Positions 1 to 64,000 are shown, counted from the first letter of the stretch. The stretch is 64,000 nucleotides of DNA from Haloferax litoreum (GCF_009674605.1 NZ_WKJO01000002.1:186001-250000), one strand, 5' to 3'. Notes: a model not told the origin generated them from the sequence alone. Made by a program: numbers and translations.

Positions 1-87
1 GCGAGGGATGAGACACCGCAACCAAAAGAATTGCGCACGAAACCTCCCGATTACAAAGCCACAACCGCATTAGGAGAGGAACCGTAG
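1..87 (+). CDS. possible 3' end of a gene entering from the left edge
   Basis: The first reading frame is open from base 1 to a TAG at 85-87 and gives 28 hydrophilic residues ending in LGEEP. It could be the tail of an upstream gene that starts outside the window, placed 18 bases before the next start codon. The stretch is too short to recognise a family, and its third codon positions are less GC-rich than in the neighbouring genes, so it may be non-coding. No function is assigned. Confidence 0.3.
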   Translation, partial: ARDETPQPKELRTKPPDYKATTALGEEP

Positions 88-105
88 ATACACCTCACAG
101 AGACA

Positions 106-486
106 ATGGACAGATCAGATTACGCGATACTCTCGGTCATCGCAGTAATCACAGTTGCCATTGGTGTGGTCACGACGACAAAGCCGTTCGGGACGTTCTT
201 CGTCGAGAGCGCACAACAAGCAGCGTCGACGACCATCGCGATAGCGTGGATAACGTGGTGGTCACTCGTCGTCGGGTTCGTGGTTCACTTCCTGTTCTTG
301 GACCTCGGATTCATCCCCTCACGGGCGTCCGCTCAAGTCGCCGAAGTGTCCATCGAACTCAACTACAAACTCGTGTTGAACGTCTTCGCGACTATCTTCT
401 TCGTGTTCCTCTACTGGTCACACAGACAGGACTCGGTCGCAGGCGAGAGACGAGGAGGAGAAGAACACGCAGACATGACGGACTGA
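106..486 (+). CDS. small integral membrane protein, function unknown
   Basis: A 126-residue protein with three likely membrane segments: about residues 8-26 (starting AILSVIAVITVAIGVV), 43-66 and 88-104. A charged tail with acidic residues and arginines ends in HADMTD. The second segment contains a tryptophan-rich stretch (AWITWWSLVVGF). I do not recognise the family. It begins 18 bases after the possible end of an upstream gene, so it may be the last gene of an operon that enters from the left, perhaps a partner of a larger permease. The following gene is on the other strand and converges on it. Confidence 0.6.
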   Translation: MDRSDYAILSVIAVITVAIGVVTTTKPFGTFFVESAQQAASTTIAIAWITWWSLVVGFVVHFLFLDLGFIPSRASAQVAEVSIELNYKLVLNVFATIFFVFLYWSHRQDSVAGERRGGEEHADMTD

Positions 487-619
487 GTCCCGAGCGAGCG
501 AGAGGTGCGCGTTTCGTTTCCAGATTCTCTTCGCGCCGGATGCTATCGTCTTTTCAGACGACGCCTTGTGCTGTCGAAAGATGTGTAGACGAGTCCCTCG
601 TGAGACAGTCGTCGACTGC

Positions 620-1030
620 CTACAACGATTCAAACATCTCGACTGCTGCTGATGCGACGGTGACGTCTTCTTCGACGCTTCCACCAGAGACACCGACTGC
701 ACCGACCACACGTCCGTTTTCTTCCAGCGGGATGCCGCCACCAAACGTGACGATACGCCCATCGTTCGTATCGCCGATACCATACAACGATTCGCCAGGT
801 TGTGAAAGTTCCCAGACCGTATCTGTGTCGAGTTTGAGCGACACGGCGCTGTAGGCCTTGTTTTGTGCGATGTCGACACTGGCAAGGAGTGCGTCGTCCA
901 TTCGGTGGAATGCGACGAGATTCGCCCCCTCGTCCATCACTGTGATACACATCGGGACGTCAATTTCTTCGGCCTTCTGTTCAGCAGTGGCAATCAGTTC
1001 TTTTGCGACGTCAAGTGTTACGGCTGTCAT
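620..1030 (-). CDS. GlcG/HbpS-like (DUF336) protein
   Basis: A 136-residue protein resembling the GlcG/HbpS/PduO-C family (often called heme-binding protein or DUF336), whose members are soluble alpha/beta proteins of about 130-150 residues. Typical features are the N-terminal helix (LDVAKELIATAEQKAEEI), the strand and turn VPMCITVMDEGANLVAFHRMD, the SVDIAQNKAYSAV helix and the glycine-rich FGGGIPLEENGRVVGAVGVSGG region before the last helix. The family has been linked to heme or cobalamin binding and occurs beside glycolate and diol catabolism genes; the role here is unknown. The ATG at 1030 lies about 30 bases after an AT-rich TATA-like stretch near 1060-1072, which fits a leaderless transcript. 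It is monocistronic here. Confidence 0.8.
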   Translation of the reverse strand: MTAVTLDVAKELIATAEQKAEEIDVPMCITVMDEGANLVAFHRMDDALLASVDIAQNKAYSAVSLKLDTDTVWELSQPGESLYGIGDTNDGRIVTFGGGIPLEENGRVVGAVGVSGGSVEEDVTVASAAVEMFESL

Positions 1031-1349
1031 TGGTTCAACCCATTTGTTAACATAGGTACATAATTATTTAAAATTTCAATTGGGGGAGTCTGCCCAGTTG
1101 CGTGCCAAGCTTCGTCTACGAGATGCCGGTGACCGCTGAGCCGGAAGGTGGTACGATAGGGGCTTTGGTTTGACCCTGAGTCCACGTTTCAAAGGATGTC
1201 GCCCAAGATGGCTTCTTCCGATTGAGGAAGACACGTGGCAACCACACAGTGAGTTCTCTCTGCAACACGAGCGAGCGTGCCGAGGTTATCGCAATCGTGA
1301 CAGTGGTGATTTCGGAAATAATTCTTTAGGTGAAGGCCGTCGTTTGACT
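1031..1349. other. intergenic region without a convincing gene
   Basis: This stretch separates the GlcG-like gene from the GH5-like gene. Its left end is the AT-rich promoter of the GlcG-like gene (about 1055-1075, minus strand) and its right end carries a TATA-like motif around 1320-1330 for the rightward transcript. The middle has short open frames on both strands with no recognisable protein. I see no tRNA fold, transposase or repeat. Confidence 0.5.
1320..1330 (+). promoter_or_regulatory. TATA-like box of the leader ORF/GH5-like gene
   Basis: The motif AATTCTTTAGG sits about 25 bases before the ATG at 1350, the spacing expected for an archaeal TATA box that gives a leaderless transcript starting at or near that ATG. 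Confidence 0.4.
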
Positions 1350-1436
1350 ATGCCACTAGTGACCAGCCTTCACGAACTCGGTGGGCGGTACTGGTGTACA
1401 GTCGCTCTCCAACAGGACCGTTCGACGAACCGATGA
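1350..1436 (+). CDS. 28-residue leader ORF overlapping the GH5-like gene
   Basis: A short open frame begins with ATG at 1350 and ends with TGA at 1434-1436. The stop overlaps the GH5-like start codon as ATGA, the usual arrangement for translational coupling in this genome. The peptide begins MPLVTSLHELGG and ends DRSTNR, with no signal peptide or known motif. The TATA-like motif upstream suggests that transcription starts at this ATG. It could instead be chance, since the alternative reading is a GH5-like gene with an 80-base 5' UTR. Confidence 0.35.
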   Translation: MPLVTSLHELGGRYWCTVALQQDRSTNR

Positions 1437-2671
1437 ACCGACGTACTCGACGTGTGTTCCTGCAGTGGTGTGCCGCGAGCGGTATCGCCGTAACTACTGG
1501 TTGTGCGGCCATCAATCTCCAGCCACCTACTGAAGACGACGAGAGTACCGAGACGACCGGCCCACCGACAACGACCAAGGGTGGTACCCCGACGCCAACC
1601 ACGACACCCGAAACTGACGTGAATTCATCCCTCGACCTCGACAGCGACGCCCCAGTCAGCGTCCGTGGGGCCATCTACATCCCTGCACGAGCGTTTAATT
1701 TCTACCAGATGTGGCGCGACTACGACCCTGCTGTCACCGAGCGTGACCTCGGGTACGCCACACGACTTAACCTGAATGCGATTCGGACGTGGGGAAGCTA
1801 CGAGTTCTGGCGAGAGGACCCCGCAGCGTTCGAGACGGCGTTCGAAGACTTCCTCCAGACGAGCGACGACTACGGAATCAAGCCCCTCGTCGGTCTGTTC
1901 GAGGGAATCGGAGACGAACCCACGAGAGAGAACCTCACCGACGACGACCTGATGACGGCGACCGGTGTCGCGTCGCCATCGAAGGAGATTCTACAGTCGA
2001 AAGACCGCTGGGAAGAGACACGAGAGTTCGTTCGCTGGTTCATGAATCGGTATGCAGACGACGAGAGACTCCTCGCCATAGAGCTCATCAACGAACCGGG
2101 GTGGAACAAACGTCGTATCGAGTTCTCGAAGTCGATGTACGAGACGATGCGTGAGATGCGCGGAAGCGTTCCGCTCACAGTTGGTTCGACGAGTATGTCG
2201 AAGAATTCCACCTACGCGAAGTGGGGGCTCGATCTGTTCCAGTTCCACTACAACTTCCCACCGAGTCAACCGACGTTCCGCAACGCGGTCCAGCGAGTCC
2301 AGTCGCTCGACGACGTCCTCTCGCAACCTGTGATGTTGACCGAGTGGCAACGAGTCCGGTCGGTACCGGGGTTCCACAATACCCAGCCGAGGAACCAGCG
2401 GACGCCGAACTATGCCTCCATGGCTCCGATACTCACCGAACTGGGGATGAGCAACTTCTTTTGGTCGCTGATGCTGCAACCGGCGTACTTCTGGTCGCAG
2501 CGACAGATGGGCGTGTTGAATGGAGTGTTCCACGAAGACGGAGCAGTGTGGAGTCTGGACGACGCGCGGAGTCTCAAAGCGATGTCGGGAGACGACGAGT
2601 TCGATGGCGAAGAGCGCAACGAGTGGCCGAGATGGGCCAAACCAATCAAAACAGAAGTGTACGGTGAGTGA
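1433..2671 (+). CDS. secreted GH5-like glycoside hydrolase, Tat lipoprotein
   Basis: A 412-residue exported protein. It starts MNRRTRRVFLQW, a twin-arginine signal followed by a lipobox ending TTGC at about residues 21-24, so it is probably anchored outside the membrane by a lipidated cysteine. A Thr/Pro-rich linker (to about residue 65) leads to a TIM-barrel resembling glycoside hydrolase family 5 or endo-beta-mannanases: TRLNLNAIRTWG near the N-terminus, the acid/base motif LLAIELINEPGW with Glu221, and a candidate nucleophile Glu304 in VMLTEWQRV. The likely substrate is a beta-1,4-linked polysaccharide such as cellulose or mannan, but this cannot be fixed from sequence. The start at 1433 is preferred to an in-frame ATG at 1394 because the Tat signal begins there. 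The next gene, on the opposite strand, encodes another secreted protein with a carbohydrate-type fold. Confidence 0.82.
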   Translation: MNRRTRRVFLQWCAASGIAVTTGCAAINLQPPTEDDESTETTGPPTTTKGGTPTPTTTPETDVNSSLDLDSDAPVSVRGAIYIPARAFNFYQMWRDYDPAVTERDLGYATRLNLNAIRTWGSYEFWREDPAAFETAFEDFLQTSDDYGIKPLVGLFEGIGDEPTRENLTDDDLMTATGVASPSKEILQSKDRWEETREFVRWFMNRYADDERLLAIELINEPGWNKRRIEFSKSMYETMREMRGSVPLTVGSTSMSKNSTYAKWGLDLFQFHYNFPPSQPTFRNAVQRVQSLDDVLSQPVMLTEWQRVRSVPGFHNTQPRNQRTPNYASMAPILTELGMSNFFWSLMLQPAYFWSQRQMGVLNGVFHEDGAVWSLDDARSLKAMSGDDEFDGEERNEWPRWAKPIKTEVYGE

Positions 2672-2686
2672 CCGACGTGGGACGGT

Positions 2687-3340
2687 TTACCCGAGTACCA
2701 GTCGAGTCCGGTTTGCCGCCGAGTCGGGGCTCTGACCCCGTGAACTGGCTGCATCTGAGACGACATCGCCGGCATAGTTTTCTTCGAACACTGTCCCTGT
2801 GAGTATCATCTCGTCGCCTCCTCGGTCGTCGTACACTCCGACCAAGTTGTCCCGCACCAACGACCTGGTCAAGTTGACTCGCGTCGACTGTACGACCTCC
2901 ATACCGAAGGCGTTGTGGGCAAGGGTGACGTTCCGAACCGTCACGCTGTCGGCGTTTCGGACCGACACACCCTGGTTCCAGTCGGCTACGGTCACGTTCT
3001 GGATGGTGACGTTCTCGATAGTGTCGTTCGACATCCCGACGATGGCGATACCCGTCGTGTCACTCACGCCGGTTCCGTCGACCTTGTGGCCCCGTCCCTC
3101 CAACACGACGTCGTCACTCTCGACCACGACACACGATTGGGAGATGAAGGTGAAGTCGTCGTTGCCACCACCCACAATGCCACGCTCGAGGGCGTATCGC
3201 CCCGGTTCTGTAATCGTCGTGCAGTCGTCGACTTGGGTCACGTCTTCCACGTCGGTTCCCACCACCGTGGTCGTGGCAGTCGCTGAAGAGAAGGCGAAGA
3301 GGGCGACGAACACGAGAAGGGTGACACGGGTTCGGGTCAA
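2687..3340 (-). CDS. secreted right-handed beta-helix protein (NosD-like)
   Basis: A 217-residue protein with a Sec-type signal peptide (hydrophobic TLLVFVALFAFSSATA at residues 7-22) followed by short repeats typical of right-handed parallel beta-helix proteins of the NosD/pectate-lyase-fold group: NDTIENVTIQNVTVADWNQG, then RNADSVTVRNVTLAHNAFG, then a VNLTRSLVRDNLVGVYDD rung. Such proteins are cell-surface or periplasmic and often bind or modify polysaccharide. No catalytic residues can be named, and it is short for the fold (about five rungs). The start codon appears to be TTG at 3340, because this places the signal peptide at the N-terminus, and a TATA-like motif (AACTTTAGGA on the minus strand, near 3371) lies about 30 bases upstream. 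It converges on the GH5-like gene. Confidence 0.7.
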   Translation of the reverse strand: MTRTRVTLLVFVALFAFSSATATTTVVGTDVEDVTQVDDCTTITEPGRYALERGIVGGGNDDFTFISQSCVVVESDDVVLEGRGHKVDGTGVSDTTGIAIVGMSNDTIENVTIQNVTVADWNQGVSVRNADSVTVRNVTLAHNAFGMEVVQSTRVNLTRSLVRDNLVGVYDDRGGDEMILTGTVFEENYAGDVVSDAASSRGQSPDSAANRTRLVLG

Positions 3341-3590
3341 AGCAAGTAGAACGTACGGGTAGAAGTCCTAAAGTTGTATTTCTCAAGAAGAGACTGGTTG
3401 GCTGACGAATCGAGTTCGGTGCGACCCGAGTATCCAAAGTCGTAGGTTGCAGTCCTCTGTGACCCGACGTCCGTTTTCTGGTATTCTAATCAGCGCTTAC
3501 AGAGAAGACGCGACGAACCTCGACCCGGGGTGAGCGTTCGGTCTCATCTACATTCGCAGACATTACCTTTCGAAGGCAGTTGACCAGCGC

Positions 3591-4157
3591 TCAGCCGAGG
3601 AGGCCAAGCGAATCGATTTCATCGCTCACGACCTGAATCGCCTCGCGCGCGTATTCGACTTTCTTCGCGCCAGTGATGACAATCTTTCCGGACCCGAACA
3701 GGAGAACGACCACATTTGGCTCGTCGATTCGGTACACGAGACCGGGGAACTGTTCGGGTTCGTATTCGACGTTTTCGAGACCGAGGCCGATAGCGAGCGC
3801 GTTCAAATTGAGAGTGACTCCGAGGTCAGCACTCGAGACGATGTTCTGAACCGTCGCCTCTTCTCGGCCGTCGATAGGAATTCCGAGGCTCTCGAGTTCT
3901 GCGAACACCTGTTCTAACGCACGGTTGACTCCGTCGACGCTACTTGCACCCGTACAGACGATTTTGCCAGACCGGAAGATCAGATTTGCCGCGCGGGGTT
4001 CTTGTGTCCGATAGACGAGTCCAGGGAAGTTGTCGGGGTTGAACTCTGCCCCGTCGACGTCCATCGAGAGTGACTCCAAGTCCAGTTCTTGGCCCACTGC
4101 ACTCGACGCGACGACGTTTTGAATCTCGAGCGAGGCGAGGCGTGCTTCGTTAGACAT
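3591..4157 (-). CDS. tbp: TATA-box-binding protein (TBP)
   Basis: A 188-residue protein with the two direct repeats of archaeal TBP. The first covers about residues 8-95 (LEIQNVVASSAVGQELDLES, then FPGLVYRTQEPRAANLIFRS, then GKIVCTGA). The second covers about 98-185 (ATVQNIVSSADLGVTLNLNA, then FPGLVYRIDEPNVVVLLFGS, then GKIVITGAKK). TBP bends the TATA box and recruits TFB and RNA polymerase. Length and architecture are normal for haloarchaea, which usually carry several TBP and TFB paralogues; a TFB gene lies at 37723. The gene is monocistronic with an AT-rich promoter just upstream. Whether this is the housekeeping TBP or a paralogue cannot be told from the window. Confidence 0.97.
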   Translation of the reverse strand: MSNEARLASLEIQNVVASSAVGQELDLESLSMDVDGAEFNPDNFPGLVYRTQEPRAANLIFRSGKIVCTGASSVDGVNRALEQVFAELESLGIPIDGREEATVQNIVSSADLGVTLNLNALAIGLGLENVEYEPEQFPGLVYRIDEPNVVVLLFGSGKIVITGAKKVEYAREAIQVVSDEIDSLGLLG

Positions 4158-4160
4158 CTC

Positions 4161-4190
4161 TTTTGTATTTTATATACTGTTACTTAAGCG
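4161..4190 (-). promoter_or_regulatory. AT-rich promoter of the TBP gene
   Basis: On the minus strand the bases before the TBP ATG contain a CTTAAGTA-type box centred near 4186 and a second TATATAAA box near 4171. Only the first is at the usual 25-30 base spacing from the ATG at 4157. The nearer TATA-like sequence could be an alternative box or a binding site for TBP itself, as expected for autoregulation. Confidence 0.45.
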
Positions 4191-4291
4191 ATTGTGTGGA
4201 CGTGAACTTCCCGGGGACACACAGAGAAGTCACACACGGCCTGTTGGGTAATCGGTACATCCAACATTCAGGTCAGCCAACACGTATCTGA

Positions 4292-5509
4292 ATGCCCTCC
4301 TCCAGACGACGATTTCTCGAAACGCTTGGACTCTCGATTACAGGAGTACCCTGCAGTGCGAGCGTCGCCGACGATGTCGAATCCCCTCAAGGTTCTCCAG
4401 ACGAGTGGCCGATGAGTCGATACGACCCAGAAGGAACTGGTCACCATCCGACAGCGTCTGGCCCCAAAGACGACGTCGAGATACTGTGGAAACACGACGC
4501 CACCGACTGGTTTCTTGGGACGTCGTCACTCGTTCGACGTGGTGATACCCTTTACGCGGTCGGAAACGGACTCCTCGCACTCGACAGTGACTCCGGCGAA
4601 CGAAAGTTTGGACACACCGGACCGTATCAATCGACGCCTGCATTCGCACCGGCATCGGTCTACGAAAGTGACACGCTCGCAGTGACCGCATCATCGGGCG
4701 TCTTCGGACTGAACGCGGATGGTGGGTTCACCATTCCGCTACTCGATCGGAACGTCGGGACAGAACGGTGGACTGGACCACAAACTGCTGGCGGTGGGTT
4801 CTTTGGCCCTGCGAAGGCAGACACACCGGTCACTGCCACCGGACGGATTTACACGGCACTTCCCGGGACAAATTCTATCGCTGCACTCGACCCGAACGAC
4901 GGTCAGGTTCTCTGGCGGAGAACACATCATAAAGACGACGCAGTCAGTGCTGACATCAACAGACCTGCTGTGAGAGACGGCCTCGTTTTTACCACGAACT
5001 GGCCCGGGCAAGCAGCAGCCTATCAGGCCGAGACAGGCGATCGAGTCTGGATGGTCGAACTCGACGACCAGTTGCTCCTCCCACCGGTCGCGACTGAACA
5101 GGGAGTCGTCGTCCCGTCACGAGAATTCGTGTATTTACTCGACCAAACAGACGGGTCTGTGGTGTGGCAGTATTCGACGGATGGGAATGCAACCGAAAGC
5201 ACACCGGCAGTTGCGAACGGAACCATCTTCGTCGCCAACGAGCGAGACTCGTTGCACGCAATCGACATCGAGACGGGCCAACAGCGCTGGACTGTTCCGT
5301 TCGAGGGTCCATCAGCACCCATCGTCGCGGACGGAACCGTGTACGCAGTCGAAGCAGGGTATTCGTTGGTTGCAATCGACGCTGCGTCAGGGGACATGTT
5401 GTTCGAATATCGACCGTCAGAAGTACCGCTCTCGACGCCAATCGTCGGCGACGGGGTTCTCTACGCAGCAAATCGCAGACGAGTCGTCGCACTCAGGGAG
5501 GCAAACTGA
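4292..5509 (+). CDS. exported PQQ-like beta-propeller protein
   Basis: A 405-residue protein with an N-terminal twin-arginine signal (SSRRRFLETLGLSITGVPCS). The mature part consists of PQQ-like/WD40-like blades with recurrent DxxxGxxxW signatures: LDPNDGQVLWRR, AETGDRVWMVELD, LDQTDGSVVWQY, DIETGQQRWTVPF and DAASGDMLFEY. This is an outer-surface beta-propeller related to BamB and the PQQ-binding repeat family; it is probably a structural or binding protein, since no dehydrogenase active site is evident. A cysteine at about residue 21 could be a lipidation site, but the lipobox (TGVPC) is atypical. The stop overlaps the start of the next membrane-protein gene (TGATG), so the two are probably co-translated. 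Confidence 0.82.
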   Translation: MPSSRRRFLETLGLSITGVPCSASVADDVESPQGSPDEWPMSRYDPEGTGHHPTASGPKDDVEILWKHDATDWFLGTSSLVRRGDTLYAVGNGLLALDSDSGERKFGHTGPYQSTPAFAPASVYESDTLAVTASSGVFGLNADGGFTIPLLDRNVGTERWTGPQTAGGGFFGPAKADTPVTATGRIYTALPGTNSIAALDPNDGQVLWRRTHHKDDAVSADINRPAVRDGLVFTTNWPGQAAAYQAETGDRVWMVELDDQLLLPPVATEQGVVVPSREFVYLLDQTDGSVVWQYSTDGNATESTPAVANGTIFVANERDSLHAIDIETGQQRWTVPFEGPSAPIVADGTVYAVEAGYSLVAIDAASGDMLFEYRPSEVPLSTPIVGDGVLYAANRRRVVALREAN

Positions 5510-6297
5510 TGGCTGGAGAACGTGCGCAACCGAAAGAGGATTCCGAGCCACCACGAGCAAGCACGAGACCGATGTCCTTCGGAACGATACTCGAACGCGC
5601 GCGCAAGCGAATCCGCAGCGACCCGGTCCTCGTCCTGCCATTCGTGATTGCAGGGTTCGTCGTCGGCCTCGCAGATGGTATCAGAACGTGGGACTCCATC
5701 CCAGTAAGCCGGCCTGAATGGGTCGGGAAAACGTTCAGTGTTCAATACTCGTTCTTCCCGAGTGGACCCGCGCGAACGGTCAGAGAATTGAGTGCGTTCG
5801 TCGACCTGGAAATCCCGTACGTTCTCGGGGCGATTACGCTCGAGTTTCTCGTATTCATAGCAGTCGGACTCGCCGGATGGGTGACGATTTCCCGGTCGAT
5901 AGAAGCTGAGCAGCGTCTCGGGTCGCTCAGCAGGTATCTGGCCGTTTTCTTTGTGCTCGGGTCGGTTCCCGTATTACTCGGGCCGACGTCCGTGACACTC
6001 AGTAGTCTCCCACTTGCACTTCTGGGACTCGTCGTCGTCTCGTTCGTCTCCGTGCGGGGGTTCTTATTCCCCGGATTCCTCGTTCGAGGCGATGGCGTAT
6101 TCGGCGCGGTCAAACATAGTTTCCAAGCCTCTACGGGAGCATTTTGGCCACTTCTCTCACTCGTCGTTCTCTTCGGACTCGGGTACTGGGTGCTCGCTCA
6201 GGTCCCACTCGTCGGTGGGTTCCTGAGTACCACCCTCGTTGCACCGATACACTCGGTTTCACTCGCCGTGGTACTCGAACGTCGAAGCAGTCGGTGA
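5509..6297 (+). CDS. multi-pass membrane protein coupled to the PQQ-propeller protein
   Basis: A 262-residue protein with a hydrophilic N-terminus (about 40 residues, Arg- and Glu-rich) and about five or six membrane segments, for example VLVLPFVIAGFVVGLADGI, VLGAITLEFLVFIAVGLAGW, YLAVFFVLGSVPVLLG, LPLALLGLVVVSFVSV and PLLSLVVLFGLGYWVLAQVP. It resembles a loose family of archaeal six-helix membrane proteins with an amphipathic FLFPGFLVRGDGVFGAVKHS stretch between helices; no enzyme motif is seen. The start at 5509 overlaps the stop of the PQQ-propeller gene by one base. A longer in-frame opening further upstream lies entirely within the propeller gene and is ignored. Its role may be to anchor or work with the exported propeller protein, but this is only an inference from position. 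Confidence 0.75.
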   Translation: MAGERAQPKEDSEPPRASTRPMSFGTILERARKRIRSDPVLVLPFVIAGFVVGLADGIRTWDSIPVSRPEWVGKTFSVQYSFFPSGPARTVRELSAFVDLEIPYVLGAITLEFLVFIAVGLAGWVTISRSIEAEQRLGSLSRYLAVFFVLGSVPVLLGPTSVTLSSLPLALLGLVVVSFVSVRGFLFPGFLVRGDGVFGAVKHSFQASTGAFWPLLSLVVLFGLGYWVLAQVPLVGGFLSTTLVAPIHSVSLAVVLERRSSR

Positions 6298-6356
6298 CGC
6301 GTATCGAAACTGTGCCGAAGAGAGTCCCAATCTCACAACCAATCCGTGACGACGTT

Positions 6357-7586
6357 CTACTGCGTGGCTGAGATTGGAACCTCCCAGAGGAGGACGAGTC
6401 CCGAACCTGCCACGAGAACCACCCCTGCTACCGCCAACGCGAACAGCGGTGATACGAGGTCAGAGATGACCCCACTCCCGAGTTGGAACGGAATCACGGT
6501 GAGACCACTGACCATCGCGAGCGCACTCAACACCGTTGCTCGGCCAACTGTCTCGATGCGGTCGTTGACGTACTGCCCAGCGAACGTCCGCGTGACGTCG
6601 GCAAGTCCTCGCGCGACCAGAAACGTCGGGAGAGCCAGTATCGGAAGAAAGTACATCCCTATCAACGCGCCACCGACAGCAAACGGCAGGACGAGGAACC
6701 ACGTTCGGATACCGACGTACTCCCTGATTGCGCCCGTATAGTAACTGAGGACTGCACCGAACAGACTGTACCCGGCGTAAAACCAGCCGAGGAGTGACTC
6801 GACCAGACCGGGCGAGACGCCGATATCGACTATGACCGTCTCGAAGATTGGCTGCAAGAACACGAACACGAGATAGGTGACAGCAGCATACAGAACGTAA
6901 TAGTAGAGGATGAGGGCACGAACATTCCGTCGAGACAACACGTCGGCGACGATGCCGAGTATCTGGTCGAATCGCAACACATCAGTATTCGTCTTCTGGT
7001 AGGCCTCTGGTTCGTCCATCCTGCGAAGAACTACCACGCCGAGAGCGGTGACAGTCGCGGCGACGAACCATGGTAACGAGAGGTCGATGCTTCCGAGATA
7101 CCCACCGAGGATAGCAGCACCCGCACCGACTGCCAGCGAGACTGACTCACCTCGGCCACGGACGTGGGCGAACTCGCTTTCCGAGAGAGTGTCCGTGAGG
7201 GTGTCGTACAACCACGCATCTTCACTCCCGGAACGGAAATTGTATCCCATCGACCAGACGGTGTACAGGACAGCAAACGTGTAGAACGAACTGGAGAGGC
7301 CAATTCCGACGAGCGCCCCGGTGATGAGTCCAGTCCCGATGAGGAGGCTATTCCGTCTGCCGACACGGTCACCAACGTACCCGGTTGGTATCTCACCCAA
7401 CACCGTCGTGAGGTTGTAAATCGCCTCGAGGATGGCGATTTGCGTGAAGGTGAGACCCTGTCCGAGAAAAAAGAGGTACATAATCGGCCGGTAGAACTCG
7501 ACTGCCTTGGTGGATTTGTAGAGGTAATACGTGAGAACGTTTTCAGGGACCGCCAGAAACCGCGTGCGAAAAGAAGAACCGCCCAT
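6357..7586 (-). CDS. major facilitator superfamily permease
   Basis: A 409-residue protein with about 12 membrane helices and the MFS loop motif A, GDRVGRRN, at residues 72-79 between helices 2 and 3 (preceded by YNLTTVLGEIPTGYV). The second half begins near residue 205 after a charged linker (RRMDEPEAYQKTNTDVLRFD). Archaeal and bacterial relatives of this shape are uncharacterised efflux-type carriers; the substrate cannot be inferred. The N-terminus has a run of aromatic residues (NVLTYYLYKSTKAVEFYRP) before helix 1. The gene stands alone, transcribed toward the membrane-protein gene at 5509, with an AT-rich region upstream (about 7605-7640). Confidence 0.88.
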   Translation of the reverse strand: MGGSSFRTRFLAVPENVLTYYLYKSTKAVEFYRPIMYLFFLGQGLTFTQIAILEAIYNLTTVLGEIPTGYVGDRVGRRNSLLIGTGLITGALVGIGLSSSFYTFAVLYTVWSMGYNFRSGSEDAWLYDTLTDTLSESEFAHVRGRGESVSLAVGAGAAILGGYLGSIDLSLPWFVAATVTALGVVVLRRMDEPEAYQKTNTDVLRFDQILGIVADVLSRRNVRALILYYYVLYAAVTYLVFVFLQPIFETVIVDIGVSPGLVESLLGWFYAGYSLFGAVLSYYTGAIREYVGIRTWFLVLPFAVGGALIGMYFLPILALPTFLVARGLADVTRTFAGQYVNDRIETVGRATVLSALAMVSGLTVIPFQLGSGVISDLVSPLFALAVAGVVLVAGSGLVLLWEVPISATQ

Positions 7587-7745
7587 TGGTCAACGAATAT
7601 CACGAACCGATAAATTATTTATTGTTCTTACATTTTCAAGTGCCATACTATAAAACAGGAACCCGTCGCTGTCACCGACCTGCGCTCCCGAGATTCGTCC
7701 CTTTTCTTCGGAACGGTCGGCACGAGACGTGTTCGATACCCGACC

Positions 7746-8264
7746 TCAGGCAATCAGCCAATCGAAGCGAGATGCACACAGAGACGACCCACCCGAACCA
7801 CGCTCTTCGAGCGTGAGCGTGTGCTCTTGGTCGCGACGTGTACACGCCTCGATTTCCGTCTGTTCGTGAGTCTCGTTGGCGCCGATGTCTTCGACTACGT
7901 ACACAGTGACGTTGCCCGGTGTCCACGCTTCGACGGTCATCGTCTCCTCGTCACCGGGTTCGACGGTGACGTGTTGAGTCGGGATTCCGTCGTCGACGAG
8001 TGTAACGTTCTGGAAGTCCTGCGGCCAGACCATCTGAGAGAGTGTCACCAGTCGCCGGTCACCATCACTCGTCGTGACAGCGAAATTCATCAGCATCGCC
8101 TTTTGCAGGCTATCTATCGTGTATGCCGTCACTCGATACCTCGTCTCGTCTTCGTTTGTCACCGTCATGGTCGGTGGAGAGTGTATCGTTTCACCAGCCA
8201 CGACGGAGAGGCCACTCAGGAGGACGAGGAGAGCGAGGGCAGCACCAATTCGACGGGAGACCAT
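7746..8264 (-). CDS. secreted protein of unknown function
   Basis: A 172-residue protein starting with a Sec signal peptide (RRIGAALALLVLLSGLSVVA, residues 4-23). The mature part looks like an extracellular beta-sandwich domain: TMTVTNEDETRYRVTAYTID, a VTLVDDGIPTQHVTVEPGDE stretch, then MTVEAWTPGNVTVYVVEDI. It ends with two cysteines (at ACTRR and SSLCASRF) that may form a disulphide. I do not recognise the family. It has no co-directional close partner; the MFS gene is about 160 bases downstream on the same strand. Confidence 0.6.
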   Translation of the reverse strand: MVSRRIGAALALLVLLSGLSVVAGETIHSPPTMTVTNEDETRYRVTAYTIDSLQKAMLMNFAVTTSDGDRRLVTLSQMVWPQDFQNVTLVDDGIPTQHVTVEPGDEETMTVEAWTPGNVTVYVVEDIGANETHEQTEIEACTRRDQEHTLTLEERGSGGSSLCASRFDWLIA

Positions 8265-8649
8265 GCGTGTATACCCTCAGCCACCCTTGAAAAAGTATCA
8301 CGTGTTTGTCTCGTGCTACCCTCGGACGTCTGTCGTACCACACCACTCGTTCACGACTGGTGTCTTGTGGGTCCCCCACCCGTCATATTTCGCCTCGGGT
8401 CTATCTGTACGATTCCGGAGTCAATTTTTACGGCGAAAATAATTCACCACCCGAGAAACTGTTAAGTGAATTTCCCGTCAACTTATTTTTGGAACGAAAA
8501 TCAGACCGTTGGCTGACATGCCATGGCCGGGACCAGTCCATCACCTCGATGACACCAGATAATGTGTCTATCGTGTGAACGGAAAATAGGGCGATAGGCG
8601 AGTCCCGTGGTCGTCAGACGATGGTTTTCGACCTGTACCCCTCGACATA
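8265..8649. other. intergenic region without a convincing gene
   Basis: This stretch separates the divergent secreted-protein and zinc-ribbon genes. It is AT-rich in its first two-thirds (about 8415-8500) and holds a short open frame on the plus strand that lacks coding character. The ATG of the zinc-ribbon gene follows directly at 8650. I see no tRNA, repeat or clear terminator. Confidence 0.45.
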
Positions 8650-8799
8650 ATGTATTCTTTCATCCCGAACCTTCGCCGATGGCTAACTTCCGAGGAGGTT
8701 CACGTCGAATGCCGCGACTGTGGAACCACACTCGAACCGGTAGACGAACCGTGTCCAGAGTGTGGTTCTCTCGAACGGTGCCGCTTCGAATTCGCGTAA
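8650..8799 (+). CDS. 49-residue zinc-ribbon protein
   Basis: A short gene with two CxxC pairs: CRDC at residues 21-24 and CPEC at 35-38, separated by [10 protein letters not shown], which is a complete treble-clef or zinc-ribbon knuckle. The sequence before it ([20 protein letters not shown]) is a short helix. A fifth cysteine lies near the C-terminus (ERCRFEFA). Such mini zinc ribbons are common in haloarchaea, and some act as regulators or as adaptors of membrane proteins. It ends only four bases before the UspA-type gene, so it is probably the first gene of an operon with UspA and the APC-UspA permease. The function is not known. Confidence 0.75.
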
Positions 8800-8803
8800 C
8801 ACC

Positions 8804-9259
8804 ATGACACAATCCTTCACAAAATCGATCGTCGTTCCGGTTGCAGACGAAGACGATGCTCGAGAGACAGCAACTGCGCTCGAACGCTACACTGTCGAGG
8901 ACGTTACCGTCCTCCACATTATAGAGAAGGGGGAAGGAGTCCCGGACAAGACACCCGTTGCTCAATCCGAAGAGACCGCAGCACGGTCTTTCGCCGCGTT
9001 TCACGAGAAGTTTCCCAACGCGAACACAGAGACCGTCTATCGGAGGGACGTGGTTTCGGGCATCATCGAGGTTGCTAGCGAGATAGATGCGAGTGCAATC
9101 GTGTTTCGACCCCGTGGAGGGGCACGCATCCTCCAGTTCCTCGCTGGCGACCGTTCGTTGCGGCTTATCACCGAATCCAAGCGGCCGGTGATTGCCCTGC
9201 CAGAGACTGACGGCGATGAAACCGGGGGAGGAGGAACGGACGATGCCGAGGTGATGTGA
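8804..9259 (+). CDS. universal stress protein (UspA family)
   Basis: A 151-residue protein with the Rossmann-like UspA fold: strand [17 protein letters not shown] at the N-terminus, [13 protein letters not shown] in the second strand, [20 protein letters not shown], and a final [15 protein letters not shown] strand. The usual ATP-binding motif (G-2x-G-9x-G-S/T) is poorly conserved ([20 protein letters not shown]), so nucleotide binding is uncertain. The ATG at 8804 is preferred to an in-frame start at 8762, because that lies inside the zinc-ribbon gene. The next gene begins directly after its stop (TGAATG), and its product carries two further UspA domains. The neighbour suggests regulation of an amino-acid permease. 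Confidence 0.88.
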
Positions 9260-11521
9260 ATGTCGTCTGGTGACGAAGAACTCGCGAAAGACCTTGGGTT
9301 GCTGTCAGCGCTGACTATCGGCGTTGGAACGATGATTGGAGCGGGGATTTTCGTCCTGCCCGGACAGGCGGCAGCAGCAGCAGGCCCCGCCGTTGCACTG
9401 TCGTTCGTCGTCGGCGGTATCATCTCGCTGTTCACTGCGCTTTCGGCGTCTGAACTCGGGACGGCGATGCCAAAGGCCGGTGGGAGTTACTACTACGTGA
9501 ACCACGCGTTGGGACCGTTGTTCGGTTCCGTCGCTGGGTGGGGAAACTGGATGGGGCTCGCGTTCGCCAGTGCATTCTACACGCTCGGGTTCGGCGAATA
9601 CCTCGCATCGTTTCTCCCCTTGCCCGCCCTTTCTTTGGGCCCACTCGGACTCACCCCGTTCCAGATAGGGGCGTTGCTGGCTGGTTCTGCGTTCATCGCA
9701 ATCAACTACATCGGGGCGAAAGAAACCGGTCGAATCCAAATCGTCATCGTCACCCTACTGGTTGGGATCCTGACCGTCTTCTCCCTTCTGGGGTTCTTGC
9801 AAGCGGACATCTCGACACTTCGACCGTTCTTCCCCGAAGAGACAGGTGGGACCGCTGCGGTACTCCCTGCGACTGGACTCGTCTTCGTATCGTTCCTCGG
9901 GTTCGCGAAGATTACCACCGTCGCTGAAGAACTGAAAAACCCCGGCCGGAACCTCCCCTTGGCCGTCGTCGGGAGCGTCCTCATCGTCACTGTCATGTAC
10001 GCGGTCATTATGGTCGTCCTGATGGGCGTCATCAACTGGCCCCAACTCGCACCAGAGTTCACAGACACCCCCGTCTTAGACGTCGCAGAGATTGCCTTTG
10101 GCACAATTGGTCTCGCCGGCGTCGGTGTCGCGCTTTTAACGTTCGCCGGCTTACTCGCGACAGCTTCGAGCGCGAACGCGAGCATCCTCGCATCGTCACG
10201 TATCAACTTCGCGATGGGTCGTGACAAACTCGTCTCGGATAAACTCAACGCGATTCACCCGAACTTCGCAACCCCGTACCGGAGCATCGCCGTCACTGGT
10301 GGACTCATCCTCTTGTTCATCGTCGTCGGCGACGTCAAGACGCTCGCAAAAGCCGGGAGTGTGCTTCACCTCATCGTCTACGGGATGCTCAACATCGCAC
10401 TCATCGTGATGCGACAAGCCGACGTCGACGAGTATCAACCAGATTTCGAAGTCCCACTCTATCCAGTCGTTCCGATTCTCGGAGCCGTGTCTTCGTTCGG
10501 GTTGATTGCGTTCATGGAACCGGTCGAAATCGCCCTCTCTGTCGTCTTCGTCGCGGGTGGTCTCGTGTGGTATCTGGCGTACGCCCGTGGGAAGACCACG
10601 AAACGGGGCATCTTGAGTCAGTACATCATCTCGCGGTCCGACGAGATGCCGTCAGCAGCGGTTTCGGCGGCGTCGACGGTCCAGCCAGATGGTGGTCAGT
10701 ACAAGGTGATGGTTCCACTCGCCAATCCACAACACGAACACGACCTGATTACCCTCGCGAGCGCCATCGCGAAACAACATGACGGATACGTCGAGGCAGT
10801 TCACATCGTGACAGTTCCCGACCAGACGGCGCTTCGATACGGCGCGGAACACCTCGACGAACTTGATGCTGAATCGATGACACTCCTCGAACAGGCGCGC
10901 GACGACGCAGAGACCCTCGGCGTCGACATCGAAACACACACAGTCGTCTCCCACCAGTCGTTCGAGGAGATATTCGACGTGGCGAAAGACCACGAAGCAG
11001 ACCTGGTCGTCATGGGGTGGGGCCCCGACTCACACGGTGCCCCGGGCCGAGCAGAGAGCGCACGAGACGAATTAACCGAGGACGTTCCATGTGATTTCAT
11101 CGTCCTCAGGGACCGTGGGTTCGACCCGAGTGATATCCTCGTCCCGACTGCCGGTGGTCCAGACTCGGACCTCTCTGCAGAGGTTGCGAAGCTCCTCCAA
11201 TCCACGTACGGTTCGAATGTGACACTGCTACACGTCGCGGAGACTGTCGAGGAGGGAGACTCGTTCCTCCGAGAGTGGGCCGAGACACACGGCTTGGAAG
11301 ATGCGACCCTTCAGGTCGAGACAGGAGACGTCGAGACGGCCATCGAACGAGCAGCAGCCGATAAGTCGATGGTTATCATCGGAGCGACAGAGCGTGGGTT
11401 GCTCTCCCGGTTGCTTCGAGGGACCATCGCAGAGAGCGTGGTCGACGACATCGACAGTTCGGTCTTACTCGCTGAACGTGCGAGGACCCGAAGTTTCATG
11501 GATAAACTGTTCAGTCGCTGA
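9260..11521 (+). CDS. APC-family amino-acid permease with two C-terminal UspA domains
   Basis: A 753-residue fusion. Residues 1 to about 450 are an APC-superfamily permease of about 12 helices with the characteristic start IGVGTMIGAGIFVLPGQAA and the ALSASELGTAMPKAGGSYYY signature of helices 2-3. Residues about 475-610 and 615-745 are two UspA-like domains (first KVMVPLANPQHEHDLI and VVMGWGPDSHG; second DILVPTAGGPDSDL and MVIIGATERGLLSRLLRG). Homologues import amino acids or other cationic solutes by ion symport; the UspA domains probably sense nucleotide on the cytoplasmic side and gate or modulate transport. The gene directly follows that of a stand-alone UspA protein. The domain order is typical of haloarchaea. 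Confidence 0.9.
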   Translation: MSSGDEELAKDLGLLSALTIGVGTMIGAGIFVLPGQAAAAAGPAVALSFVVGGIISLFTALSASELGTAMPKAGGSYYYVNHALGPLFGSVAGWGNWMGLAFASAFYTLGFGEYLASFLPLPALSLGPLGLTPFQIGALLAGSAFIAINYIGAKETGRIQIVIVTLLVGILTVFSLLGFLQADISTLRPFFPEETGGTAAVLPATGLVFVSFLGFAKITTVAEELKNPGRNLPLAVVGSVLIVTVMYAVIMVVLMGVINWPQLAPEFTDTPVLDVAEIAFGTIGLAGVGVALLTFAGLLATASSANASILASSRINFAMGRDKLVSDKLNAIHPNFATPYRSIAVTGGLILLFIVVGDVKTLAKAGSVLHLIVYGMLNIALIVMRQADVDEYQPDFEVPLYPVVPILGAVSSFGLIAFMEPVEIALSVVFVAGGLVWYLAYARGKTTKRGILSQYIISRSDEMPSAAVSAASTVQPDGGQYKVMVPLANPQHEHDLITLASAIAKQHDGYVEAVHIVTVPDQTALRYGAEHLDELDAESMTLLEQARDDAETLGVDIETHTVVSHQSFEEIFDVAKDHEADLVVMGWGPDSHGAPGRAESARDELTEDVPCDFIVLRDRGFDPSDILVPTAGGPDSDLSAEVAKLLQSTYGSNVTLLHVAETVEEGDSFLREWAETHGLEDATLQVETGDVETAIERAAADKSMVIIGATERGLLSRLLRGTIAESVVDDIDSSVLLAERARTRSFMDKLFSR

Positions 11522-11556
11522 ACGCAGGCCCAAACTGGCCCTGCCGCGTGTCTCTA

Positions 11557-13332
11557 CTACCCGTCCCGGTTCGCGAGTGACCCTGGGTCGACGGATTCGT
11601 AGTCGACGATGGCGTCGAAGTACGCCAGCGCAAGCGCGTCGCCGTCGATTATACCTCGTCCGTCTGGTTCTCGGAGCGTCGTTTGGACGAAGTGCGTAGC
11701 CACGAGCACTGCTCTCGCGTCACCAGATTCGTCGAGGTCGCGTTGTGCGTTCGACACCAAGAGACTCGCAGTGAGCACGTCGAAGACGTACTCAGCGAGT
11801 CGCTTCGCCTCGTGTTGAGCGTAGTCGTCGTCTGCGTCTGCGAGTGTCTCGATTGCGGTTTGAAGCGTGGTGAACTCCTCGGCGACGACAGAAGCGAGTT
11901 CGTCGAGGGCAGGGTGGTCGACAGAAGAGAGGAGTGCGTCGACGTGGGACACGAGAGCCTCGTGGGCCGCTTCTTTCTCGAACGTCCGAAGCAGGTCGAG
12001 CGAGAGGATGTTCGAGGTCCCTTCCCATATCGGAAGCACCTGCGCGTCGCGGTACAGTCTGTGGGTGACGAAGTCGCTGACGTAGCCGTTTCCACCCTGA
12101 ATCTCCATCGCGTAGGAGGCAGTATCGACCGCCATCCGTGCGGTTCGGTACTTCGCAATCGGTGTCAACACGCGCATCAACCGATATGCGTCGCGGTTTT
12201 CGTGGTCACGCTCGTACCGGTCGAACCATTTTCCGGCCTCCATCGCAAACACGAGTGCCGCCTCGAAGTCGACTGCCATGTCGACGAGGTCACGCTTCAC
12301 GAGCGGATACTCTCGAATTGCGTTGCCGAAGGCCTCGCGGTTCGTTGCTTTACGTTTGCTCTCGACGAGTGAGCGACCCATAATCCCGACAGCACCGACG
12401 GCGTTCGTGATACGCTCCCAGTTGAGCATCGTCGCCATGTACCTGAACCCTCGTTCGGGTTCGCCGACGAGATACGCCTCGGCGCCTCGGAACTCGACTT
12501 CACCGGTCGGCACGCTAATCGTCCCGAGTTTGTCTTTCAACCGGCGATACAGTTGGTCGTTGAGTATTCCATCTTCTGTCTCGTGTGGGACGAGAAACAA
12601 CGAGAGTCCGTTCGTCCCCTCCGGGGCGTCAGGTCGGCGTGCGAGCGCGAGTGTGCCATCTGCATCGATATTGCTACAGAACCACTTCTCCCCCGTCAGT
12701 TCGTACCGTCTGGACGGGTCGTCAGCGCTATCGAGTGACTCTGCGACGGTTTCTATCGCCCCCACGTCGCTTCCCCCCTGTTCTTCAGTGAGAAACATCG
12801 CGCCCTCGATGAGTGATTCGTACGAACGCGTCGTGAGTGCGGAATAGTAGTCGTCGAGATGGCCTTCAGTATCGTGATTCCGCAAGACGAGTGCTGCCCC
12901 AGCAGTCATGGAAACCGGACAGACGAGGCCGGTGTCGACGTACGAGAGCAACAGTTGCATCGTCAACGTGTGAATGAGTCCGACTGGTTCGTCACGGTCC
13001 GACGGGGGAGTAAACGCGTCAGCGACGATACCAGACTCGTAGACCAGACGTTCGTTCTCTCTCTGTGCAGGGTGATACTCGACTTCGTTTTGCACCTCAC
13101 CGTATGCATCGTAGGTGTGCAATTTCGGTCCGTGGTCGTCCACGACGTCAGAATTCTCACTGACGACCGTTCCGACGAGTTCACCGAACTGGTCGAGTTG
13201 GCTCTTCGCCCACTCGAATTCACCGTTCGGATACACTCGGCGGGCCGTCGCTCGAAGCGGAGGCGTACAGCGCCAGTAGTTGGTGTCTTGCCCATTTTCG
13301 TGTTCTCCACTCGGAGACCCGTCGTTCGACAT
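11557..13332 (-). CDS. AidB-like acyl-CoA dehydrogenase
   Basis: A 591-residue flavoprotein similar to the large AidB/acyl-CoA dehydrogenase branch: substrate and FAD motif LTEEQGGSDVGAIET, GEKWFCSNIDADGTLALARR, and IQGGNGYVSDFVTHRLYRDA followed by QVLPIWEGTSNI. It probably oxidises an acyl-CoA (or serves a damaged-DNA-type role as AidB does); the exact substrate is unknown. The length is longer than classic 380-residue dehydrogenases, with an extra N-terminal domain. The gene is divergent from the HyuAB-type cluster, so both could share an intergenic control region. The ATG at 13332 lies about 28 bases after a TTTACAC-like box. Confidence 0.88.
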   Translation of the reverse strand: MSNDGSPSGEHENGQDTNYWRCTPPLRATARRVYPNGEFEWAKSQLDQFGELVGTVVSENSDVVDDHGPKLHTYDAYGEVQNEVEYHPAQRENERLVYESGIVADAFTPPSDRDEPVGLIHTLTMQLLLSYVDTGLVCPVSMTAGAALVLRNHDTEGHLDDYYSALTTRSYESLIEGAMFLTEEQGGSDVGAIETVAESLDSADDPSRRYELTGEKWFCSNIDADGTLALARRPDAPEGTNGLSLFLVPHETEDGILNDQLYRRLKDKLGTISVPTGEVEFRGAEAYLVGEPERGFRYMATMLNWERITNAVGAVGIMGRSLVESKRKATNREAFGNAIREYPLVKRDLVDMAVDFEAALVFAMEAGKWFDRYERDHENRDAYRLMRVLTPIAKYRTARMAVDTASYAMEIQGGNGYVSDFVTHRLYRDAQVLPIWEGTSNILSLDLLRTFEKEAAHEALVSHVDALLSSVDHPALDELASVVAEEFTTLQTAIETLADADDDYAQHEAKRLAEYVFDVLTASLLVSNAQRDLDESGDARAVLVATHFVQTTLREPDGRGIIDGDALALAYFDAIVDYESVDPGSLANRDG

Positions 13333-13483
13333 ATGTCACCGAACAGCATCGATTCGTGTAAAGTCAGTGGTTGTTTCGGTGGGAATCGATTAGCGACATC
13401 CTCACCCGTTCAAGCCAGATATGGGCTGTTTCCATGATATTCTGGATTTATTGATGGTCAAAAGCAAATGAACGAACGTTATG

Positions 13484-13494
13484 ATTTATTTAAA
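13484..13494 (+). promoter_or_regulatory. TATA box of the HyuAB cluster
   Basis: The sequence ATTTATTTAAA is a strong archaeal TATA-like element. A transcription start near 13515 would give about 40 bases of 5' UTR before the ATG of hyuA. It is followed at once by a 14-bp palindrome. Confidence 0.5.
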
Positions 13495-13497
13495 GAG

Positions 13498-13511
13498 CCC
13501 ACAGCTGTGGG
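13498..13511. promoter_or_regulatory. 14-bp palindromic operator candidate
   Basis: CCCACAGCTGTGGG is a perfect inverted repeat (seven bases each side) directly after the TATA box and before the predicted start site of the hyuA transcript. A dimeric regulator bound here would block initiation. Candidate regulators in the window are the Lrp-type proteins at 21378 and 50046; the HTH-10 protein at 20717 is usually an activator. Confidence 0.5.
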
Positions 13512-13556
13512 GAGAACTCTTAGCAATATCGCAAGTATCTTGTTGGTTGTTAACGC

Positions 13557-15620
13557 ATGACTCAAAACTTAGGTGTCGACGTTGGCGGCACGTTCACGGA
13601 CGTCATCGTATTCGACGATGAGACACACGAATTAACCATCGACAAGGTGCTTTCGACACCAGCCAATCCGTCTGAGGGTGTCCTCACGGGGATAACCGAG
13701 GCGACACAAAAGGCCGGAACGTCTGTCGCGGAACTCTCCTTGCTGTTTCACGGAACGACGGTCGTAACGAACATGCTCTTAGAGGAGACCGGTTCGCGTG
13801 TCGGCCTCATCACGACCACCGGTCACGAGGACATCCTCCACTTGGCACGAGCGTGGACACCCGGTCCACTCTATGGTTGGATGGGGATGGAAAAACCGGA
13901 CCCACTCGCGGACTTGACCGACACACGAGGTGTTTCAGGGCGAATTTCCTCACCCGATGGAACCGAAATCGAACCGCTCGACGAAACAGAGATTCGACAA
14001 AAGGTGCAAGAACTGTACGAAACTGGAATCGAGTCGTTGACCATCGCACTTCTCAACTCGTATCTGAATCCCGCACACGAACAGCGAATTCGTGACATCG
14101 TCACCGAGGAGTATCCAGACCTTCCGGTCTCGATTTCCTCGGAAATCGTCCCCGAGTACGGAGAGTACGAACGAACGCTAACGACGGTCATCAACGACTA
14201 CGCACGTCCAACAGTCATCTCGTATCTTGACGGGTTGGACGCGTCGCTGCAAGATGCCGGGTCTTCGGCGACGATGAACGTCGTCCGTTCGGACGGCGGC
14301 CTGATGAGTTCAGCGGCCGCGAAACAGCGTCCAGTCGACCTCGCGCTGTCTGGTCCGTCGGGGGGAGTCGTTGGAGCGGCGACGATTGCGAGCAAAAAGG
14401 GCGTTCCGGACGTACTCACGCTCGACATGGGTGGGACGTCGACAGACGTCTCGCTCGTCGAAGACGGGACACCCGAGTCGACACGTGAGACGAAAGTCGG
14501 CTATCGCGAGTTCAAGTCTCGCGGCGTCGACGTCAACACAGTCGGTGCTGGCGGTGGGTCGATCGCCCGTGTCCAACTCTCTGGGGCGCTTCAAGTTGGG
14601 CCAGAAAGTTCCGGGGCAGACCCCGGCCCAGCGTGTTACGGCCGCGGCGGAACCGAACCAACGGTGACCGACGCGAACGTCGTCCTCGGTCGAATCCCAC
14701 CGTCTGTCCAACTCGGTGGACGAATGGAACTCGACCGAGAGGCGGCCCGTGAAGCCATCTCGACTATCGCGGAAGAACGGGGCACGTCTATCGAAGAAGC
14801 CGCACAGGCAATCGTCGACATCGTCAACGAGAACATGCACGGCGCACTGCGCGTCGTGTCTGTCGAACGTGGGTACGACCCGCGTGAGTTCGGACTCGTC
14901 GCCTTCGGCGGGGCCGGACCAATGCACGCGAACGCGCTCGCCGACGTCATGGACACCTACCCGCTTGTTATCCCTCCGGGACCTGGTGTGATGAGTGCCT
15001 TCGGGTTCCTGACGAGCGATATCCAAAACGAATTCTCCGAGACGTACCTCCAGACCGACCGAGATGTGAGTGGCGAGGACGTCGCCGAGACACTCGAAGC
15101 CATCCGTTCAGAGGCTTCGGAGTGGCTCGAGTCAGAAGGCGTCCACAGCGACGACCACTCGTTCGAGTACTTCGCAGACTGTCGGTACTACCGACAGGAC
15201 ATCCAGATGTCGATTCCGATCGATGTCGACAATCTCCAACACGAGAAGGGGCTCGCAGAGATAAAAGACGACTTCGAGTCACGCCACGAACATCGATTCG
15301 GCTTTTCACTGGATGCACCGCTCGAAATCGCGAACCTTCGCGTCGTTGGCCGTGGAGAAATCGAGGGCGTACAGTTGGTCACCAGAGAACTCGGCGACGA
15401 AGACGCGAGTCACGCCCAAACAGGCACCCACGAGGTGTTTTTCGACGACGAGTATCACGAGACACCAATCTACGACCGAACTGACCTCCGACCGGGCAAC
15501 CAGCTGGACGGTCCGGCGATTATCGTCGAGGACGACTCGACCATCGTCGTCCAACCGAACCACGAAGCACGAATCGACGAATACGAGAACATCGAGATAA
15601 CCCGAGGTGAAACCCAATGA
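13557..15620 (+). CDS. hyuA: hydantoinase/oxoprolinase family subunit A (HyuA-like)
   Basis: A 687-residue protein of the HyuA/oxoprolinase N-terminal family, with the ATP-binding actin-like motif LGVDVGGTFTDVIVFDDE at residues 5-22 and a second conserved region VLTLDMGGTSTDVSLVEDGT near 285-305. It has the LLFHGTTVVTNMLLEETGS and GAGGGSIAR motifs of this family. The family performs ATP-dependent opening of cyclic amides (N-methylhydantoin, 5-oxoproline, caprolactam) or ATP-dependent carboxylation (acetone and acetophenone carboxylases), so the reaction here is uncertain. Its stop overlaps the start of the HyuB-like gene by four bases (ATGA), as expected for subunits of one enzyme. Confidence 0.85.
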   Translation: MTQNLGVDVGGTFTDVIVFDDETHELTIDKVLSTPANPSEGVLTGITEATQKAGTSVAELSLLFHGTTVVTNMLLEETGSRVGLITTTGHEDILHLARAWTPGPLYGWMGMEKPDPLADLTDTRGVSGRISSPDGTEIEPLDETEIRQKVQELYETGIESLTIALLNSYLNPAHEQRIRDIVTEEYPDLPVSISSEIVPEYGEYERTLTTVINDYARPTVISYLDGLDASLQDAGSSATMNVVRSDGGLMSSAAAKQRPVDLALSGPSGGVVGAATIASKKGVPDVLTLDMGGTSTDVSLVEDGTPESTRETKVGYREFKSRGVDVNTVGAGGGSIARVQLSGALQVGPESSGADPGPACYGRGGTEPTVTDANVVLGRIPPSVQLGGRMELDREAAREAISTIAEERGTSIEEAAQAIVDIVNENMHGALRVVSVERGYDPREFGLVAFGGAGPMHANALADVMDTYPLVIPPGPGVMSAFGFLTSDIQNEFSETYLQTDRDVSGEDVAETLEAIRSEASEWLESEGVHSDDHSFEYFADCRYYRQDIQMSIPIDVDNLQHEKGLAEIKDDFESRHEHRFGFSLDAPLEIANLRVVGRGEIEGVQLVTRELGDEDASHAQTGTHEVFFDDEYHETPIYDRTDLRPGNQLDGPAIIVEDDSTIVVQPNHEARIDEYENIEITRGETQ

Positions 15621-17473
15621 GCACAAGCGAAACACCAGAGTTCGTCGGTGAGCACGACGTCGACGCGACGACGCTCGACATCATAGAAAGTACGTTATCG
15701 AACGCCCGCTACGAGATGGACCGTGTCCTCGAGACGACGGCGATTAGCCCCGTCATTCGAGAGCAATCAGACCAATTCCCACTCATCGCCGACGCGAAAG
15801 GACGGATGGTCATGGGACAGTTCGGGAGTGCAATCGATACGATAATCGAGAACTCATCGTTCGACTGGGATGACCTCGAAGAGGGAGACGTCATCGCGAC
15901 GAACGACCCCTACATGTGTGCCGGTGCACTGTCCCACACACCGGACATGCTGCTACTTCGCCCCATCTTCTACGACGGCCACCTGGTCGGCTTTTCGAGC
16001 CAGTGGGGCAACCTGATGGACGTCGGCGGAAAGACACCGGGGAGTATGCCGGTGACGGCGCGGACGATTTTCGAAGAGGGTGTCAGACTTCCACCCGTCA
16101 AGCTCTACAAGAAGGGTACACTCGATGCGGAACTCCTCGAAACCTTCGCGCACAACACCCGACTTCCGGAACACGCCGAAGCAGACATCAAGGCACTCGC
16201 CGCCGGAACGAAAGCGGCTGAGACTCGTGTGCAGGAACTCTGTGACCGCTTCGGACGAGAGACGTACGTCGAAGCGACTGACGCCATCTTGGACCGCACG
16301 CGGGACGGGATGATAAACCTGATTCGGGAGTTCATCCCAGAGGGTGAGCGGTACACCTTCGAAGACTACGTCGACGACGATGGGCTCGGTAATGGGCCGA
16401 TAAAACTCCACCTCGAAATCTACCGCGAGGGGGATACAGTCTACCTCGATTGGGAGGGAACCGACGACCAAGTACCGGGGACGGTCAACTTCCTCCTCAA
16501 CGAGAAGATGTTCAAGATGTTCGTCGGTGTGTTCCTCATCATGGCGTTTGACCCGCTGTTGACGTTCAACGACGGGTACTACGACCTCTTCGAGGTGAAC
16601 CTCCCCAAAGGAAGCGTCATCCAACCTGAGTTCCCCGCGGCACTCGGGAATCGCCTCCCACTCATGGCCCGGCAGTTCGACGTCCTGCAGGCGACGTTCT
16701 CGAAACTCATCGATGGGTTCAGCGTCGCTGGGAGTTACGGCACGTCCCCCAACTTGGTGTACGCCGGAGTGGACTCGGACGGAAACCCCTTCCAGATGCT
16801 CGAAATTCTGTACGGGGGAATCCCCGCGAGGCCGGGTGGCGACGGACTCGACGGTCATTCGTGGTGGCCGCTCTTTCGGACCGTCCCAGCAGAGTATCAG
16901 GAAGCCTACTACCCACTGACTATCAGCGAGTACAGTACGCGGCAAGACACTGGTGGACCCGGTGAGTTCCGTGGCGGCCACGGGATTAGCAAAGTCTACA
17001 CGTTCGAAGAAGACGGTTCGATTACCTTCCAAGACGACCGAGCGCACACCTACCCGTGGGGTGTCGATGGGGGAAAACACGGGAAGACGAGCGAGAAGAT
17101 TCTCATCCGAACGGACGGGTCCGAAGAGCACATCCCATCGAAAGCAGAGAACGTCACCGTCAGCGCAGGCGACAAACTCGTCTTCAGGACCGCCGCCGGT
17201 GGAGGACTCGGAGACCCATTGGACCGTGACCCTGCTGTCGTAGAGACCGAAGTCAGGCGAGGACTCGTCTCCGAATCGGCCGCCCGCGATGAGTATGGGG
17301 TTGTTCTCGGTGACGACGGCAGCGTCGATGCCTCGGCTACCGAATCCAAACGAGAGGAGATTCGGACACGACGAGACGACCTGCAGGAATTCGATTATGG
17401 GCCACTACCCGACTACGACGAACTGGCCCAACAAATCGCCGCCGAGCGCAGAGAGTTCGACGACCGTGATTGA
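15617..17473 (+). CDS. hyuB: hydantoinase/oxoprolinase family subunit B (HyuB-like)
   Basis: A 618-residue protein of the HyuB family: N-terminal STLSNARYEMDRVLETTAIS segment, GDVIATNDPYMCAGALSHTP, the GNLMDVGGKTPGSMPVTA motif and the C-terminal GPGEFRGGHGISKVYTFEED and TAAGGGLGDPLDRDP regions. The length matches family members (about 550-620). It is the partner of the HyuA-like gene with an ATGA overlap. It is followed by an isochorismatase-fold hydrolase, which is a common companion when the HyuAB product is an N-carbamoyl or amide compound. Confidence 0.88.
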   Translation: MSTSETPEFVGEHDVDATTLDIIESTLSNARYEMDRVLETTAISPVIREQSDQFPLIADAKGRMVMGQFGSAIDTIIENSSFDWDDLEEGDVIATNDPYMCAGALSHTPDMLLLRPIFYDGHLVGFSSQWGNLMDVGGKTPGSMPVTARTIFEEGVRLPPVKLYKKGTLDAELLETFAHNTRLPEHAEADIKALAAGTKAAETRVQELCDRFGRETYVEATDAILDRTRDGMINLIREFIPEGERYTFEDYVDDDGLGNGPIKLHLEIYREGDTVYLDWEGTDDQVPGTVNFLLNEKMFKMFVGVFLIMAFDPLLTFNDGYYDLFEVNLPKGSVIQPEFPAALGNRLPLMARQFDVLQATFSKLIDGFSVAGSYGTSPNLVYAGVDSDGNPFQMLEILYGGIPARPGGDGLDGHSWWPLFRTVPAEYQEAYYPLTISEYSTRQDTGGPGEFRGGHGISKVYTFEEDGSITFQDDRAHTYPWGVDGGKHGKTSEKILIRTDGSEEHIPSKAENVTVSAGDKLVFRTAAGGGLGDPLDRDPAVVETEVRRGLVSESAARDEYGVVLGDDGSVDASATESKREEIRTRRDDLQEFDYGPLPDYDELAQQIAAERREFDDRD

Positions 17474-17521
17474 ACGGCGTCGACAACACACCCAACCCAC
17501 GACATCCCCTCGAAGACCCCC

Positions 17522-18184
17522 ATGACAGACTGGATCGACGAAACCGAAGCGACGTACACCGAACGGGAGTTCGGAAAAGACGTTGGATTCGGGAATCGGC
17601 CCGCGTTGGTCGTCATCGATTTAATCAACGCGTTCACCGACCCCGAGTCGAACCTCGGCATGGATGCAACGCCCGTGTTGGAAGCGACAACACGACTGCT
17701 GGAGGCATTCCGTCGGTACGACCTTCCGCGATATTTCACCACTGTTGCGTTCGAGGAGTCGTACGGGGACGCGGGATTGTTCATCGAGAAAGTGCCCGCA
17801 CTCAAGGAACTGCGTCTCGGTACAGACCGCGTTTCCGTCGACGACCAACTCGCGCCACGCAACGACGAGCGCGTCGTTCTCAAAAAATACGCGAGCGCGT
17901 TCTTCGGAACAGACCTCCAGACCGAACTGACTACGAACAGCGTCGATACACTCGTCCTCGCGGGCGTGACGACCAGCGGATGCGTTCGTGCAACTGCGGT
18001 CGATAGCTTACAACACGGATACCGAACGATAGTACCAGCAGACGCTGTCGGTGACCGAGCCGACGGCCCGCACGAAGCGAACCTGTTCGATATCGACGCG
18101 AAGTACGGCGACGTCGTGACTACCGATGCGGTCGTCGCTCATCTGGACGAATCCTTCGGCAACTCGGCTAGCGGTACTCCCTAA
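17522..18184 (+). CDS. isochorismatase-family amidohydrolase (N-carbamoylsarcosine amidase-like)
   Basis: A 220-residue protein of the cysteine-hydrolase (isochorismatase) superfamily. Catalytic triad candidates are Asp33 in LVVIDLINAF, Lys121 or Lys122 in VVLKKYASAFFGT, and Cys154 in VTTSGCVRATA. The length and motif spacing fit N-carbamoylsarcosine amidohydrolase, ureidoacrylate hydrolase (RutB) and maleamate amidase rather than the shorter nicotinamidases. It probably hydrolyses an amide or ureido group of the product made by the HyuAB-like enzyme. It lies about 50 bases after hyuB in the same direction. Confidence 0.85.
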   Translation: MTDWIDETEATYTEREFGKDVGFGNRPALVVIDLINAFTDPESNLGMDATPVLEATTRLLEAFRRYDLPRYFTTVAFEESYGDAGLFIEKVPALKELRLGTDRVSVDDQLAPRNDERVVLKKYASAFFGTDLQTELTTNSVDTLVLAGVTTSGCVRATAVDSLQHGYRTIVPADAVGDRADGPHEANLFDIDAKYGDVVTTDAVVAHLDESFGNSASGTP

Positions 18185-18267
18185 ATTATGCGTACAACAC
18201 GCCACTCACTACACAGTAGAATCGTTCACTCGTCGTCTCCTGAGACTCACGGGGGATTGGATACCCG

Positions 18268-19485
18268 ATGACTGCCCGGAGTCGACACGGACCACTCGAC
18301 GGACTTCGGGTCATCGACATGTCAGGGATGATAAGCGGAGCGTTCGCAACGACGATGCTCGGAGATTTCGGTGCCGACGTCGTCATGGTCGAACACCCCA
18401 AAGTCGGCGACCCAATCCGAGAGTGGCCACAGAAGACCCCCGATGGAACGTCGCTTTCGTGGAAGTCGTTGGGACGCAACAAACGCTGTGTCACGCTCGA
18501 CCTCGGGAGTGACCGCGGGCGAGAGATTGCGCTCACGCTCATCGCAGAGGCAGACCTCGTCTTCGAAAATTTCCGTCCAGGGACGATGGAACGCTGGGGC
18601 CTCGGTCCCGACGACATTCACGAAGTCAACGAGCGAGCGATTATGGTTCGCCTTTCTGGCTACGGCCAAACTGGACCCAAATCGCACAAACCGGGGTTCG
18701 GAACGATTGCTGAAGGTATCTCGGGGTGGGCACACGCGAACGGGTTCCCGGACCGAGAACCGCTCTTGCCACCCATCAGTCTCGCGGACCTCACCGCGGC
18801 CCAGTTCGCGCTTCAATCCTCACTGATGGCGCTGTTCGAACGCGATATCGGCCGGGGAGGAAGTGGGAAGGGGCAAGTCATCGATGTCTCACTCACGGAA
18901 CCACTGTGGAGATTGTTCTTCGGTGAGGTCGAAGCGTACGACAGACAAGAACACATCCGCGAACGGACGGGAAATCGCCATCCAAACACTGCTCCTCGGA
19001 ACATCTACGAGACGGCAGATGGGTACATGACGATGTCAGCGTCGAATCAGAAGATATTCGAGCGGGTCGCACACGCCATCGATAAGCCGGAACTCATCGA
19101 CGACGACCGGTTCGAGACGAACGCCACGCGTGTCGAACACGCCGACGTACTGGATGCGGAGATAGAGACCTGGACTAAACAGCGTTCGACCGCAGAAGCC
19201 ATCGAGATTCTCGAAGAAAACGACGCTATCGTCGGCCCAGTATACGATATGGCCGATATCTTCGCCGACGAGCAGTTCCGATCTCGGGAAGCGATCATCG
19301 AAGTCGAAGACACCGACATCGGGGCAACGAAGACGTTCGCGCCGGTTCCACGGTTCTCACGAACGCCGGGAGAAGTCGAATTCCTCGGTCCCAAGCATGG
19401 TGAGCACAATACGGAAGTCTACATGGGTGAACTCGGGTTTTCTGAAGAGGAACTGGAGACACTCGAAGCGGATGGTGTCATCTGA
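18268..19485 (+). CDS. class III (CaiB/BaiF-like) CoA transferase
   Basis: A 405-residue family III CoA transferase. It has the N-terminal DGLRVIDMSGMISGAFATTM motif, the GDFGADVVMVEHPKVGDPIR segment, KRCVTLDLGSDRGREIALTL, and a catalytic Asp174 in ISLADLTAAQ (family III enzymes use an Asp to form the aspartyl-CoA anhydride). It moves CoA from a donor such as succinyl-CoA to an unknown carboxylic acid. The gene lies between the isochorismatase-fold hydrolase and the DRE-TIM enzyme and immediately abuts the latter, so the acid it activates is likely the product of the amidase step. Confidence 0.9.
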   Translation: MTARSRHGPLDGLRVIDMSGMISGAFATTMLGDFGADVVMVEHPKVGDPIREWPQKTPDGTSLSWKSLGRNKRCVTLDLGSDRGREIALTLIAEADLVFENFRPGTMERWGLGPDDIHEVNERAIMVRLSGYGQTGPKSHKPGFGTIAEGISGWAHANGFPDREPLLPPISLADLTAAQFALQSSLMALFERDIGRGGSGKGQVIDVSLTEPLWRLFFGEVEAYDRQEHIRERTGNRHPNTAPRNIYETADGYMTMSASNQKIFERVAHAIDKPELIDDDRFETNATRVEHADVLDAEIETWTKQRSTAEAIEILEENDAIVGPVYDMADIFADEQFRSREAIIEVEDTDIGATKTFAPVPRFSRTPGEVEFLGPKHGEHNTEVYMGELGFSEEELETLEADGVI

Positions 19486-20583
19486 ATGGAGCTCAGCGAC
19501 GTCACCCTTCGTGAGGGCGACCAAATGCCCGGTCGTGAGTTCACCACGGAACAGAAGATTCAGGCCGTTCGCGAACTGGACGACCTCGGTGTTCCGTATA
19601 TTCAGCCAGTCTTCCCTGTGACCGGGGAGAAAGACCGAACCGTCTTAGCTGAACTCGCTGGAACGACCGACGCGGAGATTATCGCGCTCGCTCGGGCGTT
19701 ATCGAGTGACATCGAACTCGCTCTCGATGGCGGCGCGGACATCGTCGAGGTATTCCTCTCAGTGTCTGACCGACATCTCGAACACCTACTCGGGAAGTCT
19801 CGAAGAGAGATGGAGACGATGCTCGTCGATGCCGTCGACTACGTCACCGACCACGGGGGCATCCCGCACGTCACACTCGCGGACGCCTTTCGAACGGACG
19901 TCAACGACCTCGTCCGTATCTTCGAGTTACTCACCGACCCACCGGTCGTCACCCTCGCCGATTCAGTCGGTGTACGAACGCCCAGCAGCACGCGACACTT
20001 CCTCAAAGAACTCGAATCGAACGGTGTCAACCTCGGGCGCGTCGGGGTACACTTCCACGACGATTTGGGGTGTGCGACAGCGAACGCACTGACTGCCTAC
20101 GAGATGGGGGTCGCGAAGGCTGATGCGAGTATCGCTGGACTCGGCGAGCGAGCGGGTAACAGCGTCCTCGAAGAAGTAATCGCGGCCTGTGCTGTCGACT
20201 TCGACGATTCCCTCGGCATCCACGAAGAAGCGCTCGTACCGACGTGTCGGCGCGTGCTCGAGACCGTCGACGAGTCGTACGACGAGCGAAAGGCCGTCCT
20301 CGGGTCGAAAACTGCCGAGCACGAATCAGGCATCCACACCGCGGCGATGTTATCAGACCCGGCAACGCTCGAACCGTTTGACCCAACACGGTTCGGTGGG
20401 GAACGACAACTGTGGTTCGGCGCTCCGACAGGAACGGGTGCTGCGAGGTGGCTCCTCGAACGGGCGGGCGTTGCGGCGGACAAAAACACAGTGGCAGCGT
20501 ATCTCGATGCACTGGCCGAGCGAGGTCCGCTCAACCTCGACGATGCACTCCAACTAGCCACACACCAGTTTGGAGAGAGTTAG
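19486..20583 (+). CDS. DRE-TIM metallolyase/synthase (homocitrate synthase or HMG-CoA lyase-like)
   Basis: A 365-residue TIM-barrel enzyme of the DRE-TIM superfamily. The N-terminal motif is TLREGDQMPG (a Glu in place of the Asp usual in the TLRDG motif), and the metal-binding GVHFHDDLGCATANALTAYE appears at about residues 187-206, followed by GLGERAGNSVLEE. The last 90 residues hold an EHESGIHTAAML segment, which resembles the His-containing communication loop of homocitrate/isopropylmalate synthases and lacks the large regulatory domain. The likely reaction is an aldol condensation or cleavage of a CoA ester or 2-oxoacid. It starts directly after the CoA transferase stop (TGAATG). Confidence 0.85.
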   Translation: MELSDVTLREGDQMPGREFTTEQKIQAVRELDDLGVPYIQPVFPVTGEKDRTVLAELAGTTDAEIIALARALSSDIELALDGGADIVEVFLSVSDRHLEHLLGKSRREMETMLVDAVDYVTDHGGIPHVTLADAFRTDVNDLVRIFELLTDPPVVTLADSVGVRTPSSTRHFLKELESNGVNLGRVGVHFHDDLGCATANALTAYEMGVAKADASIAGLGERAGNSVLEEVIAACAVDFDDSLGIHEEALVPTCRRVLETVDESYDERKAVLGSKTAEHESGIHTAAMLSDPATLEPFDPTRFGGERQLWFGAPTGTGAARWLLERAGVAADKNTVAAYLDALAERGPLNLDDALQLATHQFGES

Positions 20584-20716
20584 TCAGACCGTCTCTGTCC
20601 AACAGGGATGACGCTCACCGGACATCATCTACTCTGTTTTTCGAACCACTCAGGGAGTGGAAGCCAACGGTGCAGATTCATTATCGTTGGTGTGCATTGG
20701 TGGCATACGACATGAC

Positions 20717-21361
20717 ATGTTCGAAGCAGAGATTCACCTCCAACAACACAAACGGTGCATCCTAACCGACGTCGCGTCTGAATTTGACGCCTCGTTCGAG
20801 ATCGCCATTGAGGAACTCCACAACCACCAAGTGACGTTCGTTATCGAGTTCGAAGAGACCACGGAGGCCATCTTCGAGTTCATGCGAGACTCTTCACAGG
20901 TTAGTCACATCGAGCGAATGTCCTCGAACAAATATCTCGTCACGAAACAATCGTGTGGTGCGTACGATGCCATCGACCGAAATCACGGAATCATCAGACG
21001 CCGGAGTCGGATATCACCCGAACGCCGTGTCTACAGCGTACTGTTGTTCCGACGCGAGGACCTTCGGGCGATGATAGAGGAGTTCAAACGTATCGGTAAC
21101 CCAACACTCGGGTCGATTAAACAGTTCGAGGCACCGTCGTCACAACTTACCACTCGGCAGCGAGAAGTCATCCAACTCGCGTTGAACCACGGCTACTTCG
21201 ATTGGCCTCGAAAACACACTGCAGAGGAGGTGGCGCAGGAATTGAATATCGACCATTCGACGTTCCTCGAACATATCCGAAAAGCACAACGGAAACTGCT
21301 CTCGAAAGCACTCTCAGACGAACGAGAGTCGACCAGCCTTCCGCAGTTCACTGAATCGTGA
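20717..21361 (+). CDS. HTH-10 (bacterio-opsin activator-like) transcription regulator
   Basis: A 214-residue protein with a C-terminal HTH-10 domain (TTRQREVIQLALNHGYFDWP, ending TAEEVAQELNIDHSTFLEHI), the hallmark of the Bat family of haloarchaeal activators. The N-terminal part has no PAS or GAF domain but resembles the sensory domain of small Bat-like proteins. It follows the CoA transferase and DRE-TIM genes on the same strand and is a candidate activator of that cluster. The ATG at 20717 (MFEAEIHLQQH) is preferred to an in-frame ATG at 20657, because the latter would add a non-conserved extension. Confidence 0.85.
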   Translation: MFEAEIHLQQHKRCILTDVASEFDASFEIAIEELHNHQVTFVIEFEETTEAIFEFMRDSSQVSHIERMSSNKYLVTKQSCGAYDAIDRNHGIIRRRSRISPERRVYSVLLFRREDLRAMIEEFKRIGNPTLGSIKQFEAPSSQLTTRQREVIQLALNHGYFDWPRKHTAEEVAQELNIDHSTFLEHIRKAQRKLLSKALSDERESTSLPQFTES

Positions 21362-21377
21362 AATCCCATTCGTCCCC

Positions 21378-21842
21378 TCACTCGGGGTCGAACTCCGAGA
21401 ACGGGCGTCTCACATCTCGCTGGATGAGGTCCTCGTCAGAGACTCGAAGTCCGAGGTCACTTAGTTCGCGGGCGATTCGTGCGAGGTCGGTCGAATCGGT
21501 TCCGATGGCTGTCACCAAGACGTTGTTCTCCCCAGTGGCGAGTTCGCGTACACCAACGACACCTGCCACGTCGAGCGCATCGGTACAGAGGCCCCTTCGA
21601 ACAGGAATCTCCGCGGTACACTCCATCTGCATGAAGAGTTGATAGCCGGCTTTCTTGTAGTCGACCGTCGCGTGGTATCCGGTGATGATTCCCTCAGATT
21701 CGAGTCGCTGGATGCGTTTTCGGACCGTGCTCGGTGATGCGTCCACTTGCTCGGCGATATCTCGTGACGAGACGTGTCTCGCGTCTCGCTGGAGTTCGTG
21801 GAGAATCCGTCTGTCGAGTTCGTCGAGTCCCTTGAGAGTCAT
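21378..21842 (-). CDS. Lrp/AsnC-family regulator
   Basis: A 154-residue Lrp/AsnC-type protein: N-terminal winged-helix with LDELDRRILHELQRDARHVS and SSRDIAEQVDASPSTVRKRI, followed by a RAM-like ligand domain (GYHATVDYKKAGYQLFMQME). Lrp-type regulators sense amino acids and bind palindromic sites. It converges on the HTH-10 gene. The start at 21842 (MTLKGLDEL) has a GAGGTG ribosome site five bases upstream, so it is preferred to the GTG at 21863. Confidence 0.88.
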   Translation of the reverse strand: MTLKGLDELDRRILHELQRDARHVSSRDIAEQVDASPSTVRKRIQRLESEGIITGYHATVDYKKAGYQLFMQMECTAEIPVRRGLCTDALDVAGVVGVRELATGENNVLVTAIGTDSTDLARIARELSDLGLRVSDEDLIQRDVRRPFSEFDPE

Positions 21843-21948
21843 GGTCGCACCTCGGGACGGCACACGGAATTCGTTGTGGTTCGTATCGAAGCGTGCGTCT
21901 GTTTGCGACCCACCTCACCACGAACTTCGAACGGCGTCTTCGGCGCGT

Positions 21949-22365
21949 TCAATTCGCGGCCTCCCCCGGGAACAACGCCGCGAAACAGTCGTCGATAAAG
22001 TCGGGAATCGCGATGTTGTTTCCGGCTTTGATTTTGATGATGACGCCGGTACTATCTGTGAGGTACAGGTGGACCGCTGTCGCCCTGTCGTGCTGGAGGA
22101 CGAGTGAGTTGACGTCCCCGAGGTGTGCGTAGACTTCTTCGACGTACGGGCGTCTGAAGAGGGCAATCGACCGGTGGACGACCACGTCGAAGTCGTGGGT
22201 CGACAGTTCGGTTTTCAGGTCCGGACGGATGTAGTGGACCGTGTAATTGTACGTCGATGCGTCGAACGACGCGACCCATCGAAGGTCGTCGTCGAACCGG
22301 TCGCGGAGCATCGCGACGAGGGTGTCGTATTTCGGTGCGGCACTGGTGTCGATTGATTTGGACAT
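21949..22365 (-). CDS. conserved haloarchaeal protein of unknown function
   Basis: A 138-residue soluble alpha/beta protein with a run of short hydrophobic strands (LRWVASFDASTYNYTVHYIR, ATAVHLYLTDSTGVIIKIKA) and no signal peptide. I do not recognise a named domain. It starts 11 bases after the stop of the last Mrp D-type gene, so it is probably the last gene of the antiporter operon and may be co-transcribed with it. No catalytic motif is visible. Confidence 0.6.
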   Translation of the reverse strand: MSKSIDTSAAPKYDTLVAMLRDRFDDDLRWVASFDASTYNYTVHYIRPDLKTELSTHDFDVVVHRSIALFRRPYVEEVYAHLGDVNSLVLQHDRATAVHLYLTDSTGVIIKIKAGNNIAIPDFIDDCFAALFPGEAAN

Positions 22366-22376
22366 GGTTCTGTGTG

Positions 22377-24056
22377 TTACGAGGCGAGGAGAACGACACT
22401 CAGTGCGACTCCCACCGTTGCGAAGAGGAAGACGAGTGCCGACTGGATAGTGTCGTTCAGTCGCGGGTCGGCCCCGACGAGCGAGGCGAACCGTTCGATG
22501 AGCGATGCAGAAGCGTGGTTCGCTGCGTTGCCGATGGCAATCGCACCGACAGAGAGTGCTGTCGTCCCCCGAACAGCGAGTGGATAGAGGACTCGGTCGA
22601 CGTCGGCGAGGTGTATCTGAGCGAGTCGCGTTCGGAACGCGACGAACCCGAGCGTACCAACGATGAGGACGGCACCGGCTTTGACGAGTTCACTCGTCGC
22701 GTACGCGTCGAATCCACCAGAATCGCCGGGCATGGGGCCGAGGAGTGTCTCTGGGAAGACGCCGAAGACGACCGACGGGATGGCGATAGCAATCAGCACA
22801 ACTCGGAGAGTGAGGCTGGTGGGCCGCACGTCGATGTCGTCCGGGGCGGCACGGACGAACGCGTAGTAGCCGAACTTGGCGAACGAGAGCACAGTTCCGA
22901 CACTGCCGACGACGAGCATCCACCACAGTGCCGTCTCACCCGTGCTCTCGACGGCCTTCGTGATGAGGCCTTTACTGACGAACCCAGCGAAGCCCGGTGC
23001 TCCCGTGATGGCGAGTGCGGCGACGAGGAACGTCACGAACGTCACGGGCATCACGCGGGCGAGTCCTCCGAGGTATTTGAGTGACTTCTTTCCAGTCCGG
23101 TAGACGATGACACCGGCGACCATGAACAACAAGCCCTTGTAGAGGACGTGTGCCACGAGGTGCGCAAACGCACCGGACAGGCCGGCAGCAGTGCCGATTC
23201 CGAGCGCGACGACCATGTACCCCACCTGCGAGATGATGTGGTACGACAGGAGGCGTCGCATATCGGTCTGGAAGATGGCCTGAGTGACCCCGTAGACGAT
23301 CATGATGCCACCAACCCACGCGACGAGGATGGCTCCGTCAGGCGCGACTCGGGCGAGTACCACGACGGCGACTTTCGTCGTGAAGGCCGCGAGGACGACG
23401 CTCGCTGCGACGTGCGGCCGGGGGTAGGTCTCTGGTAGCCAGAAGTGGAGGCCGATGAAGCCGAGGTTGACGCCGACACCGACGAGTGCCAGCGTTCTCG
23501 GCAGTCCTCCCGTGAGGCCACCGTCATAGACGAACGACCCGGTCGTCGCGAAGTGGAACGCGATGCCGGCGACGAGGAACGCACCACCGATGAGGTGGTA
23601 AATCGCGTACCTGAACGCGGGTCGAACGGCGTCACCACCGTGGTGCCAGACGAGGACCGTCGCGGTCACGGCGAGGAGTTCCCAACTGATGAGGAGGGTC
23701 AGCCAGTCTCCTGCGGTCACTGCGGCGACGCCGGCACCCATGTACGCCAGCGAGTAGAGTTGTTGGCGCGAGTCGGCGTCGGTGGCGTAGCCGTAGACCA
23801 GGTTGATAGCGGCGACGAAGCCGAAGAGCATCGCCACCGGGCGGGAGAACCCGTCGACAGTGAGAAGCACCTGTTCGAATCCGAGCGGTGAGACCACGAG
23901 GTACGACCCAGCGTCGATGGCCCACATCCACGGAATGGTGAGAGCCACGAGGAGGGCCCCGACGACCGTCCCGATGAGTCGTGGTGCGACGAGTACGACG
24001 AGTATCGCGAGGAGGAACGCAATCCACGGCGGGGCGAGCGTCACGAACTCGGTCAT
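22377..24056 (-). CDS. mnhD: Mrp-type antiporter subunit D (third copy)
   Basis: A 559-residue proton-conducting membrane protein of the NuoL/M/N-MrpA/D family. About 14 helices, with the helix-5 glutamate in LISWELLAVTATVLVWHHGG and a lysine-containing helix segment (GAFAHLVAHVLYKGLLFMVA). The start at 24056 (MTEFVTLAPP) is used because it overlaps the stop of the previous gene as ATGA; a longer in-frame opening to 24206 lies within that gene. It is the third D-type gene in this operon and its C-terminus has extra helices. Subunits of this family probably carry the protons exchanged for Na+. Confidence 0.88.
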   Translation of the reverse strand: MTEFVTLAPPWIAFLLAILVVLVAPRLIGTVVGALLVALTIPWMWAIDAGSYLVVSPLGFEQVLLTVDGFSRPVAMLFGFVAAINLVYGYATDADSRQQLYSLAYMGAGVAAVTAGDWLTLLISWELLAVTATVLVWHHGGDAVRPAFRYAIYHLIGGAFLVAGIAFHFATTGSFVYDGGLTGGLPRTLALVGVGVNLGFIGLHFWLPETYPRPHVAASVVLAAFTTKVAVVVLARVAPDGAILVAWVGGIMIVYGVTQAIFQTDMRRLLSYHIISQVGYMVVALGIGTAAGLSGAFAHLVAHVLYKGLLFMVAGVIVYRTGKKSLKYLGGLARVMPVTFVTFLVAALAITGAPGFAGFVSKGLITKAVESTGETALWWMLVVGSVGTVLSFAKFGYYAFVRAAPDDIDVRPTSLTLRVVLIAIAIPSVVFGVFPETLLGPMPGDSGGFDAYATSELVKAGAVLIVGTLGFVAFRTRLAQIHLADVDRVLYPLAVRGTTALSVGAIAIGNAANHASASLIERFASLVGADPRLNDTIQSALVFLFATVGVALSVVLLAS

Positions 24057-25672
24057 CCGAACACCTCCGCGACCACTGTCTCGGCGAGGTCCCAGAACGG
24101 AAGGTACCCCGGGACGACGCCGAGGACGACGGCGACTCCGACGGTGACGAGAATCGGGACCAGCATGAGTGGCGTCGTCTCGGTCGACACCGTTCGGCGT
24201 TCCCACCCGACGTGTCCGAGTCGGTTGGTCACGTCACCACCATCGGTCGCGTGGGGGCTCTTCGATGCGGTGCCGCTTCCGACAGCGTGCGAACTGTCGG
24301 CGGCGTGCGCTGGCGCGAAGGCGTGCTGACTCGCGGGGGTCGAACCGTCACGCTGGCCGAAGAACGCGGCGTAGACGATAGGCCAGAAGTAGAGGAGTTT
24401 CAGTAATCCGGCCACGAGGTAGGCAGCGACGAACACCGGAGCAGGGCCCTCTGCGACGCCGACGACGAGCGTGAACTTGCTAACGAACCCCGCGACGAAC
24501 GGGAATCCAACGAGCCCTGCGGCCGCAATCGCGAACACAGTCATCGTGACCGGAAGCCGACGCCCGACGCCGGCGAGGTCCGAGACGTACTTTTCGCCCG
24601 TCTCGACGGCGACGATACCCGCGACGAAGAACAGGGTAATCTTCATGAACGCGTGGGCGACGATGTGGAGGAGTGCACCGAACACCGCGAGTGGCGTCGC
24701 AATCGCGAGTCCTAACACGATGTACGAGAGTTGCGAGATGGTCGAGTACGCGAGGCCACGCTTGAGGTTGTCCTGCCGAATACCGACGAGTCCCGCGACG
24801 ACCATCGTCACCGCCGCAACCACGGCAAGCGGGAGGCCCATGCCGAGGTCCCACGTCGTCTCCGGCCCGAAGACGTAGAGGACGGTCCGAGAGAGCGCGA
24901 AGACACCACTCTTGACGACTGCGACAGCGTGGAGGAGTCCCGAGACGGGCGTCGGTGCGACCATCGCCGTCGGGAGCCACTCGTAGAGTGGGACGAGTGC
25001 CGCTTTGACCCCGAACCCGACGGCGAGGAGGATAAACGCGACCTGAGCCAGCGTCGAGTCCGTCGCGGCGAGTTCGGAGATTCCACCCGGAACGAACGTG
25101 AGCGTCCCAGCGAGAACCGCGACGAGGAGGATTCCCGCGAACGCGACGACGCCGCCACCGAGTGTGTACACGATGTACGTGCGCCCGGCCGCGCGTGCCG
25201 TTTTCGTTCCGGCGTGGACGACGAGTGGGTACGTTGCCAGCGTCAGGAGTTCGTAGAAGACGAACAGCGTCAGCAGATTCGCCGCGAGTGCGACACCCAT
25301 GGTCGCGGCGATGCTCCCGGCGAACGCTGCGAAGAACCGGGTCTGGTCGTGTTCTTCGAGGCTACGGACGTAGCCGACGCTGTAGACGCTCGTCACGGTC
25401 CACAACGTCGATGCGAGCAGTGCGAACAGCAGTCCAGCCGCGTCTCCCCGCAGTGCGAGTTCGATACCGGCGATAGACCCAAGTGAGGACACGTGGGTAA
25501 CTGGCCACCAAATCATCGCAGCGACGACGGCGAGCGTCCCGAGTGCGCTCAGGAACGTCCACCCCTCACGAAGCGCCGGGTTCGACCGCGACGCGTAGAT
25601 GAGTGGAATCGCAACTGCGGGGATGGCGACCGCAGCGAGTGGCAGGAGGGAAATGACGTCGGTCACAGCCAT
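24053..25672 (-). CDS. mnhD: Mrp-type antiporter subunit D (second copy, with insertion)
   Basis: A 539-residue member of the NuoL/MrpA/D family: helix-5 glutamate in LFVFYELLTLATYPLVVHAG, a lysine in ALVPLYEWLPTAMVAPTPVS neighbourhood and KRGLAYSTISQLSYIVLGLA in the helix-8/9 region. A Ser/Ala/His-rich cytoplasmic insertion (ASQHAFAPAHAADSSHAVGS) lies near the C-terminus before the last helix. The start at 25672 (MAVTDVISLLP) overlaps the upstream D gene by ten bases; an alternative start at 25696 is possible. The gene ends with an ATGA overlap to the third D gene. Confidence 0.87.
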   Translation of the reverse strand: MAVTDVISLLPLAAVAIPAVAIPLIYASRSNPALREGWTFLSALGTLAVVAAMIWWPVTHVSSLGSIAGIELALRGDAAGLLFALLASTLWTVTSVYSVGYVRSLEEHDQTRFFAAFAGSIAATMGVALAANLLTLFVFYELLTLATYPLVVHAGTKTARAAGRTYIVYTLGGGVVAFAGILLVAVLAGTLTFVPGGISELAATDSTLAQVAFILLAVGFGVKAALVPLYEWLPTAMVAPTPVSGLLHAVAVVKSGVFALSRTVLYVFGPETTWDLGMGLPLAVVAAVTMVVAGLVGIRQDNLKRGLAYSTISQLSYIVLGLAIATPLAVFGALLHIVAHAFMKITLFFVAGIVAVETGEKYVSDLAGVGRRLPVTMTVFAIAAAGLVGFPFVAGFVSKFTLVVGVAEGPAPVFVAAYLVAGLLKLLYFWPIVYAAFFGQRDGSTPASQHAFAPAHAADSSHAVGSGTASKSPHATDGGDVTNRLGHVGWERRTVSTETTPLMLVPILVTVGVAVVLGVVPGYLPFWDLAETVVAEVFG

Positions 25673-27164
25673 CCCTCCACGACCGGTTCGAACCATGCTG
25701 CGAGGTCGGACGACCAGAGGCCGAGTGCGACGACGACGATGCCGACGACGGCGATGATGACCGAGGCACGAGTCAGGGTCTCTGTGGGCAGTCGTCCACC
25801 GTCAGCACTCACGTGTGGTCGGCCTGGGGACTCGCCTCCGGTTCGGCCGAGGGCACCCGCACTCGGCACGTCGAAGACCATCGTCTCGACGAGACGGCCG
25901 ACGTAGAGAATCGACAACAGCGTACTCCCGACGACGAGTGCTGCGACGGTCCACGATTCGGCCGCGACGGCACCGAGTGCGACGTACCACTTCCCGGCGA
26001 AGCCAGCGGTCGGTGGAAGTCCGACGAGCGACGCGAACACGACGGCGACGGCGACAGTGAACAGGGGTGCGTCGCGGACGAAGCCAGCGTAGTCAGCGAC
26101 CGTCTCCAGTTCGAGGTCTCTCGCGAGCAGTCCAAACGCGGCGAACAAGCCGCCTTTGGCGACGGCATGGCTGATGAGCAAGACGAGCGAACCGGTCACC
26201 GCTGCGGGCGTGGCGAGACCGATGCCGACGACGATGAGACCGAACTGCAAGACCGACGAGTACGCGAATAACCGACGGACGTCCGTCTGGCGGAGCGTCA
26301 GGACACCCCCAGCAACCACACTCACCGCCCCGCGACGATGAGGCCGACTCGTGCGGCAGGTACCTCGGTCAGGAATTCGAGCGTGTACACACCGAACGTC
26401 AACCGCACGAGACCGTACCCCGCGATAGTCGAGACGAGTGTGGCCAGTAGCGCACTCACGTCGGCTGGGGAGGTTGCGTACGCGACAGGCTTCCACGTGT
26501 GGAGTGGGAACAACGCGATTTTCACACCGAGTCCCACTGCGATGAGGACGAACGACGCGACGACCAGCGTCGAGTCGTAGCCGACAGTTCGGAGTGCCGC
26601 GTTGAGACCGGCCATCGAAAGCGTTCCGGTCCCGACGTAGAGGTAGCCGACGCCGAGTAGATAGAGCGTTGCACCTACAGTCCCGACGAGGAGGTACCGG
26701 AACGCGGCGAGGGCGGCCGGAGCACCCCGGCCAGTCGCCACGAGAGCGTACGCGGCGAGTCCAGAAATTTCGAGGAAGACGTACAGGTTGAACACGTCTG
26801 CGGTGACGGTCACGCCGGAGAGGCCTGCGACGAGCAGGAGCCACAGACTGTCACCGAATCCAGAGGCTTCGGCTCGGACCGTCGTGAAGAACGCGACTGC
26901 GCTACCAGCGACGAGGAGCAAGAACGCACTCGTCACGGCGTCTGCAGCGAGGCCGATACCCACCTCGCTTGGGAGTCCGCCGACGACGTAGGAGAGACGG
27001 CCCTCTCGAGCGACGGATACCGTCACTGCGGCGGCGAGACCGAACTGTCCGAGGAGCACGGCACCGGTCAGGAGGCGTGCTGCCCGAGTGCGCTTCCCGA
27101 CGAGGAGTGGAAGCACAGCCCCGAGGAGCGGAACCGCGACGACGAGTGCGAGCAAGACACTCAC
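25663..27164 (-). CDS. mnhD: Mrp-type antiporter subunit D (first copy), broken by a -1 frameshift
   Basis: Read in two frames this is a normal MnhD: 280 residues begin MSVLLALVVAVPLLGAVLPL (GTG start at 27164, GTGA overlap with mnhC), with helix-5 glutamate in VFLEISGLAAYALVATGRG, and end LIVAG before a premature stop at 26322-26324. The missing second half follows in another frame, beginning AVSVVAGGVLTLRQTDVRRL and continuing through LFAYSSVLQFGLIVVGIG to EPVVEGWL. Adding one G to the four-base G run (C run at 26328-26331 on the plus strand) restores GAV and gives a 500-residue protein, the usual length of this subunit. Either a sequence error or a true inactivating mutation is possible; see findings. 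Confidence 0.85.
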
Positions 27165-27532
27165 GAGCGTTCCACCTCCTTGAGTACGCTCTCGTCGAGG
27201 GTACCGTACTCGTTGTACACCCGAACGAGGAGTGCCAACGCGACTGCCGTGACACTCACACCGACGACGATGGCCGTCAGGATGAGGACGTGCGGCAGGG
27301 GGTTGACTAGTGGGCCGGGTCCCGAGAGCAGTGGTGCGCTCCCATCACTGCGGTACGCGCTCGTAATGAAGAACAGGAACACGCCCGTCTGGAAGAGGTT
27401 CAGTCCGACGACTTTCTTCAGGAGGTTGTCGGAGTCGACGAGGACGAACACGCCGATACCGACCAGGAGGACGTAGGCGACGTAGGCGACCCGAGAACTA
27501 AATACTACGACGAGGTCACTCACCGTCGACAC
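27161..27532 (-). CDS. mnhC: Mrp-type antiporter subunit C (NuoK-like)
   Basis: A 123-residue small membrane protein homologous to NuoK/MrpC: three helices, with VDSDNLLKKVVGLNLFQTGV before helix 2 and DPLPHVLILTAIVVGVSVTA-type helix 3 (PLVNPLPHVLILTAIVVGVS). Its end overlaps the start of the first D gene as GTGA. Its start overlaps the end of mnhB by 17 bases. In Mrp complexes the C subunit sits beside the D subunit. Confidence 0.93.
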   Translation of the reverse strand: MSTVSDLVVVFSSRVAYVAYVLLVGIGVFVLVDSDNLLKKVVGLNLFQTGVFLFFITSAYRSDGSAPLLSGPGPLVNPLPHVLILTAIVVGVSVTAVALALLVRVYNEYGTLDESVLKEVERS

Positions 27533-27947
27533 CCCCAGTCAGGCGAACGAACAGGCTGATGACGACGCCAGCGACTGTCGCGCCGATGCCGAGTTCGATG
27601 AACTCGGTCGCGTAGACCGAGGGCTTCGGGATGGGGAGCACATCGAACTGGAGGAACGAACCGCCTGCGAGGATGCCACTGAAGGCGACCAACCCAAACG
27701 CGGCTGGGCCCGCGACGACGAGAGCGAGAAGCCAGCGTGGTGAGAGCCACGCGGTTGTCTCCTCGACGCCGAATCCGAAGGCGAGGATGATGACCGCAGT
27801 CGCCGCGATGACCCCACCCTGGAACCCGCCGCCGACAGACGACGTCCCGTGGAACAGGGTAAAGAGGGCGAACGTGAGGACGAACATCGCGATGAATCGG
27901 ACGGTCACCGTCACGACTGGGCTGTTTGCCGTCGTTCGGTCCGTCAT
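27516..27947 (-). CDS. mnhB: Mrp-type antiporter subunit B
   Basis: A 143-residue four-helix membrane protein of the MrpB/DUF4040-B (MnhB) family. Its recognisable part is TLFHGTSSVGGGFQGGVIAA, followed by TAVIILAFGFGVEETTAWLS and ATEFIELGIGATVAGVVISL. The start overlaps the stop of the preceding DUF4040/MbhE gene as ATGA. Together with C and the D subunits it forms the membrane core of the antiporter. Confidence 0.93.
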   Translation of the reverse strand: MTDRTTANSPVVTVTVRFIAMFVLTFALFTLFHGTSSVGGGFQGGVIAATAVIILAFGFGVEETTAWLSPRWLLALVVAGPAAFGLVAFSGILAGGSFLQFDVLPIPKPSVYATEFIELGIGATVAGVVISLFVRLTGGVDGE

Positions 27948-28654
27948 TTCGTCCCCCCGTATCGTAGAACCGCCACGGCGGCGACGACTGCGGTGAACAC
28001 CACGGCGATTTCACCGAACGTGTCGAACCCGCGGTAGACGACGAGGATTGCAGTGACGACGTTGTCGATACCGCGTTCCGCCGAGTCAGCGACGTAGTAC
28101 TCCGTCACCGGCCCGAATCCGGGTGAGTCTGTCGCGCCGACGACGGGCAGGGCGGGCACTGTGAGGAGTAGTCCCCCGGTCACGACGACTGCGACGACGA
28201 CTGAGAGACCGCGGACGTTTCGCACCCCAGACAGCACCGTCGTTCCAAAACTCAGGCGGCGCGGAACGCTCGAATCGCGGGCGTTGCCTCCAGTCTCTGC
28301 AGTATCGACCTCGCCGGTGTAATCTTCATCACCCGCACCACCCGACTCATTCGGGTTATCTGCATTATTTGAATTATCCAAACTATTAGAATTCCGTGAA
28401 GCGTCGAGGTAGGTACCGAACCCGACGGTTCGAGCGACGACGACGAGGAACAGTGCAGTCGTCACACCGGCACCGACGGCCGCTTCGGTGAGTGCGACGT
28501 CGGGGGCACGGAAGACGAGCCACACGAGCGAGAGACCGAGACTGTAGGCTCCGAACGCGGCGAGCGTCGTGAGGATACCTCGTGCGAGCGCGGCGACGAG
28601 TGCAGCGACGACGACCAGCGTGAGGAGTATTGCGACGACCCACTCGGTGACCAT
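27944..28654 (-). CDS. DUF4040/MbhD plus MbhE-like Mrp subunit (MrpA C-terminal part)
   Basis: A 236-residue protein combining a DUF4040 (MbhD/MnhB-N) part at the start (MVTEWVVAILLTLVVVAALV, then LVWLVFRAPDVALTEAAVGA) and an MbhE-like part at the end (RGIDNVVTAILVVYRGFDTF). This corresponds to the C-terminal part of the large bacterial MrpA. The two are joined by an Asn/Ser/Asp-rich linker from about residue 90 to 140. The start at 28654 has a GGAGGTG ribosome site and follows the TAA at 28656-28658 of the corrected MnhG frame. As given, the upstream frame reads through into this gene, so it may appear fused to MnhG. Confidence 0.8.
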   Translation of the reverse strand: MVTEWVVAILLTLVVVAALVAALARGILTTLAAFGAYSLGLSLVWLVFRAPDVALTEAAVGAGVTTALFLVVVARTVGFGTYLDASRNSNSLDNSNNADNPNESGGAGDEDYTGEVDTAETGGNARDSSVPRRLSFGTTVLSGVRNVRGLSVVVAVVVTGGLLLTVPALPVVGATDSPGFGPVTEYYVADSAERGIDNVVTAILVVYRGFDTFGEIAVVFTAVVAAVAVLRYGGTK

Positions 28655-28655
28655 C

Positions 28656-29020
28656 TTACTTCTCACCTCCCGTCGAGGAGTAGGCCGGTGGAGACGGACT
28701 CGGCTGATCGCCTGCGTCACGGTCACGAGTCCACGGGGGACGCCAGAGCGCACCGCAGCGCGGACGATGGCGTGGGCGGCAGTCGGCCCCGTCACGAGGA
28801 CGAACACTGCCAGAACGCCGACTTTGAGGGTTGCCTGTCCATCGTCGACTGCGAGTGCCGCAGCGCCGAGTCCCAGGAGTGCACCGAGCGTCTCGGCTTT
28901 CGATGCCGCGTGTGCTCGAGCGAACACGTCCGGGAGTCGGACGAAGCCGACGAGCGTGATGAAAGCAAACACGACGCTCCCTGCGACGAGTGCGAGGACG
29001 AACGCGTCGAAGGGCGTCAT
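28656..29020 (-). CDS. mnhG: Mrp-type antiporter subunit G, probably frameshifted at the 3' end
   Basis: A membrane protein of the MrpG family. Residues 1-95 show three helices (MTPFDAFVLALVAGSVVFAF, LVGFVRLPDVFARAHAASKA, KVGVLAVFVLVTGPTAAHAI). After RAAVRSGV the frame runs into the downstream gene. If one base is added to the five-base G run at 28735-28739 (plus strand), the frame switches to an acidic, Pro/Ser-rich tail (SGVPPWTRDRDAGDQPSPSP) that stops at TAA 28656-28658 just before the next ATG. That is a more natural end for MnhG and gives 121 residues. The alternative is a true fusion with the DUF4040/MbhE gene. The start overlaps mnhF as ATGA. Confidence 0.75.
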
Positions 29021-29298
29021 CGCGTCTCACCGCCGTCGAGAGAGAGTCGCGCGAGGCCGAGCGAGAGGAGGAAGTTCAGCAGGCCGTAGACGAGCGCGAT
29101 GTCGAGGAAGCCGACCTCTCCGAGCGCGACACCGAGGAGTGCGATGATGACGACGACGCTCGTCCCGATGACGTTTACGGCGACGACGCGGTCGGCAGTC
29201 GTCGGGCCGACGACGACGCGCCAGAGGAGGGCGATGACGACGAACCCAAGCGCTGCTGCACCGACGAGCAGTCCGTTCGAGAGGAGTGCAGACGTCAT
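29017..29298 (-). CDS. mnhF: Mrp-type antiporter subunit F
   Basis: A 93-residue, three-helix protein of the MrpF/MnhF family with the conserved helix-2 segment RVVVGPTTADRVVAVNVIGT and the last helix GEVGFLDIALVYGLLNFLLS. The ATG at 29298 overlaps the stop of mnhE as ATGA. It is the usual small partner of MnhE and MnhG. Confidence 0.93.
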   Translation of the reverse strand: MTSALLSNGLLVGAAALGFVVIALLWRVVVGPTTADRVVAVNVIGTSVVVIIALLGVALGEVGFLDIALVYGLLNFLLSLGLARLSLDGGETR

Positions 29299-29885
29299 CG
29301 CGTTCGCTCCTCTCCTCGTGAGGCAGAGTCGTCGAAGACTGCTTCCGCCGACTCTACAGGGCTGTGGCCGACGACGAACCCGACGGCGCGTGCGAGGCCG
29401 CCTGCGAGGAGTTCCTCACGGGTCGCGTCGGTAAGTGTGTGGACGACGATGTCGTCACCGTCAACGTCTATCGTGAGCGTCCCCGGTGTCAAGGTGATGC
29501 TGTTCGCGAGGAGGGCCGTCGCGAGTCGGCCATCCGGCGCTGGGATACGCACGACGGAAGGGTCGATTGGGAGCCGCGGGTCCAACAGAACGACCGCGAG
29601 TGAGAGGTTCGCTCGGACGACTGCGAACAGCAAATACGGGAGGAATACCATCGCACGTGCGAGCGTGCCAACCGTCCGGACAGTCGGCGGGTGTTCGAAG
29701 ACGACACGTCCGAGAACGAGAGCGACGACGACGGCGCTGACGGCACCCGTCACGATGTCGAACCAGTCCGTGGGGTCGCCGAGGAAGATGTAGAATGTGA
29801 AAGCGACGAGTGAAGTCGCAATTCGAGAGCCGATAGCTCCGTGTCCGAGGCCACTCGCGGCTCCGGGCTGGAAGAGCGAGCTCAC
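29295..29885 (-). CDS. mnhE: Mrp-type antiporter subunit E
   Basis: A 196-residue protein of the MrpE/MnhE family: two N-terminal helices (RIATSLVAFTFYIFLGDPTD, FDIVTGAVSAVVVALVLGRV), then the RAMVFLPYLLFAVVRANLSL segment and a soluble C-terminal domain starting VVLLDPRLPIDPSVVRIP and containing NSITLTPGTLTIDVDGDDIV. It starts with GTG at 29885 and is the first gene of the antiporter operon; its promoter lies in the divergent region up to about 29990. The protein supports assembly of the Na+/H+ antiporter. Confidence 0.92.
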   Translation of the reverse strand: MSSLFQPGAASGLGHGAIGSRIATSLVAFTFYIFLGDPTDWFDIVTGAVSAVVVALVLGRVVFEHPPTVRTVGTLARAMVFLPYLLFAVVRANLSLAVVLLDPRLPIDPSVVRIPAPDGRLATALLANSITLTPGTLTIDVDGDDIVVHTLTDATREELLAGGLARAVGFVVGHSPVESAEAVFDDSASRGEERTR

Positions 29886-29945
29886 GACCGGGCCACTCTC
29901 CGACAGACTTCGACCGGACTCCGAACTGAGACCATTATAATCACA

Positions 29946-29984
29946 TACTGGTACTATCTCAACAGTATATTACCATATCGGTAA
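29946..29984. promoter_or_regulatory. divergent control region with inverted repeats
   Basis: Between the Mrp operon (leftward) and the FNT-channel genes (rightward) the DNA is AT-rich. It contains TACTGGTA (29946-29953) and TTACCATATCGGTAA (29970-29984), a hairpin-like inverted repeat with five-base arms. Such short dyads can be regulator-binding sites that control both divergent transcripts. A TATA-like ACTAGTTTATG at 29993-30003 serves the rightward one. Confidence 0.4.
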
Positions 29985-30027
29985 AAAATAGCACTAGTTT
30001 ATGTTCATGCGGGAACAGAGTACGGCT

Positions 30028-30093
30028 ATGGACACGAACGACAACCTGCCTATCGGAGTCACAGACAGTGGACTACCCGGCCGGACGGGGTGA
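30028..30093 (+). CDS. possible 21-residue leader ORF
   Basis: Starting at ATG 30028 (or, in frame, 30001), the frame encodes a hydrophilic peptide ending LPGRTG with a TGA at 30091-30093, five bases before the ATG of the next gene (30098). The TATA-like motif at 29993-30003 places a transcription start close to 30028, so the mini-ORF may be translated first. It has no recognised family and may be chance. It is similar in arrangement to the leader ORF before the GH5-like gene. Confidence 0.3.
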   Translation: MDTNDNLPIGVTDSGLPGRTG

Positions 30094-30097
30094 ACTG

Positions 30098-30421
30098 ATG
30101 CTCCGAAAACAATTCGAAGACGAACGCGTGTGGGCAGTCGCGTTCGGTCTCGTCCTCGTGACGATGCCAGCAGTGACTCTCATACTCGCATTCGCAGTCT
30201 TGAGTGCGACCCAGAGCGCCATCGTCGAACAGTTGACGCTCGTCGAACTCGCCGAGTTGTACCTCGTCGAACTGCTCGCGTTTGCCATGTTCAGCTACCT
30301 CCTCTACCGACTCGCTCGCTTCTCGCGGGCGCGACACGATGCACTGACCGAGGACTCGACACCGACCGACGCGGAGAGTACTCGCGGTCGAGAATCGGCA
30401 GAGCAGGAGGGGAGTTCGTGA
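30098..30421 (+). CDS. small two-helix membrane protein before the FNT channel
   Basis: A 107-residue protein starting MLRKQFEDERVWAV, with two membrane segments (FGLVLVTMPAVTLILAFAVL and LAELYLVELLAFAMFSYLLY) and an acidic C-terminal tail. The family is not recognised. It overlaps the following FNT gene by four bases (GTGA), so the two are probably co-translated and may form a complex. An earlier GTG at 30068 is in frame but gives a hydrophilic extension without support. Confidence 0.65.
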   Translation: MLRKQFEDERVWAVAFGLVLVTMPAVTLILAFAVLSATQSAIVEQLTLVELAELYLVELLAFAMFSYLLYRLARFSRARHDALTEDSTPTDAESTRGRESAEQEGSS

Positions 30422-31350
30422 GTACCTCCAAACAGCAGTCACTGAACGGAACAGATGCCGTTCCGTCTCCTGACCGTGCACGGAGCGGTGCGCCGTCTGC
30501 CGGTGAAGCGGTCGGTGACCGGTTTTCGACCGACGAAATCTTCCAGCGTGTCGTCGCAACCGCCGACGAGGAAGTCGAATCAGACTCACTGAAACTCTAC
30601 TTGAGCGGGTTCGCCGCCGGACTCGCGATTACGATCACGTTCTTCCTCTACGCGACGGGGAAAGCGGCCTTCCCAGCCGACGCGTCTGGGCTTCTCGCGC
30701 CACTTCTCTACCCGCTCGGGTTCGTCTACATCATCATGGGACGGTACCAACTCTACACGGAGAACACGCTCACACCGGTGACACTCGTGTTGACCCGTGT
30801 CGCGAGCGTTCCGTCGCTCCTCCGTGTCTGGGTGAGTGTGCTCGCCGGGAATCTCACGGGCGCAGTCGTCGGCACGTTCGTCCTCGCCAACACGGGTGTC
30901 TTCTCGGTGGCAGCAGCAGACGCAGCGGTTGGTATCGGATTCCAGGGAATCGAGACGCCGTGGTGGGACCTCGTGTTCAAGGCGATGTTCGCTGGGTGGC
31001 TCGTCGCTGGCCTCGTCTGGCTCGAACACGCGGTGAGAGATTCTATCTCGCGCGTGGTGCTCGTCTTCCTCGTCATCTACGCGATTCCAGCGTCCGGCCT
31101 CTACCACATCGTCGTGAGTTCTGCCGACGTGTTCTATCTCGTGTTCACAGGCCACGTCGCACTCACGACAGGGTTGTGGGAATTCGCCATCCCGGTGCTG
31201 CTCGGGAACACCATCGGCGGCGTGTTCCTCGTGACCCTCATCAACTACGGCCAGACCGAAAACCGGTTCCCAGAGGGAGAAGGACCACGCGAACGACTCT
31301 CCCTCAGAGACTGGTTGTTCAGCCTGCGTATCAGCAGACCAGCCGAGTGA
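30418..31350 (+). CDS. FNT (formate/nitrite transporter)-family membrane protein
   Basis: A 310-residue protein starting at GTG 30418 (VSTSKQQSLNG). After a 60-residue acidic hydrophilic N-terminus it has six helices with the FNT-type pattern: SGFAAGLAITITFFLYATG, FVYIIMGRYQLYTENTLTPV (the YTENT loop), WVSVLAGNLTGAVVGTFVLA, MFAGWLVAGLVWLEHAV, and LLGNTIGGVFLVTLINYGQ. FNT proteins are pentameric channels for formate, nitrite or related monocarboxylic acids. The YTEN motif and the NTIGG loop are family hallmarks. The anion carried is not clear; neighbours give no decisive clue. Confidence 0.85.
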   Translation: MSTSKQQSLNGTDAVPSPDRARSGAPSAGEAVGDRFSTDEIFQRVVATADEEVESDSLKLYLSGFAAGLAITITFFLYATGKAAFPADASGLLAPLLYPLGFVYIIMGRYQLYTENTLTPVTLVLTRVASVPSLLRVWVSVLAGNLTGAVVGTFVLANTGVFSVAAADAAVGIGFQGIETPWWDLVFKAMFAGWLVAGLVWLEHAVRDSISRVVLVFLVIYAIPASGLYHIVVSSADVFYLVFTGHVALTTGLWEFAIPVLLGNTIGGVFLVTLINYGQTENRFPEGEGPRERLSLRDWLFSLRISRPAE

Positions 31351-31480
31351 GGTGGCCAGACCCGAGGGTCACTGAAATCACCTTACGAAACGGAGACGTG
31401 TCACCCGACGGACCGTGTTTGTTCTAATCAAAAGTACCATCATACCTCGCTACACAGTACCGCGTACGTAGGTGGTTTCC

Positions 31481-32593
31481 GTGACCGAGAAACGCGAATA
31501 CAAAGACGACTATCCCGAGAAAAAACTGTACATCCCCGGCCCGACGGAAGTGCGCGACGACGTCGTCCAGGAGATGTGCCAACCGATGTTCGGCCACCGG
31601 ATGGACCGGATGACCGACCTCTATACGACTATCGTCGAGGACACGAAGGAGTTCCTCGGAACCGACAACAACCTGATGGTTCTCACTGCCTCCGGAACGG
31701 AGTTCTGGGAGGCGTCGACGCTCAACCTCGTCGACGAGAACATCCTCTGTACGACCTGTGGAAGTTTCAGTGAACGCCACGCCAACGTCGCCGAGCGACT
31801 GGGCAAGAACGTGGACAGACTCGAATACGAGTGGGGACAGGCAGTCAAGCCCGAGGACGTCCGCGAGTACCTCGAACAGAGTGACAAACACTACGACGTG
31901 GTGTCCTGTGTGATGAACGAAAGTTCGACGGGTGTGCGCAACCCAATCGAAGAGATTGGCGACGTTATCGCCGAGTACCCGGGCACGTACTTCGTCGTCG
32001 ACGCTGTCTCCGCACTGGGTGGCGACTACGTCGACATCGACGAACACAACATCGACGTCATCTTCGCGTCGTCCCAGAAGGCGTTCGCGATGCCGCCGGG
32101 AGTTGCGGTCTGTGTCGTCAGCGACGACGCGTACGACCGTGAAGTCTCGAAAGACTCTGCCTCGTGGTACGGTGGGTTCCAGCGCGCGTTCGACTACTAC
32201 GACCGGAAGGGTCAGACGCACTCCACGCCGGCAATCCCCATCATGCTCGCCTACCGCAAGCAGATGAAGTACATGCTCGAAGAGGGACACAAAGAACGAA
32301 GTGACCGTCACCGCGAGATGGCCGAGTACACCCAAGAGTGGGCGTACGAACACTTCGACATGTTCCCCGAGGAAGGCTACGAATCGAAAACTGTCGCCTG
32401 CATCGAGAACACGCAGGGCATCGACATCGCAGCGACCATCGAGGGCGTCTCCGAGAAGTACGATTTCGCCTTCTCGAACGGGTACGGGTCGGCACTCGGC
32501 GAGAAGACGTTCCGTATCGGTCACATGGGCGAACACGATGTCGAGTCTATCAAAGAACTGACCGACGCCATCGAAGACGTCGCTGGCCTCTAA
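31481..32593 (+). CDS. class V aminotransferase (alanine/serine-glyoxylate type)
   Basis: A 370-residue PLP enzyme of fold type I, class V. It begins with YIPGPTEVRDDVVQEMCQPM, carries the TASGTEFWEASTLNLVDEN phosphate-loop region and VVDAVSALGGDYVDIDEH with the PLP-binding Asp, and has its Schiff-base Lys200 in FASSQKAFAMPPG. Relatives transfer amino groups between alanine or serine and glyoxylate or pyruvate. The start is taken as GTG 31481 (VTEKREYK); a GTG three codons upstream is also possible. The gene stands alone. Confidence 0.88.
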   Translation: MTEKREYKDDYPEKKLYIPGPTEVRDDVVQEMCQPMFGHRMDRMTDLYTTIVEDTKEFLGTDNNLMVLTASGTEFWEASTLNLVDENILCTTCGSFSERHANVAERLGKNVDRLEYEWGQAVKPEDVREYLEQSDKHYDVVSCVMNESSTGVRNPIEEIGDVIAEYPGTYFVVDAVSALGGDYVDIDEHNIDVIFASSQKAFAMPPGVAVCVVSDDAYDREVSKDSASWYGGFQRAFDYYDRKGQTHSTPAIPIMLAYRKQMKYMLEEGHKERSDRHREMAEYTQEWAYEHFDMFPEEGYESKTVACIENTQGIDIAATIEGVSEKYDFAFSNGYGSALGEKTFRIGHMGEHDVESIKELTDAIEDVAGL

Positions 32594-32677
32594 CGACCGA
32601 CGAGACCCCGTTTTCGGCCCCATCTGCAAAGATAGAGTCAAAGACTATCTCCGAGGCCGACGACTCTCCTAGCATAA

Positions 32678-33427
32678 ATGTTGTTCGCGACACAGGTTCC
32701 GGTGGTGCCGTTCGAGTCACTCCCGATTGTGGCCACCCTGTCTGCACTCGCGCTGGCGGCGGTCCACCTCCTCATCGGTCAGGGAGTCGACACTGAGACG
32801 GGGCCGGGGCGGTCGGCGCTGTCGGCCGCAGGGGGAGCTGCCGTCGCGTACGTGTTCGTCCTGCTTTTGCCCGAAGTAGCGCACTTCGCAGCCGGAGACC
32901 CGCGAGTGTCCGCGGGCTCTCTCACCGAGGAGGCAATCTACGGTGTTGCGCTCGCCGGATTCGTCGTGTTCTACGGGCTGGAAGTCCTCGTCGCTCGAGG
33001 CACGGACGAGCAGTACGAGTCGCCTCCAGCCGTGTTCTGGGGATACATCTCCGTGTTCGCCCTCTACAGCGGCCTCATCGGCTACCTCCTGTTTCACCAA
33101 GAGCTCCCGGGCGCCATCAACCTCCTGCTGTACGCGGTCGCGATGGGACTGCACTTCAGCATCACCGACCACGGGATTCGCCGACACCTCGGGAGACAGT
33201 ACGACCGCGTGGGGCGGTGGGTGCTCGCGGGTGCGACTCTTGCCGGTGCCGCGGTTGGGTTGGCCACACTGGGTCGGCCGCTCGTCATCACCGGACTGTT
33301 CGCGTTCGTCTCCGGCGGTCTCATCCTCAACGTCATCAAGGAGGAGCTTCCGCACCCCCGACGGGGCCGGTTCCTCTCATTTCTCGGTGGCGCAGTCGCG
33401 TACACTCTCGTCGTCGCACTCATCTGA
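32678..33427 (+). CDS. ZIP-like multi-pass membrane protein
   Basis: A 249-residue protein with about seven membrane segments. The C-terminal half (INLLLYAVAMGLHFSITDHG, then LFAFVSGGLILNVIKEELPH) resembles ZIP metal transporters, where a His in helix 4 and Glu in helix 5 bind metal. Here the candidate ligands are the His in GLHFSITDH and Glu-Glu in IKEELP. The similarity is modest; the protein could also belong to a related uncharacterised family. A likely role is divalent-metal transport. No operon partner is seen. Confidence 0.55.
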   Translation: MLFATQVPVVPFESLPIVATLSALALAAVHLLIGQGVDTETGPGRSALSAAGGAAVAYVFVLLLPEVAHFAAGDPRVSAGSLTEEAIYGVALAGFVVFYGLEVLVARGTDEQYESPPAVFWGYISVFALYSGLIGYLLFHQELPGAINLLLYAVAMGLHFSITDHGIRRHLGRQYDRVGRWVLAGATLAGAAVGLATLGRPLVITGLFAFVSGGLILNVIKEELPHPRRGRFLSFLGGAVAYTLVVALI

Positions 33428-33623
33428 GTCCAATCCGAATCAGTTGTGGCCGAACTCACGGTGAGATACATCGGGTATCCACCACGGTTTGTCGCCGAAA
33501 CCTCCGGCCTCTACTGAAAGTCGTTCGCCGGTGAGTACAGACACGGTATCGTGCACGTGACTTCTATCAGTGGTCGGTGAGGTTTCTGTGGGCGTGCTGA
33601 ATAGAGGCGGCGTACCCGCCAGA
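33428..33623. other. intergenic region without a visible gene
   Basis: Between the ZIP-like gene and the possible gene remnant, this stretch has no open frame with coding character on either strand and no obvious repeat or RNA gene. Confidence 0.4.
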
Positions 33624-33803
33624 CTACTCATTCAGCGTCATACCTCTCAGTTCCTTTTTCAGATGCGTCAGCGCGAGGGCAGGCACGTTCTTCACGAAGT
33701 CGCGTACTGCCCTTGGCCCCGCGTCCCGCAGTACCGTTGCGACATCCTCGATTGAATACGTGATTTCTCGCAGGAGGTCGTGATTTCGACAGAGTCGAAG
33801 GAT
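33624..33803 (-). pseudogene. possible gene remnant downstream of the methyltransferase
   Basis: Directly after the methyltransferase stop, the same frame continues for 59 codons to a TAG at 33624-33626 with an alpha-helical, coding-like sequence (for example YSIEDVATVLRDAG and FVKNVPALALTHLKKELRG) but no start codon at its beginning. It looks like the 3' end of a decayed gene, or a C-terminal domain lost from the methyltransferase by a stop mutation. The similarity to any family is not clear to me, and it may be non-coding. Confidence 0.25.
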
Positions 33804-34421
33804 TCAGAGGACTCGGAAGACTCGAACAGTATCGCGCTTCCCGGGTTCTTCGAGCAATTGAGCGAGGCCGATGTCTGAGAACACCTGTTTCCAATTTCGG
33901 TGAAACAACGGAAAGTCGTCGTTGACGTAACTCACTTCTGCACCGTCGCGACCACGTTGCGGACTGTTTCCTTCGTTCTCAGCCGTGATGACCAAGTCAG
34001 CAGAGGCGCGGGCTAACTCCTCGAACACCCACTCGTCGTCGGGGTGGACGTGCTGGAGGGTTTCGACGGAGTAGATGACGTCGAACTGGTCGTCACGGAA
34101 TTCGGGGACGAACTCCTCGATTGCGCCCGTATGGAACGTCCCAGTCTGGGCTAACTCTGGGAAGTATTCGGCCATCGCCTCGAACGAGTCGTCGTTGAGG
34201 TCGATGCCGGTGAGGTTCTTGTAACCGTGGTCGAGGAGGTGTGAGAGGTGGCGACCCGAACTGCACCCGATTTCGAGAATCTTGGCGTCGGTGCTCACGT
34301 AGTGGTCGAAGACAGTCGCAAGCGTCTCACTCACCTCGTTCGGTCCGATTTCGGCGTAGTACGCCGGTGAGTAATCACCCGACCGCTCGGCCCAGCCACG
34401 ATGGTTCTCCTCGGGGTCCAT
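33804..34421 (-). CDS. class I SAM-dependent methyltransferase
   Basis: A 205-residue Rossmann-fold methyltransferase with motif I ILEIGCSSGRHLSHLLDHGY (SAM-binding), motif II acidic LTGIDLNDDSFEAM and a motif resembling FDVIYSVETLQHVHPDDEWV. Substrate is unknown; proteins of this shape methylate small molecules or lipids. The start at 34421 (MDPEENHRGWAERS) is preferred to an in-frame start at 34505, which overlaps the upstream gene. It follows the degenerate RNA-ligase-like gene on the same strand with about 70 bases between. Confidence 0.85.
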   Translation of the reverse strand: MDPEENHRGWAERSGDYSPAYYAEIGPNEVSETLATVFDHYVSTDAKILEIGCSSGRHLSHLLDHGYKNLTGIDLNDDSFEAMAEYFPELAQTGTFHTGAIEEFVPEFRDDQFDVIYSVETLQHVHPDDEWVFEELARASADLVITAENEGNSPQRGRDGAEVSYVNDDFPLFHRNWKQVFSDIGLAQLLEEPGKRDTVRVFRVL

Positions 34422-34492
34422 ACTCGCCGGGATGTGGTCGAAGAGTAAAGGCCCCCCGGAGTCCGAGCGACGGAGACAGGACAGACGAGCGA

Positions 34493-35329
34493 CTACTCGT
34501 CCCAACTTTCCGTACCGAGTTTCTCCGAAACGATGGAACCAATCGCTGACCGAACGGCGTCTAAATCGGCATTACCCGCGTCGAGTCGGGCGTACTCCTC
34601 GCGGACAATCATCTCGAATACTCGTGTCTGGACTTCCGTGGTCGTCACCGCTTTGTCCAACGACTCGATTCGTTCGACTGCCCGGTTGATACGCGGTTCA
34701 GTCACAAGTTCAGCGACACCCTCGCTGGAGGTGTCACGAATCGGGTCGGCAGTTTCTGCCTCCTCGACACCGACATTTCGCAGTATAGCACTCCCGCCAC
34801 GTCGGTTCTCGACGAGGACGCCCGCCGCGGGTCCGTCGTACCACGCAGACGGCGGGATATCGTACCGGTCGGGATGGAAGTCTCGAACGTTCACCTCTTT
34901 CTGGAATGTGTTGACCGGGTCGATTCCGAGGCGTTCGAACACCTGTTCGGCTTTTTCGATTGGAAGCAATCGCTCGGAACCCTCGTTCCAGATGCCGTGG
35001 CCGAGGAACGCCGGCGTTCTTCCCCACTCGTACTCCACGCCGAGGTTGCACGGTGCAACGCCGAAGAACACGAACGCAGACGGGTCGTCGACGGCATCGT
35101 AGAAGGCGTCTCGGTCGAAGTGTTCGCGTACCTGTCTGACCGCGTACCGATAGGGCGGTGGCACGTCGTCGAAGACACGGTCACAGTCACCGAACACGAG
35201 CAGGCCGGACGATGACATCTGAAACCGCATTCTGTGTCCACAGACGTACTCTCGAAGCCAGAGGTGGCCACTCGACAGAACCGCTTCGTGAGCGTTGGCG
35301 AGTTCGGGGGTCTCGGGATACGGTTTCAT
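34493..35329 (-). CDS. RNA-ligase-like protein with a degenerate active site
   Basis: A 278-residue protein resembling haloarchaeal RNA ligase (nucleotidyltransferase) family members in overall layout: HLWLREYVCGHRMRFQM near residues 22-38 (motif I), AFVFFGVAPCNLGVEYEW near 85-102 (motif III/IIIa), and WYDGPAAGVLVENRRGGSAI near 163-182 (motif IV). In active ligases motif I is E-K-x-D-G, with Lys accepting AMP; here it is E-Y-V-C-G, so Lys is replaced by Tyr28 and Asp by Cys30. The Glu of motif III is Val91, and the EG of motif IV is AG. The protein is probably catalytically dead, perhaps a binding or regulatory paralogue. The assignment rests on motif similarity from memory. Confidence 0.6.
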   Translation of the reverse strand: MKPYPETPELANAHEAVLSSGHLWLREYVCGHRMRFQMSSSGLLVFGDCDRVFDDVPPPYRYAVRQVREHFDRDAFYDAVDDPSAFVFFGVAPCNLGVEYEWGRTPAFLGHGIWNEGSERLLPIEKAEQVFERLGIDPVNTFQKEVNVRDFHPDRYDIPPSAWYDGPAAGVLVENRRGGSAILRNVGVEEAETADPIRDTSSEGVAELVTEPRINRAVERIESLDKAVTTTEVQTRVFEMIVREEYARLDAGNADLDAVRSAIGSIVSEKLGTESWDE

Positions 35330-35508
35330 GACCGGGTAGGCGTAGTTTCACCGCCTGGTCAAAGACTGTTGGTGTGGTGGAACCGACCCGTGGGATTCGA
35401 GACAGGCGAAGTACGAAAACCGGCACACTGGACGGGGACCACAACGGCCACACGGTTTGTCCTGAACAAAAATTATAATTAATTGACTCGATTTGTTTTG
35501 TATGTGCA

Positions 35509-37179
35509 ATGACACCACACAATTTGGAAGATTACGAGACGCTGCGGTCGGCGTTCTCGTGGGACAACATCTACGAAGCGGCCGGGTGGGACGCCCCCGA
35601 AGAGATGAACATCGCCCACGAAGTGGTCGATCGACACGCCGACCACCGTGAGCGAGTGGCGTTGTACCATGTCGGGACCGACGGTGACCTCTCGAAACTG
35701 ACGTTCTGGGAGTTGGCTGACCGGTCGAGTCAGTTCGCAAACGTCCTCGATGAACTTGGCGTCGAACGCGGCGACCGGGTGTTCTCGTACATGCCTCGGA
35801 TTCCAGAACACTACGTCGCTCTGGTCGGGACACTCAAACACGGTGCTGTGTGGGGCAGCATCAACGAACGGTTCGGCCCCGACGGTATCTCGTATCGCCT
35901 CGACGACTGTGATGCCTCGGTGGTCATCACGACGACGGACAATAGAGAGACAATCGAAAAAGCACTGGACGATGCACCGAGCGTCGAACACGTCATCACG
36001 GTCGACAGAGGAGACGGTGCACCGACCGACGACGTCATCTTCAACACCGCACTCGACCACGCGAGCACGACCTACGAGACGGCACGCACGAGCGGTGAAG
36101 ACGACGCACTGCTCTACTACACGTCGGGGACGACAGGACTCGCAAAAGGCGTCCTCCACAAACAGCGATGGTTGGCGGGCGTCGCAGCAACCCAGCGATA
36201 CGCCGTGGACCTCCAACCGGGGGACATCTACTGGAGTACCGGTGACCTCGGGTGGTTGACTGGCGCAATCAATACGCTCGGTGCGTGGTTCTGGGGTTCC
36301 TCGCTGTTTACGTACGAAGGCGAGTTCGACCCGGAGACGTGGGCGAATCTCCTCGACGAGTACCCGATTACCGTACTGTTCTCAGTCCCGACAGCGTATC
36401 GCATGCTTCGTGAACACGAGTCCGTCCTCGACGAGACGTCACCCGATTTGCGACACGCGCTTTCTATCGGCGAGCCCCTCAGTGCCGGCGTCGTCGAGTG
36501 GGCCGAAGAGACACTCGGCGTCACAATCCTGGATACGTACGGCCAAACCGAGACGGGGAACATGATAATCAACAACTATCCGACTATGCCGGTTCGTCCT
36601 GGGTCGATGGGCAAACCACTTCCCGGTATCGACGCCGAAATCGTCGACCCAGAGACTGGCGAGGTTCTGCCGCCGGGTGAAACCGGGGAAATCGCGGAGC
36701 GAGGCGACTATCCCTGTTTCTTCGCAGAATACTGGAACAAACCCGAGCAAACACGCGCGTCGTTCATCGACGGTCCCGACGGGACGTGGTACCTCTCGGG
36801 TGACCTCGCACACAAAGACGAAGATGGATACTTCTGGTTCGAAGGCCGCGCAGACGACGTCATCCTCTCGTCTGGATACCGTATCGGTCCGTTCGAAGTC
36901 GAAAGCTCGCTTGGTGAACACCCCGCCGTCGCCGAGGCAGCAGTCGTCCCCAAGCCACACCCTGAACGTGGGAACATCGTCAAGGCGTTCATCGTCCCGA
37001 GTGCGGATGCAACCCCATCCGACGAACTCGCCGAGGAAATTAAAAATCACGTCAAGTCGGAACTCTCGGCGCACGAGTATCCACGTGAAATCGAATTCCG
37101 AGACGAACTCCCGAAGACGGTGACCGGAAAGATTCGTCGAACGGAGCTTCGAGACGAAGCAAAGCAGGAGGCGTCGTAG
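35509..37179 (+). CDS. AMP-forming acyl-CoA synthetase (acetyl/propionyl-CoA synthetase type)
   Basis: A 556-residue adenylate-forming enzyme. The P-loop-like motif LLYYTSGTTGLAKGVLHKQR is near residues 200-219, YGQTETGN is near 344, and the C-terminal core has YLSGDLAHKDEDGYFWFEGR, with the catalytic lysine in PKTVTGKIRR at about 541. It activates a short or medium-chain carboxylic acid with ATP to an acyl-CoA. It lies divergently from the RNA-ligase-like gene and is monocistronic, with an AT-rich TATA region near 35468-35480. It may feed the CoA-ester reactions in the neighbouring catabolic island. Confidence 0.93.
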   Translation: MTPHNLEDYETLRSAFSWDNIYEAAGWDAPEEMNIAHEVVDRHADHRERVALYHVGTDGDLSKLTFWELADRSSQFANVLDELGVERGDRVFSYMPRIPEHYVALVGTLKHGAVWGSINERFGPDGISYRLDDCDASVVITTTDNRETIEKALDDAPSVEHVITVDRGDGAPTDDVIFNTALDHASTTYETARTSGEDDALLYYTSGTTGLAKGVLHKQRWLAGVAATQRYAVDLQPGDIYWSTGDLGWLTGAINTLGAWFWGSSLFTYEGEFDPETWANLLDEYPITVLFSVPTAYRMLREHESVLDETSPDLRHALSIGEPLSAGVVEWAEETLGVTILDTYGQTETGNMIINNYPTMPVRPGSMGKPLPGIDAEIVDPETGEVLPPGETGEIAERGDYPCFFAEYWNKPEQTRASFIDGPDGTWYLSGDLAHKDEDGYFWFEGRADDVILSSGYRIGPFEVESSLGEHPAVAEAAVVPKPHPERGNIVKAFIVPSADATPSDELAEEIKNHVKSELSAHEYPREIEFRDELPKTVTGKIRRTELRDEAKQEAS

Positions 37180-37722
37180 AGCAAGGTCGGCTTTCGCAAC
37201 TTCCTCGCCGGTTACTCAGCCTCTGTTTTTCGAGCGTGTCTCGAGTACGGGATTCCCCATAGACGACGTGCCGGCCTAGTTCGGAGGCGTCAACGAAGGC
37301 CGAGACGACAACGGACGCGATACAGCCCGCCACCAACTAGAATGCGGAGTTCGACTTCAATCTCGTATGCTGTCTCGATTGGCGACGAGAGACGCCTGCG
37401 TACGTCGACTGCAGACTGGAAAGAGTCTTTGCGTGCTTCGAACAACGCTTCGTATTGGGCTGTGAGTCTTCCGAATGGAGTCACGCAGACCGTGTCGAAA
37501 TGTCTGCTGTCCAGTGATACCAACGTTCGGCCGGTACGCTTGCAGCATACATCAAGCGGGCAATCACTCAACGAGGGTATCGTCCGGCCCGACGACAGTA
37601 TATAATTGTGTGCGATAGTTGATATATGATTAACAAAGATTTATATATGATTATCACTTACAAAAGGTAAGCGATGTTCGCCCGTATCTCATCACGCTGC
37701 GGGCGGACGCCTTATTCGACCC
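37180..37722. other. intergenic region with the TFB promoter and no clear gene
   Basis: This 543-bp stretch lies between the acyl-CoA synthetase and TFB genes. Its middle holds a short open frame on the minus strand (37290-37571) and one on the plus strand (37342-37605), neither with a recognisable domain or a good promoter; the minus-strand frame could be a remnant. The last 110 bases are AT-rich and contain the promoter of the TFB gene. Confidence 0.5.
37621..37660 (+). promoter_or_regulatory. AT-rich promoter of the TFB gene with a direct repeat
   Basis: The sequence TATATGATTA occurs twice, at 37623-37632 and 37644-37653, spaced 21 bp, that is two turns of DNA. A TTTATATA element within it sits about 29 bases before an ATG at 37674, the position where a transcription start would be expected. 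Two direct copies on one DNA face suit cooperative binding by TBP/TFB or another regulator. Confidence 0.45.
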
Positions 37723-37808
37723 ATGAGTTCAGTAGAAATTACCACAGGAAGAGAACCCATCACATCGTCTGCCGACGAGAAAGGAGTCAACCGAAAAGAG
37801 CGAACTGA
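37674..37808 (+). CDS. possible upstream ORF overlapping the TFB start
   Basis: A 44-codon frame opens at ATG 37674, where the predicted transcript would begin, and overlaps the TFB gene out of frame to TGA at 37806-37808. The peptide (starting MFARISSRCGRTPYST) has no known family. If translated it would compete with initiation at the TFB ATG (37723). It may also be accidental. Confidence 0.25.
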   Translation: MFARISSRCGRTPYSTHEFSRNYHRKRTHHIVCRRERSQPKRAN

Positions 37809-38706
37809 GTGCCCCGAGTGTGAAGGCCGCCTCGCCACAGACACAGAGCACGCGGAGACGACGTGTACCGAGTGCGGCCTCATCGTCGACGAAGACCACA
37901 TCGACAGAGGGCCGGAGTGGCGGGCGTACACCGCAACCGAAAACGGTGACAGAAGCCGTGTCGGAGCGCCCACGACCAAACTCCTACACGACAAGGGGCT
38001 TTCGAGCCACATCGGGTGGGAGAACCGCGATAGCTACGGGAAGTCCCTGAGCACCCGCCAGCGTCGACAGGTCCAGCGTCTCCGAACCTGGGACGAACGG
38101 TTCCGGACCCGCGACCACAAAGAGCGAAACCTCAAACAGGCGCTCGGTGAAATCGACCGGATGGGGAGCACACTGGGCCTCTCAGACGACGTTCGTGAGA
38201 CTGCGAGTGTCATCTACCGCCGTGCTCTCGAAGAAGGACTCCTGCCGGGTCGAACTATCGAAGGAATCGCGACGGCCTCGCTCTACGCCGCGGCCCGCCA
38301 GATGAAGACGCCGCGGAGTATCGTCGAAGTCGCTGCAGTGAGCCGTGTCGACGAAGTCGAGTTCAAGCGGGCCTACCGGTACATCGTCCGCGAACTGGGC
38401 TTGGCCGTCGAACCGGCAAGCCCACTGCAGTACGTGGGGCGACTGGCGTCGAGCCTCGATATCGACGTGGAGACAGAACGACTGGCCCGCGAACTGCTCA
38501 CGACGGCCGAGGGGACGGGAACGTTCAACGGAAAGAGCCCGATTGGCCTCGCTGCCGCCGCAATCTATGCGGCTGGTCGACTCTCTGACAAGAACCTAAC
38601 GCAGGACGAGATTGCCGACGTTGCAGAGATGAGTACGGTAACCATCCGCAACCGCTACCAGGAACTCCTGGACGTCTACGAAGCGACCCACTCAGTCGCG
38701 GTCTGA
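37723..38706 (+). CDS. tfb: transcription initiation factor B (TFB)
   Basis: A 327-residue TFIIB homologue. The N-terminal zinc ribbon has ECPECEGRLATD and TTCTECGLIVDE (CxxC...CxxC) at about residues 28-50. A linker/B-reader region with DRGPEWRAYTATENGDRSRV and APTTKLLHDKGLSSHIGWEN follows. Two cyclin repeats fill the rest, with KERNLKQALGEIDRMGSTLG, TASLYAAARQMKTPRSIVEV, and a second repeat ending LAAAAIYAAGRLSDKNLTQD and TVTIRNRYQELLDVYEATH. TFB binds the BRE and bridges TBP to RNA polymerase. Haloarchaea hold many TFB paralogues; this one is likely a condition-specific paralogue, judging by its AT-rich, repeat-containing promoter. Confidence 0.96.
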   Translation: MSSVEITTGREPITSSADEKGVNRKERTECPECEGRLATDTEHAETTCTECGLIVDEDHIDRGPEWRAYTATENGDRSRVGAPTTKLLHDKGLSSHIGWENRDSYGKSLSTRQRRQVQRLRTWDERFRTRDHKERNLKQALGEIDRMGSTLGLSDDVRETASVIYRRALEEGLLPGRTIEGIATASLYAAARQMKTPRSIVEVAAVSRVDEVEFKRAYRYIVRELGLAVEPASPLQYVGRLASSLDIDVETERLARELLTTAEGTGTFNGKSPIGLAAAAIYAAGRLSDKNLTQDEIADVAEMSTVTIRNRYQELLDVYEATHSVAV

Positions 38707-39150
38707 CATCGTCGGTTCTTCACTGGACTTCTCTTCGGACCACACCATCTCTGAGTGGTTCTTGTCGTTCCAGTCGACGTATCCGTCTTCGAGCATCTCG
38801 ACGACGGTCTGGCCGAGGTCTAACAGCTCTGTCCGAATTTTCGACGCAGTGTCTCCGTTGGGGACGACAGGGACCTGGAACCGGAGCGACTCTGCCACGG
38901 GGTCCCAGTAGAAGTCCATCTGCTCGATGAGGCCTTCCTCTCGAACGAGTTCGTACTCAGATTCGGACAAGTCCGTGTATTCTGCCCACTCGTTGAACGC
39001 TTCACTCCACGCACCGTCTCGGAATAACCCCTCTAATTCTCCCCGTCGCAGGTCGCTTTCACCCTCGATTACTTCACTCGCATCTAGTTCACCTGGCGTT
39101 CCTCGGTTCGTCAAGTCAGGCGAACCGGGTGTCTCGACATCCAGCACCAT
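38692..39150 (-). CDS. acidic halophilic protein of unknown function
   Basis: A 152-residue soluble protein, rich in Glu, Asp and Trp, with no membrane segment. Middle part: GAWSEAFNEWAEYTDLSESE and DFYWDPVAESLRFQVPVVPN. The acid-rich composition is typical for cytoplasmic haloarchaeal proteins. I do not recognise a domain. The start at 39150 (MVLDVETPG) is preferred to 39171, because a TTTAACG box lies about 27 bases upstream. The 3' end overlaps the 3' end of the TFB gene on the opposite strand by 15 bases. Confidence 0.65.
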   Translation of the reverse strand: MVLDVETPGSPDLTNRGTPGELDASEVIEGESDLRRGELEGLFRDGAWSEAFNEWAEYTDLSESEYELVREEGLIEQMDFYWDPVAESLRFQVPVVPNGDTASKIRTELLDLGQTVVEMLEDGYVDWNDKNHSEMVWSEEKSSEEPTMSDRD

Positions 39151-39252
39151 ACGATAGCTGTTGGTGGGCAAAGACGTTAAATGACGTTGTCAGTTCGCGA
39201 GTTGTCGTGCATCAAACCGCATCGAGACGGGGAAGACGACGCGTCGAACGTG

Positions 39253-40704
39253 TTAGGCGTCGGGCCAGCGTTCGATGTAAATCGCCTTGTCCGTGTAGAA
39301 GTTGATCATATCCTCTCCCTGTGCGTGCAAGTCGCCGAAGAACGAATCCTTCCACCCACCGAAGTGGAAGAATGCCATCGGCGCGGCGGTTCCCGCGTTG
39401 ACCGCCAAGTTGCCCGCATCGACTTCGTGGCGGAACCGTTTGGCGTCGCTGCCACGGTCAGTGAAGAGACTAGCGGCGTTGCCGAAGTCGCTCCGATTGA
39501 CAATGTCGAGAGCGTGGTCGAAGTCACTCGCTTCGACGAGTGCGAGAACCGGTCCGAAGATTTCTTCGCGTGCGATTGTCGCATCGGGGTCCACGTCGCC
39601 GAAGATGGTCGGGCCGAGGAAACTTCCCTCGGCTGGTACCTCGACTTCACGTCCGTCGAGCAAGAGTTTTGCACCGTCTTCGATACCGGTCTCGATGTAG
39701 TCGAGGACGTTCTCACGGTGCTGACCGGAGATGAGTGGACCCATGTCCACGTCGTCACTCAGGCCGTCCGCGACGGTCATGTCCGCGGCCTCGTGGACGA
39801 GTCGCTCAGCGAACTCCTCGTAAATCGCCTCGTCGACCACGGCGACCGGGTTCGCGAGACAACGCTGGCCGGTGTTCGCGAACGCGGACCCGAGGGTCTG
39901 TTCGGCAGCGAAGTCGAGGTCCGCGGACTCGGCGACGACGATGTGGTTCTTCGCGCCACCTTGCGCTTGAACACGTTTTCCGTGCGTCGCGGCGGACTCG
40001 TAGACGTGCCTCGCGACGGGCGTACTCCCGACGAACGAGACGCCTTCGACCCCCGGGTGCTCGATGAGTGCGTTGACCGCATCGGCGTCGCCGTTGACGA
40101 GTTGAACGACACCGTCCGGGAATCCCGCCTCATCGACGAGTTCGACGATGCGCTGTGCCGTGACCGGAGTCTTCTCACTTGGTTTGAGAATGAAGGCGTT
40201 CCCCGTGGCAACCGCGTACGGGAGGAACCACAGCGGAATCATTCCGGGGAAGTTGAACGGCGTGATAGCCGCGAAGACACCGAGTGGTTTTCGAACGGCA
40301 GTCTCGTCTATCTCGGGTGCGGCGTTCGGGAGGTGGCCGGCCTGCATCATCGATGGGATGCCACAGGCGACTTCCACGTTTTCGATGCCGCGGCGGAGTT
40401 CGCCCTTCGCCTCTTTGAACGTCTTGCCGTGTTCGCGGACGAGAGTCTCGGCCAGCTCGTCCTGCTGGGCTTCGAGGAGATTCTTGAGTTCGAACATCGG
40501 TTGAATACGAGCTTCGACGGGCGTGTTCGCCCACTCCCCGAAGGCCGCCTGTCCGGCCTGAACAGCCTCGTCGACGTCGTCTGCTGTCGAGTAGTCGAGT
40601 GTTGCGACGGTGTCACCGGTTGCTGGGTTCGTCACTTGGCCGCCTGCCGGCCCCGTAGCGGGCGTCCAGTGGCCGTCGATGTAATTCTGGAGTTCGCGGG
40701 TCAT
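39253..40704 (-). CDS. mmsA: methylmalonate-semialdehyde dehydrogenase (CoA-acylating)
   Basis: A 483-residue aldehyde dehydrogenase of the MmsA type: FAAITPFNFPGMIPLWFLPY is near residues 144-163, the catalytic Cys282 is in FANTGQRCLANPV, and the motif QAQGGAKNH replaces the general-base Glu (ELGGKSP) of ordinary ALDHs. Loss of that Glu is characteristic of CoA-dependent MmsA, which converts methylmalonate semialdehyde, or malonate semialdehyde, to propionyl- or acetyl-CoA. It fits breakdown of valine, beta-alanine or thymine. It is transcribed alone, close to glutamate dehydrogenase and the aminotransferase genes. Confidence 0.92.
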   Translation of the reverse strand: MTRELQNYIDGHWTPATGPAGGQVTNPATGDTVATLDYSTADDVDEAVQAGQAAFGEWANTPVEARIQPMFELKNLLEAQQDELAETLVREHGKTFKEAKGELRRGIENVEVACGIPSMMQAGHLPNAAPEIDETAVRKPLGVFAAITPFNFPGMIPLWFLPYAVATGNAFILKPSEKTPVTAQRIVELVDEAGFPDGVVQLVNGDADAVNALIEHPGVEGVSFVGSTPVARHVYESAATHGKRVQAQGGAKNHIVVAESADLDFAAEQTLGSAFANTGQRCLANPVAVVDEAIYEEFAERLVHEAADMTVADGLSDDVDMGPLISGQHRENVLDYIETGIEDGAKLLLDGREVEVPAEGSFLGPTIFGDVDPDATIAREEIFGPVLALVEASDFDHALDIVNRSDFGNAASLFTDRGSDAKRFRHEVDAGNLAVNAGTAAPMAFFHFGGWKDSFFGDLHAQGEDMINFYTDKAIYIERWPDA

Positions 40705-40885
40705 CTATACCGCCACCCGGGTTCGTGTGAGCGCATACCACAATTCTGGAGTTCACTCATAAATAGGTCCGTGCCACTCCGACTCTCTGCCCGCGCCGGT
40801 GGCGACGATATTCGTCAGTAAACGAGGTCAGTTCGACACGCGAACGACCAGCGGGGGTGGTTAGAGATACAACTGGTTGTGTGCC

Positions 40886-42175
40886 TCAGGGCCAGAGGCC
40901 GCGGGACTCCTTCGCTTCGGCGATGCGAGTGATGCCGACGACGTACGCGGCGTCTCGCCACGTCACGTCGAGGTCGGCCTTCGTCTCACTCACGTTGTCC
41001 CACGCTTCGAGCATCGCGGTTTCGAGTTCGTCGTAGACGCGTTCGAGAGACCACGCACGACGGTTGATGTCCTGTAACCACTCGAAGTACGAAACGGTGA
41101 CACCGCCGGCGTTCGCGAGAATGTCCGGGATGACTTCGACACCGCGTTCTTCGAGCATCTCGTCTGCGGCGAACGTCGTCGGCCCGTTCGCCCCTTCGAC
41201 GACGAGGTCAGCCCGAATGTCTGCGGCGTTGTCTGCCGTGATGACGTCGCCGATGGCGGCCGGGATGAGCACGTCCACGTCGAGTTCGAGGAGTTCTTCG
41301 TTCGAGAGCGTCTCCGGCGCGTCGTACTTCAACACGGCTTCTGGCTCTTCTTCGTGTGTCGGCACGTCGTGGGTATCGAGGCCGTCTGCGTCGTAGATGG
41401 CACCGTTCACGTCTGAGACGGCGACGACAGTCGCACCGTAGTCGTCGAGCAATCGGGCGGCGTTCGCACCGACGGACCCGAATCCCTGGACGGCGACAGT
41501 CGTGTCCTCGATGTCCATGTCGTAGTGGTCGATGGCCTCACGCGCGATGATAGCGACGGACCGGCCCGGAGATTCCTCGCGGCCGTAACTGCCACCGATG
41601 ACGGGTGGCTTGCCGGTTACGACGCCGGGCGTCGTCTCACCTTCTTGCATCGAGTACGCATCCATGAACCACGCCATGGTCTGGGCGTCGGTACCCATGT
41701 CAGGCGCAGGGATGTCTTTCTTCGGACCAACGAAGTCACGGAGTTCTTCGGCGAAGCGCCGCGTGAGTCGTTCTTTCTCACCGGTCGAGAGGTCCTTAGG
41801 GTCGACGACGATACCCCCTTTCCCGCCACCGAACGGGAGGTCCATCACGGCACACTTCCACGTCATCCACATCGAGAGACCGACGCACTCGTCTTCGGTC
41901 ACGTCGGGGTGGTAGCGGAGACCACCTTTGTAGGGTCCACGGACGTCGTCGTGTTGAGACCGATACCCGGTGTACACTTCGACGGTGCCGTCGTCGCGTT
42001 TGAGTGGGACTGCGACGCGTTGAACCTTCGTTGGATGCTTCAACCGTTCGATGATACCGTCGTCGACGTCGACGAGCGATTCGGCGCGTTCCAGTTGGCG
42101 GCGGGCGTTGTCGAGTGCGGTGACGTGTTCCGCCTCGGTGTCGGAATCGTCCTGTCCGTCAGTGGTCGTCGCCAT
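40886..42175 (-). CDS. gdhB: glutamate dehydrogenase
   Basis: A 429-residue hexameric Glu/Leu/Phe/Val dehydrogenase. N-terminal substrate domain with [20 protein letters not shown] and [20 protein letters not shown] (catalytic Lys), then the NAD(P)-binding domain with [19 protein letters not shown] and [20 protein letters not shown]. It links glutamate to 2-oxoglutarate and ammonia, feeding nitrogen from aminotransferases. The start ATG at 42175 overlaps the preceding aminotransferase stop by one base (TAATG), so the two genes form an operon. Confidence 0.95.
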
Positions 42176-43530
42176 TAGGCCGTCACCCCCGGATGAACGC
42201 GACTGTACACGTCCTCTATCGCACCCTCGACTGCCTCGGCAATCCGCGAGACGGACGACTCACTCAGCGTCAACGGTGGCGAGAGCATCAGGTGGTCACC
42301 CGCGACGCCGTCGACGGACCCTTTGCCGGGGTACGTGTAGACACCTCGGTCGAGGGCGGCGTCGTAGACCTGTTTGTAGACCTTCTGAGAGGGGTCGAAC
42401 GGTTCTTTCGTGTCTTTGTCCGCCACGAATTCGAGGCCGACCATCGGTCCAATCGCGCGGAAATCACCGACCATCGGATGGTCCGCAAGCGGGGCGAGTT
42501 CGGACGCGAGTTGCTGGCCACGTTGCTGGCCTCGTTCGAGGACACCGTCGGTGTACTGTTCGACGACGAAGTTCGCGACGGCCGCAGAGAGTGGGTTCCC
42601 GGCGAAAGTGTGCCCATGCGCGAACGAAACGTCCTCGCGCGCGAACTCGTCTGCGACTTTGTCGTTGACGAGGACGGCACTCATCGGCGTGTATCCGCTC
42701 GTGAGGCCCTTCCCGAGCGACATCATGTCCGGGGTGACGCCGTAGTGTTCCATCGCAAACAGCGGACCCGTTCGGCCGAACCCGGTCATCACTTCGTCTG
42801 CGATGAAGAGCACGTCGTACTCGTCACAGATGTCCCGAATCTCTTTGTAGTAAACTGGGTGGGGGGCCGCCGCAGGGATACTCGCACCACCGACAGGTTC
42901 GGCGACGAACGCTGCCACCGTGTCGGGGCCACGCTGACGAATCGTGGTCTCCAGTTCACGTGCCGCGGCACGGGCCTGTTCTTCGGGCGTGCCGTCGAAC
43001 GACCAGCGGTAGGGATACGCCGGGGAGATGTGTTCCCAGTCCGTGAGGAACGGTTCGAAGCCCCGACGACGAAGCGTGTTACCCGTCGCAGAGAGGGCAC
43101 CGAACGTCGCGCCGTGGTACGACTGCCAACGGGAGACGACGACGGATTTTTCTGGTTTTCCACGCGCACGGAAATACTCACGAGCGAGTTTGAACGCCGC
43201 TTCGTTGGCTTCACTCCCGGAGTTCGTGAAGAACACCTTCGAGAGGTCCCCCGGCGCACGTGTCGCGAGCGTGCGTGCGAGGTCCTCTGGTGCGTCGTGA
43301 GAGAAGTGAGAGAGACTGAGATACGAAACCTCTGCCGATTGAGATTCGAATATCTCCTCGATGCCCGGAACCGAGTGACCGAGGTTCGTCACCGCCGCGC
43401 CCGCCGCTGCGTCGATGAGTTTCTCACCGTCTTCGGTCACGAGGAACTCGTCGTGGGCGTGGTCGACTCTCGGAAGGTCTGGCTCGATACCACCTCCCCA
43501 CTTGTAGAAGATGTGGTTGTGTTGTGCCAT
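42175..43530 (-). CDS. class III aminotransferase
   Basis: A 451-residue PLP-dependent aminotransferase of the class III (ornithine/GABA/beta-alanine type) family. [20 protein letters not shown] near residues 101-120 and [20 protein letters not shown] near 240-259 are present, and the Schiff-base Lys274 is in [15 protein letters not shown]. Substrate candidates are omega-amino acids or diamines such as putrescine, GABA or beta-alanine. Its stop overlaps the gdhB start; the operon would pass amino groups to glutamate. An AT-rich promoter is at about 43551-43566. Confidence 0.92.
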
Positions 43531-43699
43531 CTATCACGATTGACTGCATGCTATAATAAAATAAGTCTTACTGAGCACACTAGATTTCGTAGAGATTCTA
43601 AATCAGCAGAAGCATTTTCGAATGAGACCAGTCCTGCCGCTCTCCGTCGGGAACGGCGGAAAAGAGATGCGGGGCCGAATGCCAGACTGCGTGCGCGTC

Positions 43700-45226
43700 T
43701 CAGAGCGTCGGGTCCTGCTCGATAGGCACGTGGACCGTCTTCTCCTGAGTGTAACTCTTGAGCGTGTCACGCGCGCACTCGCGGCCCATACCCGAACGCT
43801 TGAATCCGCCGAACGGACTCCCAGTGACGGTTCGGCCGTAGTACTTGTTCACCCAGATGCTTCCGGCGTCGATGTCGGAAGCGGCGCGGTGGGCGAGCGA
43901 ACCGTTCTCCGTCGCGACACCTGCTGCGAGTCCGAACTCCACGTCGTTGGCGAGTTCGATGGCCTCCTCGTATGTCTCGAAGGTGATGACCGTCTCGACG
44001 GGGCCGAAGATTTCCTCTTGGGCGATACGCATGTCGTTGTCTGCGTCGACGAAGACTGCGGGTTCGACGTACCAGCCATCTTCGAGTGAGTCGTCGTCGA
44101 TTGTGTTGCCGCCCGTCGCGAGCGTGGCACCCTCTTCGACGCCGAGTTCGAGGTACGAGTTCACTTTCTCGTACTGTGCTTCCGAGACGAGCGGGCCGAA
44201 CGTCGTCTCCTCGGAGAGTGGGTCACCGATGGTGTGGGACTCCACCTCTTCGACGAGGTGTTCGACGAACTCGTCGCGCACGTCTTCGTGGACGATAGCA
44301 CGCGAGCACGCGTCACACGACTGCCCTGTGTTGTAGGTGATACTCCCGGCGACAGTCTCCGCGGCCTGTTCGACGTCGGCATCCGGGAAGACAACGAACG
44401 GTGATTTCCCACCGAGTTCGAGCGTTACCGGCGTGATGTTCTCCGCCGCCGCCGACATCACTGCCTCACCGGTCACGTCCTCGCCGGTGAACGAAACCTT
44501 CCGCACGTCGGCGTGTCCAGTCACGGACGCCCCCGCTTCGTCGCCGAACCCGGGGACGACGTTGAAGACTCCGTCGGGGAGGATTCCCTCGGAGAGTTCA
44601 GCGATTCGAAGCGCGGTGAGAGGACTCTGTTCGGCCGGTTTGAGGACGACGGAGTTACCCGCTGCGAGTGCGGGTCCAATCTTCCACGACGTGAGGACAA
44701 GGGGATAGTTCCACGGCGTGACACAACCGACGACGCCGTATGGCTCACGTCGGGTGTAGATGTGGGCGTCGTTCGCTGCCGCAATCTGCTTTCCTCCTTC
44801 GGCCCGGCAGATGTTCGCGTAGTATTCGATGAAGTCGAGTCCCTTCGTCACCTCTCCTTCGGCGTAGGCGAGTGGCTTCCCGGTGTCGAGACTTTCGAGC
44901 AGCGCAAGTTCGTCGAGGTTGTCTCGGAGGACACCAACCCACTCTTGGAGTGTCCGCGAGCGTTCCGCGGGCGTCGTCTCGCCCCACTCACCGTCGTAGG
45001 CGTTCCACGCTGCTTCGACAGCGGCGTCCACGTCTTCGTGGTCACATCGGGGAACTGAGAGAATGGGTTCGTCGACGACTGGGTCGCGAGTCTCGAACGT
45101 CTCGCCACTCGCGGCGGCGCGCGATTCGCCGTCGACCCATGCCTCGAACGTCCCGAGGGAACCGGCCTCCTCGATTGCTTGCTGGTGGTTCTCCTGAACC
45201 GAGTCTGTGTAGTGTTCTACTTCCAT
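43700..45226 (-). CDS. NAD(P)-dependent aldehyde dehydrogenase (betaine/aminobutyraldehyde type)
   Basis: A 508-residue ALDH. The PWNYPLVLTSWKIGPALAAG motif, the general base Glu270 in VTLELGGKSPFVVFPDADVE, and the nucleophile Cys304 in YNTGQSCDACSRAIV are present, together with the SPFGGFKRSGMGRE end motif. Unlike MmsA it keeps the Glu base, so it releases a free acid. Similar sequences oxidise betaine aldehyde or aminobutyraldehyde. It may be the step after the class III aminotransferase in amine breakdown. A TTTATTAG-like promoter box lies near 45262-45275. Confidence 0.92.
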   Translation of the reverse strand: MEVEHYTDSVQENHQQAIEEAGSLGTFEAWVDGESRAAASGETFETRDPVVDEPILSVPRCDHEDVDAAVEAAWNAYDGEWGETTPAERSRTLQEWVGVLRDNLDELALLESLDTGKPLAYAEGEVTKGLDFIEYYANICRAEGGKQIAAANDAHIYTRREPYGVVGCVTPWNYPLVLTSWKIGPALAAGNSVVLKPAEQSPLTALRIAELSEGILPDGVFNVVPGFGDEAGASVTGHADVRKVSFTGEDVTGEAVMSAAAENITPVTLELGGKSPFVVFPDADVEQAAETVAGSITYNTGQSCDACSRAIVHEDVRDEFVEHLVEEVESHTIGDPLSEETTFGPLVSEAQYEKVNSYLELGVEEGATLATGGNTIDDDSLEDGWYVEPAVFVDADNDMRIAQEEIFGPVETVITFETYEEAIELANDVEFGLAAGVATENGSLAHRAASDIDAGSIWVNKYYGRTVTGSPFGGFKRSGMGRECARDTLKSYTQEKTVHVPIEQDPTL

Positions 45227-45376
45227 GGAGTCTGTCCTCGTCTACCACACACCACAAAATAATGGCTAATAAACCTAACTACAGAGCAATATTAGGACCC
45301 ATATTTTGTAACTGCTACAATATTTTGACCTCAAAATACGAACGAGGGAAATCGAACGTCCGCGGTCGAAGGTCTG

Positions 45377-45796
45377 TCAGTCCGAGGTGGGGACGAACTT
45401 GAACCCGTACCGGACGACGCCTTCTTCCTCGTAGATGCGACGAATCTGTCCCGTGACCGGCATGCCGATATCGACCGATTCGGGGTCGACATCCGTCACC
45501 TGCGCAGTGATACGCGGCCCTTCGTCTAACTCGACGATAGCGACGACGTATCGTCCCTCTGCGCGTGCCTGACCGGCGAACTCCGGCGGCGCACCACCGG
45601 GTGAGAGGACCGTGTACGAGTAGATGGTCCCGTCACCCGAGAGGTCGACCGTCTCGAACTCGGTGTTTCGGCAGTCGGGACAGGCACCTTTGGGCGGGAA
45701 CGCGATAGTTCCGCACTCGGCACAGCGCTCTCCTTCGAACGCCAATCGTTGCCCGACCGTCCGTTCGTACATCGGTATCGAGATGTGTGCACCCAT
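45377..45796 (-). CDS. DUF35 OB-fold zinc-ribbon protein of the thiolase complex
   Basis: A 139-residue protein of the DUF35 family: rubredoxin-like zinc knuckle with Cys25, Cys28, Cys39 and Cys42 (ERCAECGTIAFPPKGACPDC), then an OB-fold (LSGDGTIYSYTVLSPGGAPP). In archaea DUF35 proteins form a complex with acetoacetyl-CoA thiolase and HMG-CoA synthase, where they bind the CoA thioester and channel it. Here it is the last gene of the CoA-transferase/thiolase operon and starts at the HMGCS-like stop (TGATG). Confidence 0.9.
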   Translation of the reverse strand: MGAHISIPMYERTVGQRLAFEGERCAECGTIAFPPKGACPDCRNTEFETVDLSGDGTIYSYTVLSPGGAPPEFAGQARAEGRYVVAIVELDEGPRITAQVTDVDPESVDIGMPVTGQIRRIYEEEGVVRYGFKFVPTSD

Positions 45797-46770
45797 CAGT
45801 TGGACACCTCCTGCAATCGCGTATACTCTGCGTACCTCAGCGGTTCAGTCGAGTTCAATTTCTCATCGACACCAGCGTGAGTGTCGTCGAGTGCAGGGGT
45901 CGTTTCGAGAACGAACGCACTCGCGCCGTGACCGTAGCCGTATCCAGTGACGAGGATACGCGAACCCGGGTCTGCCTCGTCGAGTGCGGCAGCGAGACCA
46001 ACGAGAGGCGACGCAGTGCCCGCAAAGCCCATCCGTTTGACGACGAACCCAGCACCCATCTGGTCGGCGTCGAACCCGAGTCGACCGCCACCACGCCACG
46101 ACATCTTCACGTCGTCCTGTGGGAAGACGGCGTAGTCGATATCGTCGGTGGTGCACCCTGCGTCGCCGAGGGCGTCGGCAACGACTGCCGAGAGTGCTTC
46201 GACGAACCCTTCCGTGGTGTAGCCACCGAGTGAGAGGTCGGTCACGTTCCCGTCTGTTTGGAACTTCGCCGGGAGGTACGCATCGACGTAGTGCGCGCTC
46301 CCTTCGACTGTCGCGAGTGGGTCCTCAGTACCGACGGCGAACGCCGCCGCCCCTGCTCCGAGGATGTGTTCTGTGTCTTCGTCGCGTGGTGCGTCGGGAG
46401 CGTCGGACGCGACGACGAGGCCCGACCCGAACGAGAGTGCCGTGTCGAGCGCTTCGAGGCCTGCCTTCCACGAACTTCCGAACTCGACCGTTCGTCGAGC
46501 GCCGTCGAGGCCGAGCGTTCGTGAGAGCGGACCGCTGACGAGCGTTCCCACTTGCGGGTTAGCCGTCGTCGCGACGGCGAGTGTCTCCACGTCGTCAGCC
46601 TCGACGGTTCGTGCCGCGTCAGTCGCCATCGTGAGGGCATCTTCGTCGTACGCGAGGACGGTCTTTCGGTCGATTCGGGCGGCGAACCGGCCCCAGACCT
46701 GCTCGTACTCGTCTGCCGTGACGTGGTACGACGGCAGCGAGACGCCGTAGTCGGTGATACCGACGGTCAT
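45796..46770 (-). CDS. HMG-CoA synthase-like protein lacking catalytic residues
   Basis: A 324-residue thiolase-fold protein similar to archaeal HMG-CoA synthase in length and layout: ITDYGVSLPSYHVTADEYEQ at the N-terminus, LAVATTANPQVGTLVSGPLS, TVEFGSSWKAGLEALDTALS, and C-terminal ILVTGYGYGHGASAFVLETT. The catalytic Cys of archaeal HMGCS (EFACKAG) corresponds here to Trp101 (EFGSSWKAG), and the catalytic His (VVFHQPNGK type) to Pro217 (AVFPQDDVK). It is likely a non-catalytic scaffold or ligand-binding partner. It is encoded between thiolase (ATGA overlap) and DUF35. Confidence 0.75.
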   Translation of the reverse strand: MTVGITDYGVSLPSYHVTADEYEQVWGRFAARIDRKTVLAYDEDALTMATDAARTVEADDVETLAVATTANPQVGTLVSGPLSRTLGLDGARRTVEFGSSWKAGLEALDTALSFGSGLVVASDAPDAPRDEDTEHILGAGAAAFAVGTEDPLATVEGSAHYVDAYLPAKFQTDGNVTDLSLGGYTTEGFVEALSAVVADALGDAGCTTDDIDYAVFPQDDVKMSWRGGGRLGFDADQMGAGFVVKRMGFAGTASPLVGLAAALDEADPGSRILVTGYGYGHGASAFVLETTPALDDTHAGVDEKLNSTEPLRYAEYTRLQEVSN

Positions 46771-47930
46771 GCGTCCACCTCGTAGATGAAGACGGTCGCT
46801 GCACCGCCGGACCCTCCGACGTTGTGCGAGAGAGCCACGGTCCCGTCGACTTGCCGTTCGCCCGCGTCACCGCGGAGTTGGTCGAACACTTCGACGACTT
46901 GGCCGATACCAGTCGCACCCAGCGGGTGGCCTTTCGCCTTCAACCCACCACTGGTGTTGATTGGGATGTCGCCGTCTCGGCGCGTCCGTCCTTCTTCGAT
47001 GAGTCGCCAACCCTCACCACGCTCGGCGAAGCCGAGGTCCTCGTACGCGAGGAGTTCCGCGATGGTAAAGCAGTCGTGCACTTCGGCGAAATCGATGTCG
47101 TCAGGGGTTCGGCCTGCTCGGTCATATGCACTCTCTGCCGCCTCGCGGACCGCCGAGAGCGACGTGATAGTGTCTCGGTCGTGGAGGGCAAGGTGGTCGC
47201 TTCCCCCGCCGAATCCCGTGATGTACACCGGGTCGTCCGTGTACTCGTGTGCCTCGTCTGCGGGAACGACCAGTGCGCACGCCGCCCCGTCAGTCGTCGG
47301 GCAGGCGTCGAAGAGGTTCAGTGGGTCGGCAATCTCGGGTGCGTTCGTCGCTTTCTCCAGCGACACTTCTCGCTGAAATTGCGCCTTGGGGTTGACCGCG
47401 CCGTTCTCGTGGTTCTTCACCGCGACTTTCGAGAGGTGTTCGTGTTCGGCGTCGGTCTCTGCGAGGTACCGCTGTGCAGCGATTGCGTAGACACCCGCGA
47501 ACGTCATGCCCGCGAGTCGTTCGTACTCCGTATCACCGCTCACGCCGAGCCAATACTTCGACCGGTCACCGCTGAGGTCGAGCATCTTCTCGACGCCCGC
47601 CGCGAGGACCGCATCGCTCGCGCCAGACCCGACGGCGTGAACAGCGTCGAGGAGCGCGAACCCACCGGACGCACAAGCGTTTTCGACCCGCTGGACTGGG
47701 AGGCCAGTCAGACCGAGGTGGGAGGTGAGCGACGCCCCGGTGATGCCGAGTTGGTATCCGCCGACGCCGAGACTGCCGACGTACGCGGCGTCCAGTTCGT
47801 CGGCGTCGTAGCCGTCGTCCACGGAGTCGACCATCGACTCGTATGCCGTCGCGAACAGTTCCTTGACGCCCGCGTCGGCGTGTTCCCCGTACGGACTCTG
47901 TCCCGCACCGACGATGGCGACGTCACGCAC
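46767..47930 (-). CDS. thiolase (acetyl-CoA acetyltransferase/SCPx-like)
   Basis: A 387-residue SCP2/archaeal-type thiolase: Cys86 in VENACASGGFAL is the acyl-accepting cysteine; EVHDCFTIAELL and GLKAKGHPLGATGIGQVVEV carry the catalytic His residues, and TVALSHNVGGSGGAATVF is the terminal motif (an Asn in place of the usual Cys, as is common in this archaeal type). It cleaves or makes a 3-oxoacyl-CoA. The GTG start at 47930 overlaps the CoA-transferase stop by one base. Its stop overlaps the HMGCS-like start by ATGA, as in other archaeal thiolase/HMGCS/DUF35 clusters. Confidence 0.93.
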   Translation of the reverse strand: MRDVAIVGAGQSPYGEHADAGVKELFATAYESMVDSVDDGYDADELDAAYVGSLGVGGYQLGITGASLTSHLGLTGLPVQRVENACASGGFALLDAVHAVGSGASDAVLAAGVEKMLDLSGDRSKYWLGVSGDTEYERLAGMTFAGVYAIAAQRYLAETDAEHEHLSKVAVKNHENGAVNPKAQFQREVSLEKATNAPEIADPLNLFDACPTTDGAACALVVPADEAHEYTDDPVYITGFGGGSDHLALHDRDTITSLSAVREAAESAYDRAGRTPDDIDFAEVHDCFTIAELLAYEDLGFAERGEGWRLIEEGRTRRDGDIPINTSGGLKAKGHPLGATGIGQVVEVFDQLRGDAGERQVDGTVALSHNVGGSGGAATVFIYEVDA

Positions 47931-48703
47931 TAGTCGCCACCCCCGGTGTAGATGCCGTCGGGGTCGAGTTCCTCACGGATGAGTCGAATCTCGTCTTCGT
48001 CTGGCGTCGGCGTGGGAGTCACGTCGTCGGCGAACTGAATCTCCCACCCTGTCGCCTCTTGGACTTCCTCTCGGGTGACGCCGGGGTGAAGCGTCTCGAC
48101 GTACATCTCTCCGTTCTCGTCGAACTCCATGACGGCTTTGTCGGTGATGACTGCCTCTGGACCACCGCGGAGACCGAGTTCGTCGCGTCCCTCTCGTCCG
48201 TCGACGTAGCCCGGAGAGGTGATGAAGTCGACTTCTTCGGGGAAGCGACGCTTTTGATGCGGTGCGATGATGAGGGTTCGGTGAGCGTTACTGGAGATTT
48301 CACACGCGCCACCACTCCCCGGAAGTCGGACTTTCGGGTCGTCGTAGTCACCGATGACCGTCGAATTGATGTTCCCCTGTTTGTCTATCTGCGCACCGCC
48401 GAGGAATCCCACGTCGATGCGGCCACCCTGCAAGTACCGGCTGAAGCCCTCGTACATCGGAACGATGCTCCGCGCACCGGTTGCGAGGACAGGGTCTCCA
48501 ATAGAGAGTGGAAGCGCGTCCGGGTTCGAATCGACCGTTCCCGACTCGTAGACCATCTGGAGGTCGGGTGCGTGCGTTCGCTTCGCCAAGTTACACGCGA
48601 GGTTCGGCACACCGACACCGACGAGGACGGTGTCGTCGTTCTGGAGTTCGAGTGCCGCCCGCGTAATCATCAGTTCCGTATCCGTGTACTCCCGGTTGCT
48701 CAT
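47930..48703 (-). CDS. CoA transferase subunit B (glutaconate CoA-transferase type)
   Basis: A 257-residue class I CoA transferase, beta-type, very like GctB of glutaconate CoA-transferase: DTVLVGVGVPNLACNLAKRT, then MVYESGTVD with Glu53, which corresponds to the glutamate that carries the acyl/CoA intermediate in GctB, then FLGGAQIDKQGNINSTVIGD and FPEEVDFITSPGYVDGREGR. The retained Glu suggests real CoA transfer. The start is taken at 48703 (MSNREYTD) with an ATGA overlap to subunit A; an upstream in-frame opening is inside that gene. Confidence 0.9.
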   Translation of the reverse strand: MSNREYTDTELMITRAALELQNDDTVLVGVGVPNLACNLAKRTHAPDLQMVYESGTVDSNPDALPLSIGDPVLATGARSIVPMYEGFSRYLQGGRIDVGFLGGAQIDKQGNINSTVIGDYDDPKVRLPGSGGACEISSNAHRTLIIAPHQKRRFPEEVDFITSPGYVDGREGRDELGLRGGPEAVITDKAVMEFDENGEMYVETLHPGVTREEVQEATGWEIQFADDVTPTPTPDEDEIRLIREELDPDGIYTGGGD

Positions 48704-49626
48704 GCGTATCGCCCCATGTCGATTGGTTCGGCGTAGTCGTGCGTCGGTTCGAGGTCCAGCAGTCGTTCGACGCCGAGTTTTTCGACGTACTCGCGCCGGT
48801 TTTCGACGCCATAGACCCACTCGTCGAGCCATTCCTGTGTGGACTCGTGTGTCTCAGATACCTCGTTCCAGTCGAGGTAGGCCGTGTTGTCACGCCCGTA
48901 GTAACCCTGCGTGTACGACGGATGCGACCCGTACGGTTCTTCGACGACGTAATCGACGACCGTTCCGGGGATTTCGGTCCGGTTCGGGTCGCTTCGGAGC
49001 GTCTCCGTGTCCACGATTTCTTCGACGGCGAGGACAACTGTGTCGGCGGCGAACGCCGCGTCGACCACGTCGCCCGAGATTCCCCAGATGTGTGCGTCAC
49101 CTTCGGGACTCGCTCGCTGCGCCCGGACGATTGAAACGTCGGGCGTGAGCGGTGGGACGACACAGACCTCTTCGTCCGGGTCGAAGGGGTTCTGGACCGT
49201 TCGGATGTTCTCGTTGTGTTCCGGAAGGCTCGACCCGACGAGACTCCGGAGTGGCACGAACGGCATGTCCCGTGCGCCCGCGAACAGACGCGAGACGAGG
49301 CCGAAGTGCGAGTATTCGTCGATGGAAATCTCGTTTGGAACACCGTCTTCGACGGCCCGTCGGAAGGCACGAAGACTGCCGACGCCGGGGTTCCCTGCCC
49401 ACGAGAACGTCACCGACGACGCGCACCCTGCGGCGACCATCTGGTCGAAGATGAGGTCCGGCGTGGCTCGAATGAGGTGGAGGTCCTCGTACTCCTGTCT
49501 AATCATCTCGTGGCCCGCAGCGAACGGGATGAGGTGGGTGAATCCACCGAGGTAGACGCTGTCCCCGTCGTCTACGGCGGACGAGATGGCATTCGTCATG
49601 TCTGTTACCTTCGTCATCGAGCGCAT
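48700..49626 (-). CDS. CoA transferase subunit A (glutaconate CoA-transferase type)
   Basis: A 308-residue alpha-type CoA transferase subunit: AISSAVDDGDSVYLGGFTHL at the start, LHLIRATPDLIFDQMVAAGC, SWAGNPGVGSLRAFRRAVED, and VSIVRAQRASPEGDAHIWGI in the middle. It is the partner of the B subunit and the first gene of the operon A-B-thiolase-HMGCS-like-DUF35 (about 4.25 kb, all overlapping). It begins at ATG 49626 (MRSMTKVTD), possibly leaderless, or at 49617. A TATA-like ATAAAAATAG is about 20 bases upstream. Confidence 0.88.
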   Translation of the reverse strand: MRSMTKVTDMTNAISSAVDDGDSVYLGGFTHLIPFAAGHEMIRQEYEDLHLIRATPDLIFDQMVAAGCASSVTFSWAGNPGVGSLRAFRRAVEDGVPNEISIDEYSHFGLVSRLFAGARDMPFVPLRSLVGSSLPEHNENIRTVQNPFDPDEEVCVVPPLTPDVSIVRAQRASPEGDAHIWGISGDVVDAAFAADTVVLAVEEIVDTETLRSDPNRTEIPGTVVDYVVEEPYGSHPSYTQGYYGRDNTAYLDWNEVSETHESTQEWLDEWVYGVENRREYVEKLGVERLLDLEPTHDYAEPIDMGRYA

Positions 49627-49639
49627 GGTTTGTAGTAAT

Positions 49640-49652
49640 CCTATTTTTATCT
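49640..49652 (-). promoter_or_regulatory. TATA-like box of the CoA-transferase operon
   Basis: On the minus strand GATAAAAATAGGA lies about 20-25 bases before the ATG at 49626, consistent with transcription starting at or close to the start codon. Confidence 0.4.
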
Positions 49653-49764
49653 TCCTCTCACGATAGTGATTCCAATTTGACTCACTGATTTTTGGTCTCA
49701 GTTGAGATAGTAGAGAACTCCCGTCGTCCCAAGAGGTAAAGAGGACGTATCGCCGAGTGAGCGC

Positions 49765-50031
49765 ATGGTCACGGTTACCCTGTACGGACCAGTGAGGGAC
49801 GCAGTCGGTGAGAAACGACTCTCTGCGGAGGGAGAGACCGTCGGTGACGTACTCGAGACACTCACCTCGGACTATCCGACGGTAGGAGAGCGAGTCCTCG
49901 CAGACGGCGAAGTTCGAGGGCAGGTACAAATCTTCGTCGACGGACGAAAAATCGGACCACTCGGGGGGTTAGAGACGCCGCTCGACGGCGTGGACACTGT
50001 TCAGATTACCGAGGCGATGAGCGGCGGGTAG
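49765..50031 (+). CDS. MoaD/ThiS-like ubiquitin-like protein (SAMP type)
   Basis: An 88-residue beta-grasp protein: VTVTLYGPVRDAVGEKRLSA, GETVGDVLETLTSDYPTVGE, and DTVQITEAMSGG with the Gly-Gly end that is adenylated by an E1-like enzyme. The family supplies sulphur for molybdopterin/tungstopterin or acts as a protein tag (SAMP) in haloarchaea. The nearby aldehyde oxidoreductase requires tungstopterin, so cofactor synthesis is a plausible role. It is divergent from the CoA-transferase operon, with a GGTAAAG-like box about 28 bases upstream. Confidence 0.88.
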   Translation: MVTVTLYGPVRDAVGEKRLSAEGETVGDVLETLTSDYPTVGERVLADGEVRGQVQIFVDGRKIGPLGGLETPLDGVDTVQITEAMSGG

Positions 50032-50045
50032 CGTGCGCCCGAAAG

Positions 50046-50540
50046 TCAGGACCGAAGCGCTTCGAGGTCTTCGTCCTCGTAGTTGACGAGTAACCGCGGT
50101 TCGTCCTTGAACGTCTTCAGGACGATGTGCGTCGCCGAGTGCGAGACGCCCTCGGTGTGGATGATGTCGTCGATAAACTTCTGGAGGTGGTCGTGGTCCC
50201 TGAGGTGCGCGATGAGGATGAACGACTTCTCTCCGACCATGAAGTACGCAGTCTGGACGCCGGAGATGTTGGAGAGTCGTTCTCCGATTTCGTCGTATCC
50301 GGGACCGTACTCACTCTTGATTTCGCTGATGGCAGTGAGGTTCAGCCCGAGTTTTTTCTGGTCTAACTGTGGAACTTTGCCGTTGATAATCCCCTGTTCG
50401 CGGTACTTTTCCATCCGGTAGTACACCGTCGACGGACTGATACCGAGTTGGTCGCTCAACTCGTCGACGTCTACGTCGCCTTCGCTGTCCAACCACCGGA
50501 GAATCTCGAAGTCTTTCTCGTCGAGATTGACATCGGCCAT
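50046..50540 (-). CDS. Lrp/AsnC-family regulator
   Basis: A 164-residue protein with an N-terminal winged helix (LDEKDFEILRWLDSEGDVDV, DELSDQLGISPSTVYYRMEK) and a RAM-type C-terminal domain (YDEIGERLSNISGVQTAYFM, VGEKSFILIAHLRDHDHLQK). It lies between the MoaD-like and AOR genes and is divergent from the AOR gene. An AT-rich CATTTATATAT box (plus-strand coordinates about 50561-50572) serves its promoter. It could control AOR, the LIV transporter and the CoA-transferase operon. Confidence 0.9.
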   Translation of the reverse strand: MADVNLDEKDFEILRWLDSEGDVDVDELSDQLGISPSTVYYRMEKYREQGIINGKVPQLDQKKLGLNLTAISEIKSEYGPGYDEIGERLSNISGVQTAYFMVGEKSFILIAHLRDHDHLQKFIDDIIHTEGVSHSATHIVLKTFKDEPRLLVNYEDEDLEALRS

Positions 50541-50796
50541 GGTTGTAAATAGAAGAATTAGATATATAAATGCTTTCTAAAATGTAGAATTACCGCCGAC
50601 AACTATCGAAGAACAGCCCGTGTCTGGTGGTCGTGTCTGGAATTCACACGTCTAACGTTCGGTCCCGACGACACAGGATTTGTCGTCCCGGGTGTGTTTT
50701 GGAATTATTTTTATCACGTAGTTAGAAATCGTTGGGACTCCAGTTTTCGTCTCATATTCCCCATTTCACTCGCAATATAGTCATCCATCAGTCATA

Positions 50797-52730
50797 ATGC
50801 TTAATGGGGATTGTATTGAGTGTTCGGGTAATTACATGCCAGCTTTCGGAACCGCCCTTCGAGTCGACCTCGAAGCAGAGTCAGTATCGGTAGAAGAACT
50901 TCCGGACCGATGGATTACTCGGTACCTCGGTGGCACCGGGTTGGCTGCGCGACTGCTGTACGAGGAACTCGAACCGGGAGTCGACCCACTCGGTCCAGAG
51001 AACAAACTCGTCTTCGCGACGGGTCCAATCACCGGGACGCGCGCACCGACGAGCGGCCGACATTCGGTGAGTGCGAAGAGTCCGCTCACGGGCCTGCTCG
51101 GTGAGGCGACGAGTGGCGGTGACTGGGGGACCGTCCTCCGACGTGCTGGATTCGACGTCGTCGTCGTCGAGGGGCAGGCGGACGAACCCGTCTATCTCCA
51201 CGTCGAAGACGGTGAGTTCGAACTCCGCGACGCGTCGGACATCTGGGGAGCAGACGTCCCGGAAGCGACCGAGAAGATTCAGGCCGAAGTCGGGGAAGAC
51301 GCCGTCGTGAGTACCATCGGTCGAGCAGGAGAGAATCAGGTCCGCTTCGCCTCGGTGATGAACGACATCAAGCGTGCCGCTGGTCGGACCGGGATGGGCG
51401 CTGTGATGGGGTCGAAGAACCTCAAGGCAATCAGCGTCATCGGAACAGGCGACGCCCACCGTCACATTCCCGACTTCGAGGCGTACAAACAGTTGACGCT
51501 CGAACTTACGCAGACAGTCACCCAGACGCCGAGTACGAAGACGCGGCGTGACCACGGAACCGCCGCGGCAATCGAAGAAGAGTCCGAGGTGTTCCAGAAC
51601 CTCCCGACCAAGTACTTCGAAGAGTCCGCATTCGACGGCGCGTGGGACATCAGCGGTCCACGGATGTCACAGGACTACCTGACCTCGACCTACGCGTGTG
51701 GCCAGTGTCCCATCGCCTGTGGCCGCATCGTCTCCATGGAGAGCGACAAATACGGGTCCCTCTCGGACCAGGGTGGCCCCGAGTACGAGACGCTCGCGTC
51801 GTTCGGAAGTCTGAGCAAGAACGACAACTTCGAAAGTATCGCCCGAGCGAACGAACTCTGTAACCGGTACGGTCTCGACACGATAAGCGCAGGACACGTC
51901 GTCGCCTTCGCCATCGCCATGCAGGACCGTGGGTTCCTCGAAGACGAAGACGTCAACCTCGACTTGGACTGGGGGAACGACGAGGCAATCGTCGAACTCG
52001 TCCACAGAATCGCAGACCGTGACGGCCTCGGTGAGATTCTCGCGGACGGCGTCCTCCGCGCTGCCGAGTCGCTCGACGCCGCCGAACACGCGGTCCACGT
52101 GAAGGGTCTCGAAGTTCCGATGCACGAACCACGTGCCCAGAAGACCATGGGACTCACCTACGCCACGTCGAACCGGGGCGCGTGTCACATGCGGGCGTTC
52201 ACGGGGTACGTCGATATCTACGGATACGATATCACCGACCTCGAAATCTACTCGGACGACTACCCGCGGCACGCAACCGAAGGCAAGGCCGAATTGGAAG
52301 TCGTCATGCAGAACCTCTTCAGCGTCTACGACTCGATGTGCGGGTGTAAGTTCTCGTACCCACCGGGAACCGAGAATATCGAGGTCGCACAAGTTGGCAA
52401 ACTCCTCGGATTGGCCCTCGGGACCGAGGTCGACACGGAAGACGTGCTGTCGTTCGGTGAGCGCATCTTCAACATGAAACGCCTGTTCAACGTCCGCGAG
52501 GGCGCATCCCGTGCAGACGACTCGCTTCCGAGTATCTTCACCGACGTCGCCTTCGAAGACGGGTCGAACGCGGGGAGGTTGTCGAACTCGACGAGATGCT
52601 CGAAGAGTACTACGACCTGCGCGGGTGGGGCGACGATGGCCGTCCGTCGCCCACTCGTCTCACCGAATTGGGCATGACCGACGTCGCAGAACCCGGTATC
52701 ACCGACGGCGGAGTCGACAGAACGGAATAG
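50797..52730 (+). CDS. aldehyde ferredoxin oxidoreductase (AOR family), with a frameshift near the 3' end
   Basis: A tungsten-type AOR. The N-terminal part has FGTALRVDLEAESVSVEELP, RYLGGTGLAARLLYEELEPG and GRTGMGAVMGSKNLKAISVI. The 4Fe-4S cluster site is YACGQCPIACGR (Cys301, 304, 308) with a later Cys515 (SMCGCKFSYPPG). It oxidises aldehydes to acids with ferredoxin reduction. The given frame ends at 52677 in an unnatural tail; adding one G to the GGGG at 52572-52575 restores the frame (EVVELDEMLEEYYDLRGWGD) ending DGGVDRTE with stop at 52728-52730, giving about 644 residues. The ATG at 50797 fits a TATA near 50772; 50836 is an alternative start. Confidence 0.9.
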
Positions 52731-52849
52731 CCTGTTTCGGTATTTCTCGTAAAAACGAGATTCGTTTTTACATCTGCTGTAGTCAATGGCATCTTCTATT
52801 GTAATTGTCCGTAATTCCTATATACCATTAGTAATACTGAATGTGATGT

Positions 52850-54130
52850 ATGAGAACACCTATCACTCGCAGGGATGCGATGAAGGCGCTCGGTGCATCG
52901 GGAACGTTCGCGCTCGCCGGTTGTATCGGTGAGACTGGCGGCGGAGAGAACCAGACCGTCCTCCTCGGACAACCAACCGTCTCGACTAGCAAGTGGGACT
53001 TCCTGCAACCAGCGGTGACTGCGGCGACGGAGATGACCATTCAAGAGGTCAACGACGCCGGCGGTCCACTCGGAAACGACATGGAGTTCAAGCAACGCGA
53101 GACGGCACTGAAGCCACAACAGGCGCGCACCGTCGTCCAGCAGTTCAAGAACAACGACGGCGCGACGGTCATCGGGGGGCTCTTGTCGAGTGAAGTGACG
53201 CCGCTCGTCGACTTCCTCACGAGTCAGGAGATTCCAATCGTCTCGAACTGGCTTGGTACGACGGCAGTCGACACTCGCGGCGGCGACCACGGCACGCCCG
53301 ACGACGTCAGCGACGACGAGTGGGTCTGGCGGACACAGATTAGTGATAGTATCCACACCGCCGGCGCGGCACAGAAGATGGTGTCCGAAGGATACGAGAA
53401 CGTCGCAATCCTGAACGGTACTGCACAGGGCGAACGGTCGTGGGCGGACGCCTTCGAGAAGTGGTTCACCAACGGCGGTGGTGAAGTCGTCAACCGCATC
53501 GAAGTCGAAGAAGGCAAGTCGACGTACAAGGCCGAACTCGACCGCCTCTTCGAAGCAGACTTCGACGCGTGGGGCCTCGCAACCGGCCTGAACGACGTGG
53601 TCACCATCCTTCGTGAGTGGTCCAACGCCGGATACGGTGGACAGTTGATTCTCGAAGACGCGCTGCGTGACGAGGCACTCATCGAGAACGCCGGCGAACA
53701 AGCGGAGGGGGCGTGGATTGCCTCCCCGACTGGGCAAGGCCCCGCCTACGACGCGTTCGAAGAGAAGTACAAGTCGTTCAAATCCGACCCGCCGGCGCTC
53801 CACGCGTGGGCAGTCACCTGTTACGACATGGTGAATGTCGTCGCGTTGGCGGCCCATAGAGCAGGGAGCGCCGACCCGACAGAAGTCGAAAAGAACCTCG
53901 GGCCTGTGACGCGGCAAGGTGGCACGACGGTGTCGAACTTCGCCGACGGGAAGGAGGCACTCGACAACGGAGACGAAGTGCAATATCAGGGTGCGGCGAC
54001 GCCGTGTACATTCACCGAGTACGGCAACGTCCTCGGCAACGTCGCCATCGAACGCGTCACGCCGAGTGCCTTCGAACAGGTGGACGTGATTCCGGCATCG
54101 GACCTCGAAAATGTGCTCGACGAGTACTGA
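52850..54130 (+). CDS. livK: LIV-type ABC transporter substrate-binding lipoprotein
   Basis: A 426-residue periplasmic-binding-type protein. The N-terminus MRTPITRRDAMKALGASG followed by FALAGC is a Tat lipoprotein signal with the lipid-bearing Cys at about residue 24. The mature protein follows the branched-chain amino acid/urea family: TVLLGQPTVSTSKWDFLQPA, KPQQARTVVQQFKNNDGATV, GYENVAILNGTAQGERSWAD. It is the first gene of an operon with livHMGF and carries the solute specificity. The substrate is not certain: a branched-chain amino acid, urea or an amide. Confidence 0.9.
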   Translation: MRTPITRRDAMKALGASGTFALAGCIGETGGGENQTVLLGQPTVSTSKWDFLQPAVTAATEMTIQEVNDAGGPLGNDMEFKQRETALKPQQARTVVQQFKNNDGATVIGGLLSSEVTPLVDFLTSQEIPIVSNWLGTTAVDTRGGDHGTPDDVSDDEWVWRTQISDSIHTAGAAQKMVSEGYENVAILNGTAQGERSWADAFEKWFTNGGGEVVNRIEVEEGKSTYKAELDRLFEADFDAWGLATGLNDVVTILREWSNAGYGGQLILEDALRDEALIENAGEQAEGAWIASPTGQGPAYDAFEEKYKSFKSDPPALHAWAVTCYDMVNVVALAAHRAGSADPTEVEKNLGPVTRQGGTTVSNFADGKEALDNGDEVQYQGAATPCTFTEYGNVLGNVAIERVTPSAFEQVDVIPASDLENVLDEY

Positions 54131-54183
54131 ATCAGGTGGTCGGGAGGGCAACCGAACGAGTGACGAGGAGGGAGAGCACTGAG

Positions 54184-55068
54184 ATGGGCATTGCACAAAA
54201 CGTCATCTTTGGACTGATAACAGGGTCCTACATCGCAATCGCCGCCGTGGGGTTCACGCTGATTTACGGCCTCATCAACATGATAAACTTCGCGTACGGT
54301 GAGTACATCACCATCGGAGGATACGTCGGGTTCGTCCTCGCGTCGGTGGCAGACCTGCAGATTCCTCTGGTCATCGTGCTCGCGGTTCCGCTGACTGCCG
54401 TCATCGGGTGGACCCTCTCACGGGCGTTCTTCACACCGATTCGCGAGACGGGACCGATACCACTCCTGTTGACTTCGATTGGCCTCGGTCTCATCCTCCG
54501 AAACGGTGTCCGGATGGTCGCCGGTGCGAAGCGCCGGTTCTTCGAGTTCCAGCAAGCGACTGTCTTCCAGTTCGACGTGCTCGGCGGCCTGCAGTTCAAC
54601 ACGTCGAGTCTCTCGGTGTTCGCCGTGGCAGTCGCCGTGTTCGTCCTCGTCCACGTCCTCTTGACGCGGACCCGCACTGGCATCGCGATGCGCGCGATGG
54701 GTGACGACGAGACACTCGCCGAAGTCGCGGGTATCGACACCAGCACGATTCGGAGTCGCGTCTGGTTGCTCGCGTCGGGCCTCGCAGGTCTCGCCGGTGT
54801 GCTCCTCGGCGTCCAGAACTCTGTCGGGCCGTTCCTCGGCTACGACCAGTTGCTGGTCGTCCTCGCTGCCGCCGTTCTCGGTGGCGCAGGGAGTGCCTAC
54901 GGAGCAATCGTCGGGGCGTACATCCTCGGTATCGCGATGGCACTCACGGTCGGTATCCTTCCGACGTGGGCCTCGGAGTTCGGGACGACTGTCGCGTTCG
55001 TCGTCCTCATCGGCGTCTTGCTCGTCCGACCCGAAGGTATCGCAGGGAAAGAGGTGCGTCGCGCATGA
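54184..55068 (+). CDS. livH: LIV-type ABC transporter permease H
   Basis: A 294-residue membrane permease with eight helices: GLITGSYIAIAAVGFTLIYG, INFAYGEYITIGGYVGFVLA, LLLTSIGLGLILRNGVRMVA, and the RSRVWLLASGLAGLAGVLLG helix before the ABC-interacting loop. Start at 54184 (MGIAQNVIF). Overlaps livM by four bases (ATGA). Confidence 0.92.
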   Translation: MGIAQNVIFGLITGSYIAIAAVGFTLIYGLINMINFAYGEYITIGGYVGFVLASVADLQIPLVIVLAVPLTAVIGWTLSRAFFTPIRETGPIPLLLTSIGLGLILRNGVRMVAGAKRRFFEFQQATVFQFDVLGGLQFNTSSLSVFAVAVAVFVLVHVLLTRTRTGIAMRAMGDDETLAEVAGIDTSTIRSRVWLLASGLAGLAGVLLGVQNSVGPFLGYDQLLVVLAAAVLGGAGSAYGAIVGAYILGIAMALTVGILPTWASEFGTTVAFVVLIGVLLVRPEGIAGKEVRRA

Positions 55069-56123
55069 GTCTCGACGCCATCACGTCCCTGAACCCGACC
55101 GATTCCGACAGTGGCATGCTGTGGCTTGGCGTCGTCTTGTCACTGGTTGGTGCGGTAATCGCCGTCTCGCCAGTTCCACTCGTCGTCCCGAACCAATCGC
55201 TCGTCTTCTTCGAGGTGGGCATCACCTTCCTCCTGTGGGGACTGTTGGTTCTGGGCCTCAACCTCCAGTACGGCTTTACTGGGTTAGTTAACTTCGGCCA
55301 CGTCGCGTTCTTCGCAGTCGGCGCGTACGCGACTGCCATGCTCACGGCAACGGAGACGTTCAAAGGTATCGCACTCGGTCTCCCGTGGCCTGTCGGCGTG
55401 GCCGCGTCGGTCATCGTAGCGAGTCTTCTCGGCGGCCTCATCGGCCTCACAACGCTCCGACTCCGTGAAGACTTCCTCGCCGTTGCGACGCTGGCGACTG
55501 CCGAAATCGTCCACAGACTGCTCAGTAGTTTCCCGTCTGTAACCGGTGGCTCAGTCGGCCTGACCGGAATCCCGCAACCGATATTCGACCTCACGGGACA
55601 GTCTCCGAACACCTCGATGCTGGCGACGGCAGTCGTCTTCGCTGGTGTCCTCGCCGTGTTCTACGCGCTGTTAGTCCGAATCACCGACGCACCGTATGGT
55701 CGCGTCCTCCGGGCTATCCGCGCCGACGACCTCGTGACGAAGTCGCTCGGGAAGGATGTCTTCCAGTACCGGATGCAGTCGTTCGTCCTCGGGGCCGCGT
55801 TGGCCGGACTCGCCGGGTCCCTCTTCTCGCTCTACAACGGTGCCGTCTCACCGGGGTTCTTCACCCTCAACGTCACCGTCCTCGTGTGGGTCGGGATGCT
55901 CGTCGGCGGTCCCGGGAACCACCGCGGCGTCCTCGGTGGACTCGCGTTCATCCTTGGCTTCCGGTTACTCACCCGGTTCGCGAACAGTGCGATGTCGTCA
56001 GTAGCAATCGACTTCGCGTCGCTCCGACTCGTCGTCGTCGGTGCACTCCTCGTGGCAATCGTCCGCTACCGTCCGCAAGGACTGTGGGGTAACGCCGACG
56101 AACTGGGGGTGAACCGCGAATGA
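55065..56123 (+). CDS. livM: LIV-type ABC transporter permease M
   Basis: A 352-residue permease: MSLDAITSLNPTDSDSGMLW, LLVLGLNLQYGFTGLVNFGH, LTTLRLREDFLAVATLATAE and SFVLGAALAGLAGSLFSLYN (the ATPase-contacting part). It forms the membrane channel with LivH. The ATGA overlap with livH and with livG indicates one co-translated unit. Confidence 0.92.
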   Translation: MSLDAITSLNPTDSDSGMLWLGVVLSLVGAVIAVSPVPLVVPNQSLVFFEVGITFLLWGLLVLGLNLQYGFTGLVNFGHVAFFAVGAYATAMLTATETFKGIALGLPWPVGVAASVIVASLLGGLIGLTTLRLREDFLAVATLATAEIVHRLLSSFPSVTGGSVGLTGIPQPIFDLTGQSPNTSMLATAVVFAGVLAVFYALLVRITDAPYGRVLRAIRADDLVTKSLGKDVFQYRMQSFVLGAALAGLAGSLFSLYNGAVSPGFFTLNVTVLVWVGMLVGGPGNHRGVLGGLAFILGFRLLTRFANSAMSSVAIDFASLRLVVVGALLVAIVRYRPQGLWGNADELGVNRE

Positions 56124-56917
56124 CGCTGTTCGAGACGCGCGGGTTGCGGAAGGCCTTCGGTGGCCTCGTCGCCCTCGACGAACCCGACATCACCATCGAG
56201 TCCGGTGAGTTAGTGGGCATCATCGGCCCGAACGGCGCCGGCAAGACGACGTTCTTCAACTGTATCACCGGTGTCCTCGAACCCGACTCTGGAACCGTCT
56301 CTTTCGCAGGCGAAGACGTGACCGGCGAACCGATTCACGCCATCGCCCAACGGGGACTCGTCCGAACGTACCAGCACACGCGCGAACTCACCACGATGTC
56401 CGTCAAAGAGAACCTCAAACTCGCCGCCCCGGACCATCCGGGTGAACGACTCGGTCAGGCGATTCGTCGTCCCGACTCGGTTGCCGACCACGAAGCGGCA
56501 GTGGAGCGACGGGCGGACGACTTACTGGAGCAGTTCGACCTCACGCACGTTGCAGACCACTACGCAGGTGAACTGTCCGGTGGACAGCGAAAACTCCTCG
56601 AAATCGCGAGGGCGCTCATGTTGGACCCGGAGATGTTGCTCCTCGACGAACCACTCGCGGGCGTCAACCCGACGCTCGGACAGGAAATCGTCGAGTACAT
56701 AGACGCGTTGAACGACGAGGGAACGACGTTCCTCGTCATCGAACACGAGATTCAGACCCTCGCCGAACTCGTAGACCGCCTCATCGTCCTCAACGAGGGG
56801 TCGGTGCTCGCCGATGGCGACCCAGAGACAGTCCTCGACGACGACGAGGTCATCGCCGCCTATCTCGGTGGGACGGGCGACGACGGAGTGACGACACCGC
56901 TGGGAGGCGAGTCCTGA
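56120..56917 (+). CDS. livG: LIV-type ABC transporter ATPase G
   Basis: A 265-residue ATPase with Walker A GPNGAGKTTFF near residues 36-46, signature LSGGQRKLLEIAR and Walker B LLLDEPLAGVN, followed by the switch His in FLVIEHEIQTLAEL. It energises uptake with LivF. The stop overlaps the livF start by one base. Confidence 0.94.
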   Translation: MTLFETRGLRKAFGGLVALDEPDITIESGELVGIIGPNGAGKTTFFNCITGVLEPDSGTVSFAGEDVTGEPIHAIAQRGLVRTYQHTRELTTMSVKENLKLAAPDHPGERLGQAIRRPDSVADHEAAVERRADDLLEQFDLTHVADHYAGELSGGQRKLLEIARALMLDPEMLLLDEPLAGVNPTLGQEIVEYIDALNDEGTTFLVIEHEIQTLAELVDRLIVLNEGSVLADGDPETVLDDDEVIAAYLGGTGDDGVTTPLGGES

Positions 56918-57621
56918 TGGCGCTTCTGGAAGCCGACGACGTCGTCTCGGGATACGGGGACGTCGAAATCATCCACGGTGTCTCGCTGGAGGTTCACGAA
57001 GGCGAAGTTGTCACCGTCATCGGTCCGAACGGGGCGGGAAAGTCGACGCTCATGAAGACACTCTTCGGCCTCGTCGACTGCTGGAGTGGGTCGGTCACGT
57101 TCGACGGCGTCGACTTGACGTCACTCGAACCGAACGAGATGACCGAACACAATCTCTCGTTCGTTCCGCAGAGCGACAACGTCTTTCCGTCGCTCACCAT
57201 CGAGGAGAATCTCCGCCTGGGCGCGCCCTCGGACGACGAGTTCACACCCGAGCGATTGGCGTCGGTCTTCGAACACTTCCCTATCCTCGAAGAACGAAAA
57301 GCACAGAAAGCAGGGACGCTCAGTGGCGGACAACGGCAGATGCTCGCGATGGCGCGAGCGCTCATGGTCGACCCCGAACTCCTGTTACTCGACGAACCCA
57401 GCGCAGGACTCTCGCCCGACATGGTGGAACTCGTGTTCGAGAAAGTCGCGGCGATTGGGGCGACAGGGACGGCGGTCTTGATGATAGAACAGAACGCGAA
57501 ACGAGCACTCGAACACTCGGACCGTGGCTACGTCCTCGACATGGGCGAGAACCGAATCGAGGCCGCCGCAGACGAGATACTCACCGACGACGAAGTGGTC
57601 GAACTGTATCTCGGCGGCTGA
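56917..57621 (+). CDS. livF: LIV-type ABC transporter ATPase F
   Basis: A 234-residue ATPase: Walker A GPNGAGKSTLMKTLFGLVD, signature LSGGQRQMLAMARALMVDPE, Walker B LLLDEPSAGLSPDM, ending LYLGG. It completes a K-H-M-G-F importer. The T-run terminator and the promoter of the next gene follow within 100 bases. Confidence 0.94.
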   Translation: MALLEADDVVSGYGDVEIIHGVSLEVHEGEVVTVIGPNGAGKSTLMKTLFGLVDCWSGSVTFDGVDLTSLEPNEMTEHNLSFVPQSDNVFPSLTIEENLRLGAPSDDEFTPERLASVFEHFPILEERKAQKAGTLSGGQRQMLAMARALMVDPELLLLDEPSAGLSPDMVELVFEKVAAIGATGTAVLMIEQNAKRALEHSDRGYVLDMGENRIEAAADEILTDDEVVELYLGG

Positions 57622-57679
57622 GCCACTGCGTGGCTGCTTTCTAACCAATTTACTCACCAACATATTCCACCCGTTCCAA

Positions 57680-57685
57680 TTTTTT
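57680..57685 (+). terminator. T-run terminator after the LIV operon
   Basis: Six Ts follow the C/T-rich stretch CCGTTCCAA about 60 bases after the livF stop. Archaeal RNA polymerase releases transcripts in such oligo-T tracts. The next gene has its own TATA box (57691-57700). Confidence 0.45.
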
Positions 57686-57690
57686 CCCCA

Positions 57691-57700
57691 TAATTTAATA
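57691..57700 (+). promoter_or_regulatory. TATA-like box of the aminotransferase gene
   Basis: TAATTTAATA lies about 28 bases before the ATG at 57724, which suits a leaderless or nearly leaderless transcript for this gene. Confidence 0.45.
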
Positions 57701-57723
57701 CATAGTGCAACAGTGGCCGTGTC

Positions 57724-59061
57724 ATGAGCAAGCAAGACAACCTGTCGGCCGATGGGCCGAACATCGTGACGGACTTACCCGGTCCCAAGGCGAAAGAACT
57801 CGTCGAGGCAGACGGCGAGGTCATCTCACCGAGTTCACCCCGCGCCTATCCACTCGCCGTGGAGAGTGCACAGGGACTGACCGTGACGGACGTCGACGGA
57901 AACACGTTCTGGGACTTCGCCAGCGGTATCGCCGTAACGAACGTCGGCCACCGCCACCCGAAAGTCGCCGAGGCGGCGCAGGACCAACTCGACTCGCTCA
58001 TCCACCCCGCGTTCTGTGACTACTACTCGCCGGAACCGACGCGCCTCGCAGAGCGTCTCGAAGCCATCGCGCCGGGCGACTCTCCGAAGAAGGTCTTCTT
58101 CGGGAACAGTGGAGCAGAGGCCGTCGAAGCGGGGATGAAACTCGCACGGCACCACACGGGTCGTCACCGCTTCATCGCCTTCGAAGGCGCGTTCCACGGA
58201 CGGACGATGGGCGCCCTCTCGCTCACCGCGAGTAAGACGAAATACAAACGCGGGTTCGGTCCCCTCGTCCCCGGCGTCGACCACATTCCGTTCCCGAAAC
58301 CGTCGCGCTACGGGAGCGAGGAAGCGGCGATGGACGCGACGTTCGACGCGCTAGAGGACCTGCTTCGGACACGCGTCCCCGTGGACGAAATCGCCGGTAT
58401 CGTCGTCGAACCGGTGCAGGGCGAAGGTGGATACGTCGTGCCGCCGGAAGGATTCCACCAGAAGCTTCGTGACTTCGCGGACGACCACGGCATCCTCCTC
58501 ATCGCCGACGAAGTGCAAGCCGGGTTCGGACGGACGGGCGAGTGGTTCGGCATGGACAACTGGGACGTCGAACCCGACATCACCCTGATGGGCAAAGGCA
58601 TCGCCAACGGTCTGCCGATGTCTGCGATGGTCGCCAAAGAAGACGTGATGACGTGGGGGGCGGGCACGCACGCGAGCACCTACCACGGCAATCCCGTCGC
58701 TGCCGCCGCGTCGAACGCCGTCATCGACGTCATCGAAGAAGAGAACCTCCTCGAAAACGCGAAAGAAGTGGGTGACCACCTGCAGGCCGAACTCAGAGCA
58801 CTCGCCGAAGAGTACCCACAAATCGCCGACGTGCGTGGTCTCGGCCTGATGATTGGTGCAGAGTTCGTCGACCCAGAGACGGGCGAGAACGACGGGGACC
58901 TCTCAGAGGCAGTCATGCACACCGCGTGGGAACACGGCCTGATGATTCTCCCCTGTGGACAGAGCACCGTCCGGTTCGCACCGCCACTCACGATAACGAA
59001 AGCACAGGCGACCAAAGGTGTCGAAATCTTCGGCGACGCCCTCGCGGACGCACTGAAGTAA
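57724..59061 (+). CDS. class III aminotransferase (GABA/acetylornithine type)
   Basis: A 445-residue PLP aminotransferase: VFFGNSGAEAVEAGMKLARH near residues 124-143, LLIADEVQAGFGRTGEWFGM near 258-277, Schiff-base Lys291 in LMGKGIANGLPMS. Sequence pattern is closest to GABA or acetylornithine aminotransferases. It is followed by an M20-type deacylase in the same direction (18 bases apart), so it may act on an N-acylated amino acid after deacylation, or on GABA or a diamine. Confidence 0.93.
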   Translation: MSKQDNLSADGPNIVTDLPGPKAKELVEADGEVISPSSPRAYPLAVESAQGLTVTDVDGNTFWDFASGIAVTNVGHRHPKVAEAAQDQLDSLIHPAFCDYYSPEPTRLAERLEAIAPGDSPKKVFFGNSGAEAVEAGMKLARHHTGRHRFIAFEGAFHGRTMGALSLTASKTKYKRGFGPLVPGVDHIPFPKPSRYGSEEAAMDATFDALEDLLRTRVPVDEIAGIVVEPVQGEGGYVVPPEGFHQKLRDFADDHGILLIADEVQAGFGRTGEWFGMDNWDVEPDITLMGKGIANGLPMSAMVAKEDVMTWGAGTHASTYHGNPVAAAASNAVIDVIEEENLLENAKEVGDHLQAELRALAEEYPQIADVRGLGLMIGAEFVDPETGENDGDLSEAVMHTAWEHGLMILPCGQSTVRFAPPLTITKAQATKGVEIFGDALADALK

Positions 59062-59079
59062 TCCTCGCACACACATTCT

Positions 59080-60309
59080 ATGTCTTCTGATACGACGACC
59101 GAAACAGACGCGGGTGTCGCCAGCGCGATCGACCCAGACGAGACCATCGAGGTCCTCCAGGACCTCGTCCAGATTCCTAGTCCCTTCTTCGAAGAAGAAG
59201 CGATTGCGACCTACATCTACGACTGGTTGGACGAACGCGGCCTCGACCCGGAGTACCACACCGTCTCGGAACCAGCTATCACTGGGTTCGAAGGAGACAA
59301 CGTCGTCGCCCGTATCGAAGGGTCTGACCCCGAGGCACCCACTGTCCTCTTGAACGGGCACATGGACACCGTCCAGCACGTCGAGGGGTGGGACGAAGAC
59401 CCCACGTCCGGACGAATCGAAGACGGCAAACTGTACGGACAGGGCGCGTGCGACATGAAAGGCGGTCTGGCCGCGATTCTCGTCGCATTCGAGGCACTCG
59501 CCGAACGTGACCTCGACGGAGACGTGCTCTTGACGGCCGTCGTCGACGAAGAGGGGCCCTTCGGACTCGGTACCGATGCGACGATTCGCGACGGAGTCAC
59601 CACCGACTGTGACGTGGCTATCGTCACGGAACCGGCACCGACGATTACGCAACAGGACATCGAGAATCCCGCCATCGTCCTCGGTGCGCGCGGTCGGTTC
59701 CTCTACGAGATAACCGTCACCGGAAAAGCCGCACACGGCTCCCAACCGGACATGGGCGTCAACGCGGCACTCGACGCCGCTCGAATCGCAGACGCGATTT
59801 CCGAGATGGACCTCGGCCACCACGAAAAACTCGGGTCCGGGTCCGTTTGCCTCCTCTCCATCGAGGGGGGCGGTGAACCACTCTCCGTCCCCGACCAGTG
59901 TGAGCTTGAAATCGACCGTCACGTCGTCCCCGGAGAGACTGCAGAATCCGTTCTCGAAGACGCACAGCGGGTCGTCGACTCGCTCGACCTAGAGAGTGAC
60001 GTCGATATCTCGCTCCGTGAGACGCCCGAACCGGACATGTACTTCCAACCGTACGTGACCGATGAGAACGACCCACTCGTGACGCCGTTCTTCGACAGTA
60101 TCCGCGAGTTGTTCGACACCGAACCCGACGTGGGGTACTTCTCCAGTATCGGCGACTTCAATCACCTCGGTGGCCGTGCCGAGATTCCGACTGTCATCGT
60201 CGGCCCCGACGGGGCCAACGTTCACGGCACCGGCGAGTACGTCTACGTAGACGAAGTCGTCGAGACGGCACAACTCGTCGCCGACGCTACCAGTCGGTTG
60301 GTCGAGTAA
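59080..60309 (+). CDS. M20-family deacylase/peptidase (ArgE/DapE type)
   Basis: A 409-residue di-zinc metalloenzyme: VLLNGHMDTVQHVEGWDEDP with the first His and Asp, YGQGACDMKGGLAAILVAFE with the bridging Asp, and VVDEEGPFGLGTDATIRDG with the Glu-Glu general base and metal ligand. A dimerisation lid (RGRFLYEITVTGKAAHGSQP, residues about 205-225) is present. These enzymes release acetate or succinate from N-acyl amino acids or split dipeptides. The pairing with the aminotransferase suggests amino-acid use. Confidence 0.9.
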   Translation: MSSDTTTETDAGVASAIDPDETIEVLQDLVQIPSPFFEEEAIATYIYDWLDERGLDPEYHTVSEPAITGFEGDNVVARIEGSDPEAPTVLLNGHMDTVQHVEGWDEDPTSGRIEDGKLYGQGACDMKGGLAAILVAFEALAERDLDGDVLLTAVVDEEGPFGLGTDATIRDGVTTDCDVAIVTEPAPTITQQDIENPAIVLGARGRFLYEITVTGKAAHGSQPDMGVNAALDAARIADAISEMDLGHHEKLGSGSVCLLSIEGGGEPLSVPDQCELEIDRHVVPGETAESVLEDAQRVVDSLDLESDVDISLRETPEPDMYFQPYVTDENDPLVTPFFDSIRELFDTEPDVGYFSSIGDFNHLGGRAEIPTVIVGPDGANVHGTGEYVYVDEVVETAQLVADATSRLVE

Positions 60310-60336
60310 ACGGGGAGAAACCGTTCACTCTGGCAT

Positions 60337-61509
60337 TCATTTCTCCCACGTTCTGAAGACGTCAGTGTATCCGTCGAACCGTGAGAGTCGAACGGCATCG
60401 TAGTATTCAGTCGGATTCCCTCGAACGAGTTGCTCGGCCACGACGTATCCGATGACAGGGGCGAGTTGGATACCCGCGGCGTTGAACCCAGTTGCATAGA
60501 ATCCATCTACGCTCGTCCATCCCGCGATGGCGCCAGCATCGGGTGTCAGCGACCGAACGCCGACCCACTCGTCGGCGACAGGGGCCCCCTCGACCCACGG
60601 GAAGTACGCTTCGACCACGTCTCGGATTTTCGTCCGGAGGTCTGTTGGTACTGTCTGGGATACGTCGTCAGGGTCGATAGCACGTCCCGCGTCGTCATAC
60701 CCACCCGGGTAGTGGCCCGCAAAGACAGTACCGTCTGGTTGCTGTCGGAAGTAGACGCCGGACTCGACGTGCTTGACACTGAACGTGTCGTACGGAACCG
60801 GTTCGTCGGGTTCGAAGACCAGAATCGGGCCGAGCGTGTGGCGTATCGGAAGGGCGAGTCCGACAGACTCAGCGAGGTGTGTGTTCCACGGTCCCGCCGC
60901 GGCGACGACAGCGTCGAACGGGCGCAGGTCGCCATCCACGACGATACCGGTCACTGACCTGTCGTCTGTCGTCACGTCTTCGACAGTGGTCCCCGTCTCG
61001 AACGTCACGCCGCGGTCCCTCGCTCTGTGGACGAATTCGGCCGCGAGTTCAGTCGCGTCGAGGAAGCCGAGGTTCGGCCGGTACACTGCTGCCTCGACGT
61101 TCGCGGTATCGAGTCCGGGATGCAGGAGTTCCGCACCGAGACGTTCACCGGGAACGTATTCGACGTTCCCGCGGACGCTCGCCCGCGAGGCGACTGCGGC
61201 CCGTAGTTTCGCCGCCCCCTCGGGTGTAGACGCGATTCCCAGACGCGGTGCGAGCGTGTACGACGAGTTTGCTCGTGGGGCAGACAAAAACTCGTTGTAG
61301 AGGCGAACGCCGTACTCCTTGAGTCTGCGGTACGCCGGGGGTTCGTCGCCCCAGAGTCCGACGAACGCGCCGGAAGCAGCAGTCGTCTCACCGGCAAGTT
61401 CGCCTCGTTCGAATACGGTTACGTCTATCTCAGGGTCGTCACCGAGGTGGTACGCGACACTCGACCCGACGATTCCGCCGCCAATGACTGCAACTCGTCT
61501 CGTATTCAT
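60337..61509 (-). CDS. DAO-family FAD-dependent oxidoreductase
   Basis: A 390-residue flavoenzyme of the D-amino acid oxidase/glycine oxidase family: N-terminal FAD-binding VAVIGGGIVGSSVAYHLGDD (GxGxxG), then VTVFERGELAGETTAASGAF, and a C-terminal DAGAIAGWTSVDGFYATGFN region with the GFN/GIQLAP flavin-binding loop. It oxidises a primary or secondary amine or an amino acid. It is divergent from a second DAO-type gene; both may serve the amine-catabolism island. Confidence 0.9.
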   Translation of the reverse strand: MNTRRVAVIGGGIVGSSVAYHLGDDPEIDVTVFERGELAGETTAASGAFVGLWGDEPPAYRRLKEYGVRLYNEFLSAPRANSSYTLAPRLGIASTPEGAAKLRAAVASRASVRGNVEYVPGERLGAELLHPGLDTANVEAAVYRPNLGFLDATELAAEFVHRARDRGVTFETGTTVEDVTTDDRSVTGIVVDGDLRPFDAVVAAAGPWNTHLAESVGLALPIRHTLGPILVFEPDEPVPYDTFSVKHVESGVYFRQQPDGTVFAGHYPGGYDDAGRAIDPDDVSQTVPTDLRTKIRDVVEAYFPWVEGAPVADEWVGVRSLTPDAGAIAGWTSVDGFYATGFNAAGIQLAPVIGYVVAEQLVRGNPTEYYDAVRLSRFDGYTDVFRTWEK

Positions 61510-61680
61510 CGAATGAAAGAACGCGAGGTCGTCTCCGCCTCGCCGTTCGTCTGTGCTGGACTCTCCGAGGCACCGTCGTTAATAATTACTCCCGATTCCA
61601 CCGCGCGAGATAAGACAATACATAAATAGGTTGTGTGAAAATACGACGAACCGTCAAATATCGGGTTGACAGGGGCACTC

Positions 61681-62850
61681 ATGACACACGCGACGATAAT
61701 CGGGGCGGGCGCGGTTGGTGTGAGCGCCGCGCACCACCTCGCAGAACGGGGTATCGAGGTGACGCTGGTCGACAAAGGACACGCGGCAGGTGAGACCACC
61801 GGAAAAGCGGGCGGACTCGTGTTCTGCCAACTGCACGAGCCAGCGGACGTTCGCGCGATGGGGTACAGTATCGACTTCTTCCGTGACCTCTCGGCGGCAG
61901 AGAATCACTTCACCTACCACGAGGTGGGCTTTCTCCGCACCGGAACCGAGCGTGAACACTCGGCGTTCGAGCGAGAGGTGTCGATGCAACAGAACGAAGG
62001 TGCGAACGTTCGATTAGTCGACCCGCCGGAGATTAGTGAGATTTACCCGACGCTGTCACTCGACGGTGTAACAGTTGGAACGTACGCACCCGGAGACGGG
62101 TACGCAGACCCACACACGTTCACGACTACGCTTCTCGACGAAGCACGAGCGAAGGGGGTGACCTACAGGCCGGGAACGAAGGTGACGGATATCGACGTGT
62201 CCGACACACCGACTGTCGAAACCGAGGCGGGTCCGATTCAGACCGACACTGTCGTCATCGCCGCCGGGCCGTGGTCTCGCCGCGTTGCTGCTCTCACAGG
62301 TGTCGACTTGCCGGTGAAACCCTACCGAGCGCAGGCACTCGTCACGACGCCCGTCGCGTTCGATATCGGAACAGTCTACGACGCACACGAGGGCGTTTAC
62401 TTCCGGTCAGAACAACGTGGGGGCCTCCTCGTTGGAGATGGTACAGAAGAGGTCGAGTCAGACCCAGACGGCTACACACAGACCGCAGACTTCGATTTCC
62501 TCGTCGAGACGAGTGACGTCGTCGAACGATGTCTCCCTGTCGACGACGTTGGGATTCAAAACGCATGGGCAGGGCTCTGCACCGCGACGCCCGACGGTCG
62601 TCCACTCGTTGGAAGGCCTGTATACGAACCCGGAAGCGACGGTGGACCGGACGACGTCGTCGTCGCTGCCGGATTGCAGGGTCACGGGTTCATGCGCTCA
62701 CCAGCAGTCGGGCACGCAGTCGCGGACATCGTCTGTGACGGAGAGTCCGAGTATCCAGAGTGGCGACCAGACAGATTCGACGAACATCCCGGGGATTTCG
62801 ATATCGAAGAGATGCTCAAGTTGGACGGCAAACACCCAGGCCTGCAATGA
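61681..62850 (+). CDS. DAO-family FAD-dependent oxidoreductase (second copy)
   Basis: A 389-residue flavoenzyme: THATIIGAGAVGVSAAHHLA (GxGxxG), VTLVDKGHAAGETTGKAGGL and the C-terminal NAWAGLCTATPDGRPLVGRP and VVVAAGLQGHGFMRSPAVGH motifs. It is related to sarcosine/glycine oxidases and the glycerol-3-phosphate type. The start is taken at 61681 (MTHATIIG), because the five residues from an ATG at 61666 are not needed. It is divergent from the other DAO gene with a promoter region of about 170 bases. Confidence 0.88.
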   Translation: MTHATIIGAGAVGVSAAHHLAERGIEVTLVDKGHAAGETTGKAGGLVFCQLHEPADVRAMGYSIDFFRDLSAAENHFTYHEVGFLRTGTEREHSAFEREVSMQQNEGANVRLVDPPEISEIYPTLSLDGVTVGTYAPGDGYADPHTFTTTLLDEARAKGVTYRPGTKVTDIDVSDTPTVETEAGPIQTDTVVIAAGPWSRRVAALTGVDLPVKPYRAQALVTTPVAFDIGTVYDAHEGVYFRSEQRGGLLVGDGTEEVESDPDGYTQTADFDFLVETSDVVERCLPVDDVGIQNAWAGLCTATPDGRPLVGRPVYEPGSDGGPDDVVVAAGLQGHGFMRSPAVGHAVADIVCDGESEYPEWRPDRFDEHPGDFDIEEMLKLDGKHPGLQ

Positions 62851-62956
62851 GTCGTATGAGGGAGGAGAGATTCAACCGACTCCATTAATCTGCATTCATT
62901 TTTAGAATTCAAACTAATTCGAGACCATAATATTCTACTGGGTCCATCGTAGCGCG

Positions 62957-62966
62957 AAAATTTTAA
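62957..62966 (+). promoter_or_regulatory. TATA-like box of the PotD-like gene
   Basis: AAAATTTTAA lies about 30 bases before the ATG at 62996, consistent with transcription starting at the start codon. Confidence 0.45.
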
Positions 62967-62995
62967 GTGGCATCGATGGGATTGCCGCACGTAGC

Positions 62996-64000
62996 ATGAT
63001 AGAGAAACTCAATCGCCGTTCGTTCCTCAAGGCCACGGGGGCAACTGCAACGGTCGGTTCGGCGGCACTGGCGGGGTGCACAGGGAGTAGTGGCAGCGAT
63101 TCTACCGAGACCACGGCGTCGGGTGGCGACGACTCGGGAGACGCAGAGACGACGGAGGCAGAGACCACGTCGGAGAGCGAAGAGCTGTCTGACACCCTGA
63201 AGTTCTACTCGTGGGGTGGGTCGACCCAGGAAGCGCTCACGAAGCACGTCATCGAGCCGTTCGAAGAAGAGTACGGCGTGACGGTCGAACAGTCCAGTTT
63301 CGGTGGTCAGGACAAGATGCTGGCCAACGTTCGGTCCAGTCCCGAAGGGTCGTACGACATCATCATGCCGTCGACGTCGACGGCCTACGCGGCGTCGAAG
63401 CAGGGACTCGTCGAGCCCCTGCGTCTCGACAACATCGAGACGTGGTCGAACCTCCTGCCGGTGTTCCAGGACTTCAACATCGACCCCGGACAAAAAGCGC
63501 ACGTCGCACCGCTGTACTACGGGACCATCGGGATGGGCTACAACAAAGACTACGTCGACGCCTCGAACGGCCTGTCGTGGGACATGACGTTCGACGACGA
63601 GTTCGAAGGTAAAGTCGCCATCGAGGGCGTCCCGTACGTCCGCGTGTTCACGACTGCGCTCAAACTGGGTATGAACCCGAACAAGATGGTCGGTGACGCC
63701 GGTTCGTACGAAGAAGGCGTCAAGAAGGTGTACGACGCGATGGCAGAACAGCACCCCCTCGTCAAGAAGTACTGGACGAGCGGCCAGGAGCTGACGTCGC
63801 TGTTCTCCAACGAGTCGGCCTACGTCGGAGAAGCGTGGGGCGGTCGTATCCTCTCGCTGCAGGACGAAGGCTTCGACAACCTCGGATACGGTATCCCGGA
63901 GGAAGGTGCCTACGGGTTCACCGACACGCTGGCGGTCGCGAAGGGCTCGAAGAACCGGTACACTGCAGAGAAGTTCATCGAGTTCGCCTATCAGGACGAC
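62996..64000 (+). CDS. PotD-like polyamine/solute-binding lipoprotein (partial at right edge)
   Basis: The first 335 residues of a Tat-exported lipoprotein. MIEKLNRRSFLKATGATATV then AALAGC is a Tat/lipobox signal, followed by a Ser/Thr/Glu-rich linker to about residue 65. The binding domain starts LKFYSWGGSTQEALTKHVIE, then VTVEQSSFGGQDKMLANVRS, LYYGTIGMGYNKDYVD and SAYVGEAWGGRILSLQDEG, as in spermidine/putrescine-binding PotD and other family 1/8 binding proteins. The frame continues beyond the window. It suggests a second importer, possibly for polyamines, downstream of the amine-catabolism genes. Confidence 0.88.
   Translation, partial: MIEKLNRRSFLKATGATATVGSAALAGCTGSSGSDSTETTASGGDDSGDAETTEAETTSESEELSDTLKFYSWGGSTQEALTKHVIEPFEEEYGVTVEQSSFGGQDKMLANVRSSPEGSYDIIMPSTSTAYAASKQGLVEPLRLDNIETWSNLLPVFQDFNIDPGQKAHVAPLYYGTIGMGYNKDYVDASNGLSWDMTFDDEFEGKVAIEGVPYVRVFTTALKLGMNPNKMVGDAGSYEEGVKKVYDAMAEQHPLVKKYWTSGQELTSLFSNESAYVGEAWGGRILSLQDEGFDNLGYGIPEEGAYGFTDTLAVAKGSKNRYTAEKFIEFAYQDD

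Follow-up and report, generated by a model that had tools for sequence, protein, structure and literature searches.

Which compound is degraded, if any, by a haloarchaeal operon that joins a hydantoinase-like enzyme and an amidase to a CoA-transferase and a relative of LeuA? This question is raised by a locus of Haloferax litoreum lying within the window, by which we mean the whole 64,000-nucleotide stretch that was analysed. Our comparison found that the gene set is conserved, that CoA-transferase and LeuA-like genes are absent together where a lyase gene of the ICL/PEPM family is present, and that catalytic residues are kept in most of the enzymes. With enzyme functions predicted from protein families and gene context, we give an even chance to the reading that the operon is catabolic and serves to break down a cyclic amide, with a cyclic imide of the maleimide/succinimide type as the likeliest substrate, and that the LeuA-like protein cleaves in the retro-Claisen direction.

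The operon and its conserved members

Six collinear genes occupy positions 13,557 to 21,361 on the plus strand, and open reading frames and Pfam matches agree with the first-pass annotation on the named genes and their places. HyuA (13,557–15,620; Hydant_A_N, Hydantoinase_A and Hydant_A_C) is the predicted ATP-binding subunit of an ATP-dependent cyclic-amide hydrolase, and HyuB (15,617–17,473; Hydantoinase_B) its predicted metal-site subunit. They are followed by Iso, an isochorismatase-fold amidase (17,522–18,184; Isochorismatase), the class III CoA-transferase CaiB (18,268–19,485; CoA_transf_3), a LeuA-like DRE-TIM protein (19,486–20,583; HMGL-like and HCS_D2), which we propose as a CoA-dependent lyase, and a putative HTH_10 regulator (20,657–21,361; HTH_10), which is included for its co-conservation and probably regulates the operon. 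The intergenic distances are −4, 48, 83, 0 and 73 bp in this order, so that the HyuA and HyuB frames share 4 bp, the LeuA-like start directly abuts the CaiB stop, and HTH_10 lies a little further on. A TATA-box-like motif, TTTATTTAAAG, which may function in transcription of the operon, is located at 13,485–13,495 (plus strand), some 60 bp in front of HyuA; this is its sole exact occurrence in the window, and it did not appear in 100 shuffles. Scans for sigma-70 promoters and terminators, both ill-suited to archaea, yielded nothing above shuffled sequence. The window is part of a 322-kb contig in a genome of 3.56 Mb and three contigs.

Orthologues of HyuB with 76–89% identity are present in 40 of 382 haloarchaeal genomes and in 20 genera, frequencies that apply to this sample, which was drawn evenly from the class. 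Conservation of gene order had been set beforehand as the test that could overturn the proposal, and the unit is retained in all 40 genomes: HyuA, Iso and HTH_10 are found near the orthologous HyuB in every one. In several haloarchaeal families, CaiB, HyuAB, Iso and HTH_10 have beside them a relative of the LeuA-like protein (about 55–71% identity). In one genome (G322, C1:3033000-3052500) HyuA and HyuB each match as two separate pieces, as if broken.

The operon is flanked by an acyl-CoA dehydrogenase of the AidB_N type (11,557–13,332, minus strand) and an Lrp/AsnC protein (21,378–21,863, minus strand). In the other haloarchaeal cluster regions the dehydrogenase has no counterpart except one weak match and the Lrp protein none at all, and both were rejected as members of the unit. 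The oxidation step of the first-pass annotation is thus not supported, and of the two regulators that it had listed HTH_10 belongs to the unit while Lrp does not. Beyond the dehydrogenase, at 8762–11,521, lie a universal stress protein and an amino-acid permease with C-terminal Usp domains; downstream of the operon, two Proton_antipo_M proteins of the Mrp/NADH-quinone-oxidoreductase type are encoded at 22,377–25,696 (minus strand).

Predicted activities of the enzymes

HyuA and HyuB are adjacent subunits whose Pfam domains are matched over their full length, as is characteristic of the ATP-dependent lactamase family, and the best PDB match of HyuA is N-methylhydantoinase (7hk5, 471 bits). In the caprolactamase CapAB the ATP-site residues and metal ligands are essential, and replacement of CapB His124 by Ala inactivates the enzyme (PMC8453981). 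The ATP-site residues D11 and D295 of CapA correspond to Asp8 and Asp290 of HyuA and are conserved also in its relatives. Aligned to CapB (6yra_B), HyuB retains the metal ligands D41, H99 and D102 as Asp52, His107 and Asp110, as do all 52 sequences compared. The fourth ligand, H124, is not kept. The window HyuB has Asn132 at this position, and Asn is present in 43 of the 52 sequences, comprising every haloarchaeal HyuB examined and Rubrobacter; the nine bacterial relatives that remain have His, and an alignment places Gln there in N-methylhydantoinase 7hk5. The Asn counts against the reading of a catabolic operon for a cyclic amide.

Iso most closely resembles 26st and 1nba (N-carbamoylsarcosine amidohydrolase) in the PDB, and its triad Asp33-Lys121-Cys154 is invariant in 53 of 53 sequences. 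Judged by sequence, Iso is an amidase of the N-carbamoylsarcosine/maleamate type, since triad and closest similarity both fit this group.

A parallel cluster on another contig of the same genome (C3:224000-243900, locus positions 3314–13806) encodes an FAD-binding protein, an LLM-class oxidoreductase, a second Iso (Iso2), a member of the dihydropyrimidinase family (dihydropyrimidinase/D-hydantoinase), CaiB2, an HMG-CoA-lyase-like protein (HMGL2), LeuC-like and LeuD-like proteins and an MFS transporter. This cluster appears to repeat the logic of the window operon with a ring-opening enzyme family that is independent of ATP. Orthologues of HMGL2 occur in 40 of the 382 genomes, and most of the 20 haloarchaeal regions sampled preserve the gene order. 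Both clusters are found together in 10 genomes compared to 4.2 expected (Fisher p = 0.004, uncorrected for kinship). At two loci (L197 and L203) an ICL/PEPM-family gene lies beside a cluster of this parallel type.

Since the nearest relatives of HyuAB and Iso are N-methylhydantoinase and N-carbamoylsarcosine amidase, these enzymes would suit hydantoins and imides alike. In a hydantoin or ureide route HyuAB would act as a hydantoinase that depends on ATP, and Iso would be the N-carbamoyl amidase, releasing an amino acid, CO2 and ammonia, while CaiB and the LeuA-like protein would handle the deaminated skeleton or belong to another pathway. The D-hydantoinase-family protein of the parallel cluster also speaks for this route, but dihydropyrimidinases act on imides too. 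Moreover, the clusters compared show no conserved gene for an aminotransferase or an amine-oxidising enzyme in the unit, and HyuAB is always accompanied by the lyase part in either of its two versions, which is not what one would expect of a part with a role in another pathway. We regard the hydantoin route as unlikely, although it is the strongest of the alternatives.

For the second half of the operon, the closest PDB entry to CaiB is succinate-hydroxymethylglutarate CoA-transferase (9br6). Asp174, which from knowledge of class III CoA-transferases we take to be the catalytic residue, is invariant in 36 of 36 sequences, and by similarity CaiB is predicted to be a class III CoA-transferase of the dicarboxylate type. 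With the LeuA-like protein, none of the NCBIfam models for LeuA, homocitrate, citramalate or HMG-CoA lyase reaches its curated cut-off; the best synthase score is 252 bits where 517 are required, the other synthase models being likewise below theirs, and the HMG-CoA lyase model gives 55.5 bits against 246. The protein retains the synthase metal-site residues and the HESGIH motif. The active-site Glu of the synthases, in the (A/C)ED motif, is replaced by Ala, Val, Ile, Leu or Met in the LeuA-like family. We rejected this loss as proof of a lyase, since a further LeuA-family protein encoded in this genome lacks the Glu as well. At the position of TtHCS His72 the protein has Leu, as do isopropylmalate synthases, and at that of Arg133 it has His; with both reference positions taken from what is known of the family, these residues do not single out one 2-oxoacid. 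An AlphaFold model of mean pLDDT 72, built from eight sequences and of low pLDDT at residues 217–243 and 278–309, matches homocitrate and isopropylmalate synthases, and it confirms the fold only.

Two versions of the lyase part

CaiB and the LeuA-like gene are present in 21 of the 40 haloarchaeal clusters, including the window; in one of these genomes (G192) HyuAB-Iso begins about 4 kb beyond CaiB-LeuA-HTH_10. The other 19 clusters carry an ICL/PEPM-family gene directly after Iso and lack the LeuA-like gene as well as, within the searched distance, CaiB. The replacing gene encodes the C–C lyase motif K[KR]CGH at all 25 loci, two of which are duplicate records, and among PDB entries its product is closest to 2,3-dimethylmalate lyase. 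On annotated plasmids the ICL/PEPM version was found in Natronorubrum aibiense, Natronomonas pharaonis and Halorientalis marina, the last being a further record with the same arrangement as the 19, while Haladaptatus sp. YSMS36 has the CaiB and LeuA-like version. In H. marina an acetamidase/formamidase-family gene (L085, 14764–16068) directly follows the ICL/PEPM gene, and in N. pharaonis PL131 a formamidase gene (L084, 21338–21659) lies further along from it.

ICL/PEPM-family lyases cut free 2-hydroxyacids with a beta-carboxylate (malate type) into a 2-oxoacid and an acid and do not need a CoA-transferase, whereas an HMG-CoA lyase or a LeuA-type enzyme working in reverse requires a CoA ester. 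Functional equivalence of the two lyases therefore predicts that CaiB and the LeuA-like gene are absent together where the ICL/PEPM gene is present. In the tree of HyuA and HyuB the basal haloarchaeal rows carry CaiB and the LeuA-like gene, which suggests that the DRE-TIM version is the older state. The ICL/PEPM state would then have arisen at least twice in haloarchaea and once more in Novosphingobium, three swaps in all, in a tree made by a quick method in which several inner forks are weak and the bacterial rows form long branches.

Further clusters come from bacteria of the same HyuA clade, at about 50% identity. The order in Geobacillus is Iso-HyuA-HyuB-CaiB-HMG-CoA lyase, with leuC and leuD close by, and Acidiphilium, Novosphingobium capsulatum and N. 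sp. PP1Y combine an HMG-CoA-lyase-like gene with CaiB, HyuAB and Iso. Novosphingobium humi, RL4 and THN1 carry an ICL/PEPM gene after HyuB, and RL4 and THN1 have an additional HMG-CoA-lyase-like gene at greater distance. Rubrobacter has CaiB-HyuA-HyuB-Iso and no adjacent lyase.

These replacements bear on the possibility that the LeuA-like protein is a synthase which condenses acetyl-CoA with a 2-oxoacid from ring breakdown for assimilation, while CaiB recycles or activates another acid. Membership of the LeuA/homocitrate synthase family with an HCS_D2 domain, the retained metal site and HESGIH favour a synthase; the last two features and the lack of LeuCD in the operon weigh against an imide route with a lyase. 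However, the protein is missing together with CaiB wherever the ICL/PEPM lyase is present, HMG-CoA-lyase-like proteins take its place in bacteria, all synthase-model scores fall below their cut-offs, and the synthase active-site Glu is replaced, all of which makes a synthase improbable in our estimation. Most improbable is a role of HyuAB in the ATP-dependent carboxylation of a ketone or a similar compound, as in acetone and acetophenone carboxylases, with CaiB forming the CoA ester of the oxoacid; the first-pass annotation had allowed for carboxylation. HyuAB shares a superfamily with these carboxylases, but matches their subunits more weakly than hydrolases, the conserved clusters hold no carboxylase-type Hyu subunit beyond the HyuA/HyuB pair, and the amidase is always in the unit.

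CaiB and LeuA-like pairs also occur without HyuAB, which marks the pair as a separable module, and its substrate could be one that is shared with other routes. LeuCD-type genes adjoin the pair in Natronorubrum daqingense and two other genomes and are also located beside the Geobacillus and THN1 clusters, while TctABC accompanies other pairs; these neighbours point to a di- or tricarboxylic acid as substrate of the lyase. The window operon itself contains no LeuCD gene, and LeuCD-type genes are present elsewhere in the same genome. Pairs without HyuAB were seen beside TctABC, beside a sodium:solute symporter, or beside LeuCD-like genes with an NMT1/SsuA-type ABC transporter. Some 60 kb from the operon, the contig has a second pair (C2:135000-154500), which includes a LeuA-like protein of 47% identity and lies with an ABC transporter (solute-binding protein, permeases and ATPase) and an HTH_10-type gene; it has relatives in the same genus.

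A proposed route and its relation to known systems

The order of ring opening, amide removal, CoA addition and C–C cleavage, as first proposed, fits the gene content of the operon and of its variants. In the cyclic-imide route HyuAB would open the ring at the cost of ATP to give a primary amide, which Iso would hydrolyse to ammonia and a dicarboxylic acid. If this acid is unsaturated, a LeuCD/aconitase-type hydratase, encoded not in the window operon but in several related clusters and elsewhere in the genome, could convert it to a malate-type hydroxyacid. CaiB would then form the CoA thioester, and the LeuA-like protein may split it by a retro-Claisen reaction into acetyl-CoA (or another acyl-CoA) and a 2-oxoacid, as in the formation of pyruvate from citramalyl-CoA. 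Citramalate is the simplest candidate for the hydroxyacid; citrate and other 2-alkylmalates would also fit. As ring substrates we considered hydantoins, glutaconimides of the citrazinate type, and the alkylmaleimides, citraconimide among them, that arise when tetrapyrroles are broken down.

We tentatively propose, at somewhat less than even confidence, an undescribed catabolic pathway in haloarchaea and some bacteria, whose substrate is a cyclic imide or a cyclic amide related to it and in which a synthase-type enzyme and a CoA-transferase act as a CoA-dependent lyase that was exchanged about three times with a CoA-free ICL/PEPM lyase. A literature search on hydantoinases with isochorismatases and haloarchaea, HMG-CoA lyase or isopropylmalate, and on citrazinate, maleimide and dimethylmaleate routes, gave no published account of this gene set within its partial coverage, mostly without subscription papers. 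If the proposal is true, it adds a nitrogen-heterocycle degradation route for haloarchaea and for bacteria such as Geobacillus and Novosphingobium, and gives a function to pairs of CaiB and 'citramalate synthase' that public records now annotate as biosynthetic. The natural exchange between CoA-dependent and CoA-free lyases would plainly exemplify non-orthologous replacement, and it allows the class of substrate to be tested with a small number of purified proteins.

Among known systems, CapAB and other ATP-dependent lactamases (5-oxoprolinases, hydantoinases) share the HyuA/HyuB architecture, the ATP-site Asp and three of the four metal ligands, and IaaCE is named as a member of this family (PMC8453981). 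However, at the position of the fourth ligand, His124, the window HyuB has Asn, and the pathway context is far from caprolactam degradation. Degradation of creatinine via N-methylhydantoin supplies the closest solved relatives of HyuAB and Iso, N-methylhydantoinase and N-carbamoylsarcosine amidase; the window operon has no sarcosine-handling gene and instead a CoA-transferase and a C–C lyase.

In anaerobic indoleacetate degradation, lactam opening by the hydantoinase-like hydrolase IaaCE precedes CaiB-type CoA transfer to a succinate-type acid, and the order of chemistry is the one proposed here; that pathway is not known to include an Iso amidase or a cleavage of the LeuA or HMG-CoA-lyase type. 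Nicotinate fermentation ends with the aconitase-family dimethylmaleate hydratase and the ICL/PEPM-family 2,3-dimethylmalate lyase, which acts on an alkylmalate. These steps resemble the ICL/PEPM version and the LeuCD-type neighbours described above, but entry here is via HyuAB and Iso, and a CoA-dependent DRE-TIM version exists. With citramalate, isopropylmalate and homocitrate synthases the LeuA-like protein has family and fold in common, while it differs in the cleaving role proposed for it with CaiB, in scores below the curated cut-offs and in the changed active-site Glu.
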